Source of the DNA: Rubellicoccus peritrichatus
Lineage (GTDB): Bacteria > Verrucomicrobiota > Verrucomicrobiia > Opitutales > Cerasicoccaceae
Length of the DNA stretch: 64,000 nucleotides
NCBI RefSeq assembly: GCF_033100135.1
Contig: NZ_CP136920.1
Span: 2,971,001-3,035,000, forward strand
Direction: 5' to 3'
Position 1 is the stretch's first letter; each line of letters starts with the position of its first letter. Shown here piece after piece: positions 1 to 64,000 of this stretch. The notes below the pieces were generated by a model. It saw only the letters and a list, made by a program, of their open reading frames with translations, made no database searches and was not told the DNA's origin. The position numbers and the translations under genes are program-made.

Positions 1-1422
1 CGTCCAGAGATTGTTCAAGAGGACATGTAGTTTATTACCCTCCACAAAAGCCTGAGTTTGAATATCCGGTGATCCTGATTCGACAAGCACACGACGTCCA
101 TTGAGATCGCGAAAGAATTCATAGAAATCGAGGTTGCGTGACGGTACCCACTGAGACTTGTCTTCGAAGTTGTAAGGGGTGTAGAGCGATGCATAGTATT
201 TGGGATCCCAACTGAACGATTCCAGAAGCATAAAGGGAACCGCTTTTTGGACAGTATGCGGATGGTCCATAAAGTTCATCGTGCTTGCCAGCATGCTGCT
301 TACGCCGTTGAAGTTCATGATCGATCGTTTCTTTACTTCCCAATCGAAACCTTCACCTGGGAAGTATTGTTGTGCAATCTCTTCGGCAATTTCATCGCCT
401 GATTTACCATGATTTCCAGTGACGTAACCACCATGTTCACTGATTACGATAGGGACTTCTTTTCCGTGTTCGATAACCGTGTAGTTCTGCACGAGATCGA
501 GAACACCTTCCATTGGAAGGCCGGTTTGAATCCTACCGTTGAACTCACCATCTTCAAAATTAAGGTAGTCGTAGACATGGAATGAGTAGAAATCCAAACT
601 GGCATCCGTGTTATCAATGAATTTTTTCAGTCCATTCCATGCGCGGTAATTATGGTCATACATATAAGAAACAGACATGCACAAACCGCCGACTTCCACA
701 TCTGGAACTTGTTCATCGAAGGCTTCGTTTAATTGCATATGCCAGTCCGCAAGCTGCTGATCTCCAGCGTATGACCAGTGTGGTTCATTTACCGGCTCAT
801 AATAAGCCGGGCGGCTGAAGTCGTTGTAGTTGTTCTGAAAAACAGCGACGGCAAGTTCAACAGCTGCATCGATATTCTCGGGAAGATGATGAGCATGGTG
901 AGCTTTTTTGGCTTCTTCACTCATGTGTTCACCCATGAATTTGGGATAAGCTTGCTGGTGTCCATGTGTGGCTACATTAAGGTTATCACCAAAGTCACGA
1001 CGCATTCTCTCGCTGGGTTGAGTGCTACGTTTTGCCAAGTCAGCTTTGAGTTTTTCGATGTTGGCGTAACCCGGGCGATTCGGATCTTCTTCCACCAGTT
1101 TGTTCCAATGCGTGACACTTTGCACGGGACCAAGACTCCGTCCAAAACTAATGTTCAACTCATTGACAAGGTAATCATAAAGTTCCGGGTCTTTGACTTT
1201 ATTGTCAAAGTTGGTTCCACTATCGCTGATTGCAAAATAACGCTTACGTTCCAAGTCTGAAATGCCTTGAATTTCGCGTGTGATGTGTGGATCGACTGTA
1301 ATGCTGACGGTATCAGTTTTTGATTCTGTAAGCGAGGTACATCCGGCTGGTCCGAATCCAATCACGAAAAGAGTAAGACCGGTGGTAATAACTCCGAGGG
1401 GGCTTTTCTTTATTCGTTTCAT
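1..1422 (-). CDS. GH86 beta-agarase/beta-porphyranase (3' end outside window)
   Basis: The first 474 codons are visible; the C-terminus lies beyond base 1. Translation from ATG at 1422 gives a hydrophobic N-terminus ending in a PAGC lipobox-like site near residue 28, so it is probably a lipoprotein or otherwise exported. The fold resembles a TIM-barrel glycosidase. The segment YEPVNEPHW places a likely acid/base Glu near residue 213, and ISEHGGY places a likely nucleophile near residue 329. The spacing and motifs fit GH86, a family that cuts agarose or porphyran internally. It is the last visible gene of the minus-strand operon, 25 bases after the GH2 gene. Choosing between agarase and porphyranase is not possible from sequence alone. 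No clear Shine-Dalgarno site precedes the start. Confidence 0.75.
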   Translation of the reverse strand, partial: MKRIKKSPLGVITTGLTLFVIGFGPAGCTSLTESKTDTVSITVDPHITREIQGISDLERKRYFAISDSGTNFDNKVKDPELYDYLVNELNISFGRSLGPVQSVTHWNKLVEEDPNRPGYANIEKLKADLAKRSTQPSERMRRDFGDNLNVATHGHQQAYPKFMGEHMSEEAKKAHHAHHLPENIDAAVELAVAVFQNNYNDFSRPAYYEPVNEPHWSYAGDQQLADWHMQLNEAFDEQVPDVEVGGLCMSVSYMYDHNYRAWNGLKKFIDNTDASLDFYSFHVYDYLNFEDGEFNGRIQTGLPMEGVLDLVQNYTVIEHGKEVPIVISEHGGYVTGNHGKSGDEIAEEIAQQYFPGEGFDWEVKKRSIMNFNGVSSMLASTMNFMDHPHTVQKAVPFMLLESFSWDPKYYASLYTPYNFEDKSQWVPSRNLDFYEFFRDLNGRRVLVESGSPDIQTQAFVEGNKLHVLLNNLWT

Positions 1423-1447
1423 ATATATGGTAATGTCAGTTCCGGGG

Positions 1448-3907
1448 TTAGATTTGCGAAATATTTAGTGATGTTGTTTCTAAATTTTCACTGGAGGCTG
1501 ATACTTTCAATGTGTCTGGAGATTTTCCGGCCTGCAGAATCATGAGACAGCGTCCGTTTTCCGTCACACATTTGTCTGATTTATAATCCTGTATGCTGTC
1601 GCATGCGCCATTGTCTATGCCTATGTTTGTGGCATCTCCATCGACTTGGAAATGAACTTCCATTTCCGTGTGGCTTACTGGCAGACCCGCTGCATCCACT
1701 AATTGTGCAACACAGTGCACGACATCGCTTGTGTCAGCGTGAATACTGTTGCGATCCACTTCTAATCTAACCGCACTTGGTTGGCTCGCTGTGCGAAGGT
1801 CATCGTTGATCTTTTCATTGATTGCGACAGCTTTTAGTGATCCCGCTTCAAAAGGCACAACCCAGCGGAAGATGCGATCTTCATTGTCACTTATACTGTG
1901 TATGCCAAGGGATTTCTCGTTGAGAAAGAGTTCTACTGATTCACAGTTTGAGTAAACTTCGACATAGATTTCTTCGCCTTCTGTGTAGTTCCAGTTTTCC
2001 CGGAGGTCGGGCCATCCCCAATAGGTCTCACGCTTGTTTTCAGGGTTTTCTGAAATAACGCCATCCTTCACAATATAGTTAGACTTGGCCAAGGGCATCG
2101 TTGTGACCTTTACCATCTTCTCATCATTCCAGAGTGATCTAAAGTAATGATAGTTTGGCTTGGCAAATCCTGCTAAATCAATGACGCCACTGTGGTTTGC
2201 TTTGACTGGCCATTTTCTAGATTCGCCGAGATAGCAGACACCAGTCCACAGGAATATTCCTGCAATGTATTCATGCTCAAGGACTGGTTTCCATTCGCTC
2301 CATTGGGCCCAGTTCTCGGAGCCAAAAATCATGTGTTTAGAATTACGTTCGCGGCAGTATTCGTAAACGCTCTGCCGATAACTGTAGCCATCGATGTCCA
2401 GGGCATCAGCATAACCGGAAAATTGTGACACAGTTGGGATGACCATGTTTGCGGTTACGGGACGTGTAGTATCCAGCTCCCGTACTCTTGTTGCAAGGCG
2501 TGCGGCAGTCTCCGCCAGGATGTGTTCGCCATGATCTGTTTCATTGAAGATACGTCTGCGCTTGGCATCATCGTAAGGAGGTTCGTGCAGGTAGTAGTCA
2601 GCTTCTTCATCATCTTCCCAATAGCCGGTTGCTGCTTCGTAGCCAGGATAAGTCCATTCTATTTCGTTACCAATGCTCCACATGACAATCGAAGGATGGT
2701 TGCGATCGCGTAGCACCATGGCCTGGATATCACGGTCAGACCACTCGGAGAAGTATCTTGTGTAGCCTTTGGTCTCTTCGTCCTCAGCCTGCTGATTGTA
2801 ATTGTGGCGTTTATCCTTTGGGTTGTCCCATTCATCGAACGCTTCATCCTGGACGAGAAAGCCCATGCGATCGCAGAGATCGAGAAATTCCTCAGAGGGC
2901 GGGTTATGTGCTGTGCGGATTGCGTTACAGCCCATTTCCTGTAATAAGCGTAAGCGTCTCTCCCAGACACCAATTGGCACAGCAGCACCTACGCATCCAC
3001 CTTCGTGATGCAGGCAAACTCCTTTGAACACAGTGCGTATGCCGTTAAGGAAAAATCCTTTATCCACATCATAGCGAATATGGCGTATGCCGAATACCGA
3101 ATCACTTTTTTCTAGTGTTGTACCATTGCTGCTGATTTCGGTGCGGGCGGTATAGAGGTTGGGCGACTGAGTATTCCATAGCTGTGGTTGATCAATTTGG
3201 ATGGTTTGTTCAAATTCTTGTGTCTGGTCGGCAGGGAGATTTACCTGAGTTTCAATTGTTCCAGCTTCATTTCCATTCGAATCAGTGAGGCTTACTTTTA
3301 CTATAACATCACGGTCTTCTGCTTCTTTGTTCGACAGAGTTGTTTTGACGGAAACTTCTGCTCGTTCTGCGGTTGCAATCGGAGTGGTGATGAAGGTTCC
3401 CCATTGCGGAATGTGTACTTTGGGAACTGTGACTAGACGGACATTGCGGTAGATCCCTGAGCCTGGATACCAGCGGCAGTCGAGGTAAGCACTGCGATCC
3501 ACTTTGACTGCGATGACATTATCCTGATTACCGTAATTAAGATGAGCTGTCAAATCATAGCTAAAAGGGACATAACCATAAGGACGCATGCCAAGGTAAT
3601 GTCCATTGATCCAAACCTCTGCGTTGTTGTAGATACCATCAAACTCAATACGGGTAATTTGATCGCTTGCGCTGTCAGGCATTTTGAAATGTTTGCGGTA
3701 CCAACCAATACCCCCGGGAAGGAAGGCAGTGGATCCACCTGCGTCTTCCTGGGTAAAAGACTGCTCTGCGCTCCAATCGTGCGGTACATTCAGTTGTCTC
3801 CAGCTGCTGTCGTCCTGGTCTGTCTTAAATGCCTCAGGGATGTCTCCTAGATGGAATAGCCAGTCTGCGTTAAAATTGAATGTGTCTTGTGACGATTTTT
3901 TATGCAT
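1448..3907 (-). CDS. GH2 family beta-galactosidase-like glycosidase
   Basis: This 819-residue protein has the usual GH2 order: N-terminal jelly-roll sugar-binding domain (about 10-170), Ig-like domain (about 175-280), TIM barrel (about 285-590) and C-terminal Ig-like domains. The acid/base Glu is in WSIGNEIEW (about residue 415) and the nucleophile Glu in GSENW (about residue 531). No signal peptide is visible (it begins MHKKSSQD), so it likely works in the cytoplasm on imported oligosaccharides, removing terminal beta-galactose or a derivative. It lies 11 bases after the GH16 gene and 25 before GH86, consistent with one transcript. Family membership is clear; substrate is inferred from the neighbouring GH86, GH16 and sulfatases. 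Confidence 0.88.
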   Translation of the reverse strand: MHKKSSQDTFNFNADWLFHLGDIPEAFKTDQDDSSWRQLNVPHDWSAEQSFTQEDAGGSTAFLPGGIGWYRKHFKMPDSASDQITRIEFDGIYNNAEVWINGHYLGMRPYGYVPFSYDLTAHLNYGNQDNVIAVKVDRSAYLDCRWYPGSGIYRNVRLVTVPKVHIPQWGTFITTPIATAERAEVSVKTTLSNKEAEDRDVIVKVSLTDSNGNEAGTIETQVNLPADQTQEFEQTIQIDQPQLWNTQSPNLYTARTEISSNGTTLEKSDSVFGIRHIRYDVDKGFFLNGIRTVFKGVCLHHEGGCVGAAVPIGVWERRLRLLQEMGCNAIRTAHNPPSEEFLDLCDRMGFLVQDEAFDEWDNPKDKRHNYNQQAEDEETKGYTRYFSEWSDRDIQAMVLRDRNHPSIVMWSIGNEIEWTYPGYEAATGYWEDDEEADYYLHEPPYDDAKRRRIFNETDHGEHILAETAARLATRVRELDTTRPVTANMVIPTVSQFSGYADALDIDGYSYRQSVYEYCRERNSKHMIFGSENWAQWSEWKPVLEHEYIAGIFLWTGVCYLGESRKWPVKANHSGVIDLAGFAKPNYHYFRSLWNDEKMVKVTTMPLAKSNYIVKDGVISENPENKRETYWGWPDLRENWNYTEGEEIYVEVYSNCESVELFLNEKSLGIHSISDNEDRIFRWVVPFEAGSLKAVAINEKINDDLRTASQPSAVRLEVDRNSIHADTSDVVHCVAQLVDAAGLPVSHTEMEVHFQVDGDATNIGIDNGACDSIQDYKSDKCVTENGRCLMILQAGKSPDTLKVSASSENLETTSLNISQI

Positions 3908-3918
3908 TTCAGTTAATA

Positions 3919-5511
3919 TTAATCAGTGTCTTTCAAAGGATCTATTGAGCGAACGTAGCGAGTTATTGCAGTTGGACTACTTGACTCTTTTATCTCATAT
4001 CGAAACTCCCAGTCACCTTCCGTTTCGGTGTTTTTCCATGACCTCACATAGTCCACTTCAAAAATGGAAGGTAGGTGGCTGTCTTCAGGAATCCCGAGCC
4101 AGTCGAACATTGTTTCAGAATCGAAAATCATTCTTTGCGGTCCGTGCCACACGCTGTTGTCTACTTTCCTGACTAGTACGCCATCGACATAGTAGTTAAT
4201 GACTTCGGGTGTCCATTCGAGCCCGAATACCCAGAAGCGATCAATCAATCGTTCGGGGGTTTTCCATGTTCCTCCAAGGCTAAAGTGCTTTGGATTATCT
4301 CTCGTTTTGAAATTGTGGAGATTCATATTGTAACTGTACTCTTTGTCGACGGCTTTGCCGCCGATTTCAAAGACGTCGATCTCCAGCCTCTGATCGATGT
4401 TCTTCTCACGATCATAGGAGGATCCGGTGAACCACCATGCGCTTGAGCCAGCAGATGCCATTGGCTTTGCTCGGATTTCGAAGTATCCATAGTTCACTGG
4501 TGTTTTTCCCACGACTGAAGCGCTGACCCAATCTTTGTAGATGGTGCCGCTATTATAAAAATCTTCTTCAGGAAGAGACGGGTCCTTGCTCATTGCCAGT
4601 TGCAGCATGCCATCGTGAACGCGAACATTGCGGGCAAGGAAACGTGCCGGTGCCCGGCCATACCAATATGGATTATGATCCCACCATTTTTTCGTATCAA
4701 GTTTGCCTTCGTTAAACTCGTCCCACAGTGGGTCGAATCTTTCCCAGTCGCCTTCGTTGTCCTGGTCAGACAAGGGGTAATCATTGTTAATACGCTCTGG
4801 AAGAGGCTTAGGAAGAGGTCCTTTGAATGTCCAGTCTCCTGAGGGGATTGGTTCGATATCCCATTTCTCTTGAAGATATGTCAGGACAGCATCGATCTGT
4901 TCGTAGACGAGGAAGCTATGATCATAAATGAGTACTTCCGATATGTCGCCATGCAGTCTTTCATTATTGTTACTTTGATTGGCAGCTATGGTAATCGGGG
5001 CCTGGATCGTATTACTGAGAATGTCATATTCAATTCGAGGTTCTGCCGCATTTGAATTTTTTCCTGTCCCAATATGAAAAGCAGGAGCTTTGGTATCTTT
5101 GGGGTTATTTTGATCGACAGAAGAGATCAAGCGCTGCCATCCAACATCAGAGACTTGATCTTCATTTCGTTGAAATACAACAAAGATACTATAGCCACGT
5201 GAGTTATCATTGTTTAAAGGAGAAAGCTCCAGCCACTCTTTACCGGAAAACCGAATTGTAGGCTCATCATTGAACCCATCTGCGATCCATTCAGGCCGTT
5301 CAGGAGACGTTACAATTGCATCGTTCCCCGAACCAGACACGTCACGCCAGACCTTTACCTTACCATCATCATCAAATTCTATTGACTGATCATTGGAAGC
5401 GTCGAGTTCGAGAATGAGCCCTTTTTGCGGTGGGGCGAGTGCTTCGTTGGCCATGGCATTGCTGATGAATAGGAGAGAGAGGTATAGGGCATAAACAAAT
5501 TTTAAGTTCAT
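3919..5511 (-). CDS. Secreted LamG-GH16 endo-galactanase (agarase/porphyranase type)
   Basis: A 530-residue protein with signal peptide (cleavage near residue 21, after ANA/MAN). Residues about 30-225 form a LamG-like beta-sandwich with an LxLD...VxVWxDxSG start, of the kind often attached to surface enzymes in Verrucomicrobiota. Residues about 255-510 are a GH16 catalytic domain with the signature EIDVFE: nucleophile E377, D379 and acid/base E382. This ExDxxE spacing is that of agarases, porphyranases and carrageenases. Together with GH86 and GH2 the likely substrate is agar or porphyran. It sits between a sulfatase (145 bases upstream) and GH2 (11 bases downstream). The exact GH16 subfamily cannot be fixed by eye. 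Confidence 0.85.
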   Translation of the reverse strand: MNLKFVYALYLSLLFISNAMANEALAPPQKGLILELDASNDQSIEFDDDGKVKVWRDVSGSGNDAIVTSPERPEWIADGFNDEPTIRFSGKEWLELSPLNNDNSRGYSIFVVFQRNEDQVSDVGWQRLISSVDQNNPKDTKAPAFHIGTGKNSNAAEPRIEYDILSNTIQAPITIAANQSNNNERLHGDISEVLIYDHSFLVYEQIDAVLTYLQEKWDIEPIPSGDWTFKGPLPKPLPERINNDYPLSDQDNEGDWERFDPLWDEFNEGKLDTKKWWDHNPYWYGRAPARFLARNVRVHDGMLQLAMSKDPSLPEEDFYNSGTIYKDWVSASVVGKTPVNYGYFEIRAKPMASAGSSAWWFTGSSYDREKNIDQRLEIDVFEIGGKAVDKEYSYNMNLHNFKTRDNPKHFSLGGTWKTPERLIDRFWVFGLEWTPEVINYYVDGVLVRKVDNSVWHGPQRMIFDSETMFDWLGIPEDSHLPSIFEVDYVRSWKNTETEGDWEFRYEIKESSSPTAITRYVRSIDPLKDTD

Positions 5512-5559
5512 CGTCTTCTTGGATTGAGTTAAAGTTTGCAGGCATATGGATGCGGAGCA

Positions 5560-5591
5560 GATCTTGATCTACTTATTAGCGTATCAAGATC
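5560..5591. repeat. Intercistronic inverted repeat between sulfatase and GH16 genes
   Basis: GATCTTGAT (5560-5568) and its exact reverse complement (5583-5591) are separated by 14 bases, inside the only sizeable gap (5512-5656) of the minus-strand operon. There is no U-tract, so it is more likely an mRNA-processing or stabilising hairpin, or an operator, than a terminator. The gap could also hold an internal promoter for GH16-GH2-GH86. These roles are inferences. Confidence 0.4.
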
Positions 5592-5656
5592 ACTAAATGT
5601 TCCATAATTGGTAATGTCATATATGTGCCCTGAATTGCATATAATTTTCTCCAGGC

Positions 5657-7327
5657 TTAGTTGTTGCGGTAGGCCGTCCGATGCCACTTGTGATCAGTAA
5701 CAATTGTCGATGGAGGTGCTTCGACGTCGCCTTTGGCTTCAGTGACGAGTTGTTGACACTGTAGCCGCATTTCGGCCAGTACTTTGGCATATGCCGGGTC
5801 GTTGACGAGGTTTTCAACTTCGTAAGGATCGCTTGAAATGTGATAGAGTTCTTCGTAAACTGGAGCTTCTCCTTTTATTGAAGCGGTAAGGCTTGCGTTA
5901 TAATTCTCCCGCATTTCCGGACTCACTTGGTAGAACTTATCTTTGGGAGTGCGCGCCCTTAGATCGAGGTTGTCGTTTTTGAAATAACGGATGTAACGGA
6001 ACTCATCAGAGCGGACGGTTTCGCAGCGTGGATTACCAAAAATATTGGACCAGAGGTTTTCGCCAAAGGCGTATTGGCGCCACTCTTGACTATCGTCACG
6101 CAAGAGTGGGTTGATGTCTGAGCCTTGCATTGTATTGGGGACTTCTATACCTGCGAGGCTTAGAATCGTCGGTGCAACATCGACTGATAAAACCAACTGC
6201 CTCATCCGTTTGCCTTGCTGCTCATCTGCCAGGCGTGGGTCATACATCACGAAGGGAACTTTCAAGCAGGTTTCATAGCATAATGATTTACCGCCGAGAC
6301 CATGTTCGCCATTGAAGATGCCGTGGTCCGAGGTTATAATGATCACAGTATTGTCAGCAATGCCGAGATCCTCGAGTTGCTGGCGCAGTTTACCGATCAT
6401 GCGGTCGATACCGGTGATGGCTTGATACTCGCGTACATTTCGTTCACGAACCCCTTCAGGTTTATCAACATAGTTGTAACCATTTTGGCGCAGTTGCGTC
6501 AGCAAAACATCCGCGGGTAACTTGGGTTTTTTAATATCCTCACGTGCGATGTAAGTCGGAGGTAATGGCAAGCTATCCTTTTGATCCCGATATGCGGTTT
6601 TATAGAGTTCGTCATCACTTTCGCGCATCTCCATTCTTTCCATGCTGAAGCCATGGGGTAGATTCAATGCGATTGATAGGCAGAAAGGTTGGCCATCAGG
6701 ACGGCGTTCAAGGAATTGAACTGCATTATCGATAAAAGCCTCGTTCGATTCCGGATCAAGAAAGGCGAGGACACTTTCAGTCATTACTTCCGCTTGCGTA
6801 TCGACCTTGGCATTGTCAAAGATCTCGTGCTTATCTTTTGGATAAAAGCCGATGTGGTGGTGCCCGGCATACCAATAGTCGAAACTATCTTCCATCAGGC
6901 CAGTGAAGTAGCCTTTTTCACCAATCGGCAAGTGGTTCTTTCCAACATAACCAGTGAAGTAACCATTCTCACGTAGTAAGACCGGATAGGACTTTGCCCA
7001 GGCTTCCGGTGACATGGACGTTCCGGAGTTGAAGTTGATGCCGTGTTTGCGTTCATACTGACCAAGCATGTAGCAGGCTCGGCTTGGAGTGCATATTGCC
7101 GAAGTGACAAAGGCTTGTTCGAAGACATGTCCATCGGCTGCGAGTCGATCCAGGTTCGGCGTCCGGACAATTTCATTTCCCATGAACCCCACTGTATCCG
7201 CACGTTGATCATCCGTGAGGATAAAAATGATGTTCGGTTTGTCGGTGGGGATCGTTTGTTCCTGCTTCATTGCATACAGTCCGTTTGCCAGAACTATCGT
7301 GCAGTATAAAATTACAAATGTCTTCAT
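5657..7327 (-). CDS. S1 family formylglycine sulfatase
   Basis: This 556-residue protein has an N-terminal signal sequence (cleavage near residue 19) and the alkaline-phosphatase-like sulfatase fold. The metal-binding start NIIFILTDDQRAD is followed by the formylglycine motif CTPSR; Cys79 is the residue to be converted. A later ITSDHG motif supplies more metal ligands, and the C-terminus has the conserved YELYHISSDPYE-type stretch. It should hydrolyse a sulfate ester on the galactan or its oligosaccharides in the periplasm or outside. It lies 15 bases after the next sulfatase gene in the operon. It resembles the choline-sulfatase/iduronate-sulfatase side of S1, but the subfamily and sulfate position cannot be called. 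No maturing enzyme (anSME or FGE) is in the window. Confidence 0.9.
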   Translation of the reverse strand: MKTFVILYCTIVLANGLYAMKQEQTIPTDKPNIIFILTDDQRADTVGFMGNEIVRTPNLDRLAADGHVFEQAFVTSAICTPSRACYMLGQYERKHGINFNSGTSMSPEAWAKSYPVLLRENGYFTGYVGKNHLPIGEKGYFTGLMEDSFDYWYAGHHHIGFYPKDKHEIFDNAKVDTQAEVMTESVLAFLDPESNEAFIDNAVQFLERRPDGQPFCLSIALNLPHGFSMERMEMRESDDELYKTAYRDQKDSLPLPPTYIAREDIKKPKLPADVLLTQLRQNGYNYVDKPEGVRERNVREYQAITGIDRMIGKLRQQLEDLGIADNTVIIITSDHGIFNGEHGLGGKSLCYETCLKVPFVMYDPRLADEQQGKRMRQLVLSVDVAPTILSLAGIEVPNTMQGSDINPLLRDDSQEWRQYAFGENLWSNIFGNPRCETVRSDEFRYIRYFKNDNLDLRARTPKDKFYQVSPEMRENYNASLTASIKGEAPVYEELYHISSDPYEVENLVNDPAYAKVLAEMRLQCQQLVTEAKGDVEAPPSTIVTDHKWHRTAYRNN

Positions 7328-7342
7328 CGCCTGTTGTCAGGA

Positions 7343-9190
7343 TTACGAGCTCCCGGCCTCTACTTTGTTTACGTAGACATAGTAGGCACCCAGTTCTAAA
7401 TCGTCGGCTCCATTAAAGGTCGCGGAGAGTGAATTCAGGCCTTCGGGTAAGTCCATTTCGATAATGGTGGAACTTGCTTGAAGGTCAACTGGCACGACTT
7501 GTGTTTGATCTCCTACTTGAAGGGTTGCGGTATCGATTGCCAGAGCGGTTCCGTCTTTATACCAATTGCGATACCAGGGGTCGGTTTCTACTTCATTCCA
7601 CTCAATGTCGTTCCCTTCGAAACCATGGCCTGTTTCGTAGTCAGCTTCCCTTGGCCAGCGTCGAAGTTCGAAGCGATAGCGGCCACTGTCTTTGACGTCG
7701 ATCTCCCAATAGCCGATCATGGGAACGCCTTCGCGAATTTGTCCCTGATGCCATGGCACATCATCCTGGGCTTCAGGATAGCGCCAATCCATGCAGTTAA
7801 GGCGTACTTCACCAGGTCCGTCTTTGGCTCCAAGTGGGAAGGGGATCGGATCATCAGCATCAAGATATACCAGATCCCACCAGTCCTCATAATCTTTGCG
7901 CAATTTCTCAACGACCTCCGGATGATCATTGGAAACATCATGCCTTTGGCCCTTGTCGGTAGACATGTCATAGAGTTCTTTTCCTTCGATTAGGCGCCAG
8001 CGATTTGTCATGACACAGCTTTGACGCCATTTGATGGGTGTAAGGACGCGTTGCGATTCGGTTATCACAGATCGCTCACCCCAATCTGCATCCGGATCTT
8101 TGAGTAATGGTTCAAGGCTTTTGCCATGAAAGTCCATGTTGTCGGTCAGCTCGATATCGCACAGATCAAGTAGAGTGGGCATCATATCGATGTGCGCACT
8201 TAGCTCGGATACATCATGACCGCCACCAATATCACCTTTCGGCCATCGAATGTAAACGGGCACACGATGTCCGCCATCGTAGGCACTGCCTTTGCCTCCA
8301 CGCAGACCAGCATTAAAGCCGTCACGCGGGAACCCTTCCTTGTCCGTCAGCGAGCAACTGGACCCGTTATCAGTCATGAAGATGAGGATAGTGTTTTCTT
8401 CGAGTCCCAACTCAGCCAGTCGGGTGCGCAGTCGGGCAAAGTTATCATCGATGTTCGTAATCATTCCATAGAACCGAGCTACGTAATCTTCAATCGAGCC
8501 CTCGTATTCCTCAAAGTATTTGGCTGGAACATTGTAGGGGCCGTGCGGTGCATTGGGGGCGAGATAACAGAAGAACGGTTCGTCCTTGTTTTCTTCAATA
8601 AAGTCAAGTGCCTGATTAAACCAGACGTCCGTGCAATAGCCTTCGAACTGCTTGGGCTCACCATTGACCTCATAGACATCATCGAAGTAATCATTGCCCC
8701 AATGGTCCGGTTGTTGACCAATACCGCCACCTCCATGTGTGATGACTTCCTCAAAACCACGATCCTGTGGACGATAAGGATAATTATCCCCTAAATGCCA
8801 TTTGCCAAAAAGCCCCGTACGATAACCGGCGTTTTTCAATGCTTGCGGAAGCATCAGGGCTTTTTCTCGGACGATGGATCTTCCGCCAATTGTATGCCAG
8901 ACTCCGACACTGCCGGAATGAAGACCCGTTAATAAACCAGCACGAGTCGGTGCGCATGTGGGTCCGACATGGAAGTCGGTCAGGCGCACTGCCTGTTCGT
9001 GAAATGCATCAATGTTTGGGGTCTTGAGAATCGGGTTTCCTTCGCAGCCCAGGTCGCCGTAGCCTTGGTCATCGGTAATGACAATGACGATGTTTGGTTG
9101 CTTGTTTGTCGTAGTCGAATTGGCCATTCCAATATTGAATAATACAAATGTAGTGATGCCGATAAGAAAAGCTGTTCCGGCCGCGGTCAT
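7343..9190 (-). CDS. S1 family formylglycine sulfatase with C-terminal beta-domain
   Basis: A 615-residue exported sulfatase (signal anchor residues about 4-22). Metal-binding TDDQGYGDLG is followed by CAPTR with formylglycine precursor Cys79, then GKWHLGD and MTDNGSS ligand motifs. Residues after about 450 form an additional beta-rich region, longer than a minimal S1 enzyme, with WRYPEAQDD and RFELRRWPRE stretches that suggest a substrate-facing accessory domain. It lies between two other sulfatase genes with gaps of 15 and 12 bases. It should remove sulfate from porphyran/agar-type chains or oligomers; the position (6-O or other) is unknown. ATG at 9190 is preceded by an AAAGAG purine stretch that may serve as ribosome binding site. 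Confidence 0.9.
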   Translation of the reverse strand: MTAAGTAFLIGITTFVLFNIGMANSTTTNKQPNIVIVITDDQGYGDLGCEGNPILKTPNIDAFHEQAVRLTDFHVGPTCAPTRAGLLTGLHSGSVGVWHTIGGRSIVREKALMLPQALKNAGYRTGLFGKWHLGDNYPYRPQDRGFEEVITHGGGGIGQQPDHWGNDYFDDVYEVNGEPKQFEGYCTDVWFNQALDFIEENKDEPFFCYLAPNAPHGPYNVPAKYFEEYEGSIEDYVARFYGMITNIDDNFARLRTRLAELGLEENTILIFMTDNGSSCSLTDKEGFPRDGFNAGLRGGKGSAYDGGHRVPVYIRWPKGDIGGGHDVSELSAHIDMMPTLLDLCDIELTDNMDFHGKSLEPLLKDPDADWGERSVITESQRVLTPIKWRQSCVMTNRWRLIEGKELYDMSTDKGQRHDVSNDHPEVVEKLRKDYEDWWDLVYLDADDPIPFPLGAKDGPGEVRLNCMDWRYPEAQDDVPWHQGQIREGVPMIGYWEIDVKDSGRYRFELRRWPREADYETGHGFEGNDIEWNEVETDPWYRNWYKDGTALAIDTATLQVGDQTQVVPVDLQASSTIIEMDLPEGLNSLSATFNGADDLELGAYYVYVNKVEAGSS

Positions 9191-9202
9191 TCTCTTTTCA
9201 AT

Positions 9203-10720
9203 TTATGAGTTTTTCGGCGCAGTACGCTCACCGCCTTCACGGATTTCCATGTATCGTTTGAACATGGCTTCAGCGCGTTCCTTATACTCAGGATTGTTGA
9301 TTAGATTTTCGCTCTCTTTTTCCTGAGGATTGGTTTCGAGGTTAAAGAGTGCGACCGGATCCATTTGAGTAAGATGGTGATTGCTATCGATGATCAGCTT
9401 CCATGGGCCTTGCCTGAACATCAACTCATGCCTGCTGCCTGACTGAAGCATCAGCTCCTCACGCGATTCGAAGTTCTCACTACCTCGGAAAGCGGGTAGT
9501 AAATTCCATGAATCCATGGCTTGATGGTCTTCAAGGTTTTCGCCGGTTATCGCAGCGATGGTTGCCAGGATATCGGTGCCGTTGACCAATGCATCCGAGC
9601 GCGAGCCGGCTGGGATATGTCCCGGCCATACTGCGATAAAGGGGACGCGTTGGCCGCCTTCATGTGGAGCGTTTTTATTGCCTCGCCATCCACCACTGGA
9701 GAGATGGCCGTTCTCATGGTTTTTACTATTCCAGAGGCCTCCGTTGTCGGAAGTAAAGATGATCAGTGTATTGTCATACTCGCCGGTTTCCTTGAGGGCA
9801 TCGACAATTTCCTTTACCTCCAAGTCGAGTACACGAACCATGTCGAGATGTCGTGTGATTGTCGTGCCTTTGATAGGCTTGCCGTCGATTGAATCTGGTG
9901 GTGTGTGTGGAATGTGAACAGCCGGTGACCAGTAGCAGAGGAAAAAAGGTTCGTCTGCATTTGAGCGGATGAAGTTAGCTGCCTTTTCAGCAAGGATCAC
10001 ATTCATCTCGGTGGCGTCCCACTCAGAATCGCCTGTTCCCGGACCTTTGTCAGAGACGAAAAAGGGATCTTTCGCTGTGTTTTTATTCAAATTAATGAGC
10101 TTGGAGTTTTCGCTAAGCGGGTGCCACTTTCCATTTTCATAAGCGACGTAGAATGGTCCCTGAACACCAGTTGGCAGCGTGAAGTCATAGTCAAAGCCCA
10201 TGTCTTGCGGTCCACCGGAAATCCACTCCGTGGCATCGACATCAAGATCGGTTTCTCCGCGATCATTGCCGCGATAAAATTCCTTGCTGCTTTTCTTGTG
10301 GAAATCTCCACCCAGGTGCCATTTGCCAACAAACCCTGTTTTGTAACCTGCGTGTTGGGCAACCCTGCCAAGGGTGGCATCCTCTGGTTTAATAGGTGTC
10401 TCCCGGAATGAACCCCAGACTCCCCATGGAGCGTAAGAGCGGTAATTATAATTGCCGCTCATCACAGCGTAGCGAGTTGGTGAGCAAAGCGAAGTCGGGG
10501 AGTGCGCATCGGTGAACCACATGCCTGCTTCAGCGAGCGCATCGATGTTGGGAGTTTCCGCAAAGGGCTTTTGTCCTCCAGTGCGCTCCTTATGTTGAAA
10601 GCCGATATCGCCCAGACCAACATCGTCTGCCATAATCACGACGATGTTAGGCGTTTCTGCCTGGAGGCTGCTCGCCATGATTGACCAGCAAAGTATCCAT
10701 TTATAAATCCGAATTCTCAT
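9203..10720 (-). CDS. S1 family formylglycine sulfatase
   Basis: A 505-residue sulfatase with signal peptide (cleavage near AETPN, residue 21). Key motifs are ADDVGLGDIG, the formylglycine motif CSPTR (Cys79), GKWHLGG and TSDNGG. It resembles arylsulfatase A / GalNAc-6-sulfatase-like S1 enzymes. It lies 21 bases downstream of the symporter gene and 12 bases before the next sulfatase, so it is the second gene of the operon. Three adjacent sulfatases with different surroundings of the active site suggest that different sulfate positions or chain contexts are served; this is inference. Confidence 0.9.
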   Translation of the reverse strand: MRIRIYKWILCWSIMASSLQAETPNIVVIMADDVGLGDIGFQHKERTGGQKPFAETPNIDALAEAGMWFTDAHSPTSLCSPTRYAVMSGNYNYRSYAPWGVWGSFRETPIKPEDATLGRVAQHAGYKTGFVGKWHLGGDFHKKSSKEFYRGNDRGETDLDVDATEWISGGPQDMGFDYDFTLPTGVQGPFYVAYENGKWHPLSENSKLINLNKNTAKDPFFVSDKGPGTGDSEWDATEMNVILAEKAANFIRSNADEPFFLCYWSPAVHIPHTPPDSIDGKPIKGTTITRHLDMVRVLDLEVKEIVDALKETGEYDNTLIIFTSDNGGLWNSKNHENGHLSSGGWRGNKNAPHEGGQRVPFIAVWPGHIPAGSRSDALVNGTDILATIAAITGENLEDHQAMDSWNLLPAFRGSENFESREELMLQSGSRHELMFRQGPWKLIIDSNHHLTQMDPVALFNLETNPQEKESENLINNPEYKERAEAMFKRYMEIREGGERTAPKNS

Positions 10721-10741
10721 GTGTACAATATATTATGAGTT

Positions 10742-12775
10742 TTAACTATCGAGTGGTATTCCTGCTTTTTCATCTGCAGCGGAATGATGCCCGTGAACGA
10801 CACCATCGTCGACTTCATTGACATCCGCTTTCTTCACATCGCGGATCAGGCGAATGACATCACGTAATCCTCCTAGACTATACCAGATCGCAGTAATGAC
10901 TGCGACGACTCCCTGGATGCCCAGAATAACGACCCACCAGTTCTTCCAGGTTTCGGATGAGACATCGTGAGTGAGATTATAAGCTGTGCCTGAAACGAAT
11001 GCTATGGACCAGCCCCCCGTCCAGATAATCATCGAGAAGTAAATGACTTTGTCGAAAAAGGAGAATTCATGCGTGATGCCTATTTTTCTCAGAATCCATG
11101 ATTGCTGACCGGTTGGTTTCTTGTGGTCGTCTCCAATTGAGTATTTTCCACGATGGAGAAGTTGGTCCATGTTGAAGCGGCCTTCGGAGGTCAATAGAGA
11201 GACTATGATGAAGATGGTGTAAGATGCGGCGACAGCGAAGATGGAGAGATGAATGCCATTGATGACCGTATCCGTGCCGGGAAATTTCATCTCGGGCCAA
11301 ATCTGACGGGCAACGATGGAACTGACGGCGAGTGTGCTTCCAGTAATCATCCCAGCCCAGGCACCTTGGGTTGTCGAGCGACTCCAATAGAGTCCTCCAA
11401 TCACCGCACAGGATGCGCCACCGATATAAATTGCTCCGGTAATCTCGAACCACATGAAAATGAAGTCTTTCATCGTCCATATGGAGCTGAAGAGGTAAGC
11501 AAAGATTCCCAGGCCGACGATGGAGAACCGCAAATACTTCAGATGCTGCTCTTTGGTAAAAGGTTTTTTGCGGAAGGGCATGATGATATCCTGGATGAAT
11601 ATTGATCCCCATGAATGGTAGGCTGAATCATCCGTCGAAACCGAAGCACCAATCATATAAATGGCGAATAATCCCATTAACCCGGCTGGAAGCATGTTCC
11701 CAATCACAATCGGGACAAACATCTGGGACTGTAGATATGGGTCGGAGATCATGTTCACGCTGGCCTGAATAATTTCCTGCTCAGCTGCATATTGTGCATT
11801 CCAAACCAATGTGTAAGATGCGATAGAAACTGCCATTGAGCCGAGACCAATCATGAGCCAGCGCCAGCTGCTTAGGATGTTACCCATTTTTGCCTCATGT
11901 GGTGTTCGGGCCGCCGTCATGTAGCCGGCACCTCCCTGCCAGATTCCTGTTTTGGCCACAAAGAGAATTGCCATCATGACGAAATAAGGCACTCCAAAGT
12001 CGGGTAGACCTTCCTGCCTGAATGGGTTCATCATCGAAACGCCTTGTTTGCGTTCCAAAGTTGGAAGCAGGTCCGGGGTGGTTGCGACATCGACGGTTTC
12101 AGAAGCCATCAGCGTGTCCATGATGGTATTCCAGCCGAACTTATACATGACAAACCAGAGAATGGCCAAGGTTGCGGCACTGGCGATGATGCCCTGGAAA
12201 AAGTCAGTCACCATGATTGTTATCTGGCCGCCTGCTATCGCCAGGGTCACTCCGGCAGCAACGAGCACAAACATGAGCGTGTGATAGGTCGAGAGCTCTA
12301 GGCCGAGGAAATTGAATTCTAGTGGCAGGCCGAGGAAGTAGATGACGAAACGGGTCGTGACCATCGGGAATACCGCGCAATTGAGAATTCCCGAGATGAA
12401 CGCAGTTACCCCGGCCATGACGCGGAAGTTCCGGCTGTATCGCACTTCGAGGAATTGGGCCATCGTGAGCACGCGGGTTTCCCTGTAGCGGTAAGTGACC
12501 CAACCCGACAGGGCTAGAACAATGCCCACCGGCATCAGTAGCATGCCCCACCAGTTTCCCCCGATTCCATTACGATAGGTGGCCTCAAAACCGCCTACTG
12601 CGCCAATGGCAGATACAAATGCCATGCTTTGGGCAATGGTTAGCAAATAGCGTCCAGCGACGCGTTCAGATGAGAGAAACCCTGCAACGGACTTGGTCAT
12701 CCGGTTGGTGAAGACCGAAATTCCGATCAGAATGACCACAAATAGGGCGATGATTATCCAGTCAAGTGTTTGCAT
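10742..12775 (-). CDS. Sodium:solute symporter (SSS family), sugar uptake
   Basis: About 677 residues with some 14 hydrophobic helices, starting MQTLDWIIIALFVV. The motifs GGFEATYRNGIGG, RYRETR and a TM segment with SSIWTMKDFIFMWFEITGA match Na+/sugar symporters of the SSS family. I chose ATG at 12775 over an upstream ATG at 12817 because the extra 14 residues (hydrophilic, Asn/Cys rich) do not look like family N-termini. It is the first gene of the operon and probably imports mono- or oligosaccharides released by GH86/GH16 and the sulfatases. No TonB receptor or SusD is present. The upstream divergent region likely carries its promoter and a LacI operator. Confidence 0.88.
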   Translation of the reverse strand: MQTLDWIIIALFVVILIGISVFTNRMTKSVAGFLSSERVAGRYLLTIAQSMAFVSAIGAVGGFEATYRNGIGGNWWGMLLMPVGIVLALSGWVTYRYRETRVLTMAQFLEVRYSRNFRVMAGVTAFISGILNCAVFPMVTTRFVIYFLGLPLEFNFLGLELSTYHTLMFVLVAAGVTLAIAGGQITIMVTDFFQGIIASAATLAILWFVMYKFGWNTIMDTLMASETVDVATTPDLLPTLERKQGVSMMNPFRQEGLPDFGVPYFVMMAILFVAKTGIWQGGAGYMTAARTPHEAKMGNILSSWRWLMIGLGSMAVSIASYTLVWNAQYAAEQEIIQASVNMISDPYLQSQMFVPIVIGNMLPAGLMGLFAIYMIGASVSTDDSAYHSWGSIFIQDIIMPFRKKPFTKEQHLKYLRFSIVGLGIFAYLFSSIWTMKDFIFMWFEITGAIYIGGASCAVIGGLYWSRSTTQGAWAGMITGSTLAVSSIVARQIWPEMKFPGTDTVINGIHLSIFAVAASYTIFIIVSLLTSEGRFNMDQLLHRGKYSIGDDHKKPTGQQSWILRKIGITHEFSFFDKVIYFSMIIWTGGWSIAFVSGTAYNLTHDVSSETWKNWWVVILGIQGVVAVITAIWYSLGGLRDVIRLIRDVKKADVNEVDDGVVHGHHSAADEKAGIPLDS

Positions 12776-12801
12776 ATTGTATGTGTTGAGCCTTTCATTA
12801 T

Positions 12802-12811
12802 TACACGTGTA
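12802..12811. promoter_or_regulatory. Candidate LacI-type operator (10-bp palindrome)
   Basis: TACACGTGTA is a perfect palindrome centred on CG, just upstream of the symporter start at 12775. LacI-family operators are usually even palindromes with a central CG. Assignment to the nearby LacI gene is inferred from position only. Confidence 0.35.
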
Positions 12812-12983
12812 TAGCAATTAGATTAATAAGGCTCACGGGTGTAACTTTTAAGGGGATATCATGGTAATTTCATCTGGAACCCGTTTTGTGCAGAAATTTT
12901 GCGTTTCCGGGTCAATTTATTGGATCAAACACCTCGAAGACCAATCTTTGCCAGCCAGTGAAACAATTTGGCATTATTTGCTG

Positions 12984-12997
12984 AAATGATGTCATTT
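12984..12997. promoter_or_regulatory. Candidate operator, AAATGA-TG-TCATTT inverted repeat
   Basis: Six-base inverted arms separated by two bases, in the middle of the divergent intergenic region. The arrangement suits a dimeric helix-turn-helix regulator; which one is unknown. Confidence 0.3.
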
Positions 12998-13258
12998 ATG
13001 GCGCCTTTTCGCCAATTTGAATAACGATTCAGGGGTTTAAAGAGGTGTTTAATCTGCTTTGGGCATGCTAAATTACATCCTTTGGGTCGCATTTTCTAAC
13101 TTTTCCAAAGCAATTGTTGATTCATATGATGCGTAAGTAGAAGCGACTTTAATGAAAGATGGTTCTAATGAACATCTGTTGGCCTGGACTCATCGCCAGG
13201 TATATTTGCAAACTCCATGACTCAAGCGACATAACCTTTACAGTTGATTTTGGAAATT

Positions 13259-15052
13259 ATGATTACCCGTTACACTTTTCCGCCAGTGAGGGTCTGGCCC
13301 TGCTTGTTACTGGCGTTGATTATGCCTTTGGGGCTGGCTGCCAAGGAAAGACCGCCCAATGTCGTCCTTATCTTAATTGATGACTTAAGCTACTTCAGTT
13401 GGCCTGCCTATGGCGCAAAGACGGTTAGTTCCGGGCAGGGGCATTTCAAGGATGTCCCTGTTGAGATGCCGAACATTGATCGTCTGGCCGAAGAGGGAGT
13501 TCGGTTCAATCAAGCTTACGTCCATCCGATTTGCGAGCCAACTCGTGTTGCCCTGATGACTGGTATGCACAATGGGCGTAACTTTCTTGCTCCGAAAGCG
13601 GTTCATGAATCTCAGATCACATTCAGTGATGTTTTCAAAAAAGCCGGTTATGCCACAGGTATGTATGGCAAATGGAAACAGACTCGTGGCACGCCTTCAG
13701 TTCCGGGCAATGAATATATCTCACAGTTTGGTTGGGATGATTACCTATGTTTCGATGTCACCAATGATGCGAAGGGGTGGAGGCGTTACCTTGATCCGAC
13801 TTTGTTTAAGAATGGAGAGCAGTTGCATTATACCAAAGATGATTTGGACCCACTGACCGGGCGTCGCTATTACGGTCCTGATCTTTGCAATCGTGCCGCC
13901 TTGCAATTCATCGATGACCATAAGGACGAGCCTTTCTTTCTTTATTATCCCATGATACTTGTCCATGACGAGCACACGCCGACTCCGGATACGGTTCCTG
14001 CTTCGCTCTATGATGATTTTGATACGAAGACCAAGTTGGAAAAATGGTTATTGGCTGGTGATGATCGTACCTATTTTCCTGATATGTTGAAGTACATGGA
14101 CAAGATGATCGGTAATATTATCAACAAGCTGGATGAGGATGGTTTGTTGGACGATACGTTGATCATTGTCATGGGCGACAATGGGGGAAAAGAGGTTTTC
14201 GAATATACGATGGATGACGGCACCGTCTTCGGAGGTGGAAAAGGGCACAACCGTTTTCATGGAGAGCAAATCCCTTTGATTTTTACCATGCCGGGTGTCA
14301 TTCCTCAAAGTTCGGAAGGCGGTATGCGTGAATATGACGGCCTCTTTGACGGTACGGATATTTATCCAACGCTCATGGAGGCCTGCGGTATTGAATTACC
14401 CAATGCTGGCAAAATCGATGGAGTCAGCGCCTGGCAGCAAATCATCGGGAAAGAGGATGCTGGTCATCGCGATGTCATTTACAAGTGGGCGAATGGAAAT
14501 AGCCGCTATGATGATCTGGATACTCAGGTGGAATTTGCCCATAATGCTGAGTTCAAACGCTATGCGCCACATGATAAGTATCCCAGAGGCCGCTTTTTCG
14601 ATTTACGGACAGATCCTTATGAGCATGCGGGGGAAAAAGGGAGAAAGGTGTCATGGGATAATCACTTTCATAGTGGCCTCGACCTGGATAGTCTCACTCC
14701 CGAGCAGCAGGCGGCATTTGATATGCTTGGAGAAGTGTTGGAGGAAAACGCTTATGTCCCTGTAGAGGCACTTCAGATACAAGGTGATAAAACGGCGCGG
14801 GTCGGTCACGAAACACATCTGCACTGCAGAGTGATTCCAGCAAATGCGATGCGCAACAATGTCATATGGGAATCGAGCGATCCTGCCATTGCGACCGTGG
14901 ATAAGTTTGGTGTCCTAACTCCACATGCTCCAGGTGAAGTGGAGATCAATGTCTACTCATGGGAGGATGCAGAGCCGTTGTCGAACAACGGTACGGTCGA
15001 ATACAGGCGCGATGGAATTAAAGACATCCTAGCAGTGAATATTGTGAAGTAA
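13259..15052 (+). CDS. S1 sulfatase with C-terminal bacterial Ig-like (BIG2) domain
   Basis: About 597 residues from ATG at 13259, which has a GGAA purine stretch upstream; a TTG at 13244 is an alternative start. The signal peptide ends near LGLAAKE. Sulfatase motifs are LILIDDLSY, CEPTR with formylglycine precursor Cys92, and MGDNGGKE. The glutamate in CEPTR is less usual than serine or threonine at that position. The last ~90 residues (after about 505) read as a BIG2-type Ig fold (IPANAMRNN, WESSDPAIATVDKFG), which could hold the enzyme at the cell surface or bind polysaccharide. It is transcribed away from the symporter operon, so it may be expressed separately under the same regulators. 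Confidence 0.88.
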   Translation: MITRYTFPPVRVWPCLLLALIMPLGLAAKERPPNVVLILIDDLSYFSWPAYGAKTVSSGQGHFKDVPVEMPNIDRLAEEGVRFNQAYVHPICEPTRVALMTGMHNGRNFLAPKAVHESQITFSDVFKKAGYATGMYGKWKQTRGTPSVPGNEYISQFGWDDYLCFDVTNDAKGWRRYLDPTLFKNGEQLHYTKDDLDPLTGRRYYGPDLCNRAALQFIDDHKDEPFFLYYPMILVHDEHTPTPDTVPASLYDDFDTKTKLEKWLLAGDDRTYFPDMLKYMDKMIGNIINKLDEDGLLDDTLIIVMGDNGGKEVFEYTMDDGTVFGGGKGHNRFHGEQIPLIFTMPGVIPQSSEGGMREYDGLFDGTDIYPTLMEACGIELPNAGKIDGVSAWQQIIGKEDAGHRDVIYKWANGNSRYDDLDTQVEFAHNAEFKRYAPHDKYPRGRFFDLRTDPYEHAGEKGRKVSWDNHFHSGLDLDSLTPEQQAAFDMLGEVLEENAYVPVEALQIQGDKTARVGHETHLHCRVIPANAMRNNVIWESSDPAIATVDKFGVLTPHAPGEVEINVYSWEDAEPLSNNGTVEYRRDGIKDILAVNIVK

Positions 15053-15086
15053 CACTGGGATGTGCCAGGGCTTTCTGGAACCAGGC

Positions 15087-16133
15087 TTACTTCTTTTTGG
15101 GAGGAGCAGTTGATTCGCGCTGGACCAGTGTCGTGGGAAGAATTGTCATACCGGTTAGTGGATGACCTTCCTTTTTATTCGTCTTCTTATCAACGGATTC
15201 GATCAGTAGTTCAAAGGATTTCTTTCCGACCTGTTCATGGTGCATATCGATAACCGTAAGGGGCGGATCGCTGAGGATGGAAAGCGGCTCATTGGAAAAA
15301 CCGATGACCGATATATCATCAGGAACCCTATAGCCCATCTTGCGTGCACGGCGAATAGCGGCCACAGCCATTTCATCATTTCCACAAAGAATTGCAGTTG
15401 GGGCGGTCTTTGGGTTCTTTAAAAGCTGTTCTGCACCGGCTTCCGCTTTGGGGATTTTCCATTCACATTCAAGAATGTGCCCAGGCTGTAAGCCGAGGTG
15501 TAATTCTTCCAAGCTCTTTAAAAAACCTTGTTTGCGTCGAATGCCAGCCTCGCTGCGGGAGTCACCTCCAATATAGGCAATCTTTTTATGACCAAGCTCG
15601 GCCAGGTGTTTCATGGCAAGTATTGCGCCTCCTTCATGATCAGGCTCCACCTCACAGGCACTCAGATCAGGATGGCTATTGGAGCAGATCAAGGGAAGGC
15701 CATATTTCTCCGTTTCCTGACGAAATTTCATCGCGGTCTTCTGGGGCGGTTGCAAATTGATGCCTAGGATGCCCTCAACCCGATGGCCTAAAAAACTGCT
15801 GAGTGGAGACATTACGTCTTCAGAATTTGGCACGACATCGACTTTCACGCTGTAATCGGTTTCCCGCACAGCATCAAAAGCGCCTTTCAGCATTTCGCCG
15901 ATCCAATCGACGATATGCTCATCCCCAATAATGATTCCGAGGGTAAAGGTCTTCCCGGTCTTCACAGCCATCGCGAGCTGATTACGGCGATAGCCCATAT
16001 CCTTTGCGGTTTCTATTACCCGCTCGGCAGTTGCCTCCGATATGCCCAGTGCCCGATAGCGATTATTGAGGACAGAGGAGACTGTCATCCGCGATAAATT
16101 CAAACGCTCAGCGATATCGATTAACTTAACCAT
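15087..16133 (-). CDS. LacI family transcriptional regulator
   Basis: A 348-residue protein. The N-terminal helix-turn-helix (residues 3-25, starting LIDIAERLNLSRMTVSSVLN) and hinge helix are followed by a periplasmic-binding-protein-like effector domain (about 62-340). Its likely role is to repress the polysaccharide locus until a sugar released from agar/porphyran binds. It is convergent with the Ig-domain sulfatase (34-base gap) and follows the AraC gene on the same strand by 191 bases. Palindromes at 12802 and 12984 are candidate sites. The effector is not known. Confidence 0.93.
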   Translation of the reverse strand: MVKLIDIAERLNLSRMTVSSVLNNRYRALGISEATAERVIETAKDMGYRRNQLAMAVKTGKTFTLGIIIGDEHIVDWIGEMLKGAFDAVRETDYSVKVDVVPNSEDVMSPLSSFLGHRVEGILGINLQPPQKTAMKFRQETEKYGLPLICSNSHPDLSACEVEPDHEGGAILAMKHLAELGHKKIAYIGGDSRSEAGIRRKQGFLKSLEELHLGLQPGHILECEWKIPKAEAGAEQLLKNPKTAPTAILCGNDEMAVAAIRRARKMGYRVPDDISVIGFSNEPLSILSDPPLTVIDMHHEQVGKKSFELLIESVDKKTNKKEGHPLTGMTILPTTLVQRESTAPPKKK

Positions 16134-16324
16134 TTATGTAATAATCACTAGATTGCTGATCGGATGGACTTGATCCAGCTTAAAAATTTAGCTGTTTGCC
16201 TGAACAATTAGTCGCCTGATGCACTATTTGGGAGATCGAGCCTGTTATTCTTGTCCTGTTGGCATTTGGGAGCCAATTGACTTGGCTGTTAGTTGGACCT
16301 AAGGGATTGCTTTGACTCATGCGG

Positions 16325-17194
16325 CTATTTGTTCGTGAGAATTTCACTCCTTTTGCATTTTTCACGGGATTCTGTCCGAAATACAACAGGTGGTTGTCCG
16401 AAATGTGTTTTGAAAGCACGGTAGAAATTGGAAAGATCGTGAAACCCGCACTCGAAACAAATGGCAGTGATCGTGCGGTCTGTTTCTTTCAGGAGATGGG
16501 CGGCGTAGTTGAGACGGAGCCGTCTGACTTGATTGAGCCAGGTATCTCCCGTTACTTCTTTGAATATTTGTATGAAGTGCCGTTTACTCAAGCCAGCCTG
16601 TTTGGCTGCTTCATCAAGTTGTTGTTCTGCGTAGAAATTCCGCTTTAGGTCTTCCCATACTTGAACGACCCTTTGCCTGCTCGATGAATGTTCCCTCGTT
16701 GATGGATTGGGTGCACTTTGACGATAGCGAACGATGTTGCACATCACTCTTTGAGTCAGGCTTGAAATCATGAGTTCGTGACCTTCAAAACAGGAAGTTT
16801 GTTCAAAGAGAATCTGCCTGAGTGGCCTCTCGAAAAGTGCCTTCACTGGGATATTTGCAATTAAGGCGAACGCTTGCAGCTGTCTCATGCTGTTCCTTGA
16901 TGTAAATATCTTCCAGTCAATACAAAGCGCATACAGGCACAGGGGGTCCCTTCTGGCATCTTCTATTTTGTGAGGCATATGAGGCGGGATGTAAACGAGG
17001 CATTCTTTGTTGAGTCGATAGTTCTTTTTTCGAGTAAGGAGAGTGCCTGAGCCACTGATAATAAAGATAATCTTAGAGAAGGAATGGTTCAGCCAATCCA
17101 TTTTAAAGCCCTGACTGTGGTGACTCTCAAGAATATGAATGCCATAGCTTGGCATATGAACCGCGAGCGGTTGAAGTGTTTTTTGAAGGGGCAT
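16325..17194 (-). CDS. AraC family transcriptional regulator
   Basis: A 289-residue protein. Residues about 15-150 are a cupin-like sensor domain (YIPPHMPHKIED). Residues about 190-275 hold the two AraC helix-turn-helix motifs (LDEAAKQAGLSKRHFIQIFK and ICFECGFHDLSNFYRAFK). It is divergent from the Rieske fusion gene with about 90 bases between the starts, the usual layout for an AraC activator and its target. It could also act on the polysaccharide operon upstream. Its ligand could be a sugar, aromatic or other small molecule; the sequence does not say. Confidence 0.92.
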   Translation of the reverse strand: MPLQKTLQPLAVHMPSYGIHILESHHSQGFKMDWLNHSFSKIIFIISGSGTLLTRKKNYRLNKECLVYIPPHMPHKIEDARRDPLCLYALCIDWKIFTSRNSMRQLQAFALIANIPVKALFERPLRQILFEQTSCFEGHELMISSLTQRVMCNIVRYRQSAPNPSTREHSSSRQRVVQVWEDLKRNFYAEQQLDEAAKQAGLSKRHFIQIFKEVTGDTWLNQVRRLRLNYAAHLLKETDRTITAICFECGFHDLSNFYRAFKTHFGQPPVVFRTESREKCKRSEILTNK

Positions 17195-17274
17195 TTAATG
17201 TTTTTCTATCAAAATCACCAAATTTGCAAAGTCATTTAGCGGGAATTGCAAAGGAATCTATCGGCGTTTTTTGT

Positions 17275-17289
17275 TATAATTCATATATG
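17275..17289 (+). promoter_or_regulatory. Consensus -10 box directly before the Rieske fusion start
   Basis: TATAAT at 17275-17280 ends six bases before the ATG at 17287. Transcription starting about seven bases downstream would begin at the start codon itself, suggesting a leaderless mRNA; no Shine-Dalgarno is seen. A clear -35 box at 17 bases is missing, as expected if the divergent AraC protein activates. The next -35-like TTGCAA (17246-17251) is 23 bases away, too far. Confidence 0.4.
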
Positions 17290-19932
17290 AAAATAACTGA
17301 AGAGATGCCCTTTCAAGCGTTATGCAAAACCTGGCAGCCGGTATGCCTTGAGCGCGACCTTCAGCAACGGGAGATCATCAGTTATACACTTTTGAATGAG
17401 GAAATCGTTATCGCGAAGCTACCTGACGGCATTCTGGCTGCTCGTGATTTATGCCCTCATCGTGGCGCGAAATTCGGTATCGGTCAGATCGTAAACGGCA
17501 ACTTACAATGTCCTTATCATGGCTGGGAGTTTGATTCCGCAGGATCCTGCCAGGAAATTCCGTCCATTCCGGGAGACTCTCCAATAAAGCAACAGGCCTG
17601 CCTCAAGCGCTTCGATGTGCAATTGAGGTATGGTATGGTTTGGGTGAAACTGGATGATGATGAGATGGCTCCTTTGCCCGAAATACCTGAGTTTGAAAAT
17701 GATTGGACTTATCTTGTTGGTGATCCAGTGCCGACAGGCGCTGGGTTTCGCCGTGAGATTGATAACTATCTGGATATGTCTCATTTTGCTTTTGCCCATG
17801 CAAAAACACTTGGTGTTGCCGCGGCCAAAGTCATTACGGGCATCGATATTACACACTACGAGGATGGCTTTCAGATGGACGCACCTTTCCCCGAACTGGA
17901 AGGTGCTGATACGGGAAAATTGTCTCGGGGCCATCACAGAAGGCAGAGGATTTATCTTCCGAATTTTACTACGATCCGCCAGAGCTGGAATGATGGTGAC
18001 GAGCGTGTCCTGGTCCATATACCCAGTCCCAATACACAGGAATCATGCACCATGTTTTGGGCATTGGCCATTTCTCCAAACTTCGATGGTCCTCGGCCCG
18101 AAGATCAAATGCGTTTTGCGGTTTCGGTTTATGCGGAAGACAAGGAAATGATGGAGAATCAGCGGCCTGCTGAAGTTCCTATTGGAAACGAAATTGGCGT
18201 CATGGTACCTGCCGATCGATTGCCGATTACTTACAAACGTGCCATCCGTAAATTCGTTCTGGATGCTATGTTACCGCCGGAAGATCGTTTGAAGCCGCTT
18301 GAGCAAAGGGAAATCGTTGACAGTTACTTGATTCTTTACGGTTCGCAAACAGGAACGGCGGAGCGCCTCGCCTGGGATTGTCGAAGGGAATTGCAACACA
18401 TGGGCGTCACTTCCGAAGTCATGGAGATGGACCAGTTTATGAGCTCAATTGTTGATAGCGGCTTGACTGGTGATGACAATATTCTGACGAGCACGGTCGA
18501 ACGTAAACTTATCGTGATTACTTCGACCTACGGCGTTGGGGAAGCACCTGACAATGCGCGTCGTTTGCTTGAGCATCTTAGATCACTTCCTCATGACTCC
18601 ATCCGTAACCTTAGCTACGCGGTTCTTGCCTTAGGGGATCGGAGCTATGTCAATTTCTGCCAGTGCGGCAAGGATTTCCATAATCAATTGGAAACCATTG
18701 GTGGAAAACCAATATGGCCCATTACATTAGCGGATACAGATGTGGATGAATCCTTCTCATCTTTCATGGAGCAGTTTCGGGAGCGGTATCAAGCTGAACT
18801 CAAGGAGATTTCATTAACGATTAACGGCAAAGCGTATTCCGGGATACAATCAGGGGGTTCATTACTTCATACTTTGCGTAATCAAGGCATTAATCTGGCT
18901 TCTGCGTGTGAAGGCAAGGGCAGCTGTGGCAGCTGCGTTTGCTCTGTTCGGACGGAAACAGATGATCTTGTCGCCGGAGTTACCGGTGCCGAAAGAATGT
19001 TACTTGGCGATGAGCGGATTACATCCGGAAAACGTCTGGCATGTCAGGTGAGTGTTATTGAGGACTTAAAGCTGGAGGTCGATCCGGTTGCTTTAAGTTC
19101 AACACAAACCAGCTTTCGTGTGTTGAGGAATGAAAACGTGGCGACCTACATCAAGGAGCTCGTGCTTGAACCTGACGATGCGGATACCGCATTTCGTTTC
19201 AAGGCAGGGCAGTATATGCAGTTTGAGATTCCGGAATTTCAGATAGATTACGGTAAGATTGATATTTCCAATCCATATCGTGATATGTGGGAGAGGCAGA
19301 ATCTTTTTGAGCTGAAAGCGGAAAACCATTCGAGCACACGAAGAGCTTACTCAATGGCGACAAATCCCGATGTTGATCCACATGTATCTTTCAATGTTCG
19401 GATTGCATTACCTCCAGGTAACAATGGCGATCCTGTTGGTGTCGGTTCTTCGTATTTGTTTAATCTCAAGCCGGGAGACAAGATAACGGGAATTGGTCCG
19501 TTTGGAGATTTTCTTCCTAAAGAGTCGGATAAGGAAATGATCTATCTTGGTGGTGGTGCTGGTATGGCTCCCTTGAGGGCGCACCTGTCCTACCTCTTTG
19601 ACACCTTAAGAACATCGAGAAAAGTCAGTTTTTGGTATGGTGCACGTTCGAAGAACGAGTTGTTTTACCAGGACTATTTTCAAAAGCTGGTTGAGTCTTT
19701 TGAGAACTTCAGTTTCCATGTCGCCTTGTCGGAACCAAGCCCTGCTGATGATTGGGATTCTCATACCGGTTTTATTCATGAAGTGCTGCAACGCGAGTAC
19801 TTGCAGTCCCATCCATCACCAAAGTCTATCGAATACTACTTATGTGGTCCGCCTCAAATGGTCCGTGCTGCTAACGGCATGTTGGATGAATTCGAGGTAA
19901 GCAAAGATAATATTGCCTACGATGAGTTTTAA
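17287..19932 (+). CDS. Four-domain self-sufficient Rieske oxygenase (Rieske / flavodoxin / ferredoxin / NqrF-like reductase)
   Basis: An 881-residue fusion starting at ATG 17287; an in-frame upstream extension to 17149 overlaps the AraC start and lacks homology-like sequence. Residues 15-120 are a Rieske 2Fe-2S domain (C56-x-H58, C75-x2-H78). Residues 140-340 are a mononuclear-iron domain of the VanA-like O-demethylase type, with N160, bridging D163, H166 and H171; D273 may be the carboxylate ligand. Residues 347-500 are a CPR/sulfite-reductase-like FMN domain (YGSQTGTAE, STYGVGEAP, LGDRSYVNF). Residues 505-600 are a plant-type ferredoxin (C541, C547, C550, C586). Residues 605-881 are an NqrF-like FAD/NADH reductase (RRAYSMA, GGGAGMAP, CGPPQ). 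Electrons should flow NADH to FAD to 2Fe-2S (and FMN) to Rieske. Substrate unknown; an O-demethylase or hydroxylase is likely. It overlaps the thioesterase gene. Confidence 0.85.
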   Translation: MKITEEMPFQALCKTWQPVCLERDLQQREIISYTLLNEEIVIAKLPDGILAARDLCPHRGAKFGIGQIVNGNLQCPYHGWEFDSAGSCQEIPSIPGDSPIKQQACLKRFDVQLRYGMVWVKLDDDEMAPLPEIPEFENDWTYLVGDPVPTGAGFRREIDNYLDMSHFAFAHAKTLGVAAAKVITGIDITHYEDGFQMDAPFPELEGADTGKLSRGHHRRQRIYLPNFTTIRQSWNDGDERVLVHIPSPNTQESCTMFWALAISPNFDGPRPEDQMRFAVSVYAEDKEMMENQRPAEVPIGNEIGVMVPADRLPITYKRAIRKFVLDAMLPPEDRLKPLEQREIVDSYLILYGSQTGTAERLAWDCRRELQHMGVTSEVMEMDQFMSSIVDSGLTGDDNILTSTVERKLIVITSTYGVGEAPDNARRLLEHLRSLPHDSIRNLSYAVLALGDRSYVNFCQCGKDFHNQLETIGGKPIWPITLADTDVDESFSSFMEQFRERYQAELKEISLTINGKAYSGIQSGGSLLHTLRNQGINLASACEGKGSCGSCVCSVRTETDDLVAGVTGAERMLLGDERITSGKRLACQVSVIEDLKLEVDPVALSSTQTSFRVLRNENVATYIKELVLEPDDADTAFRFKAGQYMQFEIPEFQIDYGKIDISNPYRDMWERQNLFELKAENHSSTRRAYSMATNPDVDPHVSFNVRIALPPGNNGDPVGVGSSYLFNLKPGDKITGIGPFGDFLPKESDKEMIYLGGGAGMAPLRAHLSYLFDTLRTSRKVSFWYGARSKNELFYQDYFQKLVESFENFSFHVALSEPSPADDWDSHTGFIHEVLQREYLQSHPSPKSIEYYLCGPPQMVRAANGMLDEFEVSKDNIAYDEF

Positions 19933-20317
19933 ATTTCGAACGCAGGTCTCCAAGGCTGATTGTGATGGGCTGAAGCAGTTTATTCGTTCTCGCCAGGTTG
20001 ATTATTGCCAGAAGGCGCTCGAAGCGAACTGGTCGGCTCAAGGCTTACCTGTTGTTTTGCAGCGAAATACCTACGACATCTATTTCGAGCTTGTTCATTG
20101 CCACTGTGATTTTCGTGCACCAATCAAGGTCAACGATACATTGGATATACATGTTTCATTATTCAAACACGATCATCATTCTTTGGTCTACGACTTCAGC
20201 CTGGAGCGCGATGGGAAAGTTGTGGGAGCAACTTTGAGTATTCATCGCTCCCACTCTGTGAAAACGAACGAAGTCTGTGGTATTCATCCTGAATTGATCG
20301 AAAAGATCCTGGCCTAG
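19922..20317 (+). CDS. Hotdog-fold acyl-CoA thioesterase-like protein
   Basis: A 131-residue protein whose ATG at 19922 lies inside the last codons of the Rieske fusion gene (11-base overlap), so translation is probably coupled. It has the length and pattern of a 4HBT/YbgC-like hotdog thioesterase: YDIYFELVHCHCDFRAPIKVND in the central part (shown in two pieces: YDIYFEL, then DFRAPIKVND) and FSLERDGKVVGATLSIHR near the end. The usual N-terminal Asp of the 4HBT motif is replaced by KADCDGLKQF, so activity is not certain. The tight coupling suggests it handles the oxygenase substrate or product, perhaps a CoA thioester. Confidence 0.65.
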   Translation: MSFKFRTQVSKADCDGLKQFIRSRQVDYCQKALEANWSAQGLPVVLQRNTYDIYFELVHCHCDFRAPIKVNDTLDIHVSLFKHDHHSLVYDFSLERDGKVVGATLSIHRSHSVKTNEVCGIHPELIEKILA

Positions 20318-20337
20318 GTTGTGCCTTGAGGACATTA

Positions 20338-21297
20338 TTATCGCTCAAGCTTGAGGACGCGAAAGGCTCCACCAGCACCCATCGGATTACAAAGAAAGGC
20401 GAGGGCAGAGTCTTTCGAACTGCGTGCCTCAATGTCGCCCAGATAGCGTTGCAGGAATTCAGTTTGCGTTAATGATGGGTAGGATTTGAAACCGAGTTGT
20501 TCTCCCCAACGTCGAATGTCGCTGAAATTGACATCGCAGGTGATATCTCTGCGACCTGCTTCACGATAAACATCAAGTTTTTCATAGCGCTGTTGTCCTG
20601 CGTAGGCTCGGCATTCACCCGATGGGTATTCGGCGCCGTAGTCTATTGTTAACATGGCTCCATGCTTCAGCAACGAAAGGTTTTCCTTCAGCCAACTATG
20701 ATAGAGAGGGTGAACAAAAATCCGTTGATTCTCTTTGGGATTAGAAGGTGCTTCAGCGTCGATAACCCGTTCGTATGGTTTTAATACTTCAATTGGTTTA
20801 CCGGACTTATCAAAATCTACAAAGACTTCCCACCATGCGCTTTCCTTGAAACACAGCTGCACTGCCGGAAAAGCATCGGCGAACTCATTGGCAATGATCA
20901 GGCCGATTCCATTGGTTGCTTTTAAGGCTTCACCAAGTGTTCGATGGTGCGAAACAGGAAATGACCCGAGTTTGCCGAGTTGAATATCTCGCAAGGGATC
21001 TGATGTTTCCACGAGATGGAGTCGTACTTCAGCTTCCGAGAAGTGGGAGAGCAATGCGGCAGCCAGGGATCCATTGCCCGGCCCTAGCTCAATAACTGGG
21101 CATGGAGCAAGGATCTTTAGCCGTGTGATTGTTTCGCGAATCCAGTGAGCGACAGCTTCAGCGAAGGCCGGACTGAGGGTGGCACTGGTAGAGAAGTCTC
21201 CGGTTTTTCCAACTGCTGCCCGACGTGCATAATAACCGTCCTGCGGATCATACAATGCGTGCTGCATGAACGCTTCATGGGAAACCGCAGAAGTCAT
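20338..21297 (-). CDS. MidA/NDUFAF7-like SAM-dependent methyltransferase
   Basis: A 319-residue protein. The N-terminal segment ALYDPQDGYYARRAAVGKTGDF and the SAM-binding IELGPGNGSLAAALL (about residue 68) are typical of the MidA/DUF185 family. IIANEFADAFP and a later TIDYGAEY stretch also match. The human homologue NDUFAF7 methylates an arginine of a complex I subunit; in bacteria the target is not settled. It is convergent with the thioesterase gene (20-base gap). A 12-base palindrome CTCAAGCTTGAG (20344-20355) lies in its last codons. The gene looks unrelated to the neighbouring polysaccharide locus. Confidence 0.85.
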   Translation of the reverse strand: MTSAVSHEAFMQHALYDPQDGYYARRAAVGKTGDFSTSATLSPAFAEAVAHWIRETITRLKILAPCPVIELGPGNGSLAAALLSHFSEAEVRLHLVETSDPLRDIQLGKLGSFPVSHHRTLGEALKATNGIGLIIANEFADAFPAVQLCFKESAWWEVFVDFDKSGKPIEVLKPYERVIDAEAPSNPKENQRIFVHPLYHSWLKENLSLLKHGAMLTIDYGAEYPSGECRAYAGQQRYEKLDVYREAGRRDITCDVNFSDIRRWGEQLGFKSYPSLTQTEFLQRYLGDIEARSSKDSALAFLCNPMGAGGAFRVLKLER

Positions 21298-21306
21298 TTT
21301 TCTTCA

Positions 21307-21394
21307 GCCACTAAAAGGCACAAGAATTCACAAAAAGATTCTTCAGCTTTAGCGTTCCTATTTGTTTTTGAGCTTTTTCGTGCCTTTTTGTGGC
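21307..21394. repeat. Intergenic inverted repeat with GGCAC/CCAC phased tracts
   Basis: GCCACTAAAAGGCAC (21307-21321) is repeated in reverse complement at 21380-21394 with one mismatch. Between the arms lie further A-rich CACAAAAAG-like tracts at roughly 10-base phasing. The element fills the 130-base gap upstream of the methyltransferase gene. Short phased repeats of this kind are common between genes in Verrucomicrobiota and Planctomycetota. It may be a MITE-like or REP-like element; copy number elsewhere cannot be seen here. Confidence 0.5.
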
Positions 21395-21428
21395 CATAAA
21401 AACTCATCATTGGAACGAAACTTAATGA

Positions 21429-22082
21429 TTACGCTTTATGTGCTATTTCCTCCAGCGAGCTTTCCTTGATTTCTTCCAGTGCCTGAAGCATGGCCTGTCC
21501 AATAAACTCCATTGCTGCGACCTGCTTAATCTTTTTCCGGCAACTGGAGAGTTCTTCCGGGACAAAAACTGTGCGGTGGAGTTTGCAGGCTTCCATTAAG
21601 GAGATAATAGCAATGTCACGTGGATCAGGTATTGTGTCAGTCAGGATGATCTTACGAATGCGTGTGCGGACTTCCATCTCTTCCTTACCTTCAATCATTG
21701 GGTAAGTGCGTTCGCCCTTGATCCAGAGGAATGAGCTGTCTTTTTCTTCAAGGATACCCTTGTAGACAAGACTTGCCAGGAGGCGTGGTTCGATATCACG
21801 TGCTTTTAAGGTCAGTTTGGCGATTGCTTGAGTGATCTGCATCTTGTCTCCAGCAATTTTCAGTGCCGCAATCGCTTCGTTGAGCAATGTGTCACCGGTA
21901 GGCTCGGTGTTCAAAAGCATCAGATTGTCCACATCGGTGTCGACGCGATTCATGAATGCCAACTCAAGCAGAAGGGCTCCGGCAATGGCGCACTCAAAGG
22001 ATTGCTCCTCAAGGTTGCGGTGCATTTTCCCGGTTTCGTCATTCAGGGCAAGGAGGGTGATTTCTTCGGCAAATCTGAGCAT
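21429..22082 (-). CDS. GPP34 (GOLPH3-like) family protein
   Basis: A 217-residue, mostly helical protein. The start LRFAEEITLLALNDETGKM, the helix AIAGALLLELAFMNRV and PTGDTLLNEAIAALK are characteristic of the GPP34 family. Eukaryotic GOLPH3 binds phosphatidylinositol-4-phosphate and retains Golgi glycosyltransferases; bacterial members are of unknown function and may bind membranes. It lies 103 bases downstream of the NtrC-type regulator on the same strand and 131 bases upstream of the methyltransferase gene. Nothing ties it functionally to either. Start chosen because the family motif begins only a few residues in. Confidence 0.8.
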   Translation of the reverse strand: MLRFAEEITLLALNDETGKMHRNLEEQSFECAIAGALLLELAFMNRVDTDVDNLMLLNTEPTGDTLLNEAIAALKIAGDKMQITQAIAKLTLKARDIEPRLLASLVYKGILEEKDSSFLWIKGERTYPMIEGKEEMEVRTRIRKIILTDTIPDPRDIAIISLMEACKLHRTVFVPEELSSCRKKIKQVAAMEFIGQAMLQALEEIKESSLEEIAHKA

Positions 22083-22185
22083 GTGTCTGGTTTTATCCGA
22101 GGACCGCCTAGCGGCAAGTGTTTTGTTTGTTAAAGGTGCTGACTGTCTCTACTTTTAGGGACAGACCGCTTCTGCCAGATATTTG

Positions 22186-23610
22186 TTACTTTTTGCCCTC
22201 CAACCGATAGCGGATGTAATCCCGTGATACTCCCAATAATCGCGCTGTAGCCGAGACGTTGCCTCCGGTTTGGTCGAGGCCTTTTTGAATCAGGCGATTG
22301 ATGGCGTCTTCAAGGGAAAAATTGCCAGCCTCCGGGAAAGTCCAATCAGGATTCAGCCAGTCGCTATTATCGGCTGAAGCGTCATCACTGGTGTCGCTCT
22401 GCGCAAAGGCTGCGCGAGTTGAACTGCCATCGAGTTCATCAAATTCCAGATTTCCGCCTCCTCCCATGACTATGGCGCGTTCCAGAGTATGGGCGAGCTC
22501 GCGCACATTACCAGGCCAGGCGTAGTTCATCAGGCGGAGTTTGCCGCCACTGGAGATCTCGGCATCAGGTAGCTTGTAGCGCCTGCGCAGATCTCCAAGC
22601 AGATGCTCAGCGAGATTTACGATATCTTTGCCGCGTTCGCGGAGGGCTGGAATACGCAGATTTAGCAGATCAAGACGATGATAAAGATCTTCACGAAAGG
22701 CGCCTGCTTGTACTTGCTCTTTAAGGTCGAGATTTGTCGCAGTGATCAGGCGAACGTTGACCGGGATGGATTTGTTTCCACCGACTCGCCGGATGATTCC
22801 ATCTTCGATTGCAGTGAGGACCTTGGCCTGCAAAGGCAGGGACAGGCTTGGAATTTCATCGAGAAAAAGGGTACCACCATCGGCAGCCTCAAAGAGACCG
22901 ATACGATCTTTGCGGGCATCTGTGAAGGCGCCTCGCTCGTGCCCAAACAGCTCTGACTCGGCCAGGCTTTCAGGGAGGGTGGAGCAGTTCAGTTCGACCA
23001 ATGCTTCATCGGCGCGAGGTCCGTGACGATGCAACCAGCGGGCGAGGGTGGTTTTACCCGTTCCGGTTTCACCTTCGATCAGGACTGGAGGTAGCTTTTC
23101 TGTCAGACGGCGGTCGGCTTCAAGGATGCGTTCGAGCTGACCGTGAATTTTCTCCAGGCTCTGGCCGAAGAGCAGTTCGTCCTCCGCTGGCAGTTCTACT
23201 TCCCGGCGGTGTTCTTCGCGCCGGTTGTTTTGACTATTCAGTCGGCAGCGGGCAAAAATGAGTGGTAGCTCCTCCAGATCGAATGGTTTGGCCACATAAT
23301 CGCCAGCCCCCAGTTTGATTGCAGTAACAGCAGTATCGACACCACCCTTGGCCGTCATGACCACCACACTTGTGTTGGCTGAAAAGCGCTTTTGTTTCAG
23401 CAAATCAAGCCCAAGGCCATCGGGCAGGTGATTGTCGATCAAGGCGTAGTCGAAGTTGAGCCCTTCGAGGCTGGCGCAGGCCTCCTGAAAGGTGCCGGCT
23501 GCCGTGACATCGGCTCCAGCTTTCTCCAGATAGGCCTTTAATCGTTTGCGTAGCATGAGTTCGTCCTCTACGAGGAGCACATCACGGCCTTTGAGAATGC
23601 TCGAAGTCAT
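22186..23610 (-). CDS. NtrC-type sigma-54 response regulator
   Basis: A 474-residue protein. The receiver domain (9-122) has phospho-acceptor Asp59 in ALIDNHLPDG. The AAA+ domain (about 145-385) has Walker A GETGTGKT and the sigma-54 contact loop GAFTDA, so it should activate RpoN promoters. A Fis-type helix-turn-helix ends the protein (GGNVSATARLLGVSRDYIRY). The Walker A differs slightly from the common GESGTGKE. No histidine kinase gene adjoins it, so it is an orphan regulator in this window. I saw no -24/-12 promoter in the intergenic regions here. The 216-base region upstream carries a large inverted repeat. Confidence 0.93.
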   Translation of the reverse strand: MTSSILKGRDVLLVEDELMLRKRLKAYLEKAGADVTAAGTFQEACASLEGLNFDYALIDNHLPDGLGLDLLKQKRFSANTSVVVMTAKGGVDTAVTAIKLGAGDYVAKPFDLEELPLIFARCRLNSQNNRREEHRREVELPAEDELLFGQSLEKIHGQLERILEADRRLTEKLPPVLIEGETGTGKTTLARWLHRHGPRADEALVELNCSTLPESLAESELFGHERGAFTDARKDRIGLFEAADGGTLFLDEIPSLSLPLQAKVLTAIEDGIIRRVGGNKSIPVNVRLITATNLDLKEQVQAGAFREDLYHRLDLLNLRIPALRERGKDIVNLAEHLLGDLRRRYKLPDAEISSGGKLRLMNYAWPGNVRELAHTLERAIVMGGGGNLEFDELDGSSTRAAFAQSDTSDDASADNSDWLNPDWTFPEAGNFSLEDAINRLIQKGLDQTGGNVSATARLLGVSRDYIRYRLEGKK

Positions 23611-23716
23611 TGAGAGTAGAATGCAGCCATGGCATCAAAATGGAAGCGGAAATCGAAAGGTCTTCTAGTAACCCTGACCTCTGGTGTTTTCAAAAGTATT
23701 GATAAAATATGTCAGT

Positions 23717-23810
23717 ATCCAGGTATGGCGCAGTCTCCAGACAAGCCGAGCGTCAGGCAAAGCTTTACCTCATTGTGGCGGCTTGTCTAGAGACTGCGCC
23801 CTACCTGAAT
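23717..23810. repeat. Long imperfect inverted repeat (REP/MITE-like)
   Basis: A 28-base arm at 23721-23748 (starting AGGTATGGCGCAGTCTCC) is matched by its reverse complement at 23779-23806 with only two mismatches; a few flanking bases also pair. The loop is 30 bases. It sits in the 216-base gap between the C39 peptidase gene end (23827) and the regulator start (23610). Arms this long without a U-tract suggest a mobile REP/MITE-like unit rather than a simple terminator, although the folded RNA could stop or stabilise transcripts. The 11-base core CAGGTATGGCG recurs once at about 52343. Confidence 0.6.
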
Positions 23811-23826
23811 TCCTCACCTCTTACTC

Positions 23827-25233
23827 TCAGAAATCAACCAGATAGAAACTCCCCTGCGAAACGGCTTCGGCCACATCGGAAGGAATCCATCGTTCGCGGT
23901 AGCTGGGACCCCATGAATCGCTGACCGCGATTTCTTTGGTTACTGGATTGTATCCAATAATCAGGCAGGCGTGGGCTGCCATTCGGTCAGGTGTGATCTC
24001 ATCCATGTTGCTTGTGATTTCTTTGAGCTTACCTTTCCAGGCATCCGCATCATCGTAGTTACGCCGTGTCTTTGTGATGCTGTTTGCGATCGCATTGTAA
24101 TCGTTGCCGGAATACATCGTCCAGATGATCGGCCGGCCTTCATCAATGTACTTCGCAACGGAACGAGGCGATACTTTGAAACGTTCGCGTTCGAACTCAC
24201 GCCCTGCGCTCTTGACGTAGCGTTCAGCTCCCTGAAGCAAATTTTCCACCCGCGTGCCGCCTCCGATATCAGTCTGCCCTGCCATGGCGAGCAGATACAT
24301 GTCGGCACGTATGTCCATATAGCGCAGAACGCGTTCCAGGGTGGCGGGGACGCAATAGCCTTTTGGGCCTTGGTCGACCATTGGGATTTCCGTCACGATA
24401 ACATCTCCGTTCGAGCGTTTTTCCACGTTTGCTTTCGAAGTCGTTTTTAATGCCGAGCTGCCAGTCCTTTCGGGTCTTCCGCGTTGATCGGCTAGTTTGT
24501 CCGGCATAATACGAACTGCGATGTACTCGTCTTCCTGTTCAGCCAGCAAAATACTATGACCATTCCAGCGCCAGCGTTTCAGGCGCTCCTTCATGTCACG
24601 TCCGGTTGCGGTGGTGCTTTGCTCGGGTTCGCCAAGTTGCGCCAGTTGCCTTGCAACGGTTTTCCCGTCGGCTTCGATTGCTTTTGAAACGGCTTTGGCT
24701 CGTTCGCTTGGGGAGCTGTCAAACTCACTACCGGCAGAATCACCTTTGTTGGCAAAAATTATAGAGATATAATCGACTTTGCCATCACGTCCATAAAGGA
24801 CGGAAGAGTGTGGCCTGGCGCCAAGGATTTTATCCTTGGGATTGTGATAAATGCGGAAGCTTTCCTGAGAGCCGGTTTGCGATTCCCGTGGCCAGCCAAG
24901 CCTTTCCGCAACTGCATTCGCAGAGTCATCCCAAAGGTTGCCATCTGCGAAGAGCTCAATGCCTAAAACGGAATTGATCTTCTTCATTTCTTCGGGACTG
25001 GCTGTTGTCGCTTCGGCTTTGTAGTTGCGAATGAATTCCTGATCTTTCTCAGAAAGGCGTTCCAGGGGCAGATCAAACACAATGCCATCCGCCCTGCGAA
25101 TCGATACCGTGTCACCGCCGTCATAATTTACGATTTCGGCTTCTATTTCCCGCCCGGACTTGTCAGTAAAGGTTCGCCCATTCAAAATGAATGGAAGCAG
25201 GAGCAATAAAAACAATGGAGCCAATCTTGGCAT
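23827..25233 (-). CDS. SHD1 domain plus C39-like papain-fold peptidase
   Basis: 468 residues from ATG at 25233, chosen because it is preceded by AAGGTG about six bases upstream and opens with a signal peptide (MPRLAPLFLLLLLPFIL). Residues about 20-75 match an SHD1-like module (FTDKSGREIEAEIV, VFDLPLERLSEKDQEFI), frequent in Planctomycetota and Verrucomicrobiota. The C-terminal third is a C39-like cysteine peptidase: catalytic Cys in KGYCVPATLERVL, His in HACLIIGYN and Asp in VSDSWG. It is likely an exported protease or transpeptidase of unknown substrate. It begins 10 bases after the HpnD-HpnE gene, so the two are probably co-transcribed. Confidence 0.8.
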   Translation of the reverse strand: MPRLAPLFLLLLLPFILNGRTFTDKSGREIEAEIVNYDGGDTVSIRRADGIVFDLPLERLSEKDQEFIRNYKAEATTASPEEMKKINSVLGIELFADGNLWDDSANAVAERLGWPRESQTGSQESFRIYHNPKDKILGARPHSSVLYGRDGKVDYISIIFANKGDSAGSEFDSSPSERAKAVSKAIEADGKTVARQLAQLGEPEQSTTATGRDMKERLKRWRWNGHSILLAEQEDEYIAVRIMPDKLADQRGRPERTGSSALKTTSKANVEKRSNGDVIVTEIPMVDQGPKGYCVPATLERVLRYMDIRADMYLLAMAGQTDIGGGTRVENLLQGAERYVKSAGREFERERFKVSPRSVAKYIDEGRPIIWTMYSGNDYNAIANSITKTRRNYDDADAWKGKLKEITSNMDEITPDRMAAHACLIIGYNPVTKEIAVSDSWGPSYRERWIPSDVAEAVSQGSFYLVDF

Positions 25234-25243
25234 GTTTGTCACC

Positions 25244-27511
25244 TTACCTTGATACAGATTCATCGAGTGCTTTGATAACGCGATGCCCACTAAGTGCCGC
25301 ACTTTCCAAAGTTGCCGGCAGATCGGTTGCAACCCAGTCCCCACAAAGAAGGAAATTATCCCAGGGAGTCTCGTTAGTTGCGGGGCGATACTTTTCGGTT
25401 TCCGGGCTGGCGGCAAAAGTCGCATCGCGGCTTTTGTAAACCAGGCTTCGCTCGACTTTCATATCTTTGGATGCCGGAAAAAAGCGTTTCAATTCTTCAG
25501 TCAAACTCTCGATGATCTCATTGCTTTTCTTTTCCATCCAATCGCCAGCCGCGCTGACCACAACGGCATAGAGGTTGTGTCCGTCATTTTCCGGAGGCAA
25601 TGTGTCGGTGCGATCAAAGACCCAGTGGATTGGGGAATCCAACAGCCCGACAAAGCCGGCCTCGTTTTTATCAAAGAGCTCGGTATCACAAAGTAAATGG
25701 ATGCTGAGGATGGATGCAGAAGGGATGGAGGCAACTTTCTCACGCAAAGCTTCGCCTTCCGGAAGCAATTTTCGAAGGGCTGTCCAGGGGAGGGCGCTAA
25801 CATAATAGTCTGCACTTTGAGTTCCGGCTTTGGTTTCAAAGGAGACCAATTTCTTTTCGGTATGATTAAGCTGTTTGACTTGAGAAGAGCATTTCAAGCT
25901 GCCGCCAATGCTTCTAAGATAGATCTCGGCCTCGGGTAGAAACAGCTCTGTCAGACCGACCTTACTGAGCAGGATTTTGGCATCATCTGCATTGCCAAAG
26001 AGCGAACGCTTCAGCGTTTCATAAAGAAGGCGAGCACTGGCGGTGGAAATGGGTTCATTCAGGGCTGCGACACAAAAAGGCTCCCATAAGGCGCGGATGG
26101 CTCCGTCGGTTTGTCCGTGCTGACGCAGCCAGGTTTCGACTGTTAAGTCATCCGATGGTGCCTTCAACATCCTGAGAACGGCACCAAAGCGCATGATTCC
26201 CAGGCGGTCACCGGGAGAAATTTCTCCAAAGCGCATCAGACCACTGAGCAAATGAAAGGGTGCGGGCAGGTCAGCTGCTTTGAGGGTGGACCAACGTCCT
26301 CCGGGGCTGACGTAGGGGACGGTCATCTCGTCCTGCTCTTCAAGTTTGTGGCGAATGCCGAGTGTGTCAGTGAACTGAAGGAATTCCTTGTAGCAGCCCA
26401 TGACGATATGCTGGCCATTATCAATGGTTAGCCCGGTGGCTGCATCCTTCAGACTGTGTGCTCGTCCGCCGGGATAGCTACGCGCTTCATAGACGGTGGG
26501 TGTGAAACCTTCATAACCGAGTTTGATGGCTGCACTCAGCCCGGAAACCCCAGCTCCCCAGACCGCCACACTTCCCGGCAAATGACTCCGGCGAAGTGGC
26601 TTCTTCAACTCACGCATGGTTCGCCACAGGAGTCGGAACTTGCGTGACTTTGAGAGGCGGACGCGTTCTTTGGTTAATTGAAAGCCGCCAGCCGCGATCT
26701 TATCGAGGATATCTTCATAGAAAGCCGCCATGATCAGGGCAGCTTTGAGATTCTTGCGTTCGCTATCGGGAAGAAGTCGCCGGGCTTTGTTGAAAAAGTG
26801 TTTGCAGCGAAAATGTAGGAGACGAAAGAGACGCTCACAGTTTGGATTTTCAGCAGGGTAGGCGAGATCGTCTTCTTTGACTCCGAAAGCTTCCATTTCC
26901 TGGCGAGGAAGGTAAATTCGCTCTATCTCATGATAATCTTCGACTACATCACGCAGGATGTTGGTAAATTGAAGGGCATAACCGAGTGTTTCGGCATATT
27001 CATCGATTCGCTCGTGAGTGCATCCAAAAATTCGGACTGAAACCAGCCCGACAGCTGAAGCGACGCCGTAGCAGTACTTTTGTAGATCTTCGAAGGTTTC
27101 AAAGCGGCGAAAGCCCACATCCATTGATACGCCATCAATGATGGCCTGCAGATGCTCCTGAGGGATGCTGAAGCGCTTGATGACTGGCGCAAGGGCTTTG
27201 GCCCGACCTGGATTGCCACCTTCATAGCAGGCCGCAATGTCATTTTTCCAGCCAGCCAGTTCAGTTGCCTTGGCCTCATCGGGATTGTCCGGGTCATCCG
27301 CTATGTCGTCCGCAACCCGGCAGAAATCGTAAAAGATGCTCATGGCCTCCTTGCGCTCTGAATCAAGCGACAGAAAGGAATAAGCGAGATTGCTCTGCTT
27401 GCGGGCCTTGTCGGCGGCTTGCTGTTCGGCAAGGGTTGGTTCTGCTGTCTGGCTGGACACGAGATTTACGAAAAAGACTATGCATACCCTTTTTCGAGTC
27501 AGGTTAAACAA
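25244..27511 (-). CDS. Fused HpnD-HpnE: presqualene diphosphate synthase and squalene-forming FAD oxidoreductase
   Basis: Up to 755 residues. Residues about 35-290 are a squalene/phytoene-synthase domain with both Asp-rich motifs (DFCRVADDIADD at 62-73 and NILRDVVED at 184-192). Residues about 312-755 are an FAD-dependent HpnE-type oxidoreductase (VWGAGVSGLSAA at 317-328; CGDWVATDLPATLESA near the end). In hopanoid bacteria HpnD makes presqualene diphosphate, HpnC converts it to hydroxysqualene and HpnE reduces that to squalene. Here D and E are one polypeptide and HpnC is not in the window. A carotenoid-type role cannot be excluded. The start is uncertain: the longest frame begins with TTG at 27511, and GTG at 27460 is an alternative. 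It is followed closely by the C39 peptidase gene. Confidence 0.82.
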   Translation of the reverse strand: MFNLTRKRVCIVFFVNLVSSQTAEPTLAEQQAADKARKQSNLAYSFLSLDSERKEAMSIFYDFCRVADDIADDPDNPDEAKATELAGWKNDIAACYEGGNPGRAKALAPVIKRFSIPQEHLQAIIDGVSMDVGFRRFETFEDLQKYCYGVASAVGLVSVRIFGCTHERIDEYAETLGYALQFTNILRDVVEDYHEIERIYLPRQEMEAFGVKEDDLAYPAENPNCERLFRLLHFRCKHFFNKARRLLPDSERKNLKAALIMAAFYEDILDKIAAGGFQLTKERVRLSKSRKFRLLWRTMRELKKPLRRSHLPGSVAVWGAGVSGLSAAIKLGYEGFTPTVYEARSYPGGRAHSLKDAATGLTIDNGQHIVMGCYKEFLQFTDTLGIRHKLEEQDEMTVPYVSPGGRWSTLKAADLPAPFHLLSGLMRFGEISPGDRLGIMRFGAVLRMLKAPSDDLTVETWLRQHGQTDGAIRALWEPFCVAALNEPISTASARLLYETLKRSLFGNADDAKILLSKVGLTELFLPEAEIYLRSIGGSLKCSSQVKQLNHTEKKLVSFETKAGTQSADYYVSALPWTALRKLLPEGEALREKVASIPSASILSIHLLCDTELFDKNEAGFVGLLDSPIHWVFDRTDTLPPENDGHNLYAVVVSAAGDWMEKKSNEIIESLTEELKRFFPASKDMKVERSLVYKSRDATFAASPETEKYRPATNETPWDNFLLCGDWVATDLPATLESAALSGHRVIKALDESVSR

Positions 27512-27595
27512 GATTTTTCAGAAGGTGAGTCAGTTTTTTATACATATGGCAGAAAACCCTTGTTCCATTACGGAGAAACGATTCCATTAATCGCT

Positions 27596-28045
27596 ATGCC
27601 CAAAGTTGATATAGAACTGGTCAAGCTCGTGCTTCAACGCAACGAGGTCGATGTCCGCAAGGTTGCGCAGATTCTCGATGATATTCAGGTCGAGGTGAAT
27701 TCCCAAGTCGATGAGGACAAGCCGCCCCCTGTGAAAAAACAGTTCGTTATGATGGTGAGTGACCCGCAAGGCGTGCTTGAAGGAAAAGACCTGACTGGAT
27801 GGGTCCTGCAGATTCCGGAAGAGGACAGCCCCTATCAGGCGGAAGAGCGCCTGATCAAGTCAGCTTATGAGTACAATATGACGAAAAAGGGGCAACGCAT
27901 GCCAGTAAAATCCATTGGCGAGGCCTGTGAGTTTGCTCCTGCCCGCACTTTGAAAGAGCAGAATGTCTGGGTCAAAACCAAGGAGCCTATTTTGTTGGTT
28001 AAGACGAATAATAAGATCCCCGAAGACACAAGTAGCGGCTTGTGA
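27596..28045 (+). CDS. Conserved hypothetical protein, 149 residues
   Basis: From ATG at 27596, transcribed away from the HpnD-HpnE gene. The first ~40 residues are helical and charged (VDIELVKLVLQRNEVDVRKV), followed by a Pro/Lys linker and an alpha/beta part (KKQFVMMVSDPQG, GWVLQIPEEDSPYQAEERL) ending in Lys-rich segments. There is no signal peptide or membrane segment. I do not recognise a family. Its divergent position may simply reflect a shared promoter region with the squalene gene. Confidence 0.7.
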   Translation: MPKVDIELVKLVLQRNEVDVRKVAQILDDIQVEVNSQVDEDKPPPVKKQFVMMVSDPQGVLEGKDLTGWVLQIPEEDSPYQAEERLIKSAYEYNMTKKGQRMPVKSIGEACEFAPARTLKEQNVWVKTKEPILLVKTNNKIPEDTSSGL

Positions 28046-28192
28046 GCTGCATAAATCTCAAGAAAATCTTATCGTAAGACGTTAAGTTATCCCGGAGATT
28101 GGATAAAATTCACGCTCAGGGTGAAAAAAAGTGCATTAGGTAATAAATTTCAGTTGCACACAGAACCAGATTCTTCTCACATATATAAACAT

Positions 28193-28474
28193 ATGAATTC
28201 TATACGCTCGTTTGCCCTGATTGCTTCGATTGGCTTGGCTGCCGTTTTTACTGGCTGCAGCAGCTCACATGTTGAAAATGATACAACAGGCTTATATGCT
28301 AAAAATAACAGGGGAACGAATGTTCTCGGGATTGTTGATACATCCCCTGCTTCTTATAAGCATATTCCTGAAGCAACTGACGTTATTCACTCAGACGAGC
28401 TTTATAAGCGCAAGAACATCTCCGGTAACAATGTTTCATTGTTCTGGGGTGCGATTACATTCGCTGATTACTAA
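28193..28474 (+). CDS. Small secreted lipoprotein-like protein, 93 residues
   Basis: ATG at 28193 gives a clear signal sequence ending FTGC near residue 19, so it is probably a lipoprotein, although Phe at the -3 position is atypical. A GTG at 28121 would add 24 residues ahead of the signal and is less likely. The mature part is Ser/Asn rich with ASYKHIPEATDVIHSDELYKR and ends in NVSLFWGAITFADY. No family is recognised. It lies 60 bases upstream of the OleC gene on the same strand and could share its transcript. Confidence 0.65.
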   Translation: MNSIRSFALIASIGLAAVFTGCSSSHVENDTTGLYAKNNRGTNVLGIVDTSPASYKHIPEATDVIHSDELYKRKNISGNNVSLFWGAITFADY

Positions 28475-28533
28475 GCGAGTTTTATCTCAGGCAGTCGTAA
28501 ACTGCTCTATAAGGTCAGGTCTTGCTTTGGCGT

Positions 28534-30153
28534 ATGGCTGAATTCGCCAACGTCTCACGGTTTTTGGAAGATGCTGCAAGCTCGGCACCTCAGGCAATTG
28601 CGGTGCGTGCACCGACTGGTAAAGTCTCGTCAGGAGTCATTCCTTATCATGAGCTGAGTTTCGAAGCGCTCAATCTTTGGGCATCTTCGGCAACTCAGCT
28701 TTTTGCTGAACAAGGGATTCAGCGTGGTGACCGAGTCCTGCTCATGGTTCGGCCTGGTCTTGAGCTGATTGCCTGTGTCTTTGCGCTTTTTCGTCTAGGG
28801 GCGCCGCCTGTCGTGATCGACCCGGGAATGGGGTTGCGTGGCTTTTTGAGTTGTGTCCGCCAATCGAAGCCCGATGCGCTCGTTGGCATTCCTCTGGCTC
28901 ACGCAGTCAGTAAGGTCTTTCGACCTTCGTTTGCATCGGTCAAATCCCGTGTCGTTGTTGGCAAAAATTTTCAGAAACGGTTGAAGCTTTTTGATGGCAA
29001 GAGTGTTTCCACTGCACAAACCGCATCCGATGAATTGGCGGCAATTCTGTTTACCAGTGGATCCACTGGTCCGGCCAAGGGGGTTTGCTATGAGCATGGA
29101 ATGTTCGAAGCACAGGTTTCGATGATTCGAGAACAGTATGGTATCTGCTCTGGAGAGGTGGATCTGCCAATGTTGCCTATCTTTGCCTTGTTCAATCCTG
29201 CTTTGGGCATGACAACAATTGTGCCACAAATGAATCCTAGCCGTCCGGCGTCGGTTGATCCGGCAAGGATCGTTATGGCCATTGAACAAAATCAGGTGAC
29301 AAACAGTTTCGGTTCCCCGGTGCTTTGGTCCAAGGTGGTCGCCTACTGTGAGGAGGAGAAAAAGCTGCTCCCAAGCATCAGACGTGTCTTAATGGCAGGT
29401 GCGCCGGCCAGCCCCGAGCTCATTGATAGACTGAAAACGTTGATACCGAATGGCGAGGTGCATACACCTTATGGAGCTACCGAAGTGTTACCCGTTTCCA
29501 GTATATGTGGTTCGGAGATTTTGAAAGAGACGGCCGAGAAGACGCGGAACGGAAGTGGCACGTGCGTTGGCGGGTTGCTTCCCGGAGTTGAGGCAAAGAT
29601 TTTGCCGATCAGTGATGAGCCGATTCAAAAAATCGATGATTCACATGGATTACCGCAGGGAACCATTGGCGAAATTGTCGTCACCGGCCCTTCGGTGACC
29701 AAGACTTATGACAAACTTCCAGGGGCCACGATCAAAGCCAAGGTAGTAGACAAAAACGGTCGTATCTGGCATCGAATGGGCGATCTTGGCTACTTTGATG
29801 AATCGGAGCGTCTCTGGTTTTGTGGTCGTTCAGCCGAGAGGGTTGAAACGGAAGCAGGCCTGCTCTTTACAGATCGAGTCGAAGCGATTTTTAATCAACA
29901 CCCCACAGTTTTTCGAACGGCGTTGGTTGGACTCGGAGATCGCCCGAAGCAACGCCCTGTCCTGGCAGTTGAAGTCTACAGGCAGCATTGGCCTTTAAGT
30001 GATGAAACTCGCAAGCAACTAACCTATGATCTGCTCGAGCTGGGAAAAACACATGAGATCAGTGACTTTCGTTTCGTAAAGCGCTTCCCGGTAGATGTCC
30101 GGCACAATGCCAAAATTCACCGGCTTTCCTTGAAACGTGGCTTTGAGGGGTGA
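28534..30153 (+). CDS. oleC: OleC-like beta-lactone synthetase (AMP-forming)
   Basis: A 539-residue ANL-superfamily enzyme. ATP-binding FTSGSTGPAKGV lies near residue 173, the GATEV motif near 310 and the hinge region RMGDLGYFDESERLWFCGR near 414. The segment LPMLPIFALFNPALGMTTIV and the end FPVDVRHNAKIHRL are typical of OleC rather than general acyl-CoA synthetases. OleC turns the beta-hydroxy acid made by OleA and OleD into a beta-lactone, which OleB decarboxylates to a long-chain olefin. OleA and OleB are not in the window. OleD follows 50 bases downstream on the same strand, supporting the call. Confidence 0.85.
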   Translation: MAEFANVSRFLEDAASSAPQAIAVRAPTGKVSSGVIPYHELSFEALNLWASSATQLFAEQGIQRGDRVLLMVRPGLELIACVFALFRLGAPPVVIDPGMGLRGFLSCVRQSKPDALVGIPLAHAVSKVFRPSFASVKSRVVVGKNFQKRLKLFDGKSVSTAQTASDELAAILFTSGSTGPAKGVCYEHGMFEAQVSMIREQYGICSGEVDLPMLPIFALFNPALGMTTIVPQMNPSRPASVDPARIVMAIEQNQVTNSFGSPVLWSKVVAYCEEEKKLLPSIRRVLMAGAPASPELIDRLKTLIPNGEVHTPYGATEVLPVSSICGSEILKETAEKTRNGSGTCVGGLLPGVEAKILPISDEPIQKIDDSHGLPQGTIGEIVVTGPSVTKTYDKLPGATIKAKVVDKNGRIWHRMGDLGYFDESERLWFCGRSAERVETEAGLLFTDRVEAIFNQHPTVFRTALVGLGDRPKQRPVLAVEVYRQHWPLSDETRKQLTYDLLELGKTHEISDFRFVKRFPVDVRHNAKIHRLSLKRGFEG

Positions 30154-30203
30154 TTAATGAAATCGAGTTTGCCATGGGCTGAATCCTCGCAAGCCTGCTC
30201 GTT

Positions 30204-31202
30204 GTGAAAATTCTAGTCACTGGAGGAGGGGGATTTCTTGGGAGCCACATTGTGCGCCGGTTATTGGATCGTGGATATGCGGTCAAAAGCATCGGGCGTT
30301 CGGCGCAGCCTGCGAATGAAGCCCTTGGGGTGGAAGTGATTCGAGGAGACATTAGTGACTTGGAAACAATTTGTTCCGCTGTTGCCGGATGTGATGCCGT
30401 TTTTCATGTCGCCGCCAAAGCTGGGGTTTGGGGAGATAAGGAAGATTATTTCAAAGCCAATGTTATCGGAACGCGGAATGTCCTCTCTGCCTGCAAGCAG
30501 GAGGGCGTTCGCTCGTTGGTTTATACGAGCACGCCTAGTGTGGTTTTTTCCGGAGAATCTTTTCAGGGAGCTGATGAGTCCCTGCCTCGAACCAGAGGCG
30601 TCGAGCTTTCGCATTATGTGACGACGAAAGCTCAAGCTGAAGGAGAAGCCTTGGCTGCCCATGACAATGAAGGGCTTCGCGTCTGCGCGATTCGACCACA
30701 TTTGATCTGGGGAGTTGGTGACCCGCATATTGTTCCGCGTATTATTGATCGGGCCAGAAAGGGTCGGTTGCGCATTGTTGGTCAGGGTAACAACCGCGTT
30801 GATATAACGCATGTTCAGAATGCAGCCCACGCTCACGTCCTTGCTCTGGATGCATTGTTAGCGGGAAGTGCAGGCGGCAAACCTTACTTTTTGTCGGATG
30901 GAGCGTCTGTCATGCTGTGGGATTGGATTAATGATTTACTTGGTCGATTGGGAGAGCCCAAGGTGACAAAGCATATTTCGGCCAAAGCAGCTTACCGCGT
31001 TGGTTCCATTTTGGAATGGGCTTGGAAGACTTTTGGCATCAGTGGTGAGCCACCTATGACTCGCTTTGTCGCGATTGAGTTATCGAAAGACCATTGGTTT
31101 GACATCAGTGCCTCCAAACAAGATCTGGGCTATGAGCCAATTGTTACCAATGAGCAGGGATTGGTTGAATTAGTTCGGGACATGAAATCGGCAGCGCTTT
31201 AA
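30204..31202 (+). CDS. oleD: OleD-like NAD(P)-dependent 2-alkyl-3-ketoacid reductase
   Basis: A 332-residue short-chain dehydrogenase of the extended (3beta-HSD) type, starting with GTG at 30204. The Rossmann motif GGGGFLGS is at residues 7-14, and the catalytic Y138-x3-K142 pair is in SHYVTTKA. KAGVWGDKEDYFKANVIGT and YTSTPSVVFSGE are typical of OleD. In the olefin pathway it reduces the beta-keto acid from OleA to the beta-hydroxy acid used by OleC. A sterol dehydrogenase-like role is the main alternative. The 164 bases after it (31203-31366) hold no other gene. Confidence 0.83.
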   Translation: MKILVTGGGGFLGSHIVRRLLDRGYAVKSIGRSAQPANEALGVEVIRGDISDLETICSAVAGCDAVFHVAAKAGVWGDKEDYFKANVIGTRNVLSACKQEGVRSLVYTSTPSVVFSGESFQGADESLPRTRGVELSHYVTTKAQAEGEALAAHDNEGLRVCAIRPHLIWGVGDPHIVPRIIDRARKGRLRIVGQGNNRVDITHVQNAAHAHVLALDALLAGSAGGKPYFLSDGASVMLWDWINDLLGRLGEPKVTKHISAKAAYRVGSILEWAWKTFGISGEPPMTRFVAIELSKDHWFDISASKQDLGYEPIVTNEQGLVELVRDMKSAAL

Positions 31203-31366
31203 GTGGGGCGCTGAATTGTCGCACCCAACCTACGTTAACTAGAGTGAATATTCATTGCCGCATCTTTGTTTCAATTCTTCTTGGATTGGCTAAAGGGATT
31301 CTTTCATAGCAAACACATGCTTCCACGGTTTGACTTCGTGGAGTCTTCTGCGATTATCAAAGCCGA

Positions 31367-31789
31367 ATGCCAAAGTCTTATTTTCAATTTGATACCGAAG
31401 TCTACTTTGATGAGTTTGATGCCCTCTGGGTGCTTCATCATTCGCGTTACCTGCAACACCTGGAACGTGCGCAACAAGCGTTTTTCCAAAAACTGCTTGG
31501 AGTGGATGACTTCGATGAAAAGCGCGACGAAGATATCTACGTCGTGGTCAAAAGTCTGGATATAGATTTTCTGGTGCCGGTTCGTTGTCCCGGAAGAATC
31601 ATCATTCGTTACACAATAGAACGAGTTCGTGAAGCTGGAGTCGTCATGGGATTTGAAATTCTCTCAGCCGATGGGCAAACTGTTCACAGCAAAGGCCGTC
31701 GCACTGTTTGTAAACTTTCTGGCAAAACCCATCAGCCCACAGGATGGACAGCACCATTCCGTAAAGCAATGGAAGCTTGGTCCATGTGA
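31367..31789 (+). CDS. Hotdog-fold (4HBT) acyl-CoA thioesterase
   Basis: A 140-residue protein starting ATG 31367. YFDEFDALWVLHHSRYLQHLER is the signature region of YbgC/4HBT thioesterases, with the catalytic Asp in the FDALWV turn (shown as YFDEFDALWV and HHSRYLQHLER). The core helix and strand pattern fits a homo-oligomer hotdog. It should hydrolyse acyl-CoA or acyl-ACP esters. It follows OleD on the same strand after 164 bases, so it may supply or recycle fatty acyl groups for that pathway, or be independent. It is a different sequence from the hotdog protein at 19922. Confidence 0.82.
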   Translation: MPKSYFQFDTEVYFDEFDALWVLHHSRYLQHLERAQQAFFQKLLGVDDFDEKRDEDIYVVVKSLDIDFLVPVRCPGRIIIRYTIERVREAGVVMGFEILSADGQTVHSKGRRTVCKLSGKTHQPTGWTAPFRKAMEAWSM

Positions 31790-31817
31790 TGATTATTTCC
31801 AGTAGGTATACGATTAA

Positions 31818-33821
31818 CTAAAATGGTTTAAGAGTTTCCAAATCTACTTTTGGAAACCAATTTACTTTTGCAGCGGCCTGGCCCAGTTCGGTATCCGGAC
31901 ACCGAACTACGAGTTGCTTGTAGAATCGATCCGCAGCGTCAGGGTCTCGCAGCTTTAGCCAACTTCCTGCGATGCAGTAAATACGGGCTGCGTTTTCATC
32001 GTTGTTAGGTAAAAGCCCGGCAGCAAGTTCTGCAAGCTGCGCAGCTCGATATCTATAGTGAAAGCGTTTCTGCGGGCGAATACGTGTTGCCTTGGTACGT
32101 TTCAGTTCTGTCCAACCAGGTGAGTTCAGTTGATGTTCTGGAGCATACTGATTCGCTTTGCGCTCTACTACGATATCACGTAAATCCAGTTGACCATCCA
32201 TGAATACAAAATCTGGGGCGATTTCACTGCCAAACAACTCCAGCCCATATTTGCGTGTTATCTGTGCTGCTGTCCAATAGTGTTGCGCACGTTGTGCCGC
32301 TTCAAGTCTAGTGTTACTGGCCAGCTTCATCGACTCAATATATTGCTCTGCTTTGGATCTTAGAGCTTCGTTAAAGAATTGCAGTGCAACATCGAATTGA
32401 GCTTCCCGCATCAGACGTCGTGCGGTGAGCTGATATGTGTCATCGTTTAAGTTCTCATTCTTCTGCCGCTTGAGCTCTTTGTTGTTTTGTATCCAGCTGA
32501 TCAGCTCATCAGTTGTGAGGACACGTTCTAAGACATAGGCCAGATCTTCCCACTTGTTGGCGTTGGCAAAATAATCGGCAGCACTGGGGAAATTTTCCCT
32601 CTTCAACATCAACAGTGCCAGCTCAGCCCAGGCATGTTTTGTGTCCAGACGTTGCCAATCAGGATTCTCACTTTCCATCTTTTCCGTAAGCGCTAGAAGC
32701 AGAGTGCGTCCTTCGTCAATCTGACCATTCCGCAAAAGCAATTTACTCTGAACCCATAATGCCAGTGCATCATCAGGTGCTGCGTAGTTGATCCATTTTT
32801 GTGCGGATTCAAGCTCATTCAATTGATACTCCAACAGGGCAAAACGCCCGGCTTCCTGAATCGTCATAGCATCTGAAGCAGGTAGAGCGTTCAACCATCG
32901 CTGGCGAAATTGCTTGGTTCGCTTGGAGTCACTTTGAGTTAAAAGATAGGCAGTGAGTACGGCCCGTGAGTTTGGGTTTTGCGCAAGTGTTCGCAGCTTC
33001 TCATCGCTGATAACCCGATCAAAGACACGCCCTGCCACAGTCCTCAGACTCCTGTCTGCATTGGAGTAGCCTGAGCTCCATTGCATGAGATACAAATTAA
33101 TTGCATCAATGTATTTGGATTTATCCAGATAGTTACGCGCTTCAAGTCCGTAACTGGCAGCTGCCAACCCTATACTATCGATGAAACCTTCCGAAGCAAG
33201 TTCACGAACCTGTTGGAACTGCCTCGATACTGATTTGCCTTCACCGGTTTTCGCCAGCATGAACATTGCCCAGGTTGATCGATATTTACGCTCATCAGGC
33301 GGCAGTTCCAATAGACGCTGCCAATGTTTTCTCGCGTTTTCAATATCACCCAAATAATAATCACGAGCACCACGAAGATAGTGCTGGAACTCTGTAGGAA
33401 GAGAAGCGGGGATTGTCATTTCTTTCAAAGCGGACATGGCTTCGCTGCGCACAGTTAGTTGGCGGTAACTATCCTGATTCGCATCGAAAAAACGTTTGGC
33501 ATTGGTGAGTATGGCACGGCAGTTGCGATAACTTTCCAGCCCGACGTCGGCATTAAGACCTTGAGCTTTCAAGTCATCAATGAGGTCGGTTTCGGCGTTT
33601 CGGGCCTCCTCCTGCTTATTCAACACTGCCGGGTATGGCACAGATTGCGGAAGCACATGACGCAGTTCTGCTGCGAATCCGATTCTGGGCGGTGCATAAA
33701 AGACGTCATCGTTTCGCGTAACGAAGGATTCCGGGATCCACGGGCCACAGGCACTTGCGATTAACGGCAATGTGTTCAGTGCGATGGTTAGTAGCGCAGA
33801 GATAAGCTTTTTAATTGGCAT
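31818..33821 (-). CDS. Exported TPR-type repeat protein
   Basis: 667 residues from ATG at 33821, chosen because a signal peptide (ISALLTIALNTLPLIASA) follows directly; it may be a lipoprotein at ASAC. Most of the protein is helical repeats of about 34-40 residues (for example HYLRGARDYYLGDIENARKH and FALLEYQLNELESAQKW), consistent with TPR/Sel1-like solenoids. The start lies 11 bases inside the upstream DUF3142 gene, so the two are translationally coupled and probably work together at the envelope. No catalytic motif is seen. Confidence 0.75.
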   Translation of the reverse strand: MPIKKLISALLTIALNTLPLIASACGPWIPESFVTRNDDVFYAPPRIGFAAELRHVLPQSVPYPAVLNKQEEARNAETDLIDDLKAQGLNADVGLESYRNCRAILTNAKRFFDANQDSYRQLTVRSEAMSALKEMTIPASLPTEFQHYLRGARDYYLGDIENARKHWQRLLELPPDERKYRSTWAMFMLAKTGEGKSVSRQFQQVRELASEGFIDSIGLAAASYGLEARNYLDKSKYIDAINLYLMQWSSGYSNADRSLRTVAGRVFDRVISDEKLRTLAQNPNSRAVLTAYLLTQSDSKRTKQFRQRWLNALPASDAMTIQEAGRFALLEYQLNELESAQKWINYAAPDDALALWVQSKLLLRNGQIDEGRTLLLALTEKMESENPDWQRLDTKHAWAELALLMLKRENFPSAADYFANANKWEDLAYVLERVLTTDELISWIQNNKELKRQKNENLNDDTYQLTARRLMREAQFDVALQFFNEALRSKAEQYIESMKLASNTRLEAAQRAQHYWTAAQITRKYGLELFGSEIAPDFVFMDGQLDLRDIVVERKANQYAPEHQLNSPGWTELKRTKATRIRPQKRFHYRYRAAQLAELAAGLLPNNDENAARIYCIAGSWLKLRDPDAADRFYKQLVVRCPDTELGQAAAKVNWFPKVDLETLKPF

Positions 33822-35076
33822 TTGGGATGACTGAAATTTGTAGTTTAGGAATATTATCGAGGCGTAGCCAGCCAATCGTCCATTGCGTGCCTTGCGGGAG
33901 TAGAGGTGCTTCCATCTTGTCCGGCCATTGCCAGATCAAGCCATGATCGAGGGTGGCTTTAACATCGAAGTTACGCTGACCGTCCCAAACAAGAGAATTT
34001 GCATTCTCCCAGTTGAGGATGACTTGCTTTGGAGGAGGAGCTGCGAGTAGTCCGGTTTGCTCTATCTGGATTTCAATAGCGCCATCTTTCTTAAAGACAG
34101 CTTGCGCTTTCCAGTGAGAGGCATCGGTTTGTCCGGCTATTACAGTCCGCCAGGTGATTGGGTCCCAGTTAAGACGTTCATGAGCTATCGGCAAACGATA
34201 CCAAATGATGCCTTCAAAATGCTGTGGTTGCCTTTCTTTGAAAGCTTTAACCAAGTTGGCTATCGTTTCTGGTTCTGCTCGAATGATTCTGTATTGCCAG
34301 TCCGGATTCTGGAGTGGTGATGCGTTTTCTCCTGAGACTTCCGCTAATTGACCATGCTGATTGTAACCCAATCGATAAGCATAGGTTGGCAGGGCGACAC
34401 GAAATGGAATCCCATATTTGGCGGCTTCACTGGCCCAGTCGAGTGTCTGCTCTGGTTCACAAAGAGCGACATCGTCGCCAATGGATTCCGGTTTTTTGAT
34501 ACTGTGAACCTGCAAAACGAAATGATCGGTTGCATGAACGAGCTCACGGAATGCCTTCGGACGATTCATCCAGGTCGGTAGTGTGGTGATCGAGAGAGAC
34601 ACATCTCCCAGGATGTTGTGCATTTGAGACAACCATTCCACGTAACCCTCGAGCTTGCTCGTTGCACAATCAAAATCGATTTCTATTGCTGTTGGCTTAA
34701 TACCATCGGCTCGCGCACTTGCGATTGCAGCTTTAACCTCAGCCAGTAAACACTGAGTCGTTTGCTGATTCGAATCAAATGGCCCTGAATAATTGCCAAC
34801 GCGAATCGCCAGAGTTATTGGGAGGCCTGTCGATTGCAGAACATCGTATTGAACTGGAACTCTTACGACTTTTGCACCTCCCGCTGATGGTGTGATTTCA
34901 GCAACGAGGACGGTGAAACCATCCATGACTGTGGCAGAGGCATGAATGGCAGAAATCAGTTGGGGCGACCAGTTGCGTTGCCAAATGTAGGCTTGGTGGC
35001 TCAACTTTTCCGCAGCTGCATTCAGGTCACAGCACCAAAAGAGCAGAAATAGCCAAGTTGAAACCATTCGGAGCAT
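33811..35076 (-). CDS. DUF3142 family secreted protein
   Basis: A 421-residue protein with a signal peptide (MLRMVSTWLFLLFWCCDLNA; a second ATG three codons in is possible). The mature part looks like a TIM-barrel glycosidase-like fold: YIWQRNWSPQLISAI, IEIDFDCATSKLEGYVEWL and an LPIAHERLNW segment match the DUF3142 family, whose activity is not established. It overlaps the TPR-repeat gene by 11 bases. A plausible promoter (TTGCCT-17-TATCTC) lies just upstream. It could bind or cleave a cell-surface glycan; that is inference. Confidence 0.75.
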   Translation of the reverse strand: MLRMVSTWLFLLFWCCDLNAAAEKLSHQAYIWQRNWSPQLISAIHASATVMDGFTVLVAEITPSAGGAKVVRVPVQYDVLQSTGLPITLAIRVGNYSGPFDSNQQTTQCLLAEVKAAIASARADGIKPTAIEIDFDCATSKLEGYVEWLSQMHNILGDVSLSITTLPTWMNRPKAFRELVHATDHFVLQVHSIKKPESIGDDVALCEPEQTLDWASEAAKYGIPFRVALPTYAYRLGYNQHGQLAEVSGENASPLQNPDWQYRIIRAEPETIANLVKAFKERQPQHFEGIIWYRLPIAHERLNWDPITWRTVIAGQTDASHWKAQAVFKKDGAIEIQIEQTGLLAAPPPKQVILNWENANSLVWDGQRNFDVKATLDHGLIWQWPDKMEAPLLPQGTQWTIGWLRLDNIPKLQISVIPNAN

Positions 35077-35085
35077 ACTTCGTAT

Positions 35086-35114
35086 GAGATAGGACAGCCA
35101 GATTGGATAGGCAA
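35086..35114 (-). promoter_or_regulatory. Candidate promoter of the DUF3142-TPR operon
   Basis: On the minus strand TTGCCT (35109-35114) and TATCTC (35086-35091) are separated by exactly 17 bases. The -10 box ends nine bases before the ATG at 35076, so the leader would be very short or the second ATG is used. Confidence 0.4.
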
Positions 35115-35239
35115 GCCACCTTGATTCTGTGTGAATAAGTTTTTGGGAGTGCTTTTTTAGTCACTTCAGCTAGAATTTGCATCATGATTGATGAAATACC
35201 TTGCGACTCGGCTGGCTGTCTCCACCCTTTGCGCCAAAT

Positions 35240-36055
35240 ATGGTAATGAGGTTTCAGATTCTTGGTAGCAGCAGTTCGGGTAACTGTGCTTTGCTGACGA
35301 CAGCAGGTTGTAAGGTCCTCATTGATGCAGGTTTCTCTGCAAGAAAGATAAAATTGATGCTGGAGTCTGTGGGGGAGTCTCTCGACTCCATTGATGCTGT
35401 TTTTCTGACTCATGAGCATGGTGATCACACTGCAGGCATCCGAGGCTTGGCCAGAAGAGCGCATATTACGGTTTTTGCCAATCGTGACACCGCTTTTGCC
35501 GTCCAACAGCGTTTCAAAGAGAGCAAACCGCAATGGAAGCTCTTTGAGACTGGATCTGCCTTTACTTATCGGGATTTGCAGATAACCCCGTTTTCTGTCC
35601 CGCATGACGCTCATGATCCGGTGGGTTTTGTCTTTGAGTCGGGTGACGATTCCTTGTTCAGCCCAAGGCGGAGCCTTGCCTGGCTGACAGATTTGGGGCA
35701 TTTACCAAAATTGGCTCGAGAGAAGGTTCGTAATGTGGATTTGCTGGTCCTCGAGGCAAATTACGATTCTGAGCTCTTGGAAAATGACGAAAAACGCCCC
35801 TGGTCGGTCAAGCAACGGATACGTGGCCGACATGGGCATCTTTCCAACTCGGCAGCGCTTGAATTGCTTTCTGAAGAGGAAAGTCCACGCTGGCGTCAGG
35901 TATTTTTGGCGCATTTAAGTAAAGACTGCAACAGCCTTGATATCGTGAGACAAACGTTCGAGCCTTTGCGTCAGCGTGGTAAAAAGTTCAATATTGATGT
36001 CGTTGATCCCCATAATGGTACCTGTCCTGCAGTAGATTTATTCGCATTGGCTTAG
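35240..36055 (+). CDS. WalJ/YycJ-like metallo-beta-lactamase-fold hydrolase
   Basis: About 271 residues; ATG at 35240 or 35246 is the likely start. The family hallmark LGSSSSGNC opens the protein, and the metal-binding motif is THEHGDHTAG near residue 67. Later ligands are in PHDAHDPVGF and ANYDSE, with GHLSN and LAHLSKDCN near the end. WalJ/YycJ proteins are putative exonucleases linked to cell-cycle or mismatch-repair coordination in other bacteria; some family members act on RNA or other phosphodiesters. Its neighbour is pyruvate kinase, 56 bases downstream on the same strand, with no obvious functional link. Confidence 0.82.
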   Translation: MVMRFQILGSSSSGNCALLTTAGCKVLIDAGFSARKIKLMLESVGESLDSIDAVFLTHEHGDHTAGIRGLARRAHITVFANRDTAFAVQQRFKESKPQWKLFETGSAFTYRDLQITPFSVPHDAHDPVGFVFESGDDSLFSPRRSLAWLTDLGHLPKLAREKVRNVDLLVLEANYDSELLENDEKRPWSVKQRIRGRHGHLSNSAALELLSEEESPRWRQVFLAHLSKDCNSLDIVRQTFEPLRQRGKKFNIDVVDPHNGTCPAVDLFALA

Positions 36056-36111
36056 TTTTTTTCAACTTTGCCGTTTATAGAGACATTCTCCGATTACTTA
36101 CGCACTGAGCT

Positions 36112-37545
36112 ATGAAGTTCAATTATCGTCACACAAAGATCATTTTCACGATCGGACCAGCAACTGCGTCCGAAGAAACCCTTGAGGAAGTTATTGCCGC
36201 AGGTGCAGATATTTGCCGGCTTAATATGGCGCATGCCAGCCACGAATGGACGCGTGAGGTGGTCCGTCGGGTGCGTAAGGTTTGTGACCGGGTAGGTCGC
36301 CAGATGGCGATCATGATGGACGTTAAAGGTCCGGAAGTGCGCACCGGTGATTTGCCTGAGCCGATCGAGCTCGAAAAAGGAGAATTGTTCGATTTTCTTG
36401 TTAAGGGAACGATTGAAAATGATCTTGAAGAAGGCATTCGTGGTGTGACGGTTAACTACCCGGGCTTAAGCCGTGATGTCAAAGAAGGCGCGACCCTGCT
36501 GGTAGACAGTGGTCTTGTGCGGATGGAAGTTTTGGAAAGACGTGATGATCGGGTGCGATGCAAGGTCATCATACCAGGCCCGATGACGAATCGCCGTCAT
36601 ATTAATCTTCCAGGCGTGAAGGTCCGTCTACCTGCTTTAACAGAGAAGGACAAAGCGGATATCATGGTCGGGACTGAAGAAGGGGTTGAATTGTATGCCT
36701 TGTCTTTTGTCCGTGAAGCGGATGATCTGGACATATTTCGTCGCTACCTGTTGGAAAAGAATGTCGATGGTCGAATCATTGCCAAGATTGAGGATCAAAG
36801 TGCGATCGCCAATCTCGATGAGATTATTCAGGCGGCGGACGGGCTGATGGTCGCTCGTGGTGATTTGGGAATCGAGTGCCCTTTTGAACAATTGCCGATT
36901 ATTCAGAGAGAGGCTGTTAGGAAGTGCATAAAAAATAAGAAGCCGGTCATCATTGCAACCCACATGCTGGAGTCGATGATTGAGAACCCTTTGCCAACTC
37001 GGGCCGAAGTGACCGATGTGGCCAATGCGATTTATGAAAAAGCTGATTGCATCATGCTTTCTGGTGAAACCACCACAGGGAAGTACCCTGTAGAAAGCAT
37101 TCGTGTGATGGATCGGATCGCTCGCCAGATCGAAGGTGAGACTGAGAAGGGAAAACTTGAGGATGTGATTCTGAGAACTCCCAAATCGCTGATGCTTAAA
37201 AATGCAGTTCAGTTGGCTCAGGACTTAAAGAAGTGCGGGATTGTCGTCTATACAAGAAATGGAAACTTAACCCGTGTATTGTCTTCTTTGAGGCCAGCGC
37301 ATTGCCCGATATTTGCCTTCACTGATAGTCGGATTTTATTCAAGCAGCTTCTCATGCAGTGGGGGGTTGAGCCGTTCATGATCGAATTTGATAAAGACCC
37401 GGAGGTCACGATCCGTGAATCTTTCAAACGGCTAAAGGACAGTAAGCATCGCTGGGCCAAGGATGGTGACTGGATGGTCGTGGTGACCAATGTTATCGCT
37501 GGTGAAAAGATTATCGACAGCATTCAAATGCGACCAGTCGAGTGA
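36112..37545 (+). CDS. pyk: Pyruvate kinase
   Basis: A 477-residue protein that transfers phosphate from phosphoenolpyruvate to ADP, the last step of glycolysis. [13 protein letters not shown] opens the barrel; the active-site segment [17 protein letters not shown] and the signature [13 protein letters not shown] are present. [12 protein letters not shown] contributes the cation and substrate site. The C-terminal domain (after about 350) holds the effector-binding part. The stop codon TGA lies within a small hairpin shared with the convergent gene seven bases away. Confidence 0.95.
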
Positions 37546-37557
37546 TCTGAAATCACT
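37541..37557. terminator. Hairpin spanning the stop codons of pyk and the convergent gene
   Basis: AGTGAT (37541-37546) pairs with ATCACT (37552-37557) around a 5-base loop, and both stop codons (37543-37545 on plus, 37553-37555 on minus) lie in the stem. It has no U-tract on either strand, so it is a weak or processing-type bidirectional end at best. Confidence 0.35.
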
Positions 37558-38182
37558 TACCGAGCAACGCCTTCGCTCGTTTCCAGCTATCGAATTCATC
37601 GACGTCTTCCAGAGGTTCCAGACGATGGACCTTTAAATCAAGTTGCTTTGCTTTTGAGAGTGTTTCATCGAAGACGGTTTTAGTGCTCCAGGCAATACCT
37701 TCAAAAAGGGTTGGATAGGTGCATTTGAAAGCGAGCAGGTAATAGCCGCCATCCTTGGCTGGGCCGATGACAAGGTCGTGGCTTTGGAGCGCAAGATTTG
37801 CCTCGAGGATGATTGCATTGGTGAGATAGGGGCAATCTCCTCCCAGTAAGCACACTGATTTGGCTTTCCTTTGGAAAGCGCCCTCCGCCGCCTTTAGCAT
37901 ACGTTGTCCAAGATGGCCCTCTGACTGTGGAAAATAATTCCTGTCAGCTCCAAGCCAATTGCTCATTAAATCTATCGATCCGGCTGGGGTGTAGTGTATC
38001 TCATGATCAAACGCCTTCAAAGTTTTCAATTGGAACTCCACCATACTGCGATAAGCGATGGCCGCGTCCATTTCTCCAATGGATGTTGCGAGTCGAGTCT
38101 TAACCGCACCCTGGACTGGGGCCTTGAGCATATAGAGGAGCTTAATCGTCACGCTGCTAGACGTAGAATGAGAGTCAGCCAT
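37553..38182 (-). CDS. TIGR04282-like glycosyltransferase/nucleotidyltransferase (DUF2064)
   Basis: About 209 residues. The start was set at 38182 (MADSHST); an upstream ATG at 38206 adds eight hydrophobic residues. LLYMLKAPVQGAVKTRLA and LLGGDCPYLTNAII, then IGPAKDGGYYLLAF, are hallmarks of the TIGR04282/DUF2064 family, a GT-A-like fold related to MobA/CpsA. Family members have been linked to arsenosugar biosynthesis, but the substrate is not established here. It is convergent with pyk and starts about 66 bases from the end of the giant cytochrome gene. Confidence 0.78.
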   Translation of the reverse strand: MADSHSTSSSVTIKLLYMLKAPVQGAVKTRLATSIGEMDAAIAYRSMVEFQLKTLKAFDHEIHYTPAGSIDLMSNWLGADRNYFPQSEGHLGQRMLKAAEGAFQRKAKSVCLLGGDCPYLTNAIILEANLALQSHDLVIGPAKDGGYYLLAFKCTYPTLFEGIAWSTKTVFDETLSKAKQLDLKVHRLEPLEDVDEFDSWKRAKALLGK

Positions 38183-38247
38183 GGCAATATTGAAAATCAT
38201 TTCCATAGGTTTTCAATCTTTGTTGATTGGCGTTGCTTTGATCGCCC

Positions 38248-41200
38248 TTATTCTTCAATCACATTGATGCGATAGAATCTTGGAGCATCCAGATTCTCCG
38301 TGTCCTGCAGAGTCATGATTCGCATCACGCCGGTGCCCTCACTGATGAAGCCAGGCCCGGTTGGAGTCTCTCCATTGACAGACTCCAAGAGTGTCTCCCA
38401 ATTAATGAAATCACTCGTGGCTTCAATGATCATACGATGTCCACGAGCCATCGTGTTACGACCAAGTGTGAGCTGTGGAATATCACCGTCGACTGTCAGT
38501 GTCAGATCCATCGCCGGATCTCCGCCGTGTGGATTACCGTCTGTGAGAAAATCAATCAGATTGGGTTTTCTATCCAGATCATGGTCAACGGTTGGATCTG
38601 ATATAGCTGGGTCAACCAGTTCATTCGGGGTGAAATGCTCACTCAACCAAACCGCATAAGTTTGCCCATCGGCAACGCCGTTTGCTGCGTCTCCAAGCAG
38701 GCCTGCAAGCGCTGTGTTTTCCAGTAAGCTTGGTTGACCGTATTGGCCTGTGATGTTGGCGGCTTCCAGCATCTCCGTGGTGATCGATGCATGTGGTCGG
38801 TGCAGACGGAAGTAATCCACATCAGCCACCAGATCAGGATTACCGCCAAGGGTGACGGTTCTATTGTGGTGGAATTCGTCCTGGCCACTAACAGAATTCC
38901 AGTCCGTATAAGTCGTCAGACCGACTTGAAGGGTTGCTGGCATATCCGTGCGCTCAAAACGGTTTTCAATAATCCATGGACCATTATCATGGCGACGTAA
39001 GAGGAGGAAGGTTGAACCACGGCGTATGCATTGTAGGGTGACCAAGCTGTTGTTCTCCGGAATGCCGCTTTGAACACCATAGAGTGTCGAGTCGCCATCA
39101 ATCGTGGTTTTGACTTCACAGGACCAAGTGTTGTCCACAGATGCAAAGGTGCTGGAAGTATGCCCGAAGGATAGGAAAATATAATTCTCTGTGTCACTCA
39201 GCCAGTCGGTGCTGTAGTAATCAGGATCGCCAAAAGCCGGTGAAGGCGAGGGTAGTACAACCGCTGGGCCGGGATCGGGATCTGGCGCCGCACTGCTGAT
39301 GCCCCTCGGTGTGCGTATCATGATGCCGCCGAGACTGAAGTCCGAACTGGGGCGTCCTGGCAGTCCATTGCGGCGGGACACTTCCATTTGCATGGTGACA
39401 ACAAAGTCTCCGGTAATTTCCTTGAAAGCCAATGCGCCTGTCCAATCTCTAAACCAGGAGCTGGAATAGGGCATGGCTCGCATATAACCGCTGCGTGAAG
39501 TATCAATGTCCCAGGTTTCAAGTTTATCTACACCCCAACCTTCGACTTGGTAGTTTCGCTGCCAGTTTGAGATGGTGGTCGGGTCATCAAACTCGTCCGA
39601 CAATAAGGCAATGTCATCGCTCATGACATGAACCAGACTATCCAATTCTGCGACGAGATTGGGTAGGCCATCATCGACTGCAGCAACACGGCCCGCTGGG
39701 AGCTCCACTGTGATTGTGCCGTCTTGTGTGAATCCGGCAAGACGTAAGCGGTAGTGAGTACCTTCCGTCAAAGTGATAAGATTGTTCACTGTCGACATTG
39801 CAGAATCGGTAATCAGAAGGTCGCTATAGTCAAAGTCTGCAACTGGTTCGGAAAAGGTTATGTCAAATTCTGCGTAAGGAAGCATTGAGTTGTCGCCCTT
39901 GACACTTCGAATTACGGCTGTTGGGTTTGGCGGTTGTACATTTCCACTACCATCAAGTTGTAATAAGTATTGAATGAGATTGTCATAGTTTTCTTCACTC
40001 AAATTGAGCGCCTCACGGTGAACGGCGGCGCTTCGTCCATCAGGCGTTGTTACGGTCATATCATCAAAACCGGCATTATCGCCTGTTGTCGTAATCACGA
40101 TTGTGTTTGTCTCTCCGGCAGTGAATTCAACATCTTCAAAACGCAATCTCTGCCAATGATTTGCTGAGGATTCATTTCCAAGTGGGCGCACGACTTCGAT
40201 TTGATGATCGATGCCATTCACGTTGACCGTAGTCGTGCCAGGGGAACCATAGAAAGAAGTCATCCAGCGTAATTCCAAATCGCCCATGCCATCGTTTCCG
40301 CCGCCATTGACGTTATTAAAAGTGACGCTGTCTCCTGGATCCAGATAGACCATTTGGCCATGCATGGAACTGTCCTCATTCAGGCGGGGGTAAGACGGAA
40401 TATTGGCACCTCCACCGAGAATTCCATCTTCGGCCTGTTGGGTAATGCCGCCCGCGACCCGGAAGACTTCATCCAATGTCTTGGCAGAGCCATTGTGAAA
40501 GTAGGGTGCACTTGCCCAAAGCCCAAGTAGTGTTGGTGTATCAATTCCAGTTAATGCTCCATTCAAACGCTGACCGGAACTCGTGCGCAAGGTCCCGACA
40601 TCATGCAGGGTTGCTACACCCAGTGAGCTGTCTGTGTAATCTGAGCTTGTGTGACAAGTGACACAATTCATCGACATGAAAACAGCCTCACCAGCCACTG
40701 CGGCTGCGGTTCTTGTGCTGTATGGGTTACGGTAAGGACTGCGTGGCAGAGTTTCATTTCCGAGCGATGTCACATAAGCTGCAAGGGCATCCAGCTCAGT
40801 GCTGCGACCTGCGTTAGGTGTGCCCAGAGATGGATTGGGCGTTTCACCATCCGGCAGAAGTCCTTCTCCGCCACCAAATTCATTCACGACATCAAGGACG
40901 AAGTCCTGAATCTCGTCAAAGTTGGCCGTCCAGTGGACATTACCATGGCCAACCCCAAAGCGCCCACGCAGGTCTGTGGTATTGCGAAGGCCTTCACCAC
41001 GTTGGGTAAAGTCCCAGGTCATGCCGTCATGCTGACCATCGACGTGACAACTGGCGCAGGATATATAACCTTCCTGGCTCATAGTTGGAAGGGTTGAAAG
41101 GCCACTGCCATCGGCTGCCTGATAGAAAACGCTCTTACCTAGCAGGACATTTGCGCTTAGCTTGTCTGCTCCAATAATCTTTGGAATAACGATACGGTTT

Positions 41201-44040
41201 GTCGTGCGATTTCCAAAACTCATGAACGGCCCCATTTCATGAACCGTTACAGTGCGGCCCATGAAGTCAGTGCTGAACAGGCGATTCGTTACGGAGTCAA
41301 AGATCAGACCCTGTGGAGCAAGTCCTGCGGCAAAGCGCCCTTTGGTTGTCTTGGTTGAAATGTTTCGAGGGAGCGTGCGGATCAGCAAGTCATCGAAGAC
41401 TGCGAAGTGATTATTCCCCTGAAGGCTGACGAAAAAGTAATCTCCACTGGGTGTGAATTCAATACTGGTGGGAGACTCGCTGTTGTCGATATCGATCCGG
41501 TAGTTATCGATCGTGCTGACAAAGGGTTCGTTGTTTGTCGTTAGGTCTATGCGGCCTACGATGGCGCGGATGGAATTGTCCGGATCCATCGGATCATTCG
41601 TGTTCTGGCCCTGGTCAAAAAACTCGCCACGTTGGGTGTTCGCTTTGATTGCTGTATAATAGGCATAGTCTCCAGCCGGTGTAATCGTAATGCTACTGAT
41701 ATAGTTGGGGACCCCGCGCCCAGTTGACGAACCGTCACGACTCCGGTCTCGGTGCAACGCAATCCGTCGAGTCAGTGTCATGCTCGCTGCATCGACATCC
41801 CAGACTTCCCCGTGGTCTTCCGGTGAAATAAATCGAGTGACTAATACACGTGAGCCATCTGCGGTGATCGCAATCGCGCGCGGCATTGGTCCCAGAGGCA
41901 GTCGACCTGTTTCGTTTCTTGTCGCTGTTTCATAACGACGAAGTTCGCCCGGGCCTTCAAAGGTCACATAGGCTGTTGTGCCATCTGGTGAGATCGCTAT
42001 GCCCATTGGAGTATCACCATAGTCAAAAAAGATTTCTTCAACCAATGTGCCTGCGGGGTTGAGGACGACGATGCGATTTGCATCACGACAGGTCACCCAG
42101 ATGTTGTCTGTTGCATCAATTGCGATATTACGTGGGTCAATACTACCAGGAATTGAAAGCAAAACATTCAGGTCGATTTCGGTAGTCAATGTCCGCGTAT
42201 CCGCATCAATCAGACTGACAGAATCGTTATCTGGATTCACCACCCAGACCTGTCGGTTTGATTCATTCAAAGCTATCGGCGAAGACTTTGTCGGTGCCGT
42301 TGCTGGAGGTGCAACCGCAACAGATACTGTTCCCGTTTGGGAAACAGTGGAAAGTGGTACCGCCGTGCGAATGTCGCGTACCTGAACTTTGACACCATAG
42401 TGGCCGACGTCGTTGTAAGTGTGGCTGGCATTCGGGCTGCTATCCCAGTCGCGGACAGCACCGCTTTCACCGAAAGTAAATCGATACTCCAGTGAATCAG
42501 CATCGGCATCTGTTGCTGAAGCGGTGAAATCCACCTGACTCCCAGGTGTCGCTGGCGAAGGCGAGGCACTGAATGATGTGATGACGGGTGAAGCATTACC
42601 TCCCACGACTCCTGAGCCTGTCGAGAAACTAAAAGTGTAGGGGAGGATTCCATTCCCGGCCACGTCTTTGATTCCTCCTGCAACAATCTCGACTTCATAG
42701 GTGGTGTCATCCTGCAGGTAAGCGGTTGGTGTTATTGTCAGAACATCGTCATATGAAAAACTCACGGTTGCATCGACCGGATCTCCCCCGACTGGGCGCA
42801 GGATAACTGTTTCGCCATTGATGATTGTAAATGACTCCAGTGTCTCGTGAATGAGAATACTGATTGGGGCACCGAGCGGGAAGTCTGTCTGCCCTGGACG
42901 TGGCACATGGTAACCAACATAAGGCGGGTTTGTGTCGGGATTTGCATCGTGTATCCAAACACCAACTCCATCCGCACCGCTAATGCTGTAGCCGCCCGTC
43001 AGCAGTAGGTTTCCAATCGGCGTCATGCGCTGACTGGTGTCAAGCATGCCGGCGATACTGCCAGCTGGGCGATTATCTCCGACTTCATCGAACTCCAGCA
43101 CGGTTTGAAAGGTATCCATGTCGATCTTGTGGCGATCGGTGAAAACAAAATTATCCTGACATTGAATATAGCCGAGGCCGTTGTTCAGGTCCTGGTCTGG
43201 GTCACCTGTGGCGTCTATCGAAGTAACAAACTGAAGATTGGTCGGGTCACTGATATCAACGATATCAACGATGCCTGAGCGACGGGACAGCACGATATAG
43301 TTTTCCCACATCGAGGCGATATAAGCGCCAATTGGGCCGGATAACTTATCCAGCAGAATCGGTTCTTCGGCAGGCGTTTCGAAGGCTGGGGATATATCGT
43401 AGCAGAGGATCCCCATGTCCGATTCATCAGAAGTGATGAAGAGGAGATTTCCCAGCAAAATCGAATTACCCGTGACGCCATGCTCGGCCAGTGCGGGCCA
43501 TTCAATCAGCTTTTGAGTTCCACGATAAAGAAATCCATTGCCGGTCGCAGCACCGTACTCGATCCAGTTGAAAGGAGTTCCCCAGGGATAATACATCCGC
43601 GAGATTCCATCTCCGGGTTGGGCAAGCGTTTCTGCATTGAGATACGTGAACCCGGGTAGTGTTTCCAGCACATTGACTCCAGGAGTATCGCGACGAATTT
43701 CGATACCGAACTGCCCTCCGAGCCAGTCGCCGACTTTGAAGTGCCCATGGGTGCCGTGGTCAGTGAAAGGACCGACACCATTCCCAGTCAGCACATTGGT
43801 CAGGGTTGCCGGGTCATTGATATCAGTGAATACCCAACGGCGGGGGTTTCCTCCGCCGACTTCATGGGTGTAAATCAGCCCGTTATGATAGGCGATGTTG
43901 GTGACCCGGTTCAGGTTGATTTGACGAAATAGCAGAGTGCCTGGCGTACCCGTCAGGCTATTCGGGAAGGCAGGCACAACATCAGGGACTTGAGCCTGAG
44001 CTGTGATCACGCTTAGTAAAAACAGTGTAAAGAATTTCAT
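38248..44040 (-). CDS. Giant secreted beta-propeller / PKD / dihaem cytochrome c protein
   Basis: About 1930 residues from ATG 44040 with a signal peptide (LFLLSVITAQAQ). In order: LVIVD/propeller-like repeats (about 25-370); a Big_5-like Ig domain (375-475); a PKD domain (480-570); NHL/YVTN-like propeller repeats (590-960); a MauG/dihaem-peroxidase-like region with two CxxCH sites (CASCH near 995 and CVTCH near 1127, about 130 residues apart as in dihaem enzymes); a carbohydrate-binding-like beta-sandwich (1220-1330); a Big_5-like segment and a DUF1349-like domain (1480-1720). The C-terminal ~110 residues resemble those of two other large proteins here. It could oxidise a surface substrate; inference. 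Haem maturation would need Ccm genes, not seen here. Confidence 0.82.
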   Translation of the reverse strand: MKFFTLFLLSVITAQAQVPDVVPAFPNSLTGTPGTLLFRQINLNRVTNIAYHNGLIYTHEVGGGNPRRWVFTDINDPATLTNVLTGNGVGPFTDHGTHGHFKVGDWLGGQFGIEIRRDTPGVNVLETLPGFTYLNAETLAQPGDGISRMYYPWGTPFNWIEYGAATGNGFLYRGTQKLIEWPALAEHGVTGNSILLGNLLFITSDESDMGILCYDISPAFETPAEEPILLDKLSGPIGAYIASMWENYIVLSRRSGIVDIVDISDPTNLQFVTSIDATGDPDQDLNNGLGYIQCQDNFVFTDRHKIDMDTFQTVLEFDEVGDNRPAGSIAGMLDTSQRMTPIGNLLLTGGYSISGADGVGVWIHDANPDTNPPYVGYHVPRPGQTDFPLGAPISILIHETLESFTIINGETVILRPVGGDPVDATVSFSYDDVLTITPTAYLQDDTTYEVEIVAGGIKDVAGNGILPYTFSFSTGSGVVGGNASPVITSFSASPSPATPGSQVDFTASATDADADSLEYRFTFGESGAVRDWDSSPNASHTYNDVGHYGVKVQVRDIRTAVPLSTVSQTGTVSVAVAPPATAPTKSSPIALNESNRQVWVVNPDNDSVSLIDADTRTLTTEIDLNVLLSIPGSIDPRNIAIDATDNIWVTCRDANRIVVLNPAGTLVEEIFFDYGDTPMGIAISPDGTTAYVTFEGPGELRRYETATRNETGRLPLGPMPRAIAITADGSRVLVTRFISPEDHGEVWDVDAASMTLTRRIALHRDRSRDGSSTGRGVPNYISSITITPAGDYAYYTAIKANTQRGEFFDQGQNTNDPMDPDNSIRAIVGRIDLTTNNEPFVSTIDNYRIDIDNSESPTSIEFTPSGDYFFVSLQGNNHFAVFDDLLIRTLPRNISTKTTKGRFAAGLAPQGLIFDSVTNRLFSTDFMGRTVTVHEMGPFMSFGNRTTNRIVIPKIIGADKLSANVLLGKSVFYQAADGSGLSTLPTMSQEGYISCASCHVDGQHDGMTWDFTQRGEGLRNTTDLRGRFGVGHGNVHWTANFDEIQDFVLDVVNEFGGGEGLLPDGETPNPSLGTPNAGRSTELDALAAYVTSLGNETLPRSPYRNPYSTRTAAAVAGEAVFMSMNCVTCHTSSDYTDSSLGVATLHDVGTLRTSSGQRLNGALTGIDTPTLLGLWASAPYFHNGSAKTLDEVFRVAGGITQQAEDGILGGGANIPSYPRLNEDSSMHGQMVYLDPGDSVTFNNVNGGGNDGMGDLELRWMTSFYGSPGTTTVNVNGIDHQIEVVRPLGNESSANHWQRLRFEDVEFTAGETNTIVITTTGDNAGFDDMTVTTPDGRSAAVHREALNLSEENYDNLIQYLLQLDGSGNVQPPNPTAVIRSVKGDNSMLPYAEFDITFSEPVADFDYSDLLITDSAMSTVNNLITLTEGTHYRLRLAGFTQDGTITVELPAGRVAAVDDGLPNLVAELDSLVHVMSDDIALLSDEFDDPTTISNWQRNYQVEGWGVDKLETWDIDTSRSGYMRAMPYSSSWFRDWTGALAFKEITGDFVVTMQMEVSRRNGLPGRPSSDFSLGGIMIRTPRGISSAAPDPDPGPAVVLPSPSPAFGDPDYYSTDWLSDTENYIFLSFGHTSSTFASVDNTWSCEVKTTIDGDSTLYGVQSGIPENNSLVTLQCIRRGSTFLLLRRHDNGPWIIENRFERTDMPATLQVGLTTYTDWNSVSGQDEFHHNRTVTLGGNPDLVADVDYFRLHRPHASITTEMLEAANITGQYGQPSLLENTALAGLLGDAANGVADGQTYAVWLSEHFTPNELVDPAISDPTVDHDLDRKPNLIDFLTDGNPHGGDPAMDLTLTVDGDIPQLTLGRNTMARGHRMIIEATSDFINWETLLESVNGETPTGPGFISEGTGVMRIMTLQDTENLDAPRFYRINVIEE

Positions 44041-44149
44041 CAAAGTAGTGTAGGAAGACAAAGTCATGCATGTAGATTGGGAATTCGTCTTCAGTGGTTA
44101 CAAAAAATGCTGTATATTTTTCGACCAAAAGACAAGCTGATGCGAACTT

Positions 44150-44878
44150 ATGCGCGATTCCAACATACCTTCGAAAAAGTTCCGCAGCACTCGCTGGAGC
44201 CTTGTCGTGAAGTCGCGCGGCGAAGGGGCTGAGGCTGAACAAGCGTTGGAGGACCTTTGTCAGCTGTATTGGTTCCCGCTCTACGCCTGGTGCCGGCGTC
44301 AGGGGCTTTCGGCGACAGATTCGGAAGATATGGTGCAGGGATTTTTTCAACAGCTGATCGAAAAGCGGATTTTGGACAGAGCGGACGCCAAGCGCGGTAA
44401 ATTACGGACTTTTCTCCTGACCGTGCTCCAAAGGCACATCAAGGACGAGCAGGGTAAGGCGAATGCCGGGCGAAGAGGTGGTGGCAATGTAGTGTCATTT
44501 GACTGTGCCATGGCTGAGGAATGGTATAAAGAGGAACCCGAGGGTGAAAGTGCGGATCATCTTTTTGACCGGCAGTGGGCCTTGACCATTCTGGGGAACT
44601 CTGTGGCGAAGTTGGAGGAAACTTTTGTCAAAAAAGACAAAGCGAAACTATTCGCAGCCATGAAACCATTTTTGAATGGAGATGGAAGTGCTGCTGAATA
44701 TGAAACCGCAGGGACGAGCGTTGGCATGACCCAGGGAAGCTTTAAAGTGGCTGTTCATCGGCTTCGAACGAAATTCCGTGAAGCACTGCGTGCAGAAATC
44801 ATGAAGACCCAGCCTGATGGCGAAAGTATCGACGAAGAGATAGAATATCTTTCAAAGGTACTGCGCGGTTCTATTTAA
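44150..44878 (+). CDS. ECF sigma factor (STPK-linked type)
   Basis: A 242-residue ECF-type sigma factor. Residues about 27-115 are the region-2 helices (LYWFPLYAWCRRQGLS, SEDMVQGFFQQLIEKRIL), and residues about 195-225 are a region-4-like helix-turn-helix (SVGMTQGSFKVAVHRLRTKF). The linker is longer than in simple ECF factors. It is followed 15 bases later by a Ser/Thr kinase gene, an arrangement seen in Planctomycetota and Verrucomicrobiota where the kinase is thought to control the sigma factor. It starts 109 bases from the giant cytochrome gene in the opposite direction, which may be a target. Confidence 0.85.
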   Translation: MRDSNIPSKKFRSTRWSLVVKSRGEGAEAEQALEDLCQLYWFPLYAWCRRQGLSATDSEDMVQGFFQQLIEKRILDRADAKRGKLRTFLLTVLQRHIKDEQGKANAGRRGGGNVVSFDCAMAEEWYKEEPEGESADHLFDRQWALTILGNSVAKLEETFVKKDKAKLFAAMKPFLNGDGSAAEYETAGTSVGMTQGSFKVAVHRLRTKFREALRAEIMKTQPDGESIDEEIEYLSKVLRGSI

Positions 44879-44893
44879 TCATACGGTCTTTTC

Positions 44894-46510
44894 ATGTCGA
44901 ACCCTCCGGATAATCCATCACCACGAAAACGCCTCGAAGGTTTACGGGCGGACCTTTTAATGGGGCAGGGGATTGGCGAAAAAACGGATGAGACCATGTT
45001 ACCTGTCATTGCTGGCTTTGAAGTTCGAAAGCTCATCGGTCGCGGAGGAATGGGGTCGGTCTACTTGGCCAAACAAATCAGTCTGGATCGTGAAGTGGCC
45101 GTCAAACAGGTCATTGCCAAGTTAGGTAATGATGATGCATTCTTAGATCGGCTCGAACGCGAGGCCCGCATCATGGCCAGGATGCGTCATCCGAACATCG
45201 TGACCGTTCATAACTTTGAGCGCGTGGCTGGAGGCAGGGCCACGATTGTCATGGAGTATATTGAGGGTGGAGACCTCCGTGATCAGATCAACCAGAACCC
45301 CAAAGGGATGCCTTTGGCCAGTGCGATCAAGTGGACTCAGGAAATTGCTGATGCACTTTCCAAGGCACATCAATCGGGCGTGGTTCACCGTGACATGAAG
45401 CCTGAAAATATCTTAATTGGTCACGACGACGTCGCCCGTGTAACAGACTTTGGCCTTGCTCTTCCGTTGGGTGAGAATGCGACCCGTCTGACTCTCACTG
45501 GTTCGACGGTTGGAACAGTTGATTATATTTCCCCCGAAAGTTTCAATGCCTCTGAGCCGGATGCACGCAGTGATCTTTATTCCCTTGGTGTGATCGTTTA
45601 CGAGATGCTAACTGGGAAGGTGCCTCGTGGGAATTTTAAGGCACCACACGAAGTTCGGAGTGAAGTGCCAGTGTCGGTCAGTCATGCGGTTATGCAGACG
45701 CTGAAGTCTGACCCGAATGAGCGCGTTCAATCAATGGATGACTTTCTTGAGCTTCTCAAGGCAACGCCCCGTAGAAGTATGCGCCCGATTTCGATCATCC
45801 TTATACTTGTGGCTGTTGTTGTTGGATTATGGATGATTCCATGGTCATCTAAAGAGAAAGAAACTCCTGACTCTACTTTACCGCAGGAAAAAGAAGAACA
45901 GATAACGCAGTCCCCCTTGGATACGGAACCGATGGAATCAACGGAGCTTTTTATCGCGAATGTTCCCGTTTATGGTGAGTGGATTAATCTACTGTCACCT
46001 GCAAACAAGGAGTTGGTTCGTATTTCCGGTGGGTGGGAAATCAGTAATGGCGAAGTGACGACGGATGATGGCGTTTGTATTCTTGCGCTACAAAAACACC
46101 TGCCGGAATCCTATGATGTTCGGACAACTTTTGTTCGCTTGTCCGGTAGATACTCAATTGCTGTTTTCTTTGCCGCCAACGGTACAGTTGGCACCGTTGA
46201 TATAGATGGTTGGGAAGATCACTTGTCCGGGGTACAAAGCGTGGATTATGTTGATCTGCGTCGCCGGCAAAACTTTATCTTTCCCATCGAAAACGGTCGC
46301 CGCTATACCCTGCAAATCGAAGTGCGCCCTGATCATGTCAGGGTGCTGATTGATGACGAAGAAAAATGCATTTTTGATATAGGAGGCAAAGAGCTCGGAG
46401 TCGTCTTCCCCTGGGCCTGGAATCCCACTCCAAGTGATGCATCCCTCGCAATCGGCTCATACGAAAGCCCAACTCGCTTTGAGAAAATCGAGTGGCGAGC
46501 CGTTGAGTAG
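44894..46510 (+). CDS. Transmembrane Ser/Thr protein kinase with extracytoplasmic beta-domain
   Basis: A 538-residue PknB-type kinase. Residues about 40-290 form the kinase domain: GRGGMGSVYLA (P-loop), HRDMKPENI (catalytic loop) and DFGLAL. One transmembrane helix follows (IILILVAVVVGLWMIPW, about 298-315). Residues about 355-538 outside the membrane form a beta-sandwich resembling LamG/DUF1080 domains, which often bind saccharides. It likely senses an extracellular ligand, phosphorylates partners and, with the adjacent ECF factor, alters transcription. The ligand and targets are unknown. Confidence 0.87.
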   Translation: MSNPPDNPSPRKRLEGLRADLLMGQGIGEKTDETMLPVIAGFEVRKLIGRGGMGSVYLAKQISLDREVAVKQVIAKLGNDDAFLDRLEREARIMARMRHPNIVTVHNFERVAGGRATIVMEYIEGGDLRDQINQNPKGMPLASAIKWTQEIADALSKAHQSGVVHRDMKPENILIGHDDVARVTDFGLALPLGENATRLTLTGSTVGTVDYISPESFNASEPDARSDLYSLGVIVYEMLTGKVPRGNFKAPHEVRSEVPVSVSHAVMQTLKSDPNERVQSMDDFLELLKATPRRSMRPISIILILVAVVVGLWMIPWSSKEKETPDSTLPQEKEEQITQSPLDTEPMESTELFIANVPVYGEWINLLSPANKELVRISGGWEISNGEVTTDDGVCILALQKHLPESYDVRTTFVRLSGRYSIAVFFAANGTVGTVDIDGWEDHLSGVQSVDYVDLRRRQNFIFPIENGRRYTLQIEVRPDHVRVLIDDEEKCIFDIGGKELGVVFPWAWNPTPSDASLAIGSYESPTRFEKIEWRAVE

Positions 46511-46581
46511 GTGCGATGTCTTGTGCTTCCAGGGTAACGGAGTCCCAAAAAGTAAATCTGAATGAGCGCAAGAATTGGACA

Positions 46582-49500
46582 CTACTCGCTGGCCTCCACA
46601 TTGAGCCTGATGAATGCTGTGCCAATGGAATCGCTGGTTACGCGGAAAGTATGGTATTCATATTCAGCGCTTAAAGTTGGGAGGCCACTGGTTACGGCTG
46701 GAGTAATTTCGGTGAAATCGATGTTCGTGAAGTCAGCTAGGTTTGAACTACCTTGCAGAGTGTAACTAATGCCATCGACTTCAGCAGTTGGATTGGAGGT
46801 GCCAGCAAAAGTTGCAGGACTTCTCGTTGCGAAAGTAACCGTATAATAGTCTTGGTTGGATATTTCGGTGAACGATGTAAAAAGAATATCGCTGAGTGTA
46901 TTGTAATTAGATACGTCTAGATCGAACGCGAACTCGTGAATATTCGGAATGAAATCATTGTCCGAGTCGAGGCTGTATCCGTCATTATCATTGAGGGTAA
47001 ATCCATTTGCCAATGCCCAGAGAGCGTAAGGTGTGTCATTGTCAATAATACTGACGATAAAGGTTCCTTGTTGGGGTTCACCAATCGCTTCAATAACGCT
47101 AACGGTAATGCTACTAGTATGGTCGCCTTCGTCGATCGGGTCGTCTACTGCAATGATATTGATCGTCGCCGATGTGCCAAAAAATGAATCCAGCATGATA
47201 TCCATTTGACCAGGCTGTGGCATTTGGACGTTCAGGTCCGTTGAGGATAAATCGATTTGCTCAGAGTCAAATTCGAGCGTGACGATGATTGGTTCGGTTA
47301 TTGAAGCTGGCCCGGTGACAGTGATGGTGTCGCCAGAGAAATCACCTTCTATAACCACGGTTTCACTATCGTCGCCTTCAACGGTGACTTGCCCTGCGGT
47401 GACGGGCGCGCCAGGCACGGAATAGGTTAGCAGGACTTTGTTATTCTCGCTGGAGATGGACCAGGCCCCGCTCCCGGAGGTGAACTCGCTGTCATCCAAC
47501 TCGAAGTCGAGCGAGCTGAACCCGGACACGGTCGAGGCGCTCAAGATTTCGAAGGACTGGGTTGTATTGTCAAAGTTGGCTAATGAATCTTGTGAGATCT
47601 TGATCGTGGTTAAGCCGGAGAAACTGACTGTTCCTGAACTATCAATATGATCCCAATCGGTTCCCGATGAGCCCGTCCAATCGCTGATTTCCCACTCATA
47701 AGTAGATTGATCCTCGAAGCTGAGATCGTCGGTGGTCAGCTGTCCCGCCGAATTACCAGGAGCAATAATAGCGAGGCTCCTTAAGGTAAGCGAACCATTG
47801 ATGTCGCCTGATCCCGCGAACATGTTACTCTCGGTGGTGTAGCCGCCGCTTACGTTGGATAGATCCAACGTGGCCCCGCTTGCGATGTTGATGAGCATAT
47901 CATTGATATCGGTTGCGTCGGTGAAAAAGAGAGAGCCGGCATCCACATCAATTTCGAAAGCGCCGATCAGGCTATTGCTAATGTAGAGGTTGCCGCTTCC
48001 TTGCTTGGTCAGGTTCTCGGTGGTGCTTATCGCTCCGGCAAAGGTAAGCGTTGAGGTGCCAGCGATATCAATCGTTGCATCGGCCATGAAGTCCAGGCCG
48101 CTGTTGATCGTGTGACTTCCCGAAGTGGAACTAACGGTTATGTCTCCAGAGGCAACCGTGAGCGTGCCATCGTTCAGAGTATAATTACTGGTGCTGTTGA
48201 AAATCAGTTCCAGTGCAGACGGATTAGTCGAGAGGTCGACGGTGAACCGGGTCGGGCTGGCCGGAAACGTTACTGTGGATATCGCCCCAGGCTGAACGCT
48301 GCCCAGATTCCAGTTTAGCGGTTCAATCCATTCTTCGGAGGAAGTGCCTGTCCAGGTAGCGTCGCCGGTCACGAGGACTTGGCGAGTGGTGATACCGGTG
48401 TTCCCTTCTGCATCGGTTGCCGAATAGGTGACTTCATAGCTTCCGTACGCGTTGTTATTGATGTTGCTGGTGTCCACAACGATGCTGCTGCTAAGGTCGC
48501 CATCACAGGCGTCGTTTGCCGCCGCGCCGCTGTCGCTAAAAGTGCCGCCGATCGGTATCGATACAGAAGGAGCGCCGTAGAGCGTCATCTGAGGAGCGGT
48601 GGTGTCGACGACATAAACGGTGCGGGTAACCGTATCGGCTACGTTACCACTGGAATCGGTCGAGTTATAGGTAACGATGTAGGTGCCTTTCGTTCGGCGG
48701 TCGACGGTGTCACCGCCGATGACTGGTAAGAGGTTTTGATCACAGGCTTCGGTTACCGTAACGCCAGGCTCGCTGTAGTATTCTAAAGTACATTCTACCG
48801 TCATTGGATTGTCGCCGTTTAAGGTCAAGACGGGCGCTGTGGTGTCTTGAACAATGACCGTACGACTCACCTGAATGGCATTGTTGCCGCTGGAGTCAGT
48901 CGCATTGTAGGTGACCGTGTAAGTGCCCAGCTCGCTGGTATTGACGGCATCTCCACCGATAATCACGGAGACGTTGGAATCGCAGGCGTCGTTTGCCGTC
49001 GCGCCTTGCTCGGTGTAAGTATCTACTCCACATTCAAGCGTGATGGATGCATTGCCCGTGAGGGAAATGACTGGTGACGTGGTGTCCACGACCGACACGG
49101 TCAGCGTTGCTGTGCCAGTGTTACCCGCATTATCGGTTGCGCTAAAAACGACGTCATAGTCGCCCAAAGTAGTTACATCAACCGTGTCGCTGGTTGTGGC
49201 AGTTAAGCCGGTATCGCAATTGTCCGTTAGCGTAGTGCTGGGAGCGGTGAAGGTGTCGACATTGCATTCCAAGGTCATGGTGTTTCCGCCGGTAATCGTG
49301 ACCACTGGCGCCGTCGTATCTACTACATTAACGGTGCGCGTCACGGTGACCGCAGCGTTCGAAGAACTGTCCTGCGCGTCGTAGCTCAGAATGTATTGGC
49401 CTACGGTTGTAGTATCGACGGAACCGCTAATGGTAACCGATACGTTGGCGTTGTCACCGATATCGAATGCGGTGGTTGTTGCGGGTTCGGTGTAAGTATC

Positions 49501-51945
49501 GCCACATTCAACGGTCATGACCGCATCTCCGGCCAAGGTGATCACCGGGCCATCGGTGTCGGGGGCGGTGTAGTCCAGGTAAATGTTGTCGCTGTCCTCA
49601 CTAACCGACCAAGTGCCGCTGCCGGGGAAATCAGTCGCATCAATCGTAATTGCGGACGCATCAAAGCCAGTGATGCCGCCTGATCCATCGTTGATGATAT
49701 TGAAGGACTTGGCGGCCTCGCTGAAGTTCGAAACCGTTGAGCCCAGGATCTTGATCGTCCATTTGTTGGCCGACGTAGCGTTGATGGTAAGGTCGTTGTG
49801 GTTCCATTCGTCCCAGCCGATTCCACCGTCTTCTTCCCAATCGATTACCTCCCACTCATAGGTGAAGCCACCCGAGATGGTGGCGGCATCGTGGGTTTCG
49901 AAAGCGCCCGCGCTATTGCCAGGAGCCATGGTGCTGCCCGAGGCCAGAATAATGTCGCCATTGATGCTACCGCTGCCGGCCAAGGTTTGCCCGCTGGCAA
50001 TCGTGTAGCCGGAGGAGTGCGCGTCGACGTTGAGATTTCCATCAATGATCAGGTTGGCAGCGCTGCTTAAGGAGCCGGTGGAGGTGAGCAGCACGCGTCC
50101 GTCCAGCACCGAAAAGTCTCCCGCAAAGGTGTTCGTGCCGCTGAGGTGGAGTGTGCTGTTGCCCAATTTTGCGAACTCACCGTCTCCGCTGATCACGCCG
50201 CTAAAGGTCGTTTCCGAATTGTTGTAGCCCATGAAGAAGGCGCCAAGGACATTCAGCGTTCCTGCCCCGGATAGGCCTCCGGCTGATTGAAAGCTGGTTG
50301 CTTCGATCTGTAGCGTGGTTCCGCTCGGAACATCAAAGGCGGCGCTGTCGCTGAGAACATCATTGCCGTCCAGCTTAAGCGTTCCGCCGCTGAGCCCGAG
50401 AGCGCCAGTAAAGCTGGAGGTAGATGCATTTACCGTGAGGCTGCCGCTACCGCCTTTAATCAGATCACTGGCTCCGGTCAGTGTTCCCGAAAAGGTGCTG
50501 TTGCTGTTGTCGACACCAACGGTCAAGTCTCCATCGAGGTCAATGATTCCCGTTCCACTGATGCTCCCCAGACTTTCGTCAGAAACGGGATTCAACGTGC
50601 CTGAGCTGGCAACGTTTACCAGCGAGGCGTCGGGTAGACTGCTGCCGCCACTGGCAATAATTGTTTCACTTTGAATATGGATCTCGCCCGAAAAGGAGTT
50701 GTTGTTGCCAGACAGGGTTTGGCGTCCGCCACCCTCTTTGATCAGATCTGAAGAACCAGCGAGCCCTCCAGAGAAATTGTGGTTCTGGTTGTCCTTACCA
50801 ATCGTCAAGTCGGCGTCCAATTGAACCGTTCCGCCACCTTCGATGCCGCCAAGCTCCTCGGGGTCTTCGACTTCAAGCGTTGCGCCACTGAGCACGGTTA
50901 CCTTGGAGCCATCGGGAACTACGTCATTGGTGGTGGTGGCGTTAAAGTAACCCGAAAGAACGACCGTGCCTTCTTCGACTCTCAGGTCGCCCGTCCAGGA
51001 GCTTGCGTCTCCCTTCAAGGTGTGCGTGCCCGTTCCGGTTTTAATGAGATCTCCCGAGCCGTTGTAAGTCTGCAGGTGGGCGGCAAAGTGTGTGGGCATG
51101 TCCTCGTTGGCGCTGCCAATCGTGAGGTCGTCATTGATGTTGAGCGTTCCAGCAAAATTCAAACCGCCGAACGTCGAAGCTTCGTTCACGGTAATAATGG
51201 CGTCTGAATTGGATAATACGACCGCGCCGAGAGTAAGCCCTTCACCGTCGGCGATGATGAGATGGGAACCTGTGATGCTGAAATCGGTACCAGTGTAATT
51301 GTCTGTGCCCCCTTTAAATTGTATTTCTGAGGTTGGGAGCCCCGCGATAATGCTGATCTTCTGGCTGCCTTCCAACTCTCCATGAAAACGTAGACGGGAA
51401 TAGCCGCCCATGATAATGTCCGACTGAAACTGGTTGGTATCGGGAAATTCCACATCACTATAGATATCGAGCGTTCGGTAGCTCGAGTTGCTCAAGCCCT
51501 GGCTGGTGAAGCTATCAATATACAGTTGCCTGTTGATCGTTAGCTTATAATCGCCGGCGGATTGACCAATCTGGGCAGATTCTCCAGCATCCATCTCGAT
51601 CGTTAGGTCGTTGATGGAGCGATTGCCGTCCAGGTCGACATTCACCGAGGTGCTAAACCAGGCATAAAAGTAGGCTTCTCGGTCTGAACCTGGTGAGTCA
51701 TCGTTGCAGTCTAATTCGTCTTCGTCGAAAGGATTCAGGTCGTTCGATAAATCGTCGTACCAATCGGGTACCGTGGAAATATAGCCTTGGCAGTCATTAA
51801 ACCAGTTGCTGCCGGTCCCCCATTTACCGCCGTTAACTCCGTTCCAATAGTAGGTGCTCAAGGATTCGGAAGCGGCAAATACTGAATTGATTATTAAAAC
51901 AATAGGGGCTAAAGCCACTAGCTTTGATAGTGTGAAAAGTTTCAT
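46582..51945 (-). CDS. Giant secreted adhesin-like protein with PATR and DUF5011/HYR-like repeats
   Basis: 1787 residues with signal peptide (cleavage near VFAASES). Residues about 60-750 are beta-helical, with autotransporter-associated (PATR) repeats such as GTLTGASDLIKGGSGSLTV. Residues about 795-1193 contain five DUF5011/HYR-like Ig repeats of about 80 residues, most starting DTTAPV. Repeats 2-4 keep two cysteines each (EC...NCD/ACD), likely disulfide bonded; repeat 1 keeps only the first and repeat 5 only the second. After more PATR-like sequence a Calx-beta-like segment and a DNDFIPN stretch precede the C-terminal module. No autotransporter barrel is present, so it is not a classical type V protein. 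Likely a surface adhesin or matrix protein. An intergenic divergent region separates it from the DUF1566 gene. Confidence 0.82.
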   Translation of the reverse strand: MKLFTLSKLVALAPIVLIINSVFAASESLSTYYWNGVNGGKWGTGSNWFNDCQGYISTVPDWYDDLSNDLNPFDEDELDCNDDSPGSDREAYFYAWFSTSVNVDLDGNRSINDLTIEMDAGESAQIGQSAGDYKLTINRQLYIDSFTSQGLSNSSYRTLDIYSDVEFPDTNQFQSDIIMGGYSRLRFHGELEGSQKISIIAGLPTSEIQFKGGTDNYTGTDFSITGSHLIIADGEGLTLGAVVLSNSDAIITVNEASTFGGLNFAGTLNINDDLTIGSANEDMPTHFAAHLQTYNGSGDLIKTGTGTHTLKGDASSWTGDLRVEEGTVVLSGYFNATTTNDVVPDGSKVTVLSGATLEVEDPEELGGIEGGGTVQLDADLTIGKDNQNHNFSGGLAGSSDLIKEGGGRQTLSGNNNSFSGEIHIQSETIIASGGSSLPDASLVNVASSGTLNPVSDESLGSISGTGIIDLDGDLTVGVDNSNSTFSGTLTGASDLIKGGSGSLTVNASTSSFTGALGLSGGTLKLDGNDVLSDSAAFDVPSGTTLQIEATSFQSAGGLSGAGTLNVLGAFFMGYNNSETTFSGVISGDGEFAKLGNSTLHLSGTNTFAGDFSVLDGRVLLTSTGSLSSAANLIIDGNLNVDAHSSGYTIASGQTLAGSGSINGDIILASGSTMAPGNSAGAFETHDAATISGGFTYEWEVIDWEEDGGIGWDEWNHNDLTINATSANKWTIKILGSTVSNFSEAAKSFNIINDGSGGITGFDASAITIDATDFPGSGTWSVSEDSDNIYLDYTAPDTDGPVITLAGDAVMTVECGDTYTEPATTTAFDIGDNANVSVTISGSVDTTTVGQYILSYDAQDSSSNAAVTVTRTVNVVDTTAPVVTITGGNTMTLECNVDTFTAPSTTLTDNCDTGLTATTSDTVDVTTLGDYDVVFSATDNAGNTGTATLTVSVVDTTSPVISLTGNASITLECGVDTYTEQGATANDACDSNVSVIIGGDAVNTSELGTYTVTYNATDSSGNNAIQVSRTVIVQDTTAPVLTLNGDNPMTVECTLEYYSEPGVTVTEACDQNLLPVIGGDTVDRRTKGTYIVTYNSTDSSGNVADTVTRTVYVVDTTAPQMTLYGAPSVSIPIGGTFSDSGAAANDACDGDLSSSIVVDTSNINNNAYGSYEVTYSATDAEGNTGITTRQVLVTGDATWTGTSSEEWIEPLNWNLGSVQPGAISTVTFPASPTRFTVDLSTNPSALELIFNSTSNYTLNDGTLTVASGDITVSSTSGSHTINSGLDFMADATIDIAGTSTLTFAGAISTTENLTKQGSGNLYISNSLIGAFEIDVDAGSLFFTDATDINDMLINIASGATLDLSNVSGGYTTESNMFAGSGDINGSLTLRSLAIIAPGNSAGQLTTDDLSFEDQSTYEWEISDWTGSSGTDWDHIDSSGTVSFSGLTTIKISQDSLANFDNTTQSFEILSASTVSGFSSLDFELDDSEFTSGSGAWSISSENNKVLLTYSVPGAPVTAGQVTVEGDDSETVVIEGDFSGDTITVTGPASITEPIIVTLEFDSEQIDLSSTDLNVQMPQPGQMDIMLDSFFGTSATINIIAVDDPIDEGDHTSSITVSVIEAIGEPQQGTFIVSIIDNDTPYALWALANGFTLNDNDGYSLDSDNDFIPNIHEFAFDLDVSNYNTLSDILFTSFTEISNQDYYTVTFATRSPATFAGTSNPTAEVDGISYTLQGSSNLADFTNIDFTEITPAVTSGLPTLSAEYEYHTFRVTSDSIGTAFIRLNVEASE

Positions 51946-52506
51946 GAAAATAGACTAAAGACATCACAGGGAATTGGGGCCGCATAAAATAGGGGGAAGC
52001 CCTAAATGATTGCAAGGAATCATTGTCAAAACGAGAACTTCTCAGGCAATCGATTTACGATTGCATCTTTTTGAGTGACTAATGCCTGCCACTCATCGCA
52101 TTTCTGCCAGTCAACCTTTGGCTTGCCATGGGAAATTATGCGATACTCACAAACAGCATAACCATGATAGGCATGGTGCTATGATTTGTTGAGTTTTGAA
52201 AGCGCTTTGCTGTGGCCTGGATAAGGTCACTCAGGTTCAAGTGTCATTTCAAATGAACCATTCCAAACTTTAAATGGTTAATTGAAACGGCTTTTTATAA
52301 TGTCCGAAGTGCTAATTTAGATGACGTAATTCATGTTACATTCAGGTATGGCGGAGTGAGTTAAGGTGACGATACTAAAAGAATTACAATAAGTATGCAA
52401 ATTTACACTAAAAGAGGGGTTTTATGGGGATTAGGGTTAATTAGCAGTCGCAAAAATTTGAATTTTTCTTAATGTAGGCTTAATAGTCATTCATTAACGA
52501 AACCAA
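51946..52506. promoter_or_regulatory. Divergent control region between two large surface-protein genes
   Basis: A 561-base stretch without a gene. It holds a small hairpin ACCATG-5-CATGGT (52161-52177), ACCATT/AATGGT inverted arms at about 52257-52278, the 11-base CAGGTATGGCG also found in the repeat at 23717, and a CTTAAT direct repeat (52468-52484) next to the rightward gene. Confidence 0.4.
52468..52484 (+). promoter_or_regulatory. CTTAAT-N5-CTTAAT direct repeat (candidate OmpR/PhoB-type site)
   Basis: CTTAAT occurs at 52468-52473 and again at 52479-52484, an 11-base spacing typical of OmpR/PhoB-family binding. The same arrangement lies at 58331-58347. The ATG of the DUF1566 gene is 23 bases downstream. 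Confidence 0.45.
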
Positions 52507-54726
52507 ATGAGATTTCTATACATTTTCAGCCTCCTGTGTTGCTCACTTATGCTTGGCTTACCCAGCGCCATAGGACAGAGAGCTATCACCCAGATTACAC
52601 CTTCAAGCGTTGCTCAGGGCGCGTCGGATATTGAGATTACATTCACGCTGTCCAATGGACCGCCGCCAGCACCACCGCAGCATGTCTTACCCGACAGTGT
52701 AACTATAGGTGATATTACTGGTCAAAGTGTATCGCGGCCGGATTCAAGCAGTGTTGTGGCGACATTTGCTTTCCCAGCTGATCTGGCGACAGGGGATTAT
52801 GACGCGGTCATTACTTTTAGTTCACCTCGCGGTCAGTTTGAATACGCTTCCATTGCTGGATTTTCCATTACCTCAACGGATACGGCACCAGTCGTTACCC
52901 TGCAGCCGCAATCGGCCAAGATTGCCGTTGGCGGGGCAGTGACCTTTGTTTGCGAGGTTTCGTCCGACAGTGCTGTCACATATCAATGGTTTCATAACAC
53001 AGACCCGGTGTTGAATGCGACGACAACCGAGTTAACTATTTCGCCTGTAACCTTAGCCGATGGCGGGCCATACACCTGTGTGGCCACGAACACGTTCGGC
53101 TCCGTAACAACGGCTGCGGCTATTCTGAATGTTTTTTCTGATCAACACCTCCCGGATTACGCAATTGTCGATACCAGCCAGATCCGAAACTATGGTAATA
53201 CAAATAGTATTCCGCCTCCTGCTCCGGGCGATGCATTTGCAGGACAGGATGAACAGTATCGCGGACATGTGCCCTTCTATACGGTCAGCGACGACGGCTT
53301 AACGGTTTATGACAATATCACCCGATTAACCTGGACGCAGTCTGCAGATGCCAATGGCGATGACGTGATTAATGCGCAGGATAAAGTGACTTATCAAACT
53401 GCCCAAGCTCACATTGATGGACTCAATGCAAATTCATTCGGTGGTTTCAATGACTGGCGAATACCGACTCTCAAAGAGCTTTATTCACTGATTGATTTTA
53501 CTGGAATTGATCCCGGTGGAATGACTGGACCACCTACCCCCCAGAATGAACCGTTCATTGACAGATCTGTCTTTGGTTTTGCTTATGGGGATTTGAGTAG
53601 TGGTGAGCGATTGATTGATGCCCAGTTCGTCACCAGCACTCTCTACGTCGATACGATTTTCAATGGCCAAGCTGCTGTCTTTGGGCTGAATCTGGCTGAT
53701 GGACGTATTAAAGCTTATCCTTTGGGTTTAGATTTTTACATATTAGCTGTACGCGGTAACACCAAGTATGGTGTCAATCAGTTCGTTGACAATAATGATG
53801 GAACCGTAACTGATCTTGCCACAGGACTGATGTGGCAAAAAGCTGATAGCGGAGCAGGGATGGATTGGGAAGATGCTTTGTCTTACGCTGAATCACTGGA
53901 GCTGGCTGGCTATCGAGACTGGCGTTTGCCCAATGCCAAGGAATTGCAAAGCTTGATTGATTATACACGTGCACCTGGAGTAACCAACAGTCCTGCAATT
54001 GATCCTGTTTTTCAGGCAACCGGGATTGTTAATGAGGTGGAGCAAGCTGATTATCCGTGGTATTGGACGAGCACGACTTTTCTCAACAACTCAAGCGAGC
54101 CGGGTGGGGACGCGGTTTACTTTTGTTTTGGTCGATCCATGGGGTATTTTAATGATAGCTGGCTTGATGTGCATGGAGCAGGTGCTCAGCGGGGAGATCC
54201 AAAGTCAGGAAATCTCTCCGACTTTACCTATGTATTTGACGGTTACTATTTGGATGTCGCACCACAAGGCGATGCTGTGCGTATCATGAATTATGTTCGT
54301 AGCGTTCGTGGCGCTGCCACACCACCGTTTGCCGATGCAGATCAAGATGGTATCAGTGATTGGGATGAATTTGCTTATGTCGGCGATACCACATCCTTAA
54401 CCCCGGATGGTGATCTGGATGGTGACGGCCAATCCAATCTGGATGAGATATCCGCTGGTTTTAAGCTCGATAATCCTGGTTCCGTTTTCTCTGTTGAAGA
54501 GACTGTTTTTTCGAGAGGAGATTTAACGCTGTCCTGGCCATCTGCCCTGGGTAAAGTCTACATCATTACCCAATCGACTGACTTGATTGAATTCACTCCG
54601 GTTTCAGGCGAGATCACAGCCGAAACGCCGCAGAACTCTTTCACTCTGGAGTCTATTACGTCACCCATGTTCTATCGGGTGGAGTTGCTTCCGCAACAAG
54701 GCGGCGGGCCTCCACCGCCTCCGTGA
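52507..54726 (+). CDS. Secreted IPT/Ig/DUF1566 protein
   Basis: 739 residues with signal peptide (ending near AIGQRAI). An IPT/TIG-like domain (about 25-125) and an Ig-like domain (about 135-215, with CEVSS and YTCVATN cysteines) precede two DUF1566/Lcl modules (about 255-420 and 425-600), each with the WRIPTLKELYSLIDF or WRLPNAKELQSLIDY signature. A DxDxDGxxD calcium-type stretch (DADQDGISDWDE, then DLDGDGQSN) leads to a C-terminal module ending FYRVEL and a short Pro tail. DUF1566 proteins are surface proteins of unknown role, related to C-type-lectin-like folds. The upstream direct repeat suggests regulated expression. Confidence 0.82.
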   Translation: MRFLYIFSLLCCSLMLGLPSAIGQRAITQITPSSVAQGASDIEITFTLSNGPPPAPPQHVLPDSVTIGDITGQSVSRPDSSSVVATFAFPADLATGDYDAVITFSSPRGQFEYASIAGFSITSTDTAPVVTLQPQSAKIAVGGAVTFVCEVSSDSAVTYQWFHNTDPVLNATTTELTISPVTLADGGPYTCVATNTFGSVTTAAAILNVFSDQHLPDYAIVDTSQIRNYGNTNSIPPPAPGDAFAGQDEQYRGHVPFYTVSDDGLTVYDNITRLTWTQSADANGDDVINAQDKVTYQTAQAHIDGLNANSFGGFNDWRIPTLKELYSLIDFTGIDPGGMTGPPTPQNEPFIDRSVFGFAYGDLSSGERLIDAQFVTSTLYVDTIFNGQAAVFGLNLADGRIKAYPLGLDFYILAVRGNTKYGVNQFVDNNDGTVTDLATGLMWQKADSGAGMDWEDALSYAESLELAGYRDWRLPNAKELQSLIDYTRAPGVTNSPAIDPVFQATGIVNEVEQADYPWYWTSTTFLNNSSEPGGDAVYFCFGRSMGYFNDSWLDVHGAGAQRGDPKSGNLSDFTYVFDGYYLDVAPQGDAVRIMNYVRSVRGAATPPFADADQDGISDWDEFAYVGDTTSLTPDGDLDGDGQSNLDEISAGFKLDNPGSVFSVEETVFSRGDLTLSWPSALGKVYIITQSTDLIEFTPVSGEITAETPQNSFTLESITSPMFYRVELLPQQGGGPPPPP

Positions 54727-54800
54727 GATTACTCCTTAAGCTTTTAGATTAGGGAAATTTAAAAGTAGCTTGTGCCCACCTTGCATCTTGTAGTGGTTTG

Positions 54801-54815
54801 TTGCTTAATAAGCAA
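54801..54815. promoter_or_regulatory. 15-bp palindrome upstream of the Trp/Tyr-rich protein gene
   Basis: TTGCTTA-A-TAAGCAA is a perfect palindrome around one base, 51 bases before the ATG at 54866. The tight centre makes an RNA hairpin unlikely, so a protein-binding operator is the better guess. No regulator can be assigned. Confidence 0.4.
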
Positions 54816-54865
54816 GACTTGACTCCAATGTGATTGAAGTAATCATCGCTTCAGAAAATTGAATT

Positions 54866-55768
54866 ATGAAAGCCATTTTTGTTTCATTGAAGGCATTGCT
54901 CTTTTTGATGCTATCTGTTTCCCTTCATGCTCCTCTTTACGGGTTGGGTGAAATTTGGAGACAACACTCGGATGCGGGCAACGGATGGTATTGGGTTTAC
55001 CCTTACGGTTTTGTTTATCCAGCTGAAGATACCGGTTGGGCCTTCGTCGATGAGTATAAGCAGTGGATTTGGAGTCCAAGCGATGAGGGGACCGAGATGT
55101 GGTTCACAATCGGAGAAAAGTGGTTTTGGACTAATCGAGAATATTACCCCATAGTTTGGACACATTTTGATGCTAACTACACTGGCCCTGGTGTTCTCCT
55201 TGCTTATGATGCTGGAACTTTTGCTTCACCCTTTTTCTTTTTGGATTTCTATCCATTGGGTACTGAATTTGAGGGGTATCCGCGCGGTTCATCCTTTTCG
55301 ATCGAGAAGTCGCGATACAATCCTAATGCTGATCGCTTTGACAGTCTTGGCACAGGCAATCAGTTTCCTTATTGGGATCCATATTCGTTTTTAGCCTGGT
55401 ATCAATCAGGTAAAGAGCATGCCCAAAATGAGGCAATCGCGCGTGCACGATTTGATGTGGGTGATTACGGTTACTCGGATGGCTTAAATGGTCATGCACA
55501 GGATCCAGTGATTCCTGCAACTCCTGAGCCGCGCACCATCGACCCCACAGGCTTCCCTTTATGGGTAGCCTACTACCGTTATAAGTATGGATTTGATACT
55601 TATTGGGATAAGCAATATCAAGAATCTTACGAAGATTACTACAATGCTAACTGGGGAGAAGGGAATAGAGAGAGGCAAGGTAGTGATTCTGAGGATGTTA
55701 TAATTGGAATCGACCCAGGCATCGAGATCACTGATGGTAGCTTGAATGTAACCCCTGCAGGGGGATAA
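54866..55768 (+). CDS. Secreted Trp/Tyr-rich protein, 300 residues
   Basis: Signal peptide (SLKALLFLMLSVSLHAPLYG) is followed by a very aromatic stretch (about 25-120): GNGWYWVYPYGFVYP, GWAFVDEYKQWIWS, MWFTIGEKWFWTNREYYP. Each block has a G-W-x-W/F pattern repeated every ~20 residues. Such Trp-rich repeats occur in secreted proteins of Opitutae, with unknown function. The middle part is acidic and Tyr-rich (YYRYKYGFDTYWDKQY), and the end is a Gly/Asn tail. No catalytic motif is visible. It lies between the DUF1566 gene and a decayed gene; a palindromic operator-like site precedes it. Confidence 0.7.
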   Translation: MKAIFVSLKALLFLMLSVSLHAPLYGLGEIWRQHSDAGNGWYWVYPYGFVYPAEDTGWAFVDEYKQWIWSPSDEGTEMWFTIGEKWFWTNREYYPIVWTHFDANYTGPGVLLAYDAGTFASPFFFLDFYPLGTEFEGYPRGSSFSIEKSRYNPNADRFDSLGTGNQFPYWDPYSFLAWYQSGKEHAQNEAIARARFDVGDYGYSDGLNGHAQDPVIPATPEPRTIDPTGFPLWVAYYRYKYGFDTYWDKQYQESYEDYYNANWGEGNRERQGSDSEDVIIGIDPGIEITDGSLNVTPAGG

Positions 55769-55788
55769 TCTCTGTCATTTGCTTTGAT

Positions 55789-55820
55789 TAATGCAATATT
55801 GATAAGATTGCATTATCAAT
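55789..55820 (+). promoter_or_regulatory. Two overlapping inverted repeats at the start of the decayed TOPRIM-type gene
   Basis: TAATGCAAT (55789-55797) pairs with ATTGCATTA (55807-55815), and ATTGATAA (55798-55805) pairs with TTATCAAT (55813-55820). The second arms overlap, so the two stems exclude each other, and the second covers the first two bases of the ATG at 55819. It may be an operator for an autoregulated protein or an RNA switch over the start codon. Confidence 0.4.
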
Positions 55821-56314
55821 GAGTGCTTATGAGAATAGTCCTATAAAACGCAAGAGGCGATCAAAAGGCGACTTACAAAAGATTCTTGATGCGAGTCTGG
55901 AGATCTTGGCTTGTGAAGATTGCGCGATAACGATTCGACATCTATTCTATCGTCTTTCTGGTTTGGGTATCACCGAGAAAACTGAGTCTGATTACAAAAA
56001 AAAATTGCGGTTATCTTTCAAAATGGAGAAGAAGCGGGGCGATTTCTTATAGTGCATTCAGCGATAGTACAAGAGTACGATATGGAAGTAGATATTTTGC
56101 TGATGGTTTTGGAGTCGCGACATATTCATGTCATGGCTTCTCAAGCCTCACTGGGCTTTACAATGCTTCTAGGATATTTAGAGCGGCAATCAATGATGGA
56201 AAGACGCCCATTGTCGCCTATCTAACGCCGGTTCCGCAAGAGGGCGGTATGTTTTTATGCGACAAACTTTTTTCGACTTCACACTTTTCGATCTTATTCA
56301 TTGGGAGCAGTTAG
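55819..56314 (+). pseudogene. Decayed topoisomerase VI A-like/TOPRIM protein gene
   Basis: Frame 1 from ATG 55819 starts like mobile-element proteins of the Topo VI A family: TIRHLFYRLSGLGITEKTESDY. Translation stops at 56052, but one base removed from the nine-A run (55996-56004) joins it to a second frame, giving CGYLSKWRRSGAISYSAFSD. That frame continues to 56314 with HGFSSLTGLYNAS and GKTPIVAYLTPVPQEGG. The last part aligns by eye with the TOPRIM segment of such proteins, where a DxDPxG motif is expected but is replaced by TPVPQEG, and about 60 residues in the middle seem deleted. Frameshift, deletion and motif loss together indicate a dead gene. A sequencing slip in the A-run would explain the frameshift but not the rest. 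Confidence 0.55.
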
Positions 56315-56353
56315 CTTGCGTCATTGTAAAGATTACGACAAAACCCAGTCTTG

Positions 56354-57277
56354 ATGTTGAAGAAGCAATCAGGATCTGAATCCGATTCCAGAGGCGTTAA
56401 AGGAATGCTTGGCTTTGGTGTGACTTTGATGGTTCTGCCATTGATTGTGTATTGGTATCGGCACGAGGAAGTCGTTTCAGATAGCTCTACGGATGAGGTT
56501 GTAGAAATCGCAGTGGATGAAGAACTTATCCCAATTACTGATCCCGTTAGTGAGTTAGCTGTAAAACACCCGGAGAATCCTAATCTGGACTGGATCGTTG
56601 CAGCGCATTTGCGAGCCCTTGGTGGTAAAGAAAGACTTCTTGAAGCAAAAACGATGGTAATCGAAACGGAGGCAGATGTTGATGGCTTGCCATTACGAAC
56701 TGTGACCATGCGTAAGCGCCCGCGTTTTGTTTTTCAAAAGAGTCGCCTTGGAGATGCTGAGAAGACGATTTGGTCTAATGGTGCTGAGGCTTGGGTGGAA
56801 ACTAAGCATGGCGGAGAGGTAATTGAACAACATCAGTTGTCAGCTGAAGAATATCTAACCAGGCGAGGAAGTTTCGATTATGATAATCCGATTGTTTGCG
56901 TCGTCTTTTCTGAGCATTACCCAGATGACGAAAATGAGCATGTGCTAGAGTTTGAAGGGCGAGGGGAGCATGCAGGTGAGCCTGGCTATTGGCTTGTTGT
57001 TGATAGTGCAGATGGGTGGTGGCAACGGGTATTCCTTAATCAGGAAACAATGGTGATTGACTACATGAAGACTGTCCTGGGCGATTCCTCAAAAACTTAT
57101 ACGCTTACCGATTATCGCGAAGTTGACGGCTTAATGATACCTTTTCGATATGTGATCGAGTCGTCTGGTAAGACTATGGACGTGGAGGTGAAGCAGTATC
57201 GTTTTAACAAGTTCATGTATGATGCCTTGTTTAGACCTCAATTTGCTAATGAGTCTGCTGGCGACAGCAGCAATTAA
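56354..57277 (+). CDS. Membrane-anchored LolA-like outer-membrane-sorting-type protein
   Basis: About 307 residues (ATG 56354; a TTG at 56351 precedes it). One transmembrane helix (GFGVTLMVLPLIVYWY, about 22-37) is followed by an acidic linker and a beta-rich domain (about 75-290) with AHLRALGGKERLLEAKTMVI, RKRPRFVFQKS and YREVDGLMIPFRYVIES. This pattern matches LolA/LppX-like lipoprotein-carrier folds found in many secreted Verrucomicrobiota proteins. Unlike true LolA it is anchored at its N-terminus. Its end overlaps the convergent gene by 4 bases. The lipid or ligand carried is not known. Confidence 0.68.
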   Translation: MLKKQSGSESDSRGVKGMLGFGVTLMVLPLIVYWYRHEEVVSDSSTDEVVEIAVDEELIPITDPVSELAVKHPENPNLDWIVAAHLRALGGKERLLEAKTMVIETEADVDGLPLRTVTMRKRPRFVFQKSRLGDAEKTIWSNGAEAWVETKHGGEVIEQHQLSAEEYLTRRGSFDYDNPIVCVVFSEHYPDDENEHVLEFEGRGEHAGEPGYWLVVDSADGWWQRVFLNQETMVIDYMKTVLGDSSKTYTLTDYREVDGLMIPFRYVIESSGKTMDVEVKQYRFNKFMYDALFRPQFANESAGDSSN

Positions 57278-57286
57278 GGCTGCTGT
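57264..57286. terminator. Hairpin with both convergent stop codons in its loop
   Basis: ACAGCAGC (57264-57271) pairs with GCTGCTGT (57279-57286) around the 7-base loop AATTAAG, which contains the stop codons of both genes. No U-tract follows on either strand, so it is not a standard intrinsic terminator, but it may stabilise both mRNA ends. Confidence 0.4.
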
Positions 57287-58125
57287 TGCTCAGCTTGTGT
57301 CTTCTGGAAGTTAAGCAGGAAATTCTGGGCGGCGATGGCTACGGCAGCATCCTGACTGCTTTTGATCAAATGTGCTGCTTGCGAGCTAATGTCCAGCCCG
57401 CGAACTTTGGCGTAATCAATGGCTTTCAGGGTAATGGTTCGGGGGTGCTCTGTTTGCAGGATTGCCAGGCAATATTCATCCAGTTGATTTTGGATCGGGT
57501 TTTGAGTGACTCGTGTTTCCAGGAAAACTCCGCCATCGATTGCGGTTATCGGGAGTGAATGACTATCCTCGTGTAAGGTAGCTTTGGTCGCTTGTTTCAA
57601 GGCATCTAATACGGCTTTTTTATCCGGGTCCGTCCCATCTTTTGCGACTTGCTCGAAAAGTAAAAAAATGCCGATGAGTGCCTGCTGTCTTAGGGGAAGC
57701 CAAAGGTCTTTGTTATTAGCAGCTTGCTCGAAGTATGAAGCAAGCTTTGCTGGCGCATATTCGGCCGTGATTAGTTTTCGGTAAGCGGTATCGGACAGAT
57801 CGAGTATCTCCAGGCGATTGTGTTCATTTGACTCCGGGAGGGTTTCAGTAGCCCACACGAAAAGCTGATCCTGCTGCTTTGGTTCAAGTTGATCTGGAAG
57901 CTGGTTGATTGCCTTAAGTTTCTCTTTTGCAGTGCCTTGCGTGATAATGATGTTGAGTAATTCATCTGTCTCAGGACGTTCTGATGTGGCTGCTAAGGGC
58001 GTAGGCTGGAGCTGGACTGGCGCGTTTGGTTTGGGATTCTTTAGCCGGTAGATTTCGACCATCATAACGACGACGAGGATCGAATTCACCACAGCCAGAA
58101 CCTGGACAAGAGATGGACGTTTCAT
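57274..58125 (-). CDS. Membrane-anchored helical-repeat protein, 283 residues
   Basis: One N-terminal transmembrane helix (VQVLAVVNSILVVVMMVEIY, about 7-26), a Pro-rich linker (NPKPNAPVQLQPTP), then an all-helical domain (about 55-275) with ITQGTAKEKLKAINQLPDQL and LRQQALIGIFLLFEQVA, which looks like HEAT- or TPR-like repeats. It ends in a Gln-rich tail. It overlaps the LolA-like gene by 4 bases at the 3' ends. No family is recognised; a scaffold role at the inner membrane is a guess. Confidence 0.65.
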   Translation of the reverse strand: MKRPSLVQVLAVVNSILVVVMMVEIYRLKNPKPNAPVQLQPTPLAATSERPETDELLNIIITQGTAKEKLKAINQLPDQLEPKQQDQLFVWATETLPESNEHNRLEILDLSDTAYRKLITAEYAPAKLASYFEQAANNKDLWLPLRQQALIGIFLLFEQVAKDGTDPDKKAVLDALKQATKATLHEDSHSLPITAIDGGVFLETRVTQNPIQNQLDEYCLAILQTEHPRTITLKAIDYAKVRGLDISSQAAHLIKSSQDAAVAIAAQNFLLNFQKTQAEQQQP

Positions 58126-58356
58126 ATTTCGGTATATCAGAGATTAGCTTTATGTGCTTTATGGTTTTTTTGTGATATTGGGTCTAAGGCTTTGACTGTC
58201 AATTGAATAGAGGGTCAAATTTAGTCCTTATAATCATAACGTTTTGATTAAGATTCAATAAAGATGGAAAAATGTACTTGCGTAGGGTGAATTGTTGGTC
58301 TTCTTCTGATACTCAACTTGAGTAATTAGTCTTAATGTCATCTTAATATAGTGATC
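58126..58356. promoter_or_regulatory. Control region with CTTAAT direct repeat
   Basis: This 231-base gap holds an imperfect palindrome AATCATAACGTTTTGATT (58232-58249) and the direct repeat CTTAAT-N5-CTTAAT (58331-58347), the same arrangement as at 52468. The small-protein ATG is 10 bases downstream, so a repressor would block transcription here. Confidence 0.45.
58331..58347 (+). promoter_or_regulatory. CTTAAT-N5-CTTAAT direct repeat
   Basis: CTTAAT at 58331-58336 and 58342-58347, with 11-base spacing identical to the copy at 52468-52484. Spacing of one helical turn suits an OmpR/PhoB-family dimer. Confidence 0.45.
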
Positions 58357-58560
58357 ATGAAAGCCATTGGAATAACAGTTATAAGTTTGTTTACCGCGAC
58401 TTCGTTTGCCTTTGCAGGGGAAACTGCAGGTGGAACATTAATCGAACTATCGGGTGTCGGAGGGTTTGTCCTTTTGACCTCGATTTTGATGCTGCTTGGA
58501 AAGCGCAACCCTGACGGAAGGGCGGCCCGGTTCCTCTCAAAATTCTTTGGTAAGAACTAA
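58357..58560 (+). CDS. Small exported membrane protein, 67 residues
   Basis: From ATG 58357 (a GTG two codons upstream is possible): a signal-like segment (MKAIGITVISLFTATSFAFA) followed by a second hydrophobic stretch (GVGGFVLLTSILMLLGKR) and a basic end (GRAARFLSKFFGKN). It could be a small lipid-associated or membrane protein. It lies 20 bases before the giant LamG/TSP3 protein gene and is probably co-transcribed with it. No family is recognised. Confidence 0.62.
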   Translation: MKAIGITVISLFTATSFAFAGETAGGTLIELSGVGGFVLLTSILMLLGKRNPDGRAARFLSKFFGKN

Positions 58561-58580
58561 TCTGAATAAAGGCTTCTGCT

Positions 58581-61500
58581 ATGATTCGGGTTGGTTCCGC
58601 TGCTCTCGGCATCAGTCTGATGCTGTTTTCCATATGCCTGCAAGGACAGGTTAGTCTTCCGTATTCTACGGACTTCGAGGTTTCCGAGGGCTACTTAGGC
58701 GGCAGTGGACTGGCGACTGCTCCTTGGCTTTCTACTGATATTCAGGTTTTCGTCTCTGAGGATGCGTTTAGCTCTGGGGGGCAATCTGTTCTTTTAGCAG
58801 CTGATTCTTCAGAATTCCTGGTAGGATCATTTTCAGGGACGGAGCAGCTCAATCCAATATTTGTTGACTTTTACTTAAAACCAGCGGCTGGAACATTCGA
58901 TTCTCTTCCATCCATGGCGAGTGCTGACTCTTCGGCTTTGACCAGTTTGGTGGATGACGGTGGTGTCGGTTTTTTCTATGTTGTCAGTGGTGATGGCAAT
59001 GGGGGCGGAGAATGGCAGCGTGTTCCTACACAATTCTCTCTTATTGAGGGAGTTAGCGAAAACTGGGTTCGTTTTACTTATCGCCTTAATTACGCCACTA
59101 AGACATGGGATTTGTATTTGGATGAGAAGCTTGTTGCGACGGACATACGCTTTGTTAACGACTTTTTGACCCAATTTTCGGAAATTCGCATCAAGGGTGG
59201 AGGACTGGCTCCCGTATATTTTGACTTCTTTTACGCCGGTTCTGAAAATCCAATATTCAATGATACAGATCGAGACGGTATCAGCGATGACTACGAAATT
59301 GCAAACTCTCTCGACCTTTTTCAAGACGATCGATATGGCGATGCTGATTTTGATGGTATTCCCAATATTCAGGAGTTTCTTCGTGATTTAGAGGCTGGAG
59401 ACCCTGACACGGACAATGATGGAATGCCAGATGGTTGGGAGGTGGCGTCAGGAGCGGATCCACTGACTCCCGACGACTATCAACTCAGTGAATTACCTTT
59501 TGCTGAAGGATTTGAAAATCACACCCAGACCGGAATTACTTCATCGGGTGGTTGGCGTTATGATGGAGAGCTGGAACCGATAATCACTATTGATGAGGTG
59601 AGCTCTGGCAGTTATGCAGCGAAGATCACTGGTGGGGACCAAGAGCCTGTTGAGCTCTACAATCTCTTTAGTGCCGAGCCACAGCAGGTAGTATGGGTCG
59701 ATTTTTCTATCCGCTCAGGTGTTCTTACAACAATACCCGAGCTCAAATCGAAAACATCCGCTGGCTTTTATTTTGGTGAAGAAGGAATTCTTCAGGCTTT
59801 TGATGGATCTGTTTTGCCCTTGGGGGCTTGGAAAACGCTGGATCACGAATCGGTCGAAACCGAGTGGCAGCGTATTACTGTCCGCCTGAATTATACAACG
59901 CAGCGTTGGTCGCTTTATCTCAACGGACTCAGAGTTGCGAGTGACTTTGGTTTTGCAAATCCAGTACCTTATTTTTCGTCATTTGGCTTGGTTGAGCAGG
60001 CTAGAAGTACTTCGTATCTTGATGATGTAAGCATCAGTTATGATGAGCCTGACGGACTTGATGATGATGGGGATGGGCTTGCGAATTCCGCTGAAGACAT
60101 AAACAGGAACGGTCTTGTGGATCTGGGAGAGACGGACCCGAATCTTTGGGACACGGATGGAGATGGTTTGTCAGATGGTTATCCAGCTAATTTACAGGTA
60201 TGGCTGATTGCCGAAAGTGGAGTTGTGCTTGACGCTGTAAATGGTGTTGAGTCCTGGGCGAATCAGGCCGTATCCGGAGGGGATGTCACGCAGACATCCG
60301 CATCAGAACAACCCGTTTTGGTCTCAGATGCTCTTGGCGGAAAGCCGGTTGTTCGCTTTGATGGTGTTGATGATTTTCTTGAAGGTGATGCTGGGTTCGA
60401 TGCCGGGCCTGAAGACTTTACCATGATATTGGTTCATAGTCGAGTTGGCGGTCATGATAAAGCTTCACCACTCAGTTTTTCCACTCAATCCGGTTCTACC
60501 GGCGCGCCCTTGCTCAGATACGGCCCGGAAGCAAATCAGTTTGGTATCAATGCCGTAGGTGTTAGTGCGGACGGAACCTATGTTGATCTTGGTGCCAGTT
60601 ACGAAGGCAGATTTTACATCTCATCAGTAACACGCTCGGGTGGTGTCTACGGAAGCGGAAGCACTATAAAACTGCGCTCTCTGACTGATGGTGAAACACA
60701 CGTTGCCTCTGGTACGCAGACTTGGATCAGTGACAGTAACACTGGTTTTTCCATTGGCAAAAAGGCCTTTGGCACAACGCATTTCTTCGGTGGTGATATC
60801 GCAGAAGTCCGAATTTATAAAGGAGTGCTGGGCGAGGAAGAATTGGTTCAGATTGAGCAAAACCTGGCTACAACCTATGGTTTGTCTCTTGATCAGGATG
60901 TAGATGGTCTTCCGGATGATTGGGAGCGAACCATTTTCGGTTCACTGGATGAGGATGCGTGGGCAGATCCAGATGGGGACGGTGTCAACACCTGGCGTGA
61001 ATACAATTTAGGAACCCATGCGAATGCCTTTGATGACTTCGACTTTATTTCGAAAAACCCGGCACTCAAACTATGGCTTAATATTGCTCAGGGAGTTGAC
61101 ACTGACGCTTCAGGTTACGTTGCCTCGTGGTTTGATCTTTCTGGAAATGGTAATACTGCAACGCAGTCAGATAGCAGCCGTCAGCCTTTGCTAACGGCCT
61201 TTGATTCCGAAGGGCAGCGTTTTGTCCGTTTCGATGGAGTGGATGATTTTCTTTCTGGGAGCAGCAACTTTGATCCCGGAGCCGATGATTTCACTTTGAT
61301 TGCCGTCACAGCTCAGCGTCCTGAGAACGGTTTATCCGCGACTTTCAGTTACTCGACCACCGATGCAGCAATTGGTTCGCCACTACTGCGTTGGAATCGC
61401 CCCGAAGCAGGAGATTTTGGCATTAACGAAGTCGGCGTTAGCACGGCTGGAGCTTTTGTCTCACTTCCTGAAGGAAAACGGAATGATTTGATGATTGTCT

Positions 61501-64000
61501 CCGCTCGTCGTGTTGGTGGAACAACCGGCGGCCTTAATGACACGCTAAAGATTAGGACCTTGGGAGAGCTTCATACGCTCGAGTCGGAGTCTTCTCAAGC
61601 TTGGTCCAGTGGTGCATCTGAATCATACTATGTTGGTCGGAAGAAATACAGCGATGCAGGTAACAACGATTATTTCGCCGGCGATGTCGTTGAGATTCTG
61701 GCTTTCGATACCTCACTTTCAGATACTGAGCTTCAGGAGATTGAAGAATATTTAGGAGAAAAATATGACATTGAGCTCGATGTAGATGCTGATGGTTTGG
61801 CGGATGCTATAGAGCGTCAGTATTTCACGGATTTGAGCGAAAGCCCTGACGGTGACTATGACCTGGATGGACTAAGCAATATTCGTGAAATCAATCTGAG
61901 TATGGACCCGACCGTGGCTGATGAATTAGGCCCTGTGCTCGGGGAATCTTCATTGGTTGCTTGGTTTGATACTGCGATTGGCTTGGAACTGGATGATCAG
62001 AACAAGGTTTCAGCATGGGCTGATCAAAGCGGACTTTTGCATGTTCTCAGTCAGAGCGAAACAGTCGCTCGTCCCGATGTGGATACATCCAGTGAATCAT
62101 TTTCATCCGTCTATTTCGATGGGACCGATGATTTCCTCAGTGGTGATCTCGGCTTTGATCCGGCCTCAGGAGATTTTACCGTCTTCGTTGTTCATCAACG
62201 AAGCGGTGGTCACGATAAGGCCGCGATATTCAGTTTTAATTTGGATTCCGGAATTACAGGAGCCCCACTGCTTCGCTGGGGACCGAATCCGAATGAGTTG
62301 GGTATCAATAATGTGGGTGTCGGACCGGAAGGTGCGTATCTTGACTTAGGCTCTAATTACCAGAACCGCTTTTTCGTTACATCGGTTTCCCGTAGTGGTG
62401 GTGCCGTGAATGGACAAGACGGATTGCTTCAAATTGATTCAGAGGGTTACTTAGGGACTTTCTCCAGTCAAGCGACTCAATCTTGGGCCAGTGGTCAGTC
62501 ATCTATTTTCGCACTTGGCAAAAAGAATGCGACCAGTGGTCATTTTCTCGGTGGTAATATCGCCGAGGTTATTGTCTTTAATGAATCTCTTTCAGTAATA
62601 TCCAGAAAGGATATTCGCCGTTATCTAGTTCAAAAGTATAACCTTAGCTCTGATTTGGATGGCGATGGCATTGACAATGCTGAGGAAGATGCAGATCTGG
62701 ACGGTACTGTGGATACGGGTGAAACGGACCCTCTGAATTCCGACACCGATGGAGATGGGGTTGTTGATGGACTTGAATTGCTCTTTAATCGTGATCCGCT
62801 CATCGCAGATGCGCAAAAGCGGCCTGAGCCTGACAGTGACGGAAATATTGAGTGGAAGGTAGAATTTGAAGTTGCTGAGGGATACGTTGTTGGCGACATT
62901 AATGGGCAGAATGGTTGGTTGGCCGGATCGAGTGCAACGGTTACTAATCTCAGTGCCGGAAGTGGTGAGCAGTCACTTTCAATATCCGGTGAGCATGCCT
63001 TAGCTTTTATTTATGCGGGTTGGTTTGATGTTCCGGATTTGTGGATTTCTTTTCAGGCCGATCTTTTACCGACTAGTTTGCCTGAAACCATTGAGCCTGA
63101 AAACCCAACTTCGGCTGTGTTTGCCTTAAATTCTTCACGGAAACTGGTTGCATGGAACAATGAGCTTAATGAGTGGCATGTTGATACGCGAAGTATTGAT
63201 GCCCTTGAAGAAGGTTGGCATGACTATGCTGTTAATCTGAATTATGCTGATAAAACCTGGAATCTCCTCTTGGATGGAGAAGTGGTTTTCTGGGAGTTAC
63301 CCTTTCTCAATCCTGATGTTCCGCATTTTGCTCGTTTCCTGATCAGGAATCTTCCGGATACTCCTGACGAGGATGCTACATTTGTAGATACTATCATAAT
63401 CTCGAATCGTGAGCCCTTGGGCTTGGATTTCGATGGAGACGGAATGATCAATGATTTCGAGCGCCAGTACGATTTTCTGGATGAGTTCGATGGGGCGGAT
63501 GGTGAAGCAGATTATGACGGCGATGGCCTGGTCAATTACCTCGAATATTTACATGGAACATTGATTGATTCTGAAGATAGTGATTCCGATAATCTCAGTG
63601 ACTATTTCGAGGTTTATTATGGATTGAATCCGCTCGATCCATCCGATGTTTCTTTGGACTCAGATGGCGATGGAATGCCAGACTGGTGGGAGCTAGGCAA
63701 TGGACTTCAGGCTTACGTTGCAGATGGGTCAGAGGACACTGACTCAGATGGATTGATCAATGCAGAAGAATTTTCCTGGCAAACCAATCCGAATTCGATC
63801 GATACCGATGTCGATGGCTGGACGGATGGTTTTGAGGTTGCTCAAGGTTACAATCCTAACTCAGCTGAGTCGTTACCGCTCGATAGTGATGATGATGGCG
63901 CAAGTGATGATGAAGAAGTGTTGGCAGGAACCGGTAGCTCGGATGCCGGCAGCTTTGTTACCTCTCAGATTGCTCAATTTTCTTTTAATGATAGTTTGAT
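58581..64000 (+). CDS. Giant secreted LamG/TSP3-like calcium-repeat protein (3' end outside window)
   Basis: Open from ATG 58581 to the window end (1806 codons; no stop seen in the parts I translated). The signal peptide ends near SICLQGQV. Three LamG_3-like domains (about 536-766, 829-1063 and 1122-1353) start with a LWLxxxxGV...VxSWxDxSG pattern and end GxIAEVxxx. Each is separated by DxDxDGxxD calcium-type stretches (for example DVDGLPDDWE, DPDGDGVNTW, DADGLADAIE and DTDGDGVVDG). Three shorter beta-sandwiches of a related kind (about 25-220, 305-480, 1435-1600) also occur. The end at 63550-63950 is rich in TSP3-like repeats. Such proteins are probable adhesins or surface enzymes' scaffolds; no catalytic motif is seen. 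Confidence 0.8.
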   Translation, partial: MIRVGSAALGISLMLFSICLQGQVSLPYSTDFEVSEGYLGGSGLATAPWLSTDIQVFVSEDAFSSGGQSVLLAADSSEFLVGSFSGTEQLNPIFVDFYLKPAAGTFDSLPSMASADSSALTSLVDDGGVGFFYVVSGDGNGGGEWQRVPTQFSLIEGVSENWVRFTYRLNYATKTWDLYLDEKLVATDIRFVNDFLTQFSEIRIKGGGLAPVYFDFFYAGSENPIFNDTDRDGISDDYEIANSLDLFQDDRYGDADFDGIPNIQEFLRDLEAGDPDTDNDGMPDGWEVASGADPLTPDDYQLSELPFAEGFENHTQTGITSSGGWRYDGELEPIITIDEVSSGSYAAKITGGDQEPVELYNLFSAEPQQVVWVDFSIRSGVLTTIPELKSKTSAGFYFGEEGILQAFDGSVLPLGAWKTLDHESVETEWQRITVRLNYTTQRWSLYLNGLRVASDFGFANPVPYFSSFGLVEQARSTSYLDDVSISYDEPDGLDDDGDGLANSAEDINRNGLVDLGETDPNLWDTDGDGLSDGYPANLQVWLIAESGVVLDAVNGVESWANQAVSGGDVTQTSASEQPVLVSDALGGKPVVRFDGVDDFLEGDAGFDAGPEDFTMILVHSRVGGHDKASPLSFSTQSGSTGAPLLRYGPEANQFGINAVGVSADGTYVDLGASYEGRFYISSVTRSGGVYGSGSTIKLRSLTDGETHVASGTQTWISDSNTGFSIGKKAFGTTHFFGGDIAEVRIYKGVLGEEELVQIEQNLATTYGLSLDQDVDGLPDDWERTIFGSLDEDAWADPDGDGVNTWREYNLGTHANAFDDFDFISKNPALKLWLNIAQGVDTDASGYVASWFDLSGNGNTATQSDSSRQPLLTAFDSEGQRFVRFDGVDDFLSGSSNFDPGADDFTLIAVTAQRPENGLSATFSYSTTDAAIGSPLLRWNRPEAGDFGINEVGVSTAGAFVSLPEGKRNDLMIVSARRVGGTTGGLNDTLKIRTLGELHTLESESSQAWSSGASESYYVGRKKYSDAGNNDYFAGDVVEILAFDTSLSDTELQEIEEYLGEKYDIELDVDADGLADAIERQYFTDLSESPDGDYDLDGLSNIREINLSMDPTVADELGPVLGESSLVAWFDTAIGLELDDQNKVSAWADQSGLLHVLSQSETVARPDVDTSSESFSSVYFDGTDDFLSGDLGFDPASGDFTVFVVHQRSGGHDKAAIFSFNLDSGITGAPLLRWGPNPNELGINNVGVGPEGAYLDLGSNYQNRFFVTSVSRSGGAVNGQDGLLQIDSEGYLGTFSSQATQSWASGQSSIFALGKKNATSGHFLGGNIAEVIVFNESLSVISRKDIRRYLVQKYNLSSDLDGDGIDNAEEDADLDGTVDTGETDPLNSDTDGDGVVDGLELLFNRDPLIADAQKRPEPDSDGNIEWKVEFEVAEGYVVGDINGQNGWLAGSSATVTNLSAGSGEQSLSISGEHALAFIYAGWFDVPDLWISFQADLLPTSLPETIEPENPTSAVFALNSSRKLVAWNNELNEWHVDTRSIDALEEGWHDYAVNLNYADKTWNLLLDGEVVFWELPFLNPDVPHFARFLIRNLPDTPDEDATFVDTIIISNREPLGLDFDGDGMINDFERQYDFLDEFDGADGEADYDGDGLVNYLEYLHGTLIDSEDSDSDNLSDYFEVYYGLNPLDPSDVSLDSDGDGMPDWWELGNGLQAYVADGSEDTDSDGLINAEEFSWQTNPNSIDTDVDGWTDGFEVAQGYNPNSAESLPLDSDDDGASDDEEVLAGTGSSDAGSFVTSQIAQFSFNDSL

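Follow-up and report, generated by a model that had tools for sequence, protein, structure and literature searches.

The locus considered here raises the question of whether a Rieske oxygenase can carry its complete redox chain in a single polypeptide and, if so, by which path the electrons would reach the iron site and which substrate would be oxidised there. Single-chain arrangements of this kind are familiar from the self-sufficient P450s (CYP102/P450 BM3 and CYP116B), which unite the oxygenase with a full redox chain and which, in the case of P450 BM3, have an FMN domain after the oxygenase. The oxygenase of these enzymes is, however, a haem protein, whereas the chain described below has a Rieske non-haem iron oxygenase together with FMN-type and 2Fe-2S domains. 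Among the matches listed in the full-text literature on fused or self-sufficient Rieske enzymes there is no described counterpart, and a 2025 review states that no self-sufficient Rieske oxygenase system has been identified yet (PMC12445004). This agrees with the original prediction, in which the architecture was called undescribed as far as is known. Judging from the sequence, we consider it fairly probable that this gene specifies a natural Rieske monooxygenase that is catalytically self-sufficient and has FMN in its electron path. It likely demethylates its substrate, which may be a red-algal galactan sugar. In the window, i.e., the whole stretch of 64,000 nucleotides that was analysed, the gene and its parts are the following:

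17287..19932, + strand: Rieske oxygenase–flavodoxin–ferredoxin–reductase fusion gene (open frame, Pfam order)
17329..17568, + strand: Rieske [2Fe-2S] domain, residues 15-94, ligands C56/H58/C75/H78 (PF00355, E 2.4e-18)
17740..18255, + strand: catalytic domain VanA_C, residues 152-323, presumed iron ligands H166/H171/D285 and bridging D163 (PF19112, E 1.3e-15)
18322..18786, + strand: flavodoxin (FMN-type), residues 346-500, three FMN-loop motifs (PF00258, E 8e-22)
18805..19086, + strand: NqrF-type [2Fe-2S] ferredoxin, residues 507-600, C541/C547/C550/C586 (PF00111)
19099..19929, + strand: FAD/NADH reductase domain, residues 605-881 (FAD_binding_6, NAD_binding_1, tree)

The fusion gene is one uninterrupted frame of 882 codons that ends in a TAA stop, and its product is a single chain of 881 residues, as originally predicted. 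With the base composition of the window and the bases taken as independent, the probability of 881 codons staying open is ~3e-20. The start ATG is in agreement with the homologue of a Planctomycetota MAG (L022), 'MKITEDMPF'. Since the GC content (0.45-0.49) and the third-position GC content (0.44-0.52) are similar across the four parts, and the R. peritrichatus genome forms a single contig, the fusion is unlikely to stem from a chimeric assembly. We have also considered the possibility that the fusion is inactive or accidental, with two genes joined by error or by a recent read-through. Such an origin would fit the occurrence of the complete chain in one copy only among the genomes searched; no second one was found in 176 other genomes of the order, 383 of the class, 386 of the phylum, and 9 of the family (sets that overlap), and none of 72,556 plasmid records covers 80% of the fusion. 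It would also fit a Shine-Dalgarno-like AAGGAG at 18802, at the joint between flavodoxin and ferredoxin. However, no ATG, GTG, or TTG follows this AAGGAG within 66 bases, and the first in-frame start after it is a TTG at residue 530, which would cut into the ferredoxin domain. The single-contig genome, the similar codon composition, the absence of a stop in the frame, the retention of every ligand, and the recurrence of the oxygenase-flavodoxin joint in another genome (L022) also speak against an accident, which we regard as very improbable.

The domain order proposed originally is reproduced by a Pfam search of the full chain, which yields Rieske, VanA_C, Flavodoxin_1, Fer2, FAD_binding_6, and NAD_binding_1, all above the curated cut-offs, the weakest matches being FAD_binding_6 (26.1 vs a cut-off of 21.1) and Fer2 (32.6 vs 21). 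The chain comprises four parts, namely a VanA/NdmA-type Rieske oxygenase (1-338), a CPR/sulfite-reductase-type flavodoxin (346-500), an NqrF-type 2Fe-2S ferredoxin (507-600), and an FAD/NADH reductase (605-881). The cofactor motifs of the original prediction are all in place, both the ligands C56, H58, C75, H78, H166, H171, and C541/C547/C550/C586 and the stretches YGSQTGTAE at 351, RRAYSMA at 685, and GGGAGMAP at 755. To these can be added D285 as the third ligand of the iron, D163 as the bridging residue, and two more FMN loops, at residues 413 (STYGVGEAPDNA) and 449 (LGDRSYVNF). All the expected metal ligands are present in the fusion.

The oxygenase part has the hallmarks of the Rieske non-haem iron oxygenases, i.e., the CxH/CxxH ligands, a 2-His-1-carboxylate site, and a bridging Asp. 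On the basis of their roles in other Rieske oxygenases, we take H166, H171, and D285 to be the iron ligands and D163 to be the bridging Asp; these residues and the Rieske ligands (CxH, CxxH) are invariant in 12 of the 12 aligned rows. The part aligns to NdmA (2.5e-40), the iron site and the bridging Asp being matched. By both sequence and fold, the nearest solved oxygenases are NdmA/NdmB, followed by SxtDIOX/SxtT and dicamba O-demethylase, where the fold comparison used a model of residues 1-505 with a mean pLDDT of 76.7 that falls below 50 around the iron site. The full-length model, with a mean pLDDT of 58.2 in the oxygenase part, is too weak for domain contacts. We know of no FMN flavodoxin domain in systems of the VanA/NdmA/DdmC type. 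These two- and three-component systems share with the fusion the CxH...CxxH ligands, the 2-His-1-carboxylate site, the bridging Asp, and the fold, but have separate reductase and ferredoxin proteins, according to the review (PMC12445004), whereas the carriers of the fusion are part of the oxygenase chain itself. Since a single frame encodes them all, and none is a separate protein, the fusion falls outside the multi-component Rieske class.

The flavodoxin part has its nearest solved relatives in the sulfite reductase flavoprotein, NOS, diflavin reductase, and P450 reductase, and the alignment spans FMN loops 2 and 3 with the sulfite reductase flavoprotein (CysJ) and all three loops with NOS. 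The FMN-type flavodoxin domain of the diflavin (CPR/CysJ) proteins, with its three loops, is thus found here, but FAD_binding_1 is not, FAD_binding_6 of the NqrF type being present instead according to Pfam.

The original description of the reductase as NqrF-like stands as far as similarity is concerned, but the tree places the FAD/NADH part elsewhere. The best solved match of the ferredoxin domain is NqrF (4e-10), the reductase part compares with NqrF FAD domains with a TMt of 0.92-0.96, and TIGR01941 (NqrF) matches with 407.9 bits vs a cut-off of 295, the Fer2, FAD, and NAD domains being shared with NqrF. In the tree, the FAD/NADH part splits with a support of 100/100 from the 15 NqrF-type rows, so called from their match span and the absence of a desaturase part, and is placed, on a long branch (0.71), among 14 desaturase-fused reductases. 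The closest FAD/NADH domains are likewise those of desaturase fusions (54-59% identical, 14 loci with a confirmed desaturase part). The fusion differs from NqrF also in being joined to an oxygenase and in having no membrane anchor, as TIGR01941 is matched only from position 30 and the flavodoxin precedes the ferredoxin domain. An assignment as an Nqr subunit or operon was rejected because of the missing anchor, the tree placement elsewhere, and the lack of any other match including Fer2 among those listed for the genome. The same genome encodes one desaturase–Rieske ferredoxin–reductase fusion (L002, 762 aa), in which an oxygen-activating enzyme is likewise joined to its own reductase, but with a desaturase-like domain and a Rieske ferredoxin where the present fusion has the Rieske oxygenase, the flavodoxin, and Fer2.

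Partial versions of the chain are found in other genomes. Of the 383 other genomes of the class, 10 have a stand-alone oxygenase (52-57% identical), and an oxygenase-flavodoxin fusion, 57% identical, is found in one Planctomycetota MAG (L022). An exact scan of the contig collection with six short peptide patterns returned none of these stand-alone homologues, an absence that says little. Three further candidates were rejected: in G126 and G435, the long frames around the oxygenase (473 and 666 codons) have their extra part upstream, with no flavodoxin match, while G723, which matched residues 446-881 with an internal stop, is an ordinary NqrF-like gene beside apparent NqrE/NqrD genes. Because of the Planctomycetota fusion, it appears that the flavodoxin joined the oxygenase separately from the reductase. 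The chain was probably built up stepwise, the oxygenase, at first alone, acquiring the flavodoxin and then a reductase from the desaturase-fusion lineage.

In the mechanism that we propose, NADH would reduce FAD, from which the ferredoxin-type 2Fe-2S cluster would receive electrons one at a time; the FMN domain would be reduced by this cluster, and the Rieske cluster in turn by FMN. Other Rieske oxygenases form trimers in which a bridging Asp connects the Rieske cluster of one subunit with the mononuclear iron of the next; D163 would do the same here, with O2 being activated at that iron. The order of the domains along the chain is the reverse of the proposed electron path. An alternative is that the chain is self-sufficient but with FMN outside the main path, in which case the NqrF-type 2Fe-2S domain would reduce the Rieske cluster directly, and the flavodoxin would either be a remnant of the oxygenase-flavodoxin ancestor or store extra electrons. 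That the flavodoxin seemingly came with the oxygenase, before the reductase, would suit such a bypass, as would a comparison with NdmD, the partner of the nearest solved oxygenase, NdmA. NdmD has a Rieske domain and lacks both the catalytic iron domain and a flavodoxin. As described in the review, it resembles the fusion in that several domains, one of them of the 2Fe-2S type, make up an NADH reductase; it serves NdmA/NdmB and docks directly on NdmA through its plant-type ferredoxin domain, but its oxygenase is a separate protein (PMC12445004). Against the bypass, the three FMN loop motifs are all intact in the fusion, and in L022 the flavodoxin is likely the donor, since it is the only fused carrier and the NqrF-like match of that genome lies on another contig. 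We find the bypass unlikely, and retain the path through FMN as the preferred one.

The question of the substrate requires consideration of the genes around the fusion:

1..15052: polysaccharide cluster of beta-porphyranase-like, GH2, GH16, three sulfatase, and SSF symporter genes (- strand) and a further sulfatase gene (+ strand) (Pfam)
15087..16133, - strand: LacI-family regulator (PF13377, PF00356)
16325..17194, - strand: divergent AraC-family regulator with an AraC_binding (cupin-type) domain (PF12833, PF02311)
17195..17286, no strand: region of 92 bases that separates the AraC gene from the divergently oriented oxygenase gene (coordinates)
19922..20317, + strand: thioesterase-like gene of the hotdog (4HBT) type, 131 aa; it overlaps the 3' end of the fusion gene (ATGAGTTTTAA)

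The source bacterium carries genes for algal polysaccharide digestion. The porphyranase-like gene runs past the window edge; read whole from the genome, it matches Porphyrn_cat_1 (8e-16) and BPA_C (2e-7), and no catalytic-domain model. Two regulator genes stand between the oxygenase and this cluster, of which the LacI-family one possibly controls the cluster. An AraC relative (27-37% identical) is found near the oxygenase in 9 of the 11 homologous loci, where the same search gave no LacI, sulfatase, or thioesterase match. The 92-base region is a probable control region; the promoter scan listed no promoter-like site in it and, overall, fewer sites than in shuffles (3 vs 5.2), and the terminator-like sites of the same scan (9 vs 3.9 expected) are mostly inside genes. 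Rfam and tRNA scans of the window returned nothing. The thioesterase-like gene matches PF13279 (26.9 vs 25.5) and PF03061 (20.9 vs 20.6) just above the cut-offs, and TIGR00051 far below. A MetE-like gene lies beside the stand-alone oxygenase in 4 of the 11 loci (L035, L037, L039, and L040), and URO-D-like genes lie near the oxygenase in two (L032 and L036). A link to folate-independent methionine synthases (PMC7857596) was dropped as a general explanation, as the word 'Rieske' is absent from the main text of that paper and the Meth_synt_2 matches of the present genome are confined to one 791-codon frame.

As to the chemistry, an oxidative demethylation with release of formaldehyde is likely, because the nearest solved enzymes are N-demethylases, with O-demethylases among the next. 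It is likely rather than certain, as the hydroxylases SxtT/GxtA are as close by fold as the N-demethylase NdmA. The location of the gene near the porphyranase-like/GH2/GH16/sulfatase cluster hints at an O-methylated sugar of a red-algal galactan as the substrate class.

One such sugar is 6-O-methyl-D-galactose, whose O-demethylation by the fusion would run in parallel with the P450 route or take its place. Within ~16 kb there are the porphyranase-like gene, genes for GH2 and GH16, and four sulfatase genes, and porphyran contains that sugar (PMC10033563). The same source describes its demethylation by a P450, a ferredoxin, and a ferredoxin reductase, the P450 of the Flavobacteriia being likewise set among GH2, GH16, and sulfatases; these components are separate there, whereas the fusion is a single-chain Rieske enzyme. 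However, the genome has its own P450-reductase-ADH-esterase locus elsewhere, much like the published arrangement (PMC10033563). This separate locus consists of a P450, a diflavin reductase, a Zn-ADH, and an esterase, with a GH42-like gene nearby. Its P450 matches PDB 6g5o/6g5q, which we take to be the Zobellia 6-O-methylgalactose demethylase, far above all others. Given this locus, 6-O-methylgalactose is probably not the substrate of the fusion. The oxygenase-AraC pair is also found in relatives with no such cluster in the stretches read, and a second route for this sugar seems to us quite unlikely.

A non-sugar substrate, e.g., an aromatic methyl ether or an N-methyl compound, with the neighbouring cluster being coincidental, is doubtful rather than unlikely. 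The characterised enzymes closest in fold have methylxanthines, saxitoxins, dicamba, and guaiacol as substrates, but the identity to these enzymes, only 19-29%, is too low to carry the substrate over. The thioesterase-like gene that overlaps the oxygenase stop codon might then mean that the pathway includes a CoA thioester, and the neighbour common to the homologous loci is AraC rather than LacI. In G126, however, the oxygenase gene follows without a break on an alpha-L-arabinofuranosidase gene, which suggests sugars. Both the non-sugar and the 6-O-methyl-D-galactose alternatives concern the substrate and are compatible with the self-sufficient mechanism. The most specific form of our preferred reading, i.e., the first natural self-sufficient Rieske oxygenase, with the flavodoxin as the immediate Rieske donor and O-demethylating a red-algal galactan sugar other than 6-O-methylgalactose, is unlikely to hold in every part.

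The multi-component make-up of Rieske oxygenases hinders their use, and artificial fusions have been proposed, as stated in the review (PMC12445004). A natural single-chain example would be a template for linkers and for the choice of partners, and the fusion would allow one to test directly whether a Rieske cluster can be fed by FMN. With the stand-alone oxygenases, the half-fused form, and the complete chain, there is an evolutionary series along which the gain in coupling at each fusion step is testable. To our knowledge, the demethylation of methylated algal sugars is known only from P450s. If the substrate is such a sugar, the fusion would add a second enzyme class for this step, and, should every part of the most specific reading hold, it would stand beside the P450 sugar demethylases as their Rieske counterpart within one cell.

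The stretch at 17287-19932 of the window (+ strand) is a stop-free frame of 881 residues, and the probability of an open frame of such length arising by chance, at the base composition of the window, is about 3e-20; its length is not due to chance. The base composition is similar on either side of the domain joints. The Pfam search places six domains, each over its curated cut-off, in the following order.

Domains of the 881-residue fusion protein (Pfam, over the curated cut-off)
Residues 15-94, + strand, Rieske
Residues 152-323, + strand, VanA_C
Residues 349-486, + strand, Flavodoxin_1
Residues 512-589, + strand, Fer2
Residues 680-742, + strand, FAD_binding_6
Residues 754-862, + strand, NAD_binding_1

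The frame and this order, which is the one claimed in the original prediction, confirm that Rieske, flavodoxin, ferredoxin and reductase parts share one chain. Every predicted cofactor motif is found at its residue, and D285, D163, and two more FMN loops, which had not been listed, make the motif set complete. The sequence, domains, ligands, and relatives of the protein are direct observations, while an electron path within the chain and an activity are what we infer for it.

By sequence, the closest solved structures to the oxygenase part are the methylxanthine demethylases NdmA and NdmB, followed by SxtDIOX/SxtT and dicamba O-demethylase; among the 25 NCBIfam families shown, none of the oxygenase models scores up to its cut-off. 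Residues 1-505 were modelled with AlphaFold2 from 15 aligned rows (mean pLDDT of 76.7 for the best of five models and 57.7 for the worst), and a fold search with this model returns the enzymes found by sequence, with TMt values of 0.76 for NdmA, 0.79-0.82 for GxtA/SxtT, and 0.66-0.76 for dicamba monooxygenase, at 19-29% identity to the oxygenase part. The surroundings of the iron site are weak in this model, with pLDDT below 50 at residues 162-170, 177-186, 198-209, and 293-311. In the alignment of the window protein with 11 homologues, residues 56, 58, 75, 78, 163, 166, 171, and 285 are invariant in all 12 rows. Demethylation would be the chemistry of the fusion protein, although the fold alone leaves this unfixed, because SxtT and GxtA are described as hydroxylases (PMC7293229). 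The window genome also encodes, at about 1.111 Mb of contig C1, a second Rieske and VanA_C protein (L004/L061, a 432-codon frame), which shares about 27-30% identity with the Rieske part of the fusion and lacks the fusion partners.

The flavodoxin part has as its nearest solved structures the FMN domains of sulfite reductase flavoprotein, a NOS, diflavin reductase, and P450 reductase, and with all three FMN loop motifs present it is a predicted FMN domain. For the ferredoxin domain, the best solved match is NqrF (4e-10). The FAD/NADH domain matches the FAD domains of NqrF with TMt of 0.92-0.96 in a full-length model; the oxygenase half of this model is not reliable, as the alignment behind it has a depth of about two rows there (mean pLDDT of 58.2 overall). 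The predicted assignment as an NqrF-like reductase is borne out by similarity (NCBIfam scores residues 506-881 as NqrF with 407.9 bits, the cut-off being 295), but not by phylogeny. In a tree of 30 rows from the retrieved loci, the 15 NqrF-type rows separate with 100/100 support. The window domain falls in with 14 reductases, every one of which carries a fused desaturase-like domain. Since its branch is long (0.71) and the nearest forks have supports of only 82/82 and 88/93, its exact place within this group is unsure. The window genome contains one desaturase-Rieske ferredoxin-reductase fusion, 57% identical to the fusion protein over residues 603-881:

L002 58-2346, window genome contig C1 at about 4.896 Mb, desaturase-like and reductase domains with a Rieske ferredoxin between the two

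The tree position and this desaturase fusion argue that the kin of the fused reductase are soluble oxygenase partners rather than the respiratory Nqr complex. Fatty-acid-desaturase-like proteins with a C-terminal NqrF-like FAD/NADH reductase recur elsewhere in the order and phylum (desaturase part checked in 14 loci: L002, L011-L013, L015-L017, L019-L021, L045, and L054-L056), and may represent another type of self-sufficient enzyme that activates oxygen.

The complete fusion is found in the window genome only, among 10 genomes of the family, 177 of the order, 384 of the class, and 387 of the phylum, these sets overlapping and each including the window genome. Stand-alone oxygenase homologues occur in 10 of the 383 other genomes of the class (E up to 1e-50); a second search of the phylum (E up to 1e-45) gives 6 of 386, all from the same order and all within those ten. 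A pattern scan of 84,980 species genomes yields one relative, an oxygenase-flavodoxin fusion (L022) in the MAG Planctomycetota bacterium NORP49 (NVWA01000038.1), 57% identical over residues 1-497; an NqrF-like match in this MAG sits on a different contig. None of 72,556 plasmid records has a match covering 80% of the fusion. The oxygenase part of the window protein is 66% identical to that of the MAG and 52-57% identical to the stand-alone homologues. In the simplest history, an oxygenase would have become an oxygenase-flavodoxin fusion, to which the reductase was then added.

A divergent AraC regulator gene lies 92 bases upstream of the fusion gene, and a relative of this regulator (27-37% identical) is found in 9 of the 11 homologous loci read with their flanks (L022 and L031-L040, of which L033 and L034 are short). 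In seven (L022, L034, L035, and L037-L040), this relative and the oxygenase are divergent neighbours; it lies at ~1.2 kb in L032 and ~2.7 kb in L036, and was not found in L031 or the short L033. The start of a hotdog thioesterase-like gene overlaps the stop of the fusion gene; its product has no match in the 11 loci. In four of them (L035, where the match is in two pieces, L037, L039, and L040), a short MetE-like (Meth_synt_2) gene comes after the stand-alone oxygenase and reads in the same direction, and L032 and L036 have a URO-D-like gene near the oxygenase instead. In one genome (G126), there is also an alpha-L-arabinofuranosidase gene that continues into the oxygenase gene.

The 15 kb upstream of the fusion gene hold a beta-porphyranase-like gene (Porphyrn_cat_1 8e-16, BPA_C 2e-7), GH2, GH16, four sulfatases, an SSF symporter, and a LacI regulator. 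In porphyran-degrading Flavobacteriia, a P450 that demethylates 6-O-methyl-D-galactose is described as accompanied by GH2, GH16, sulfatases, an esterase, and an ADH (PMC10033563). The simplest substrate guess for the Rieske fusion, 6-O-methylgalactose, is weakened by a separate P450 locus at about 4.70 Mb of the window genome, adjoining a GH42-like gene:

L071 376-5372, window genome contig C1 at about 4.697-4.703 Mb, consecutive genes for esterase, zinc ADH, diflavin reductase, and P450

This P450, the only P450 match in the window genome, matches PDB 6g5o/6g5q at 5e-93 (next best 8e-39); we take 6g5o to be a Zobellia sugar demethylase. The locus resembles that of Flavobacteriia in gene content but has a diflavin reductase where the latter has a ferredoxin and a ferredoxin reductase. 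The P450 locus is a better candidate for 6-O-methylgalactose than the Rieske fusion, which may serve another red-algal galactan methyl ether or act on a compound that has nothing to do with the cluster.

Elsewhere in the window, 25244-27511 (-) is a single frame that joins a squalene/phytoene synthase domain to a flavin amine oxidoreductase domain after it, and apparently encodes a fused isoprenoid enzyme. An AMP-binding enzyme and a 3-beta-HSD-family dehydrogenase follow each other at 28522-31202 (+), a pair that brings to mind OleC/OleD from the synthesis of long-chain olefins, and 21429-22082 (-) encodes a GPP34 (Golgi phosphoprotein 3-like) domain protein, here bacterial.

Rieske systems are described as consisting of separate components in PMC5209329 and PMC12746152, and PMC12445004 (Biochemistry 2025) states that no self-sufficient Rieske oxygenase system has been identified yet. 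Among the matches listed from the open full-text literature there is neither a Rieske-flavodoxin fusion nor a natural self-sufficient Rieske oxygenase, although a fusion without flavodoxin could be known elsewhere. The kind of oxygenase is known and the principle of self-sufficiency is known from P450s; their combination in this protein is new.
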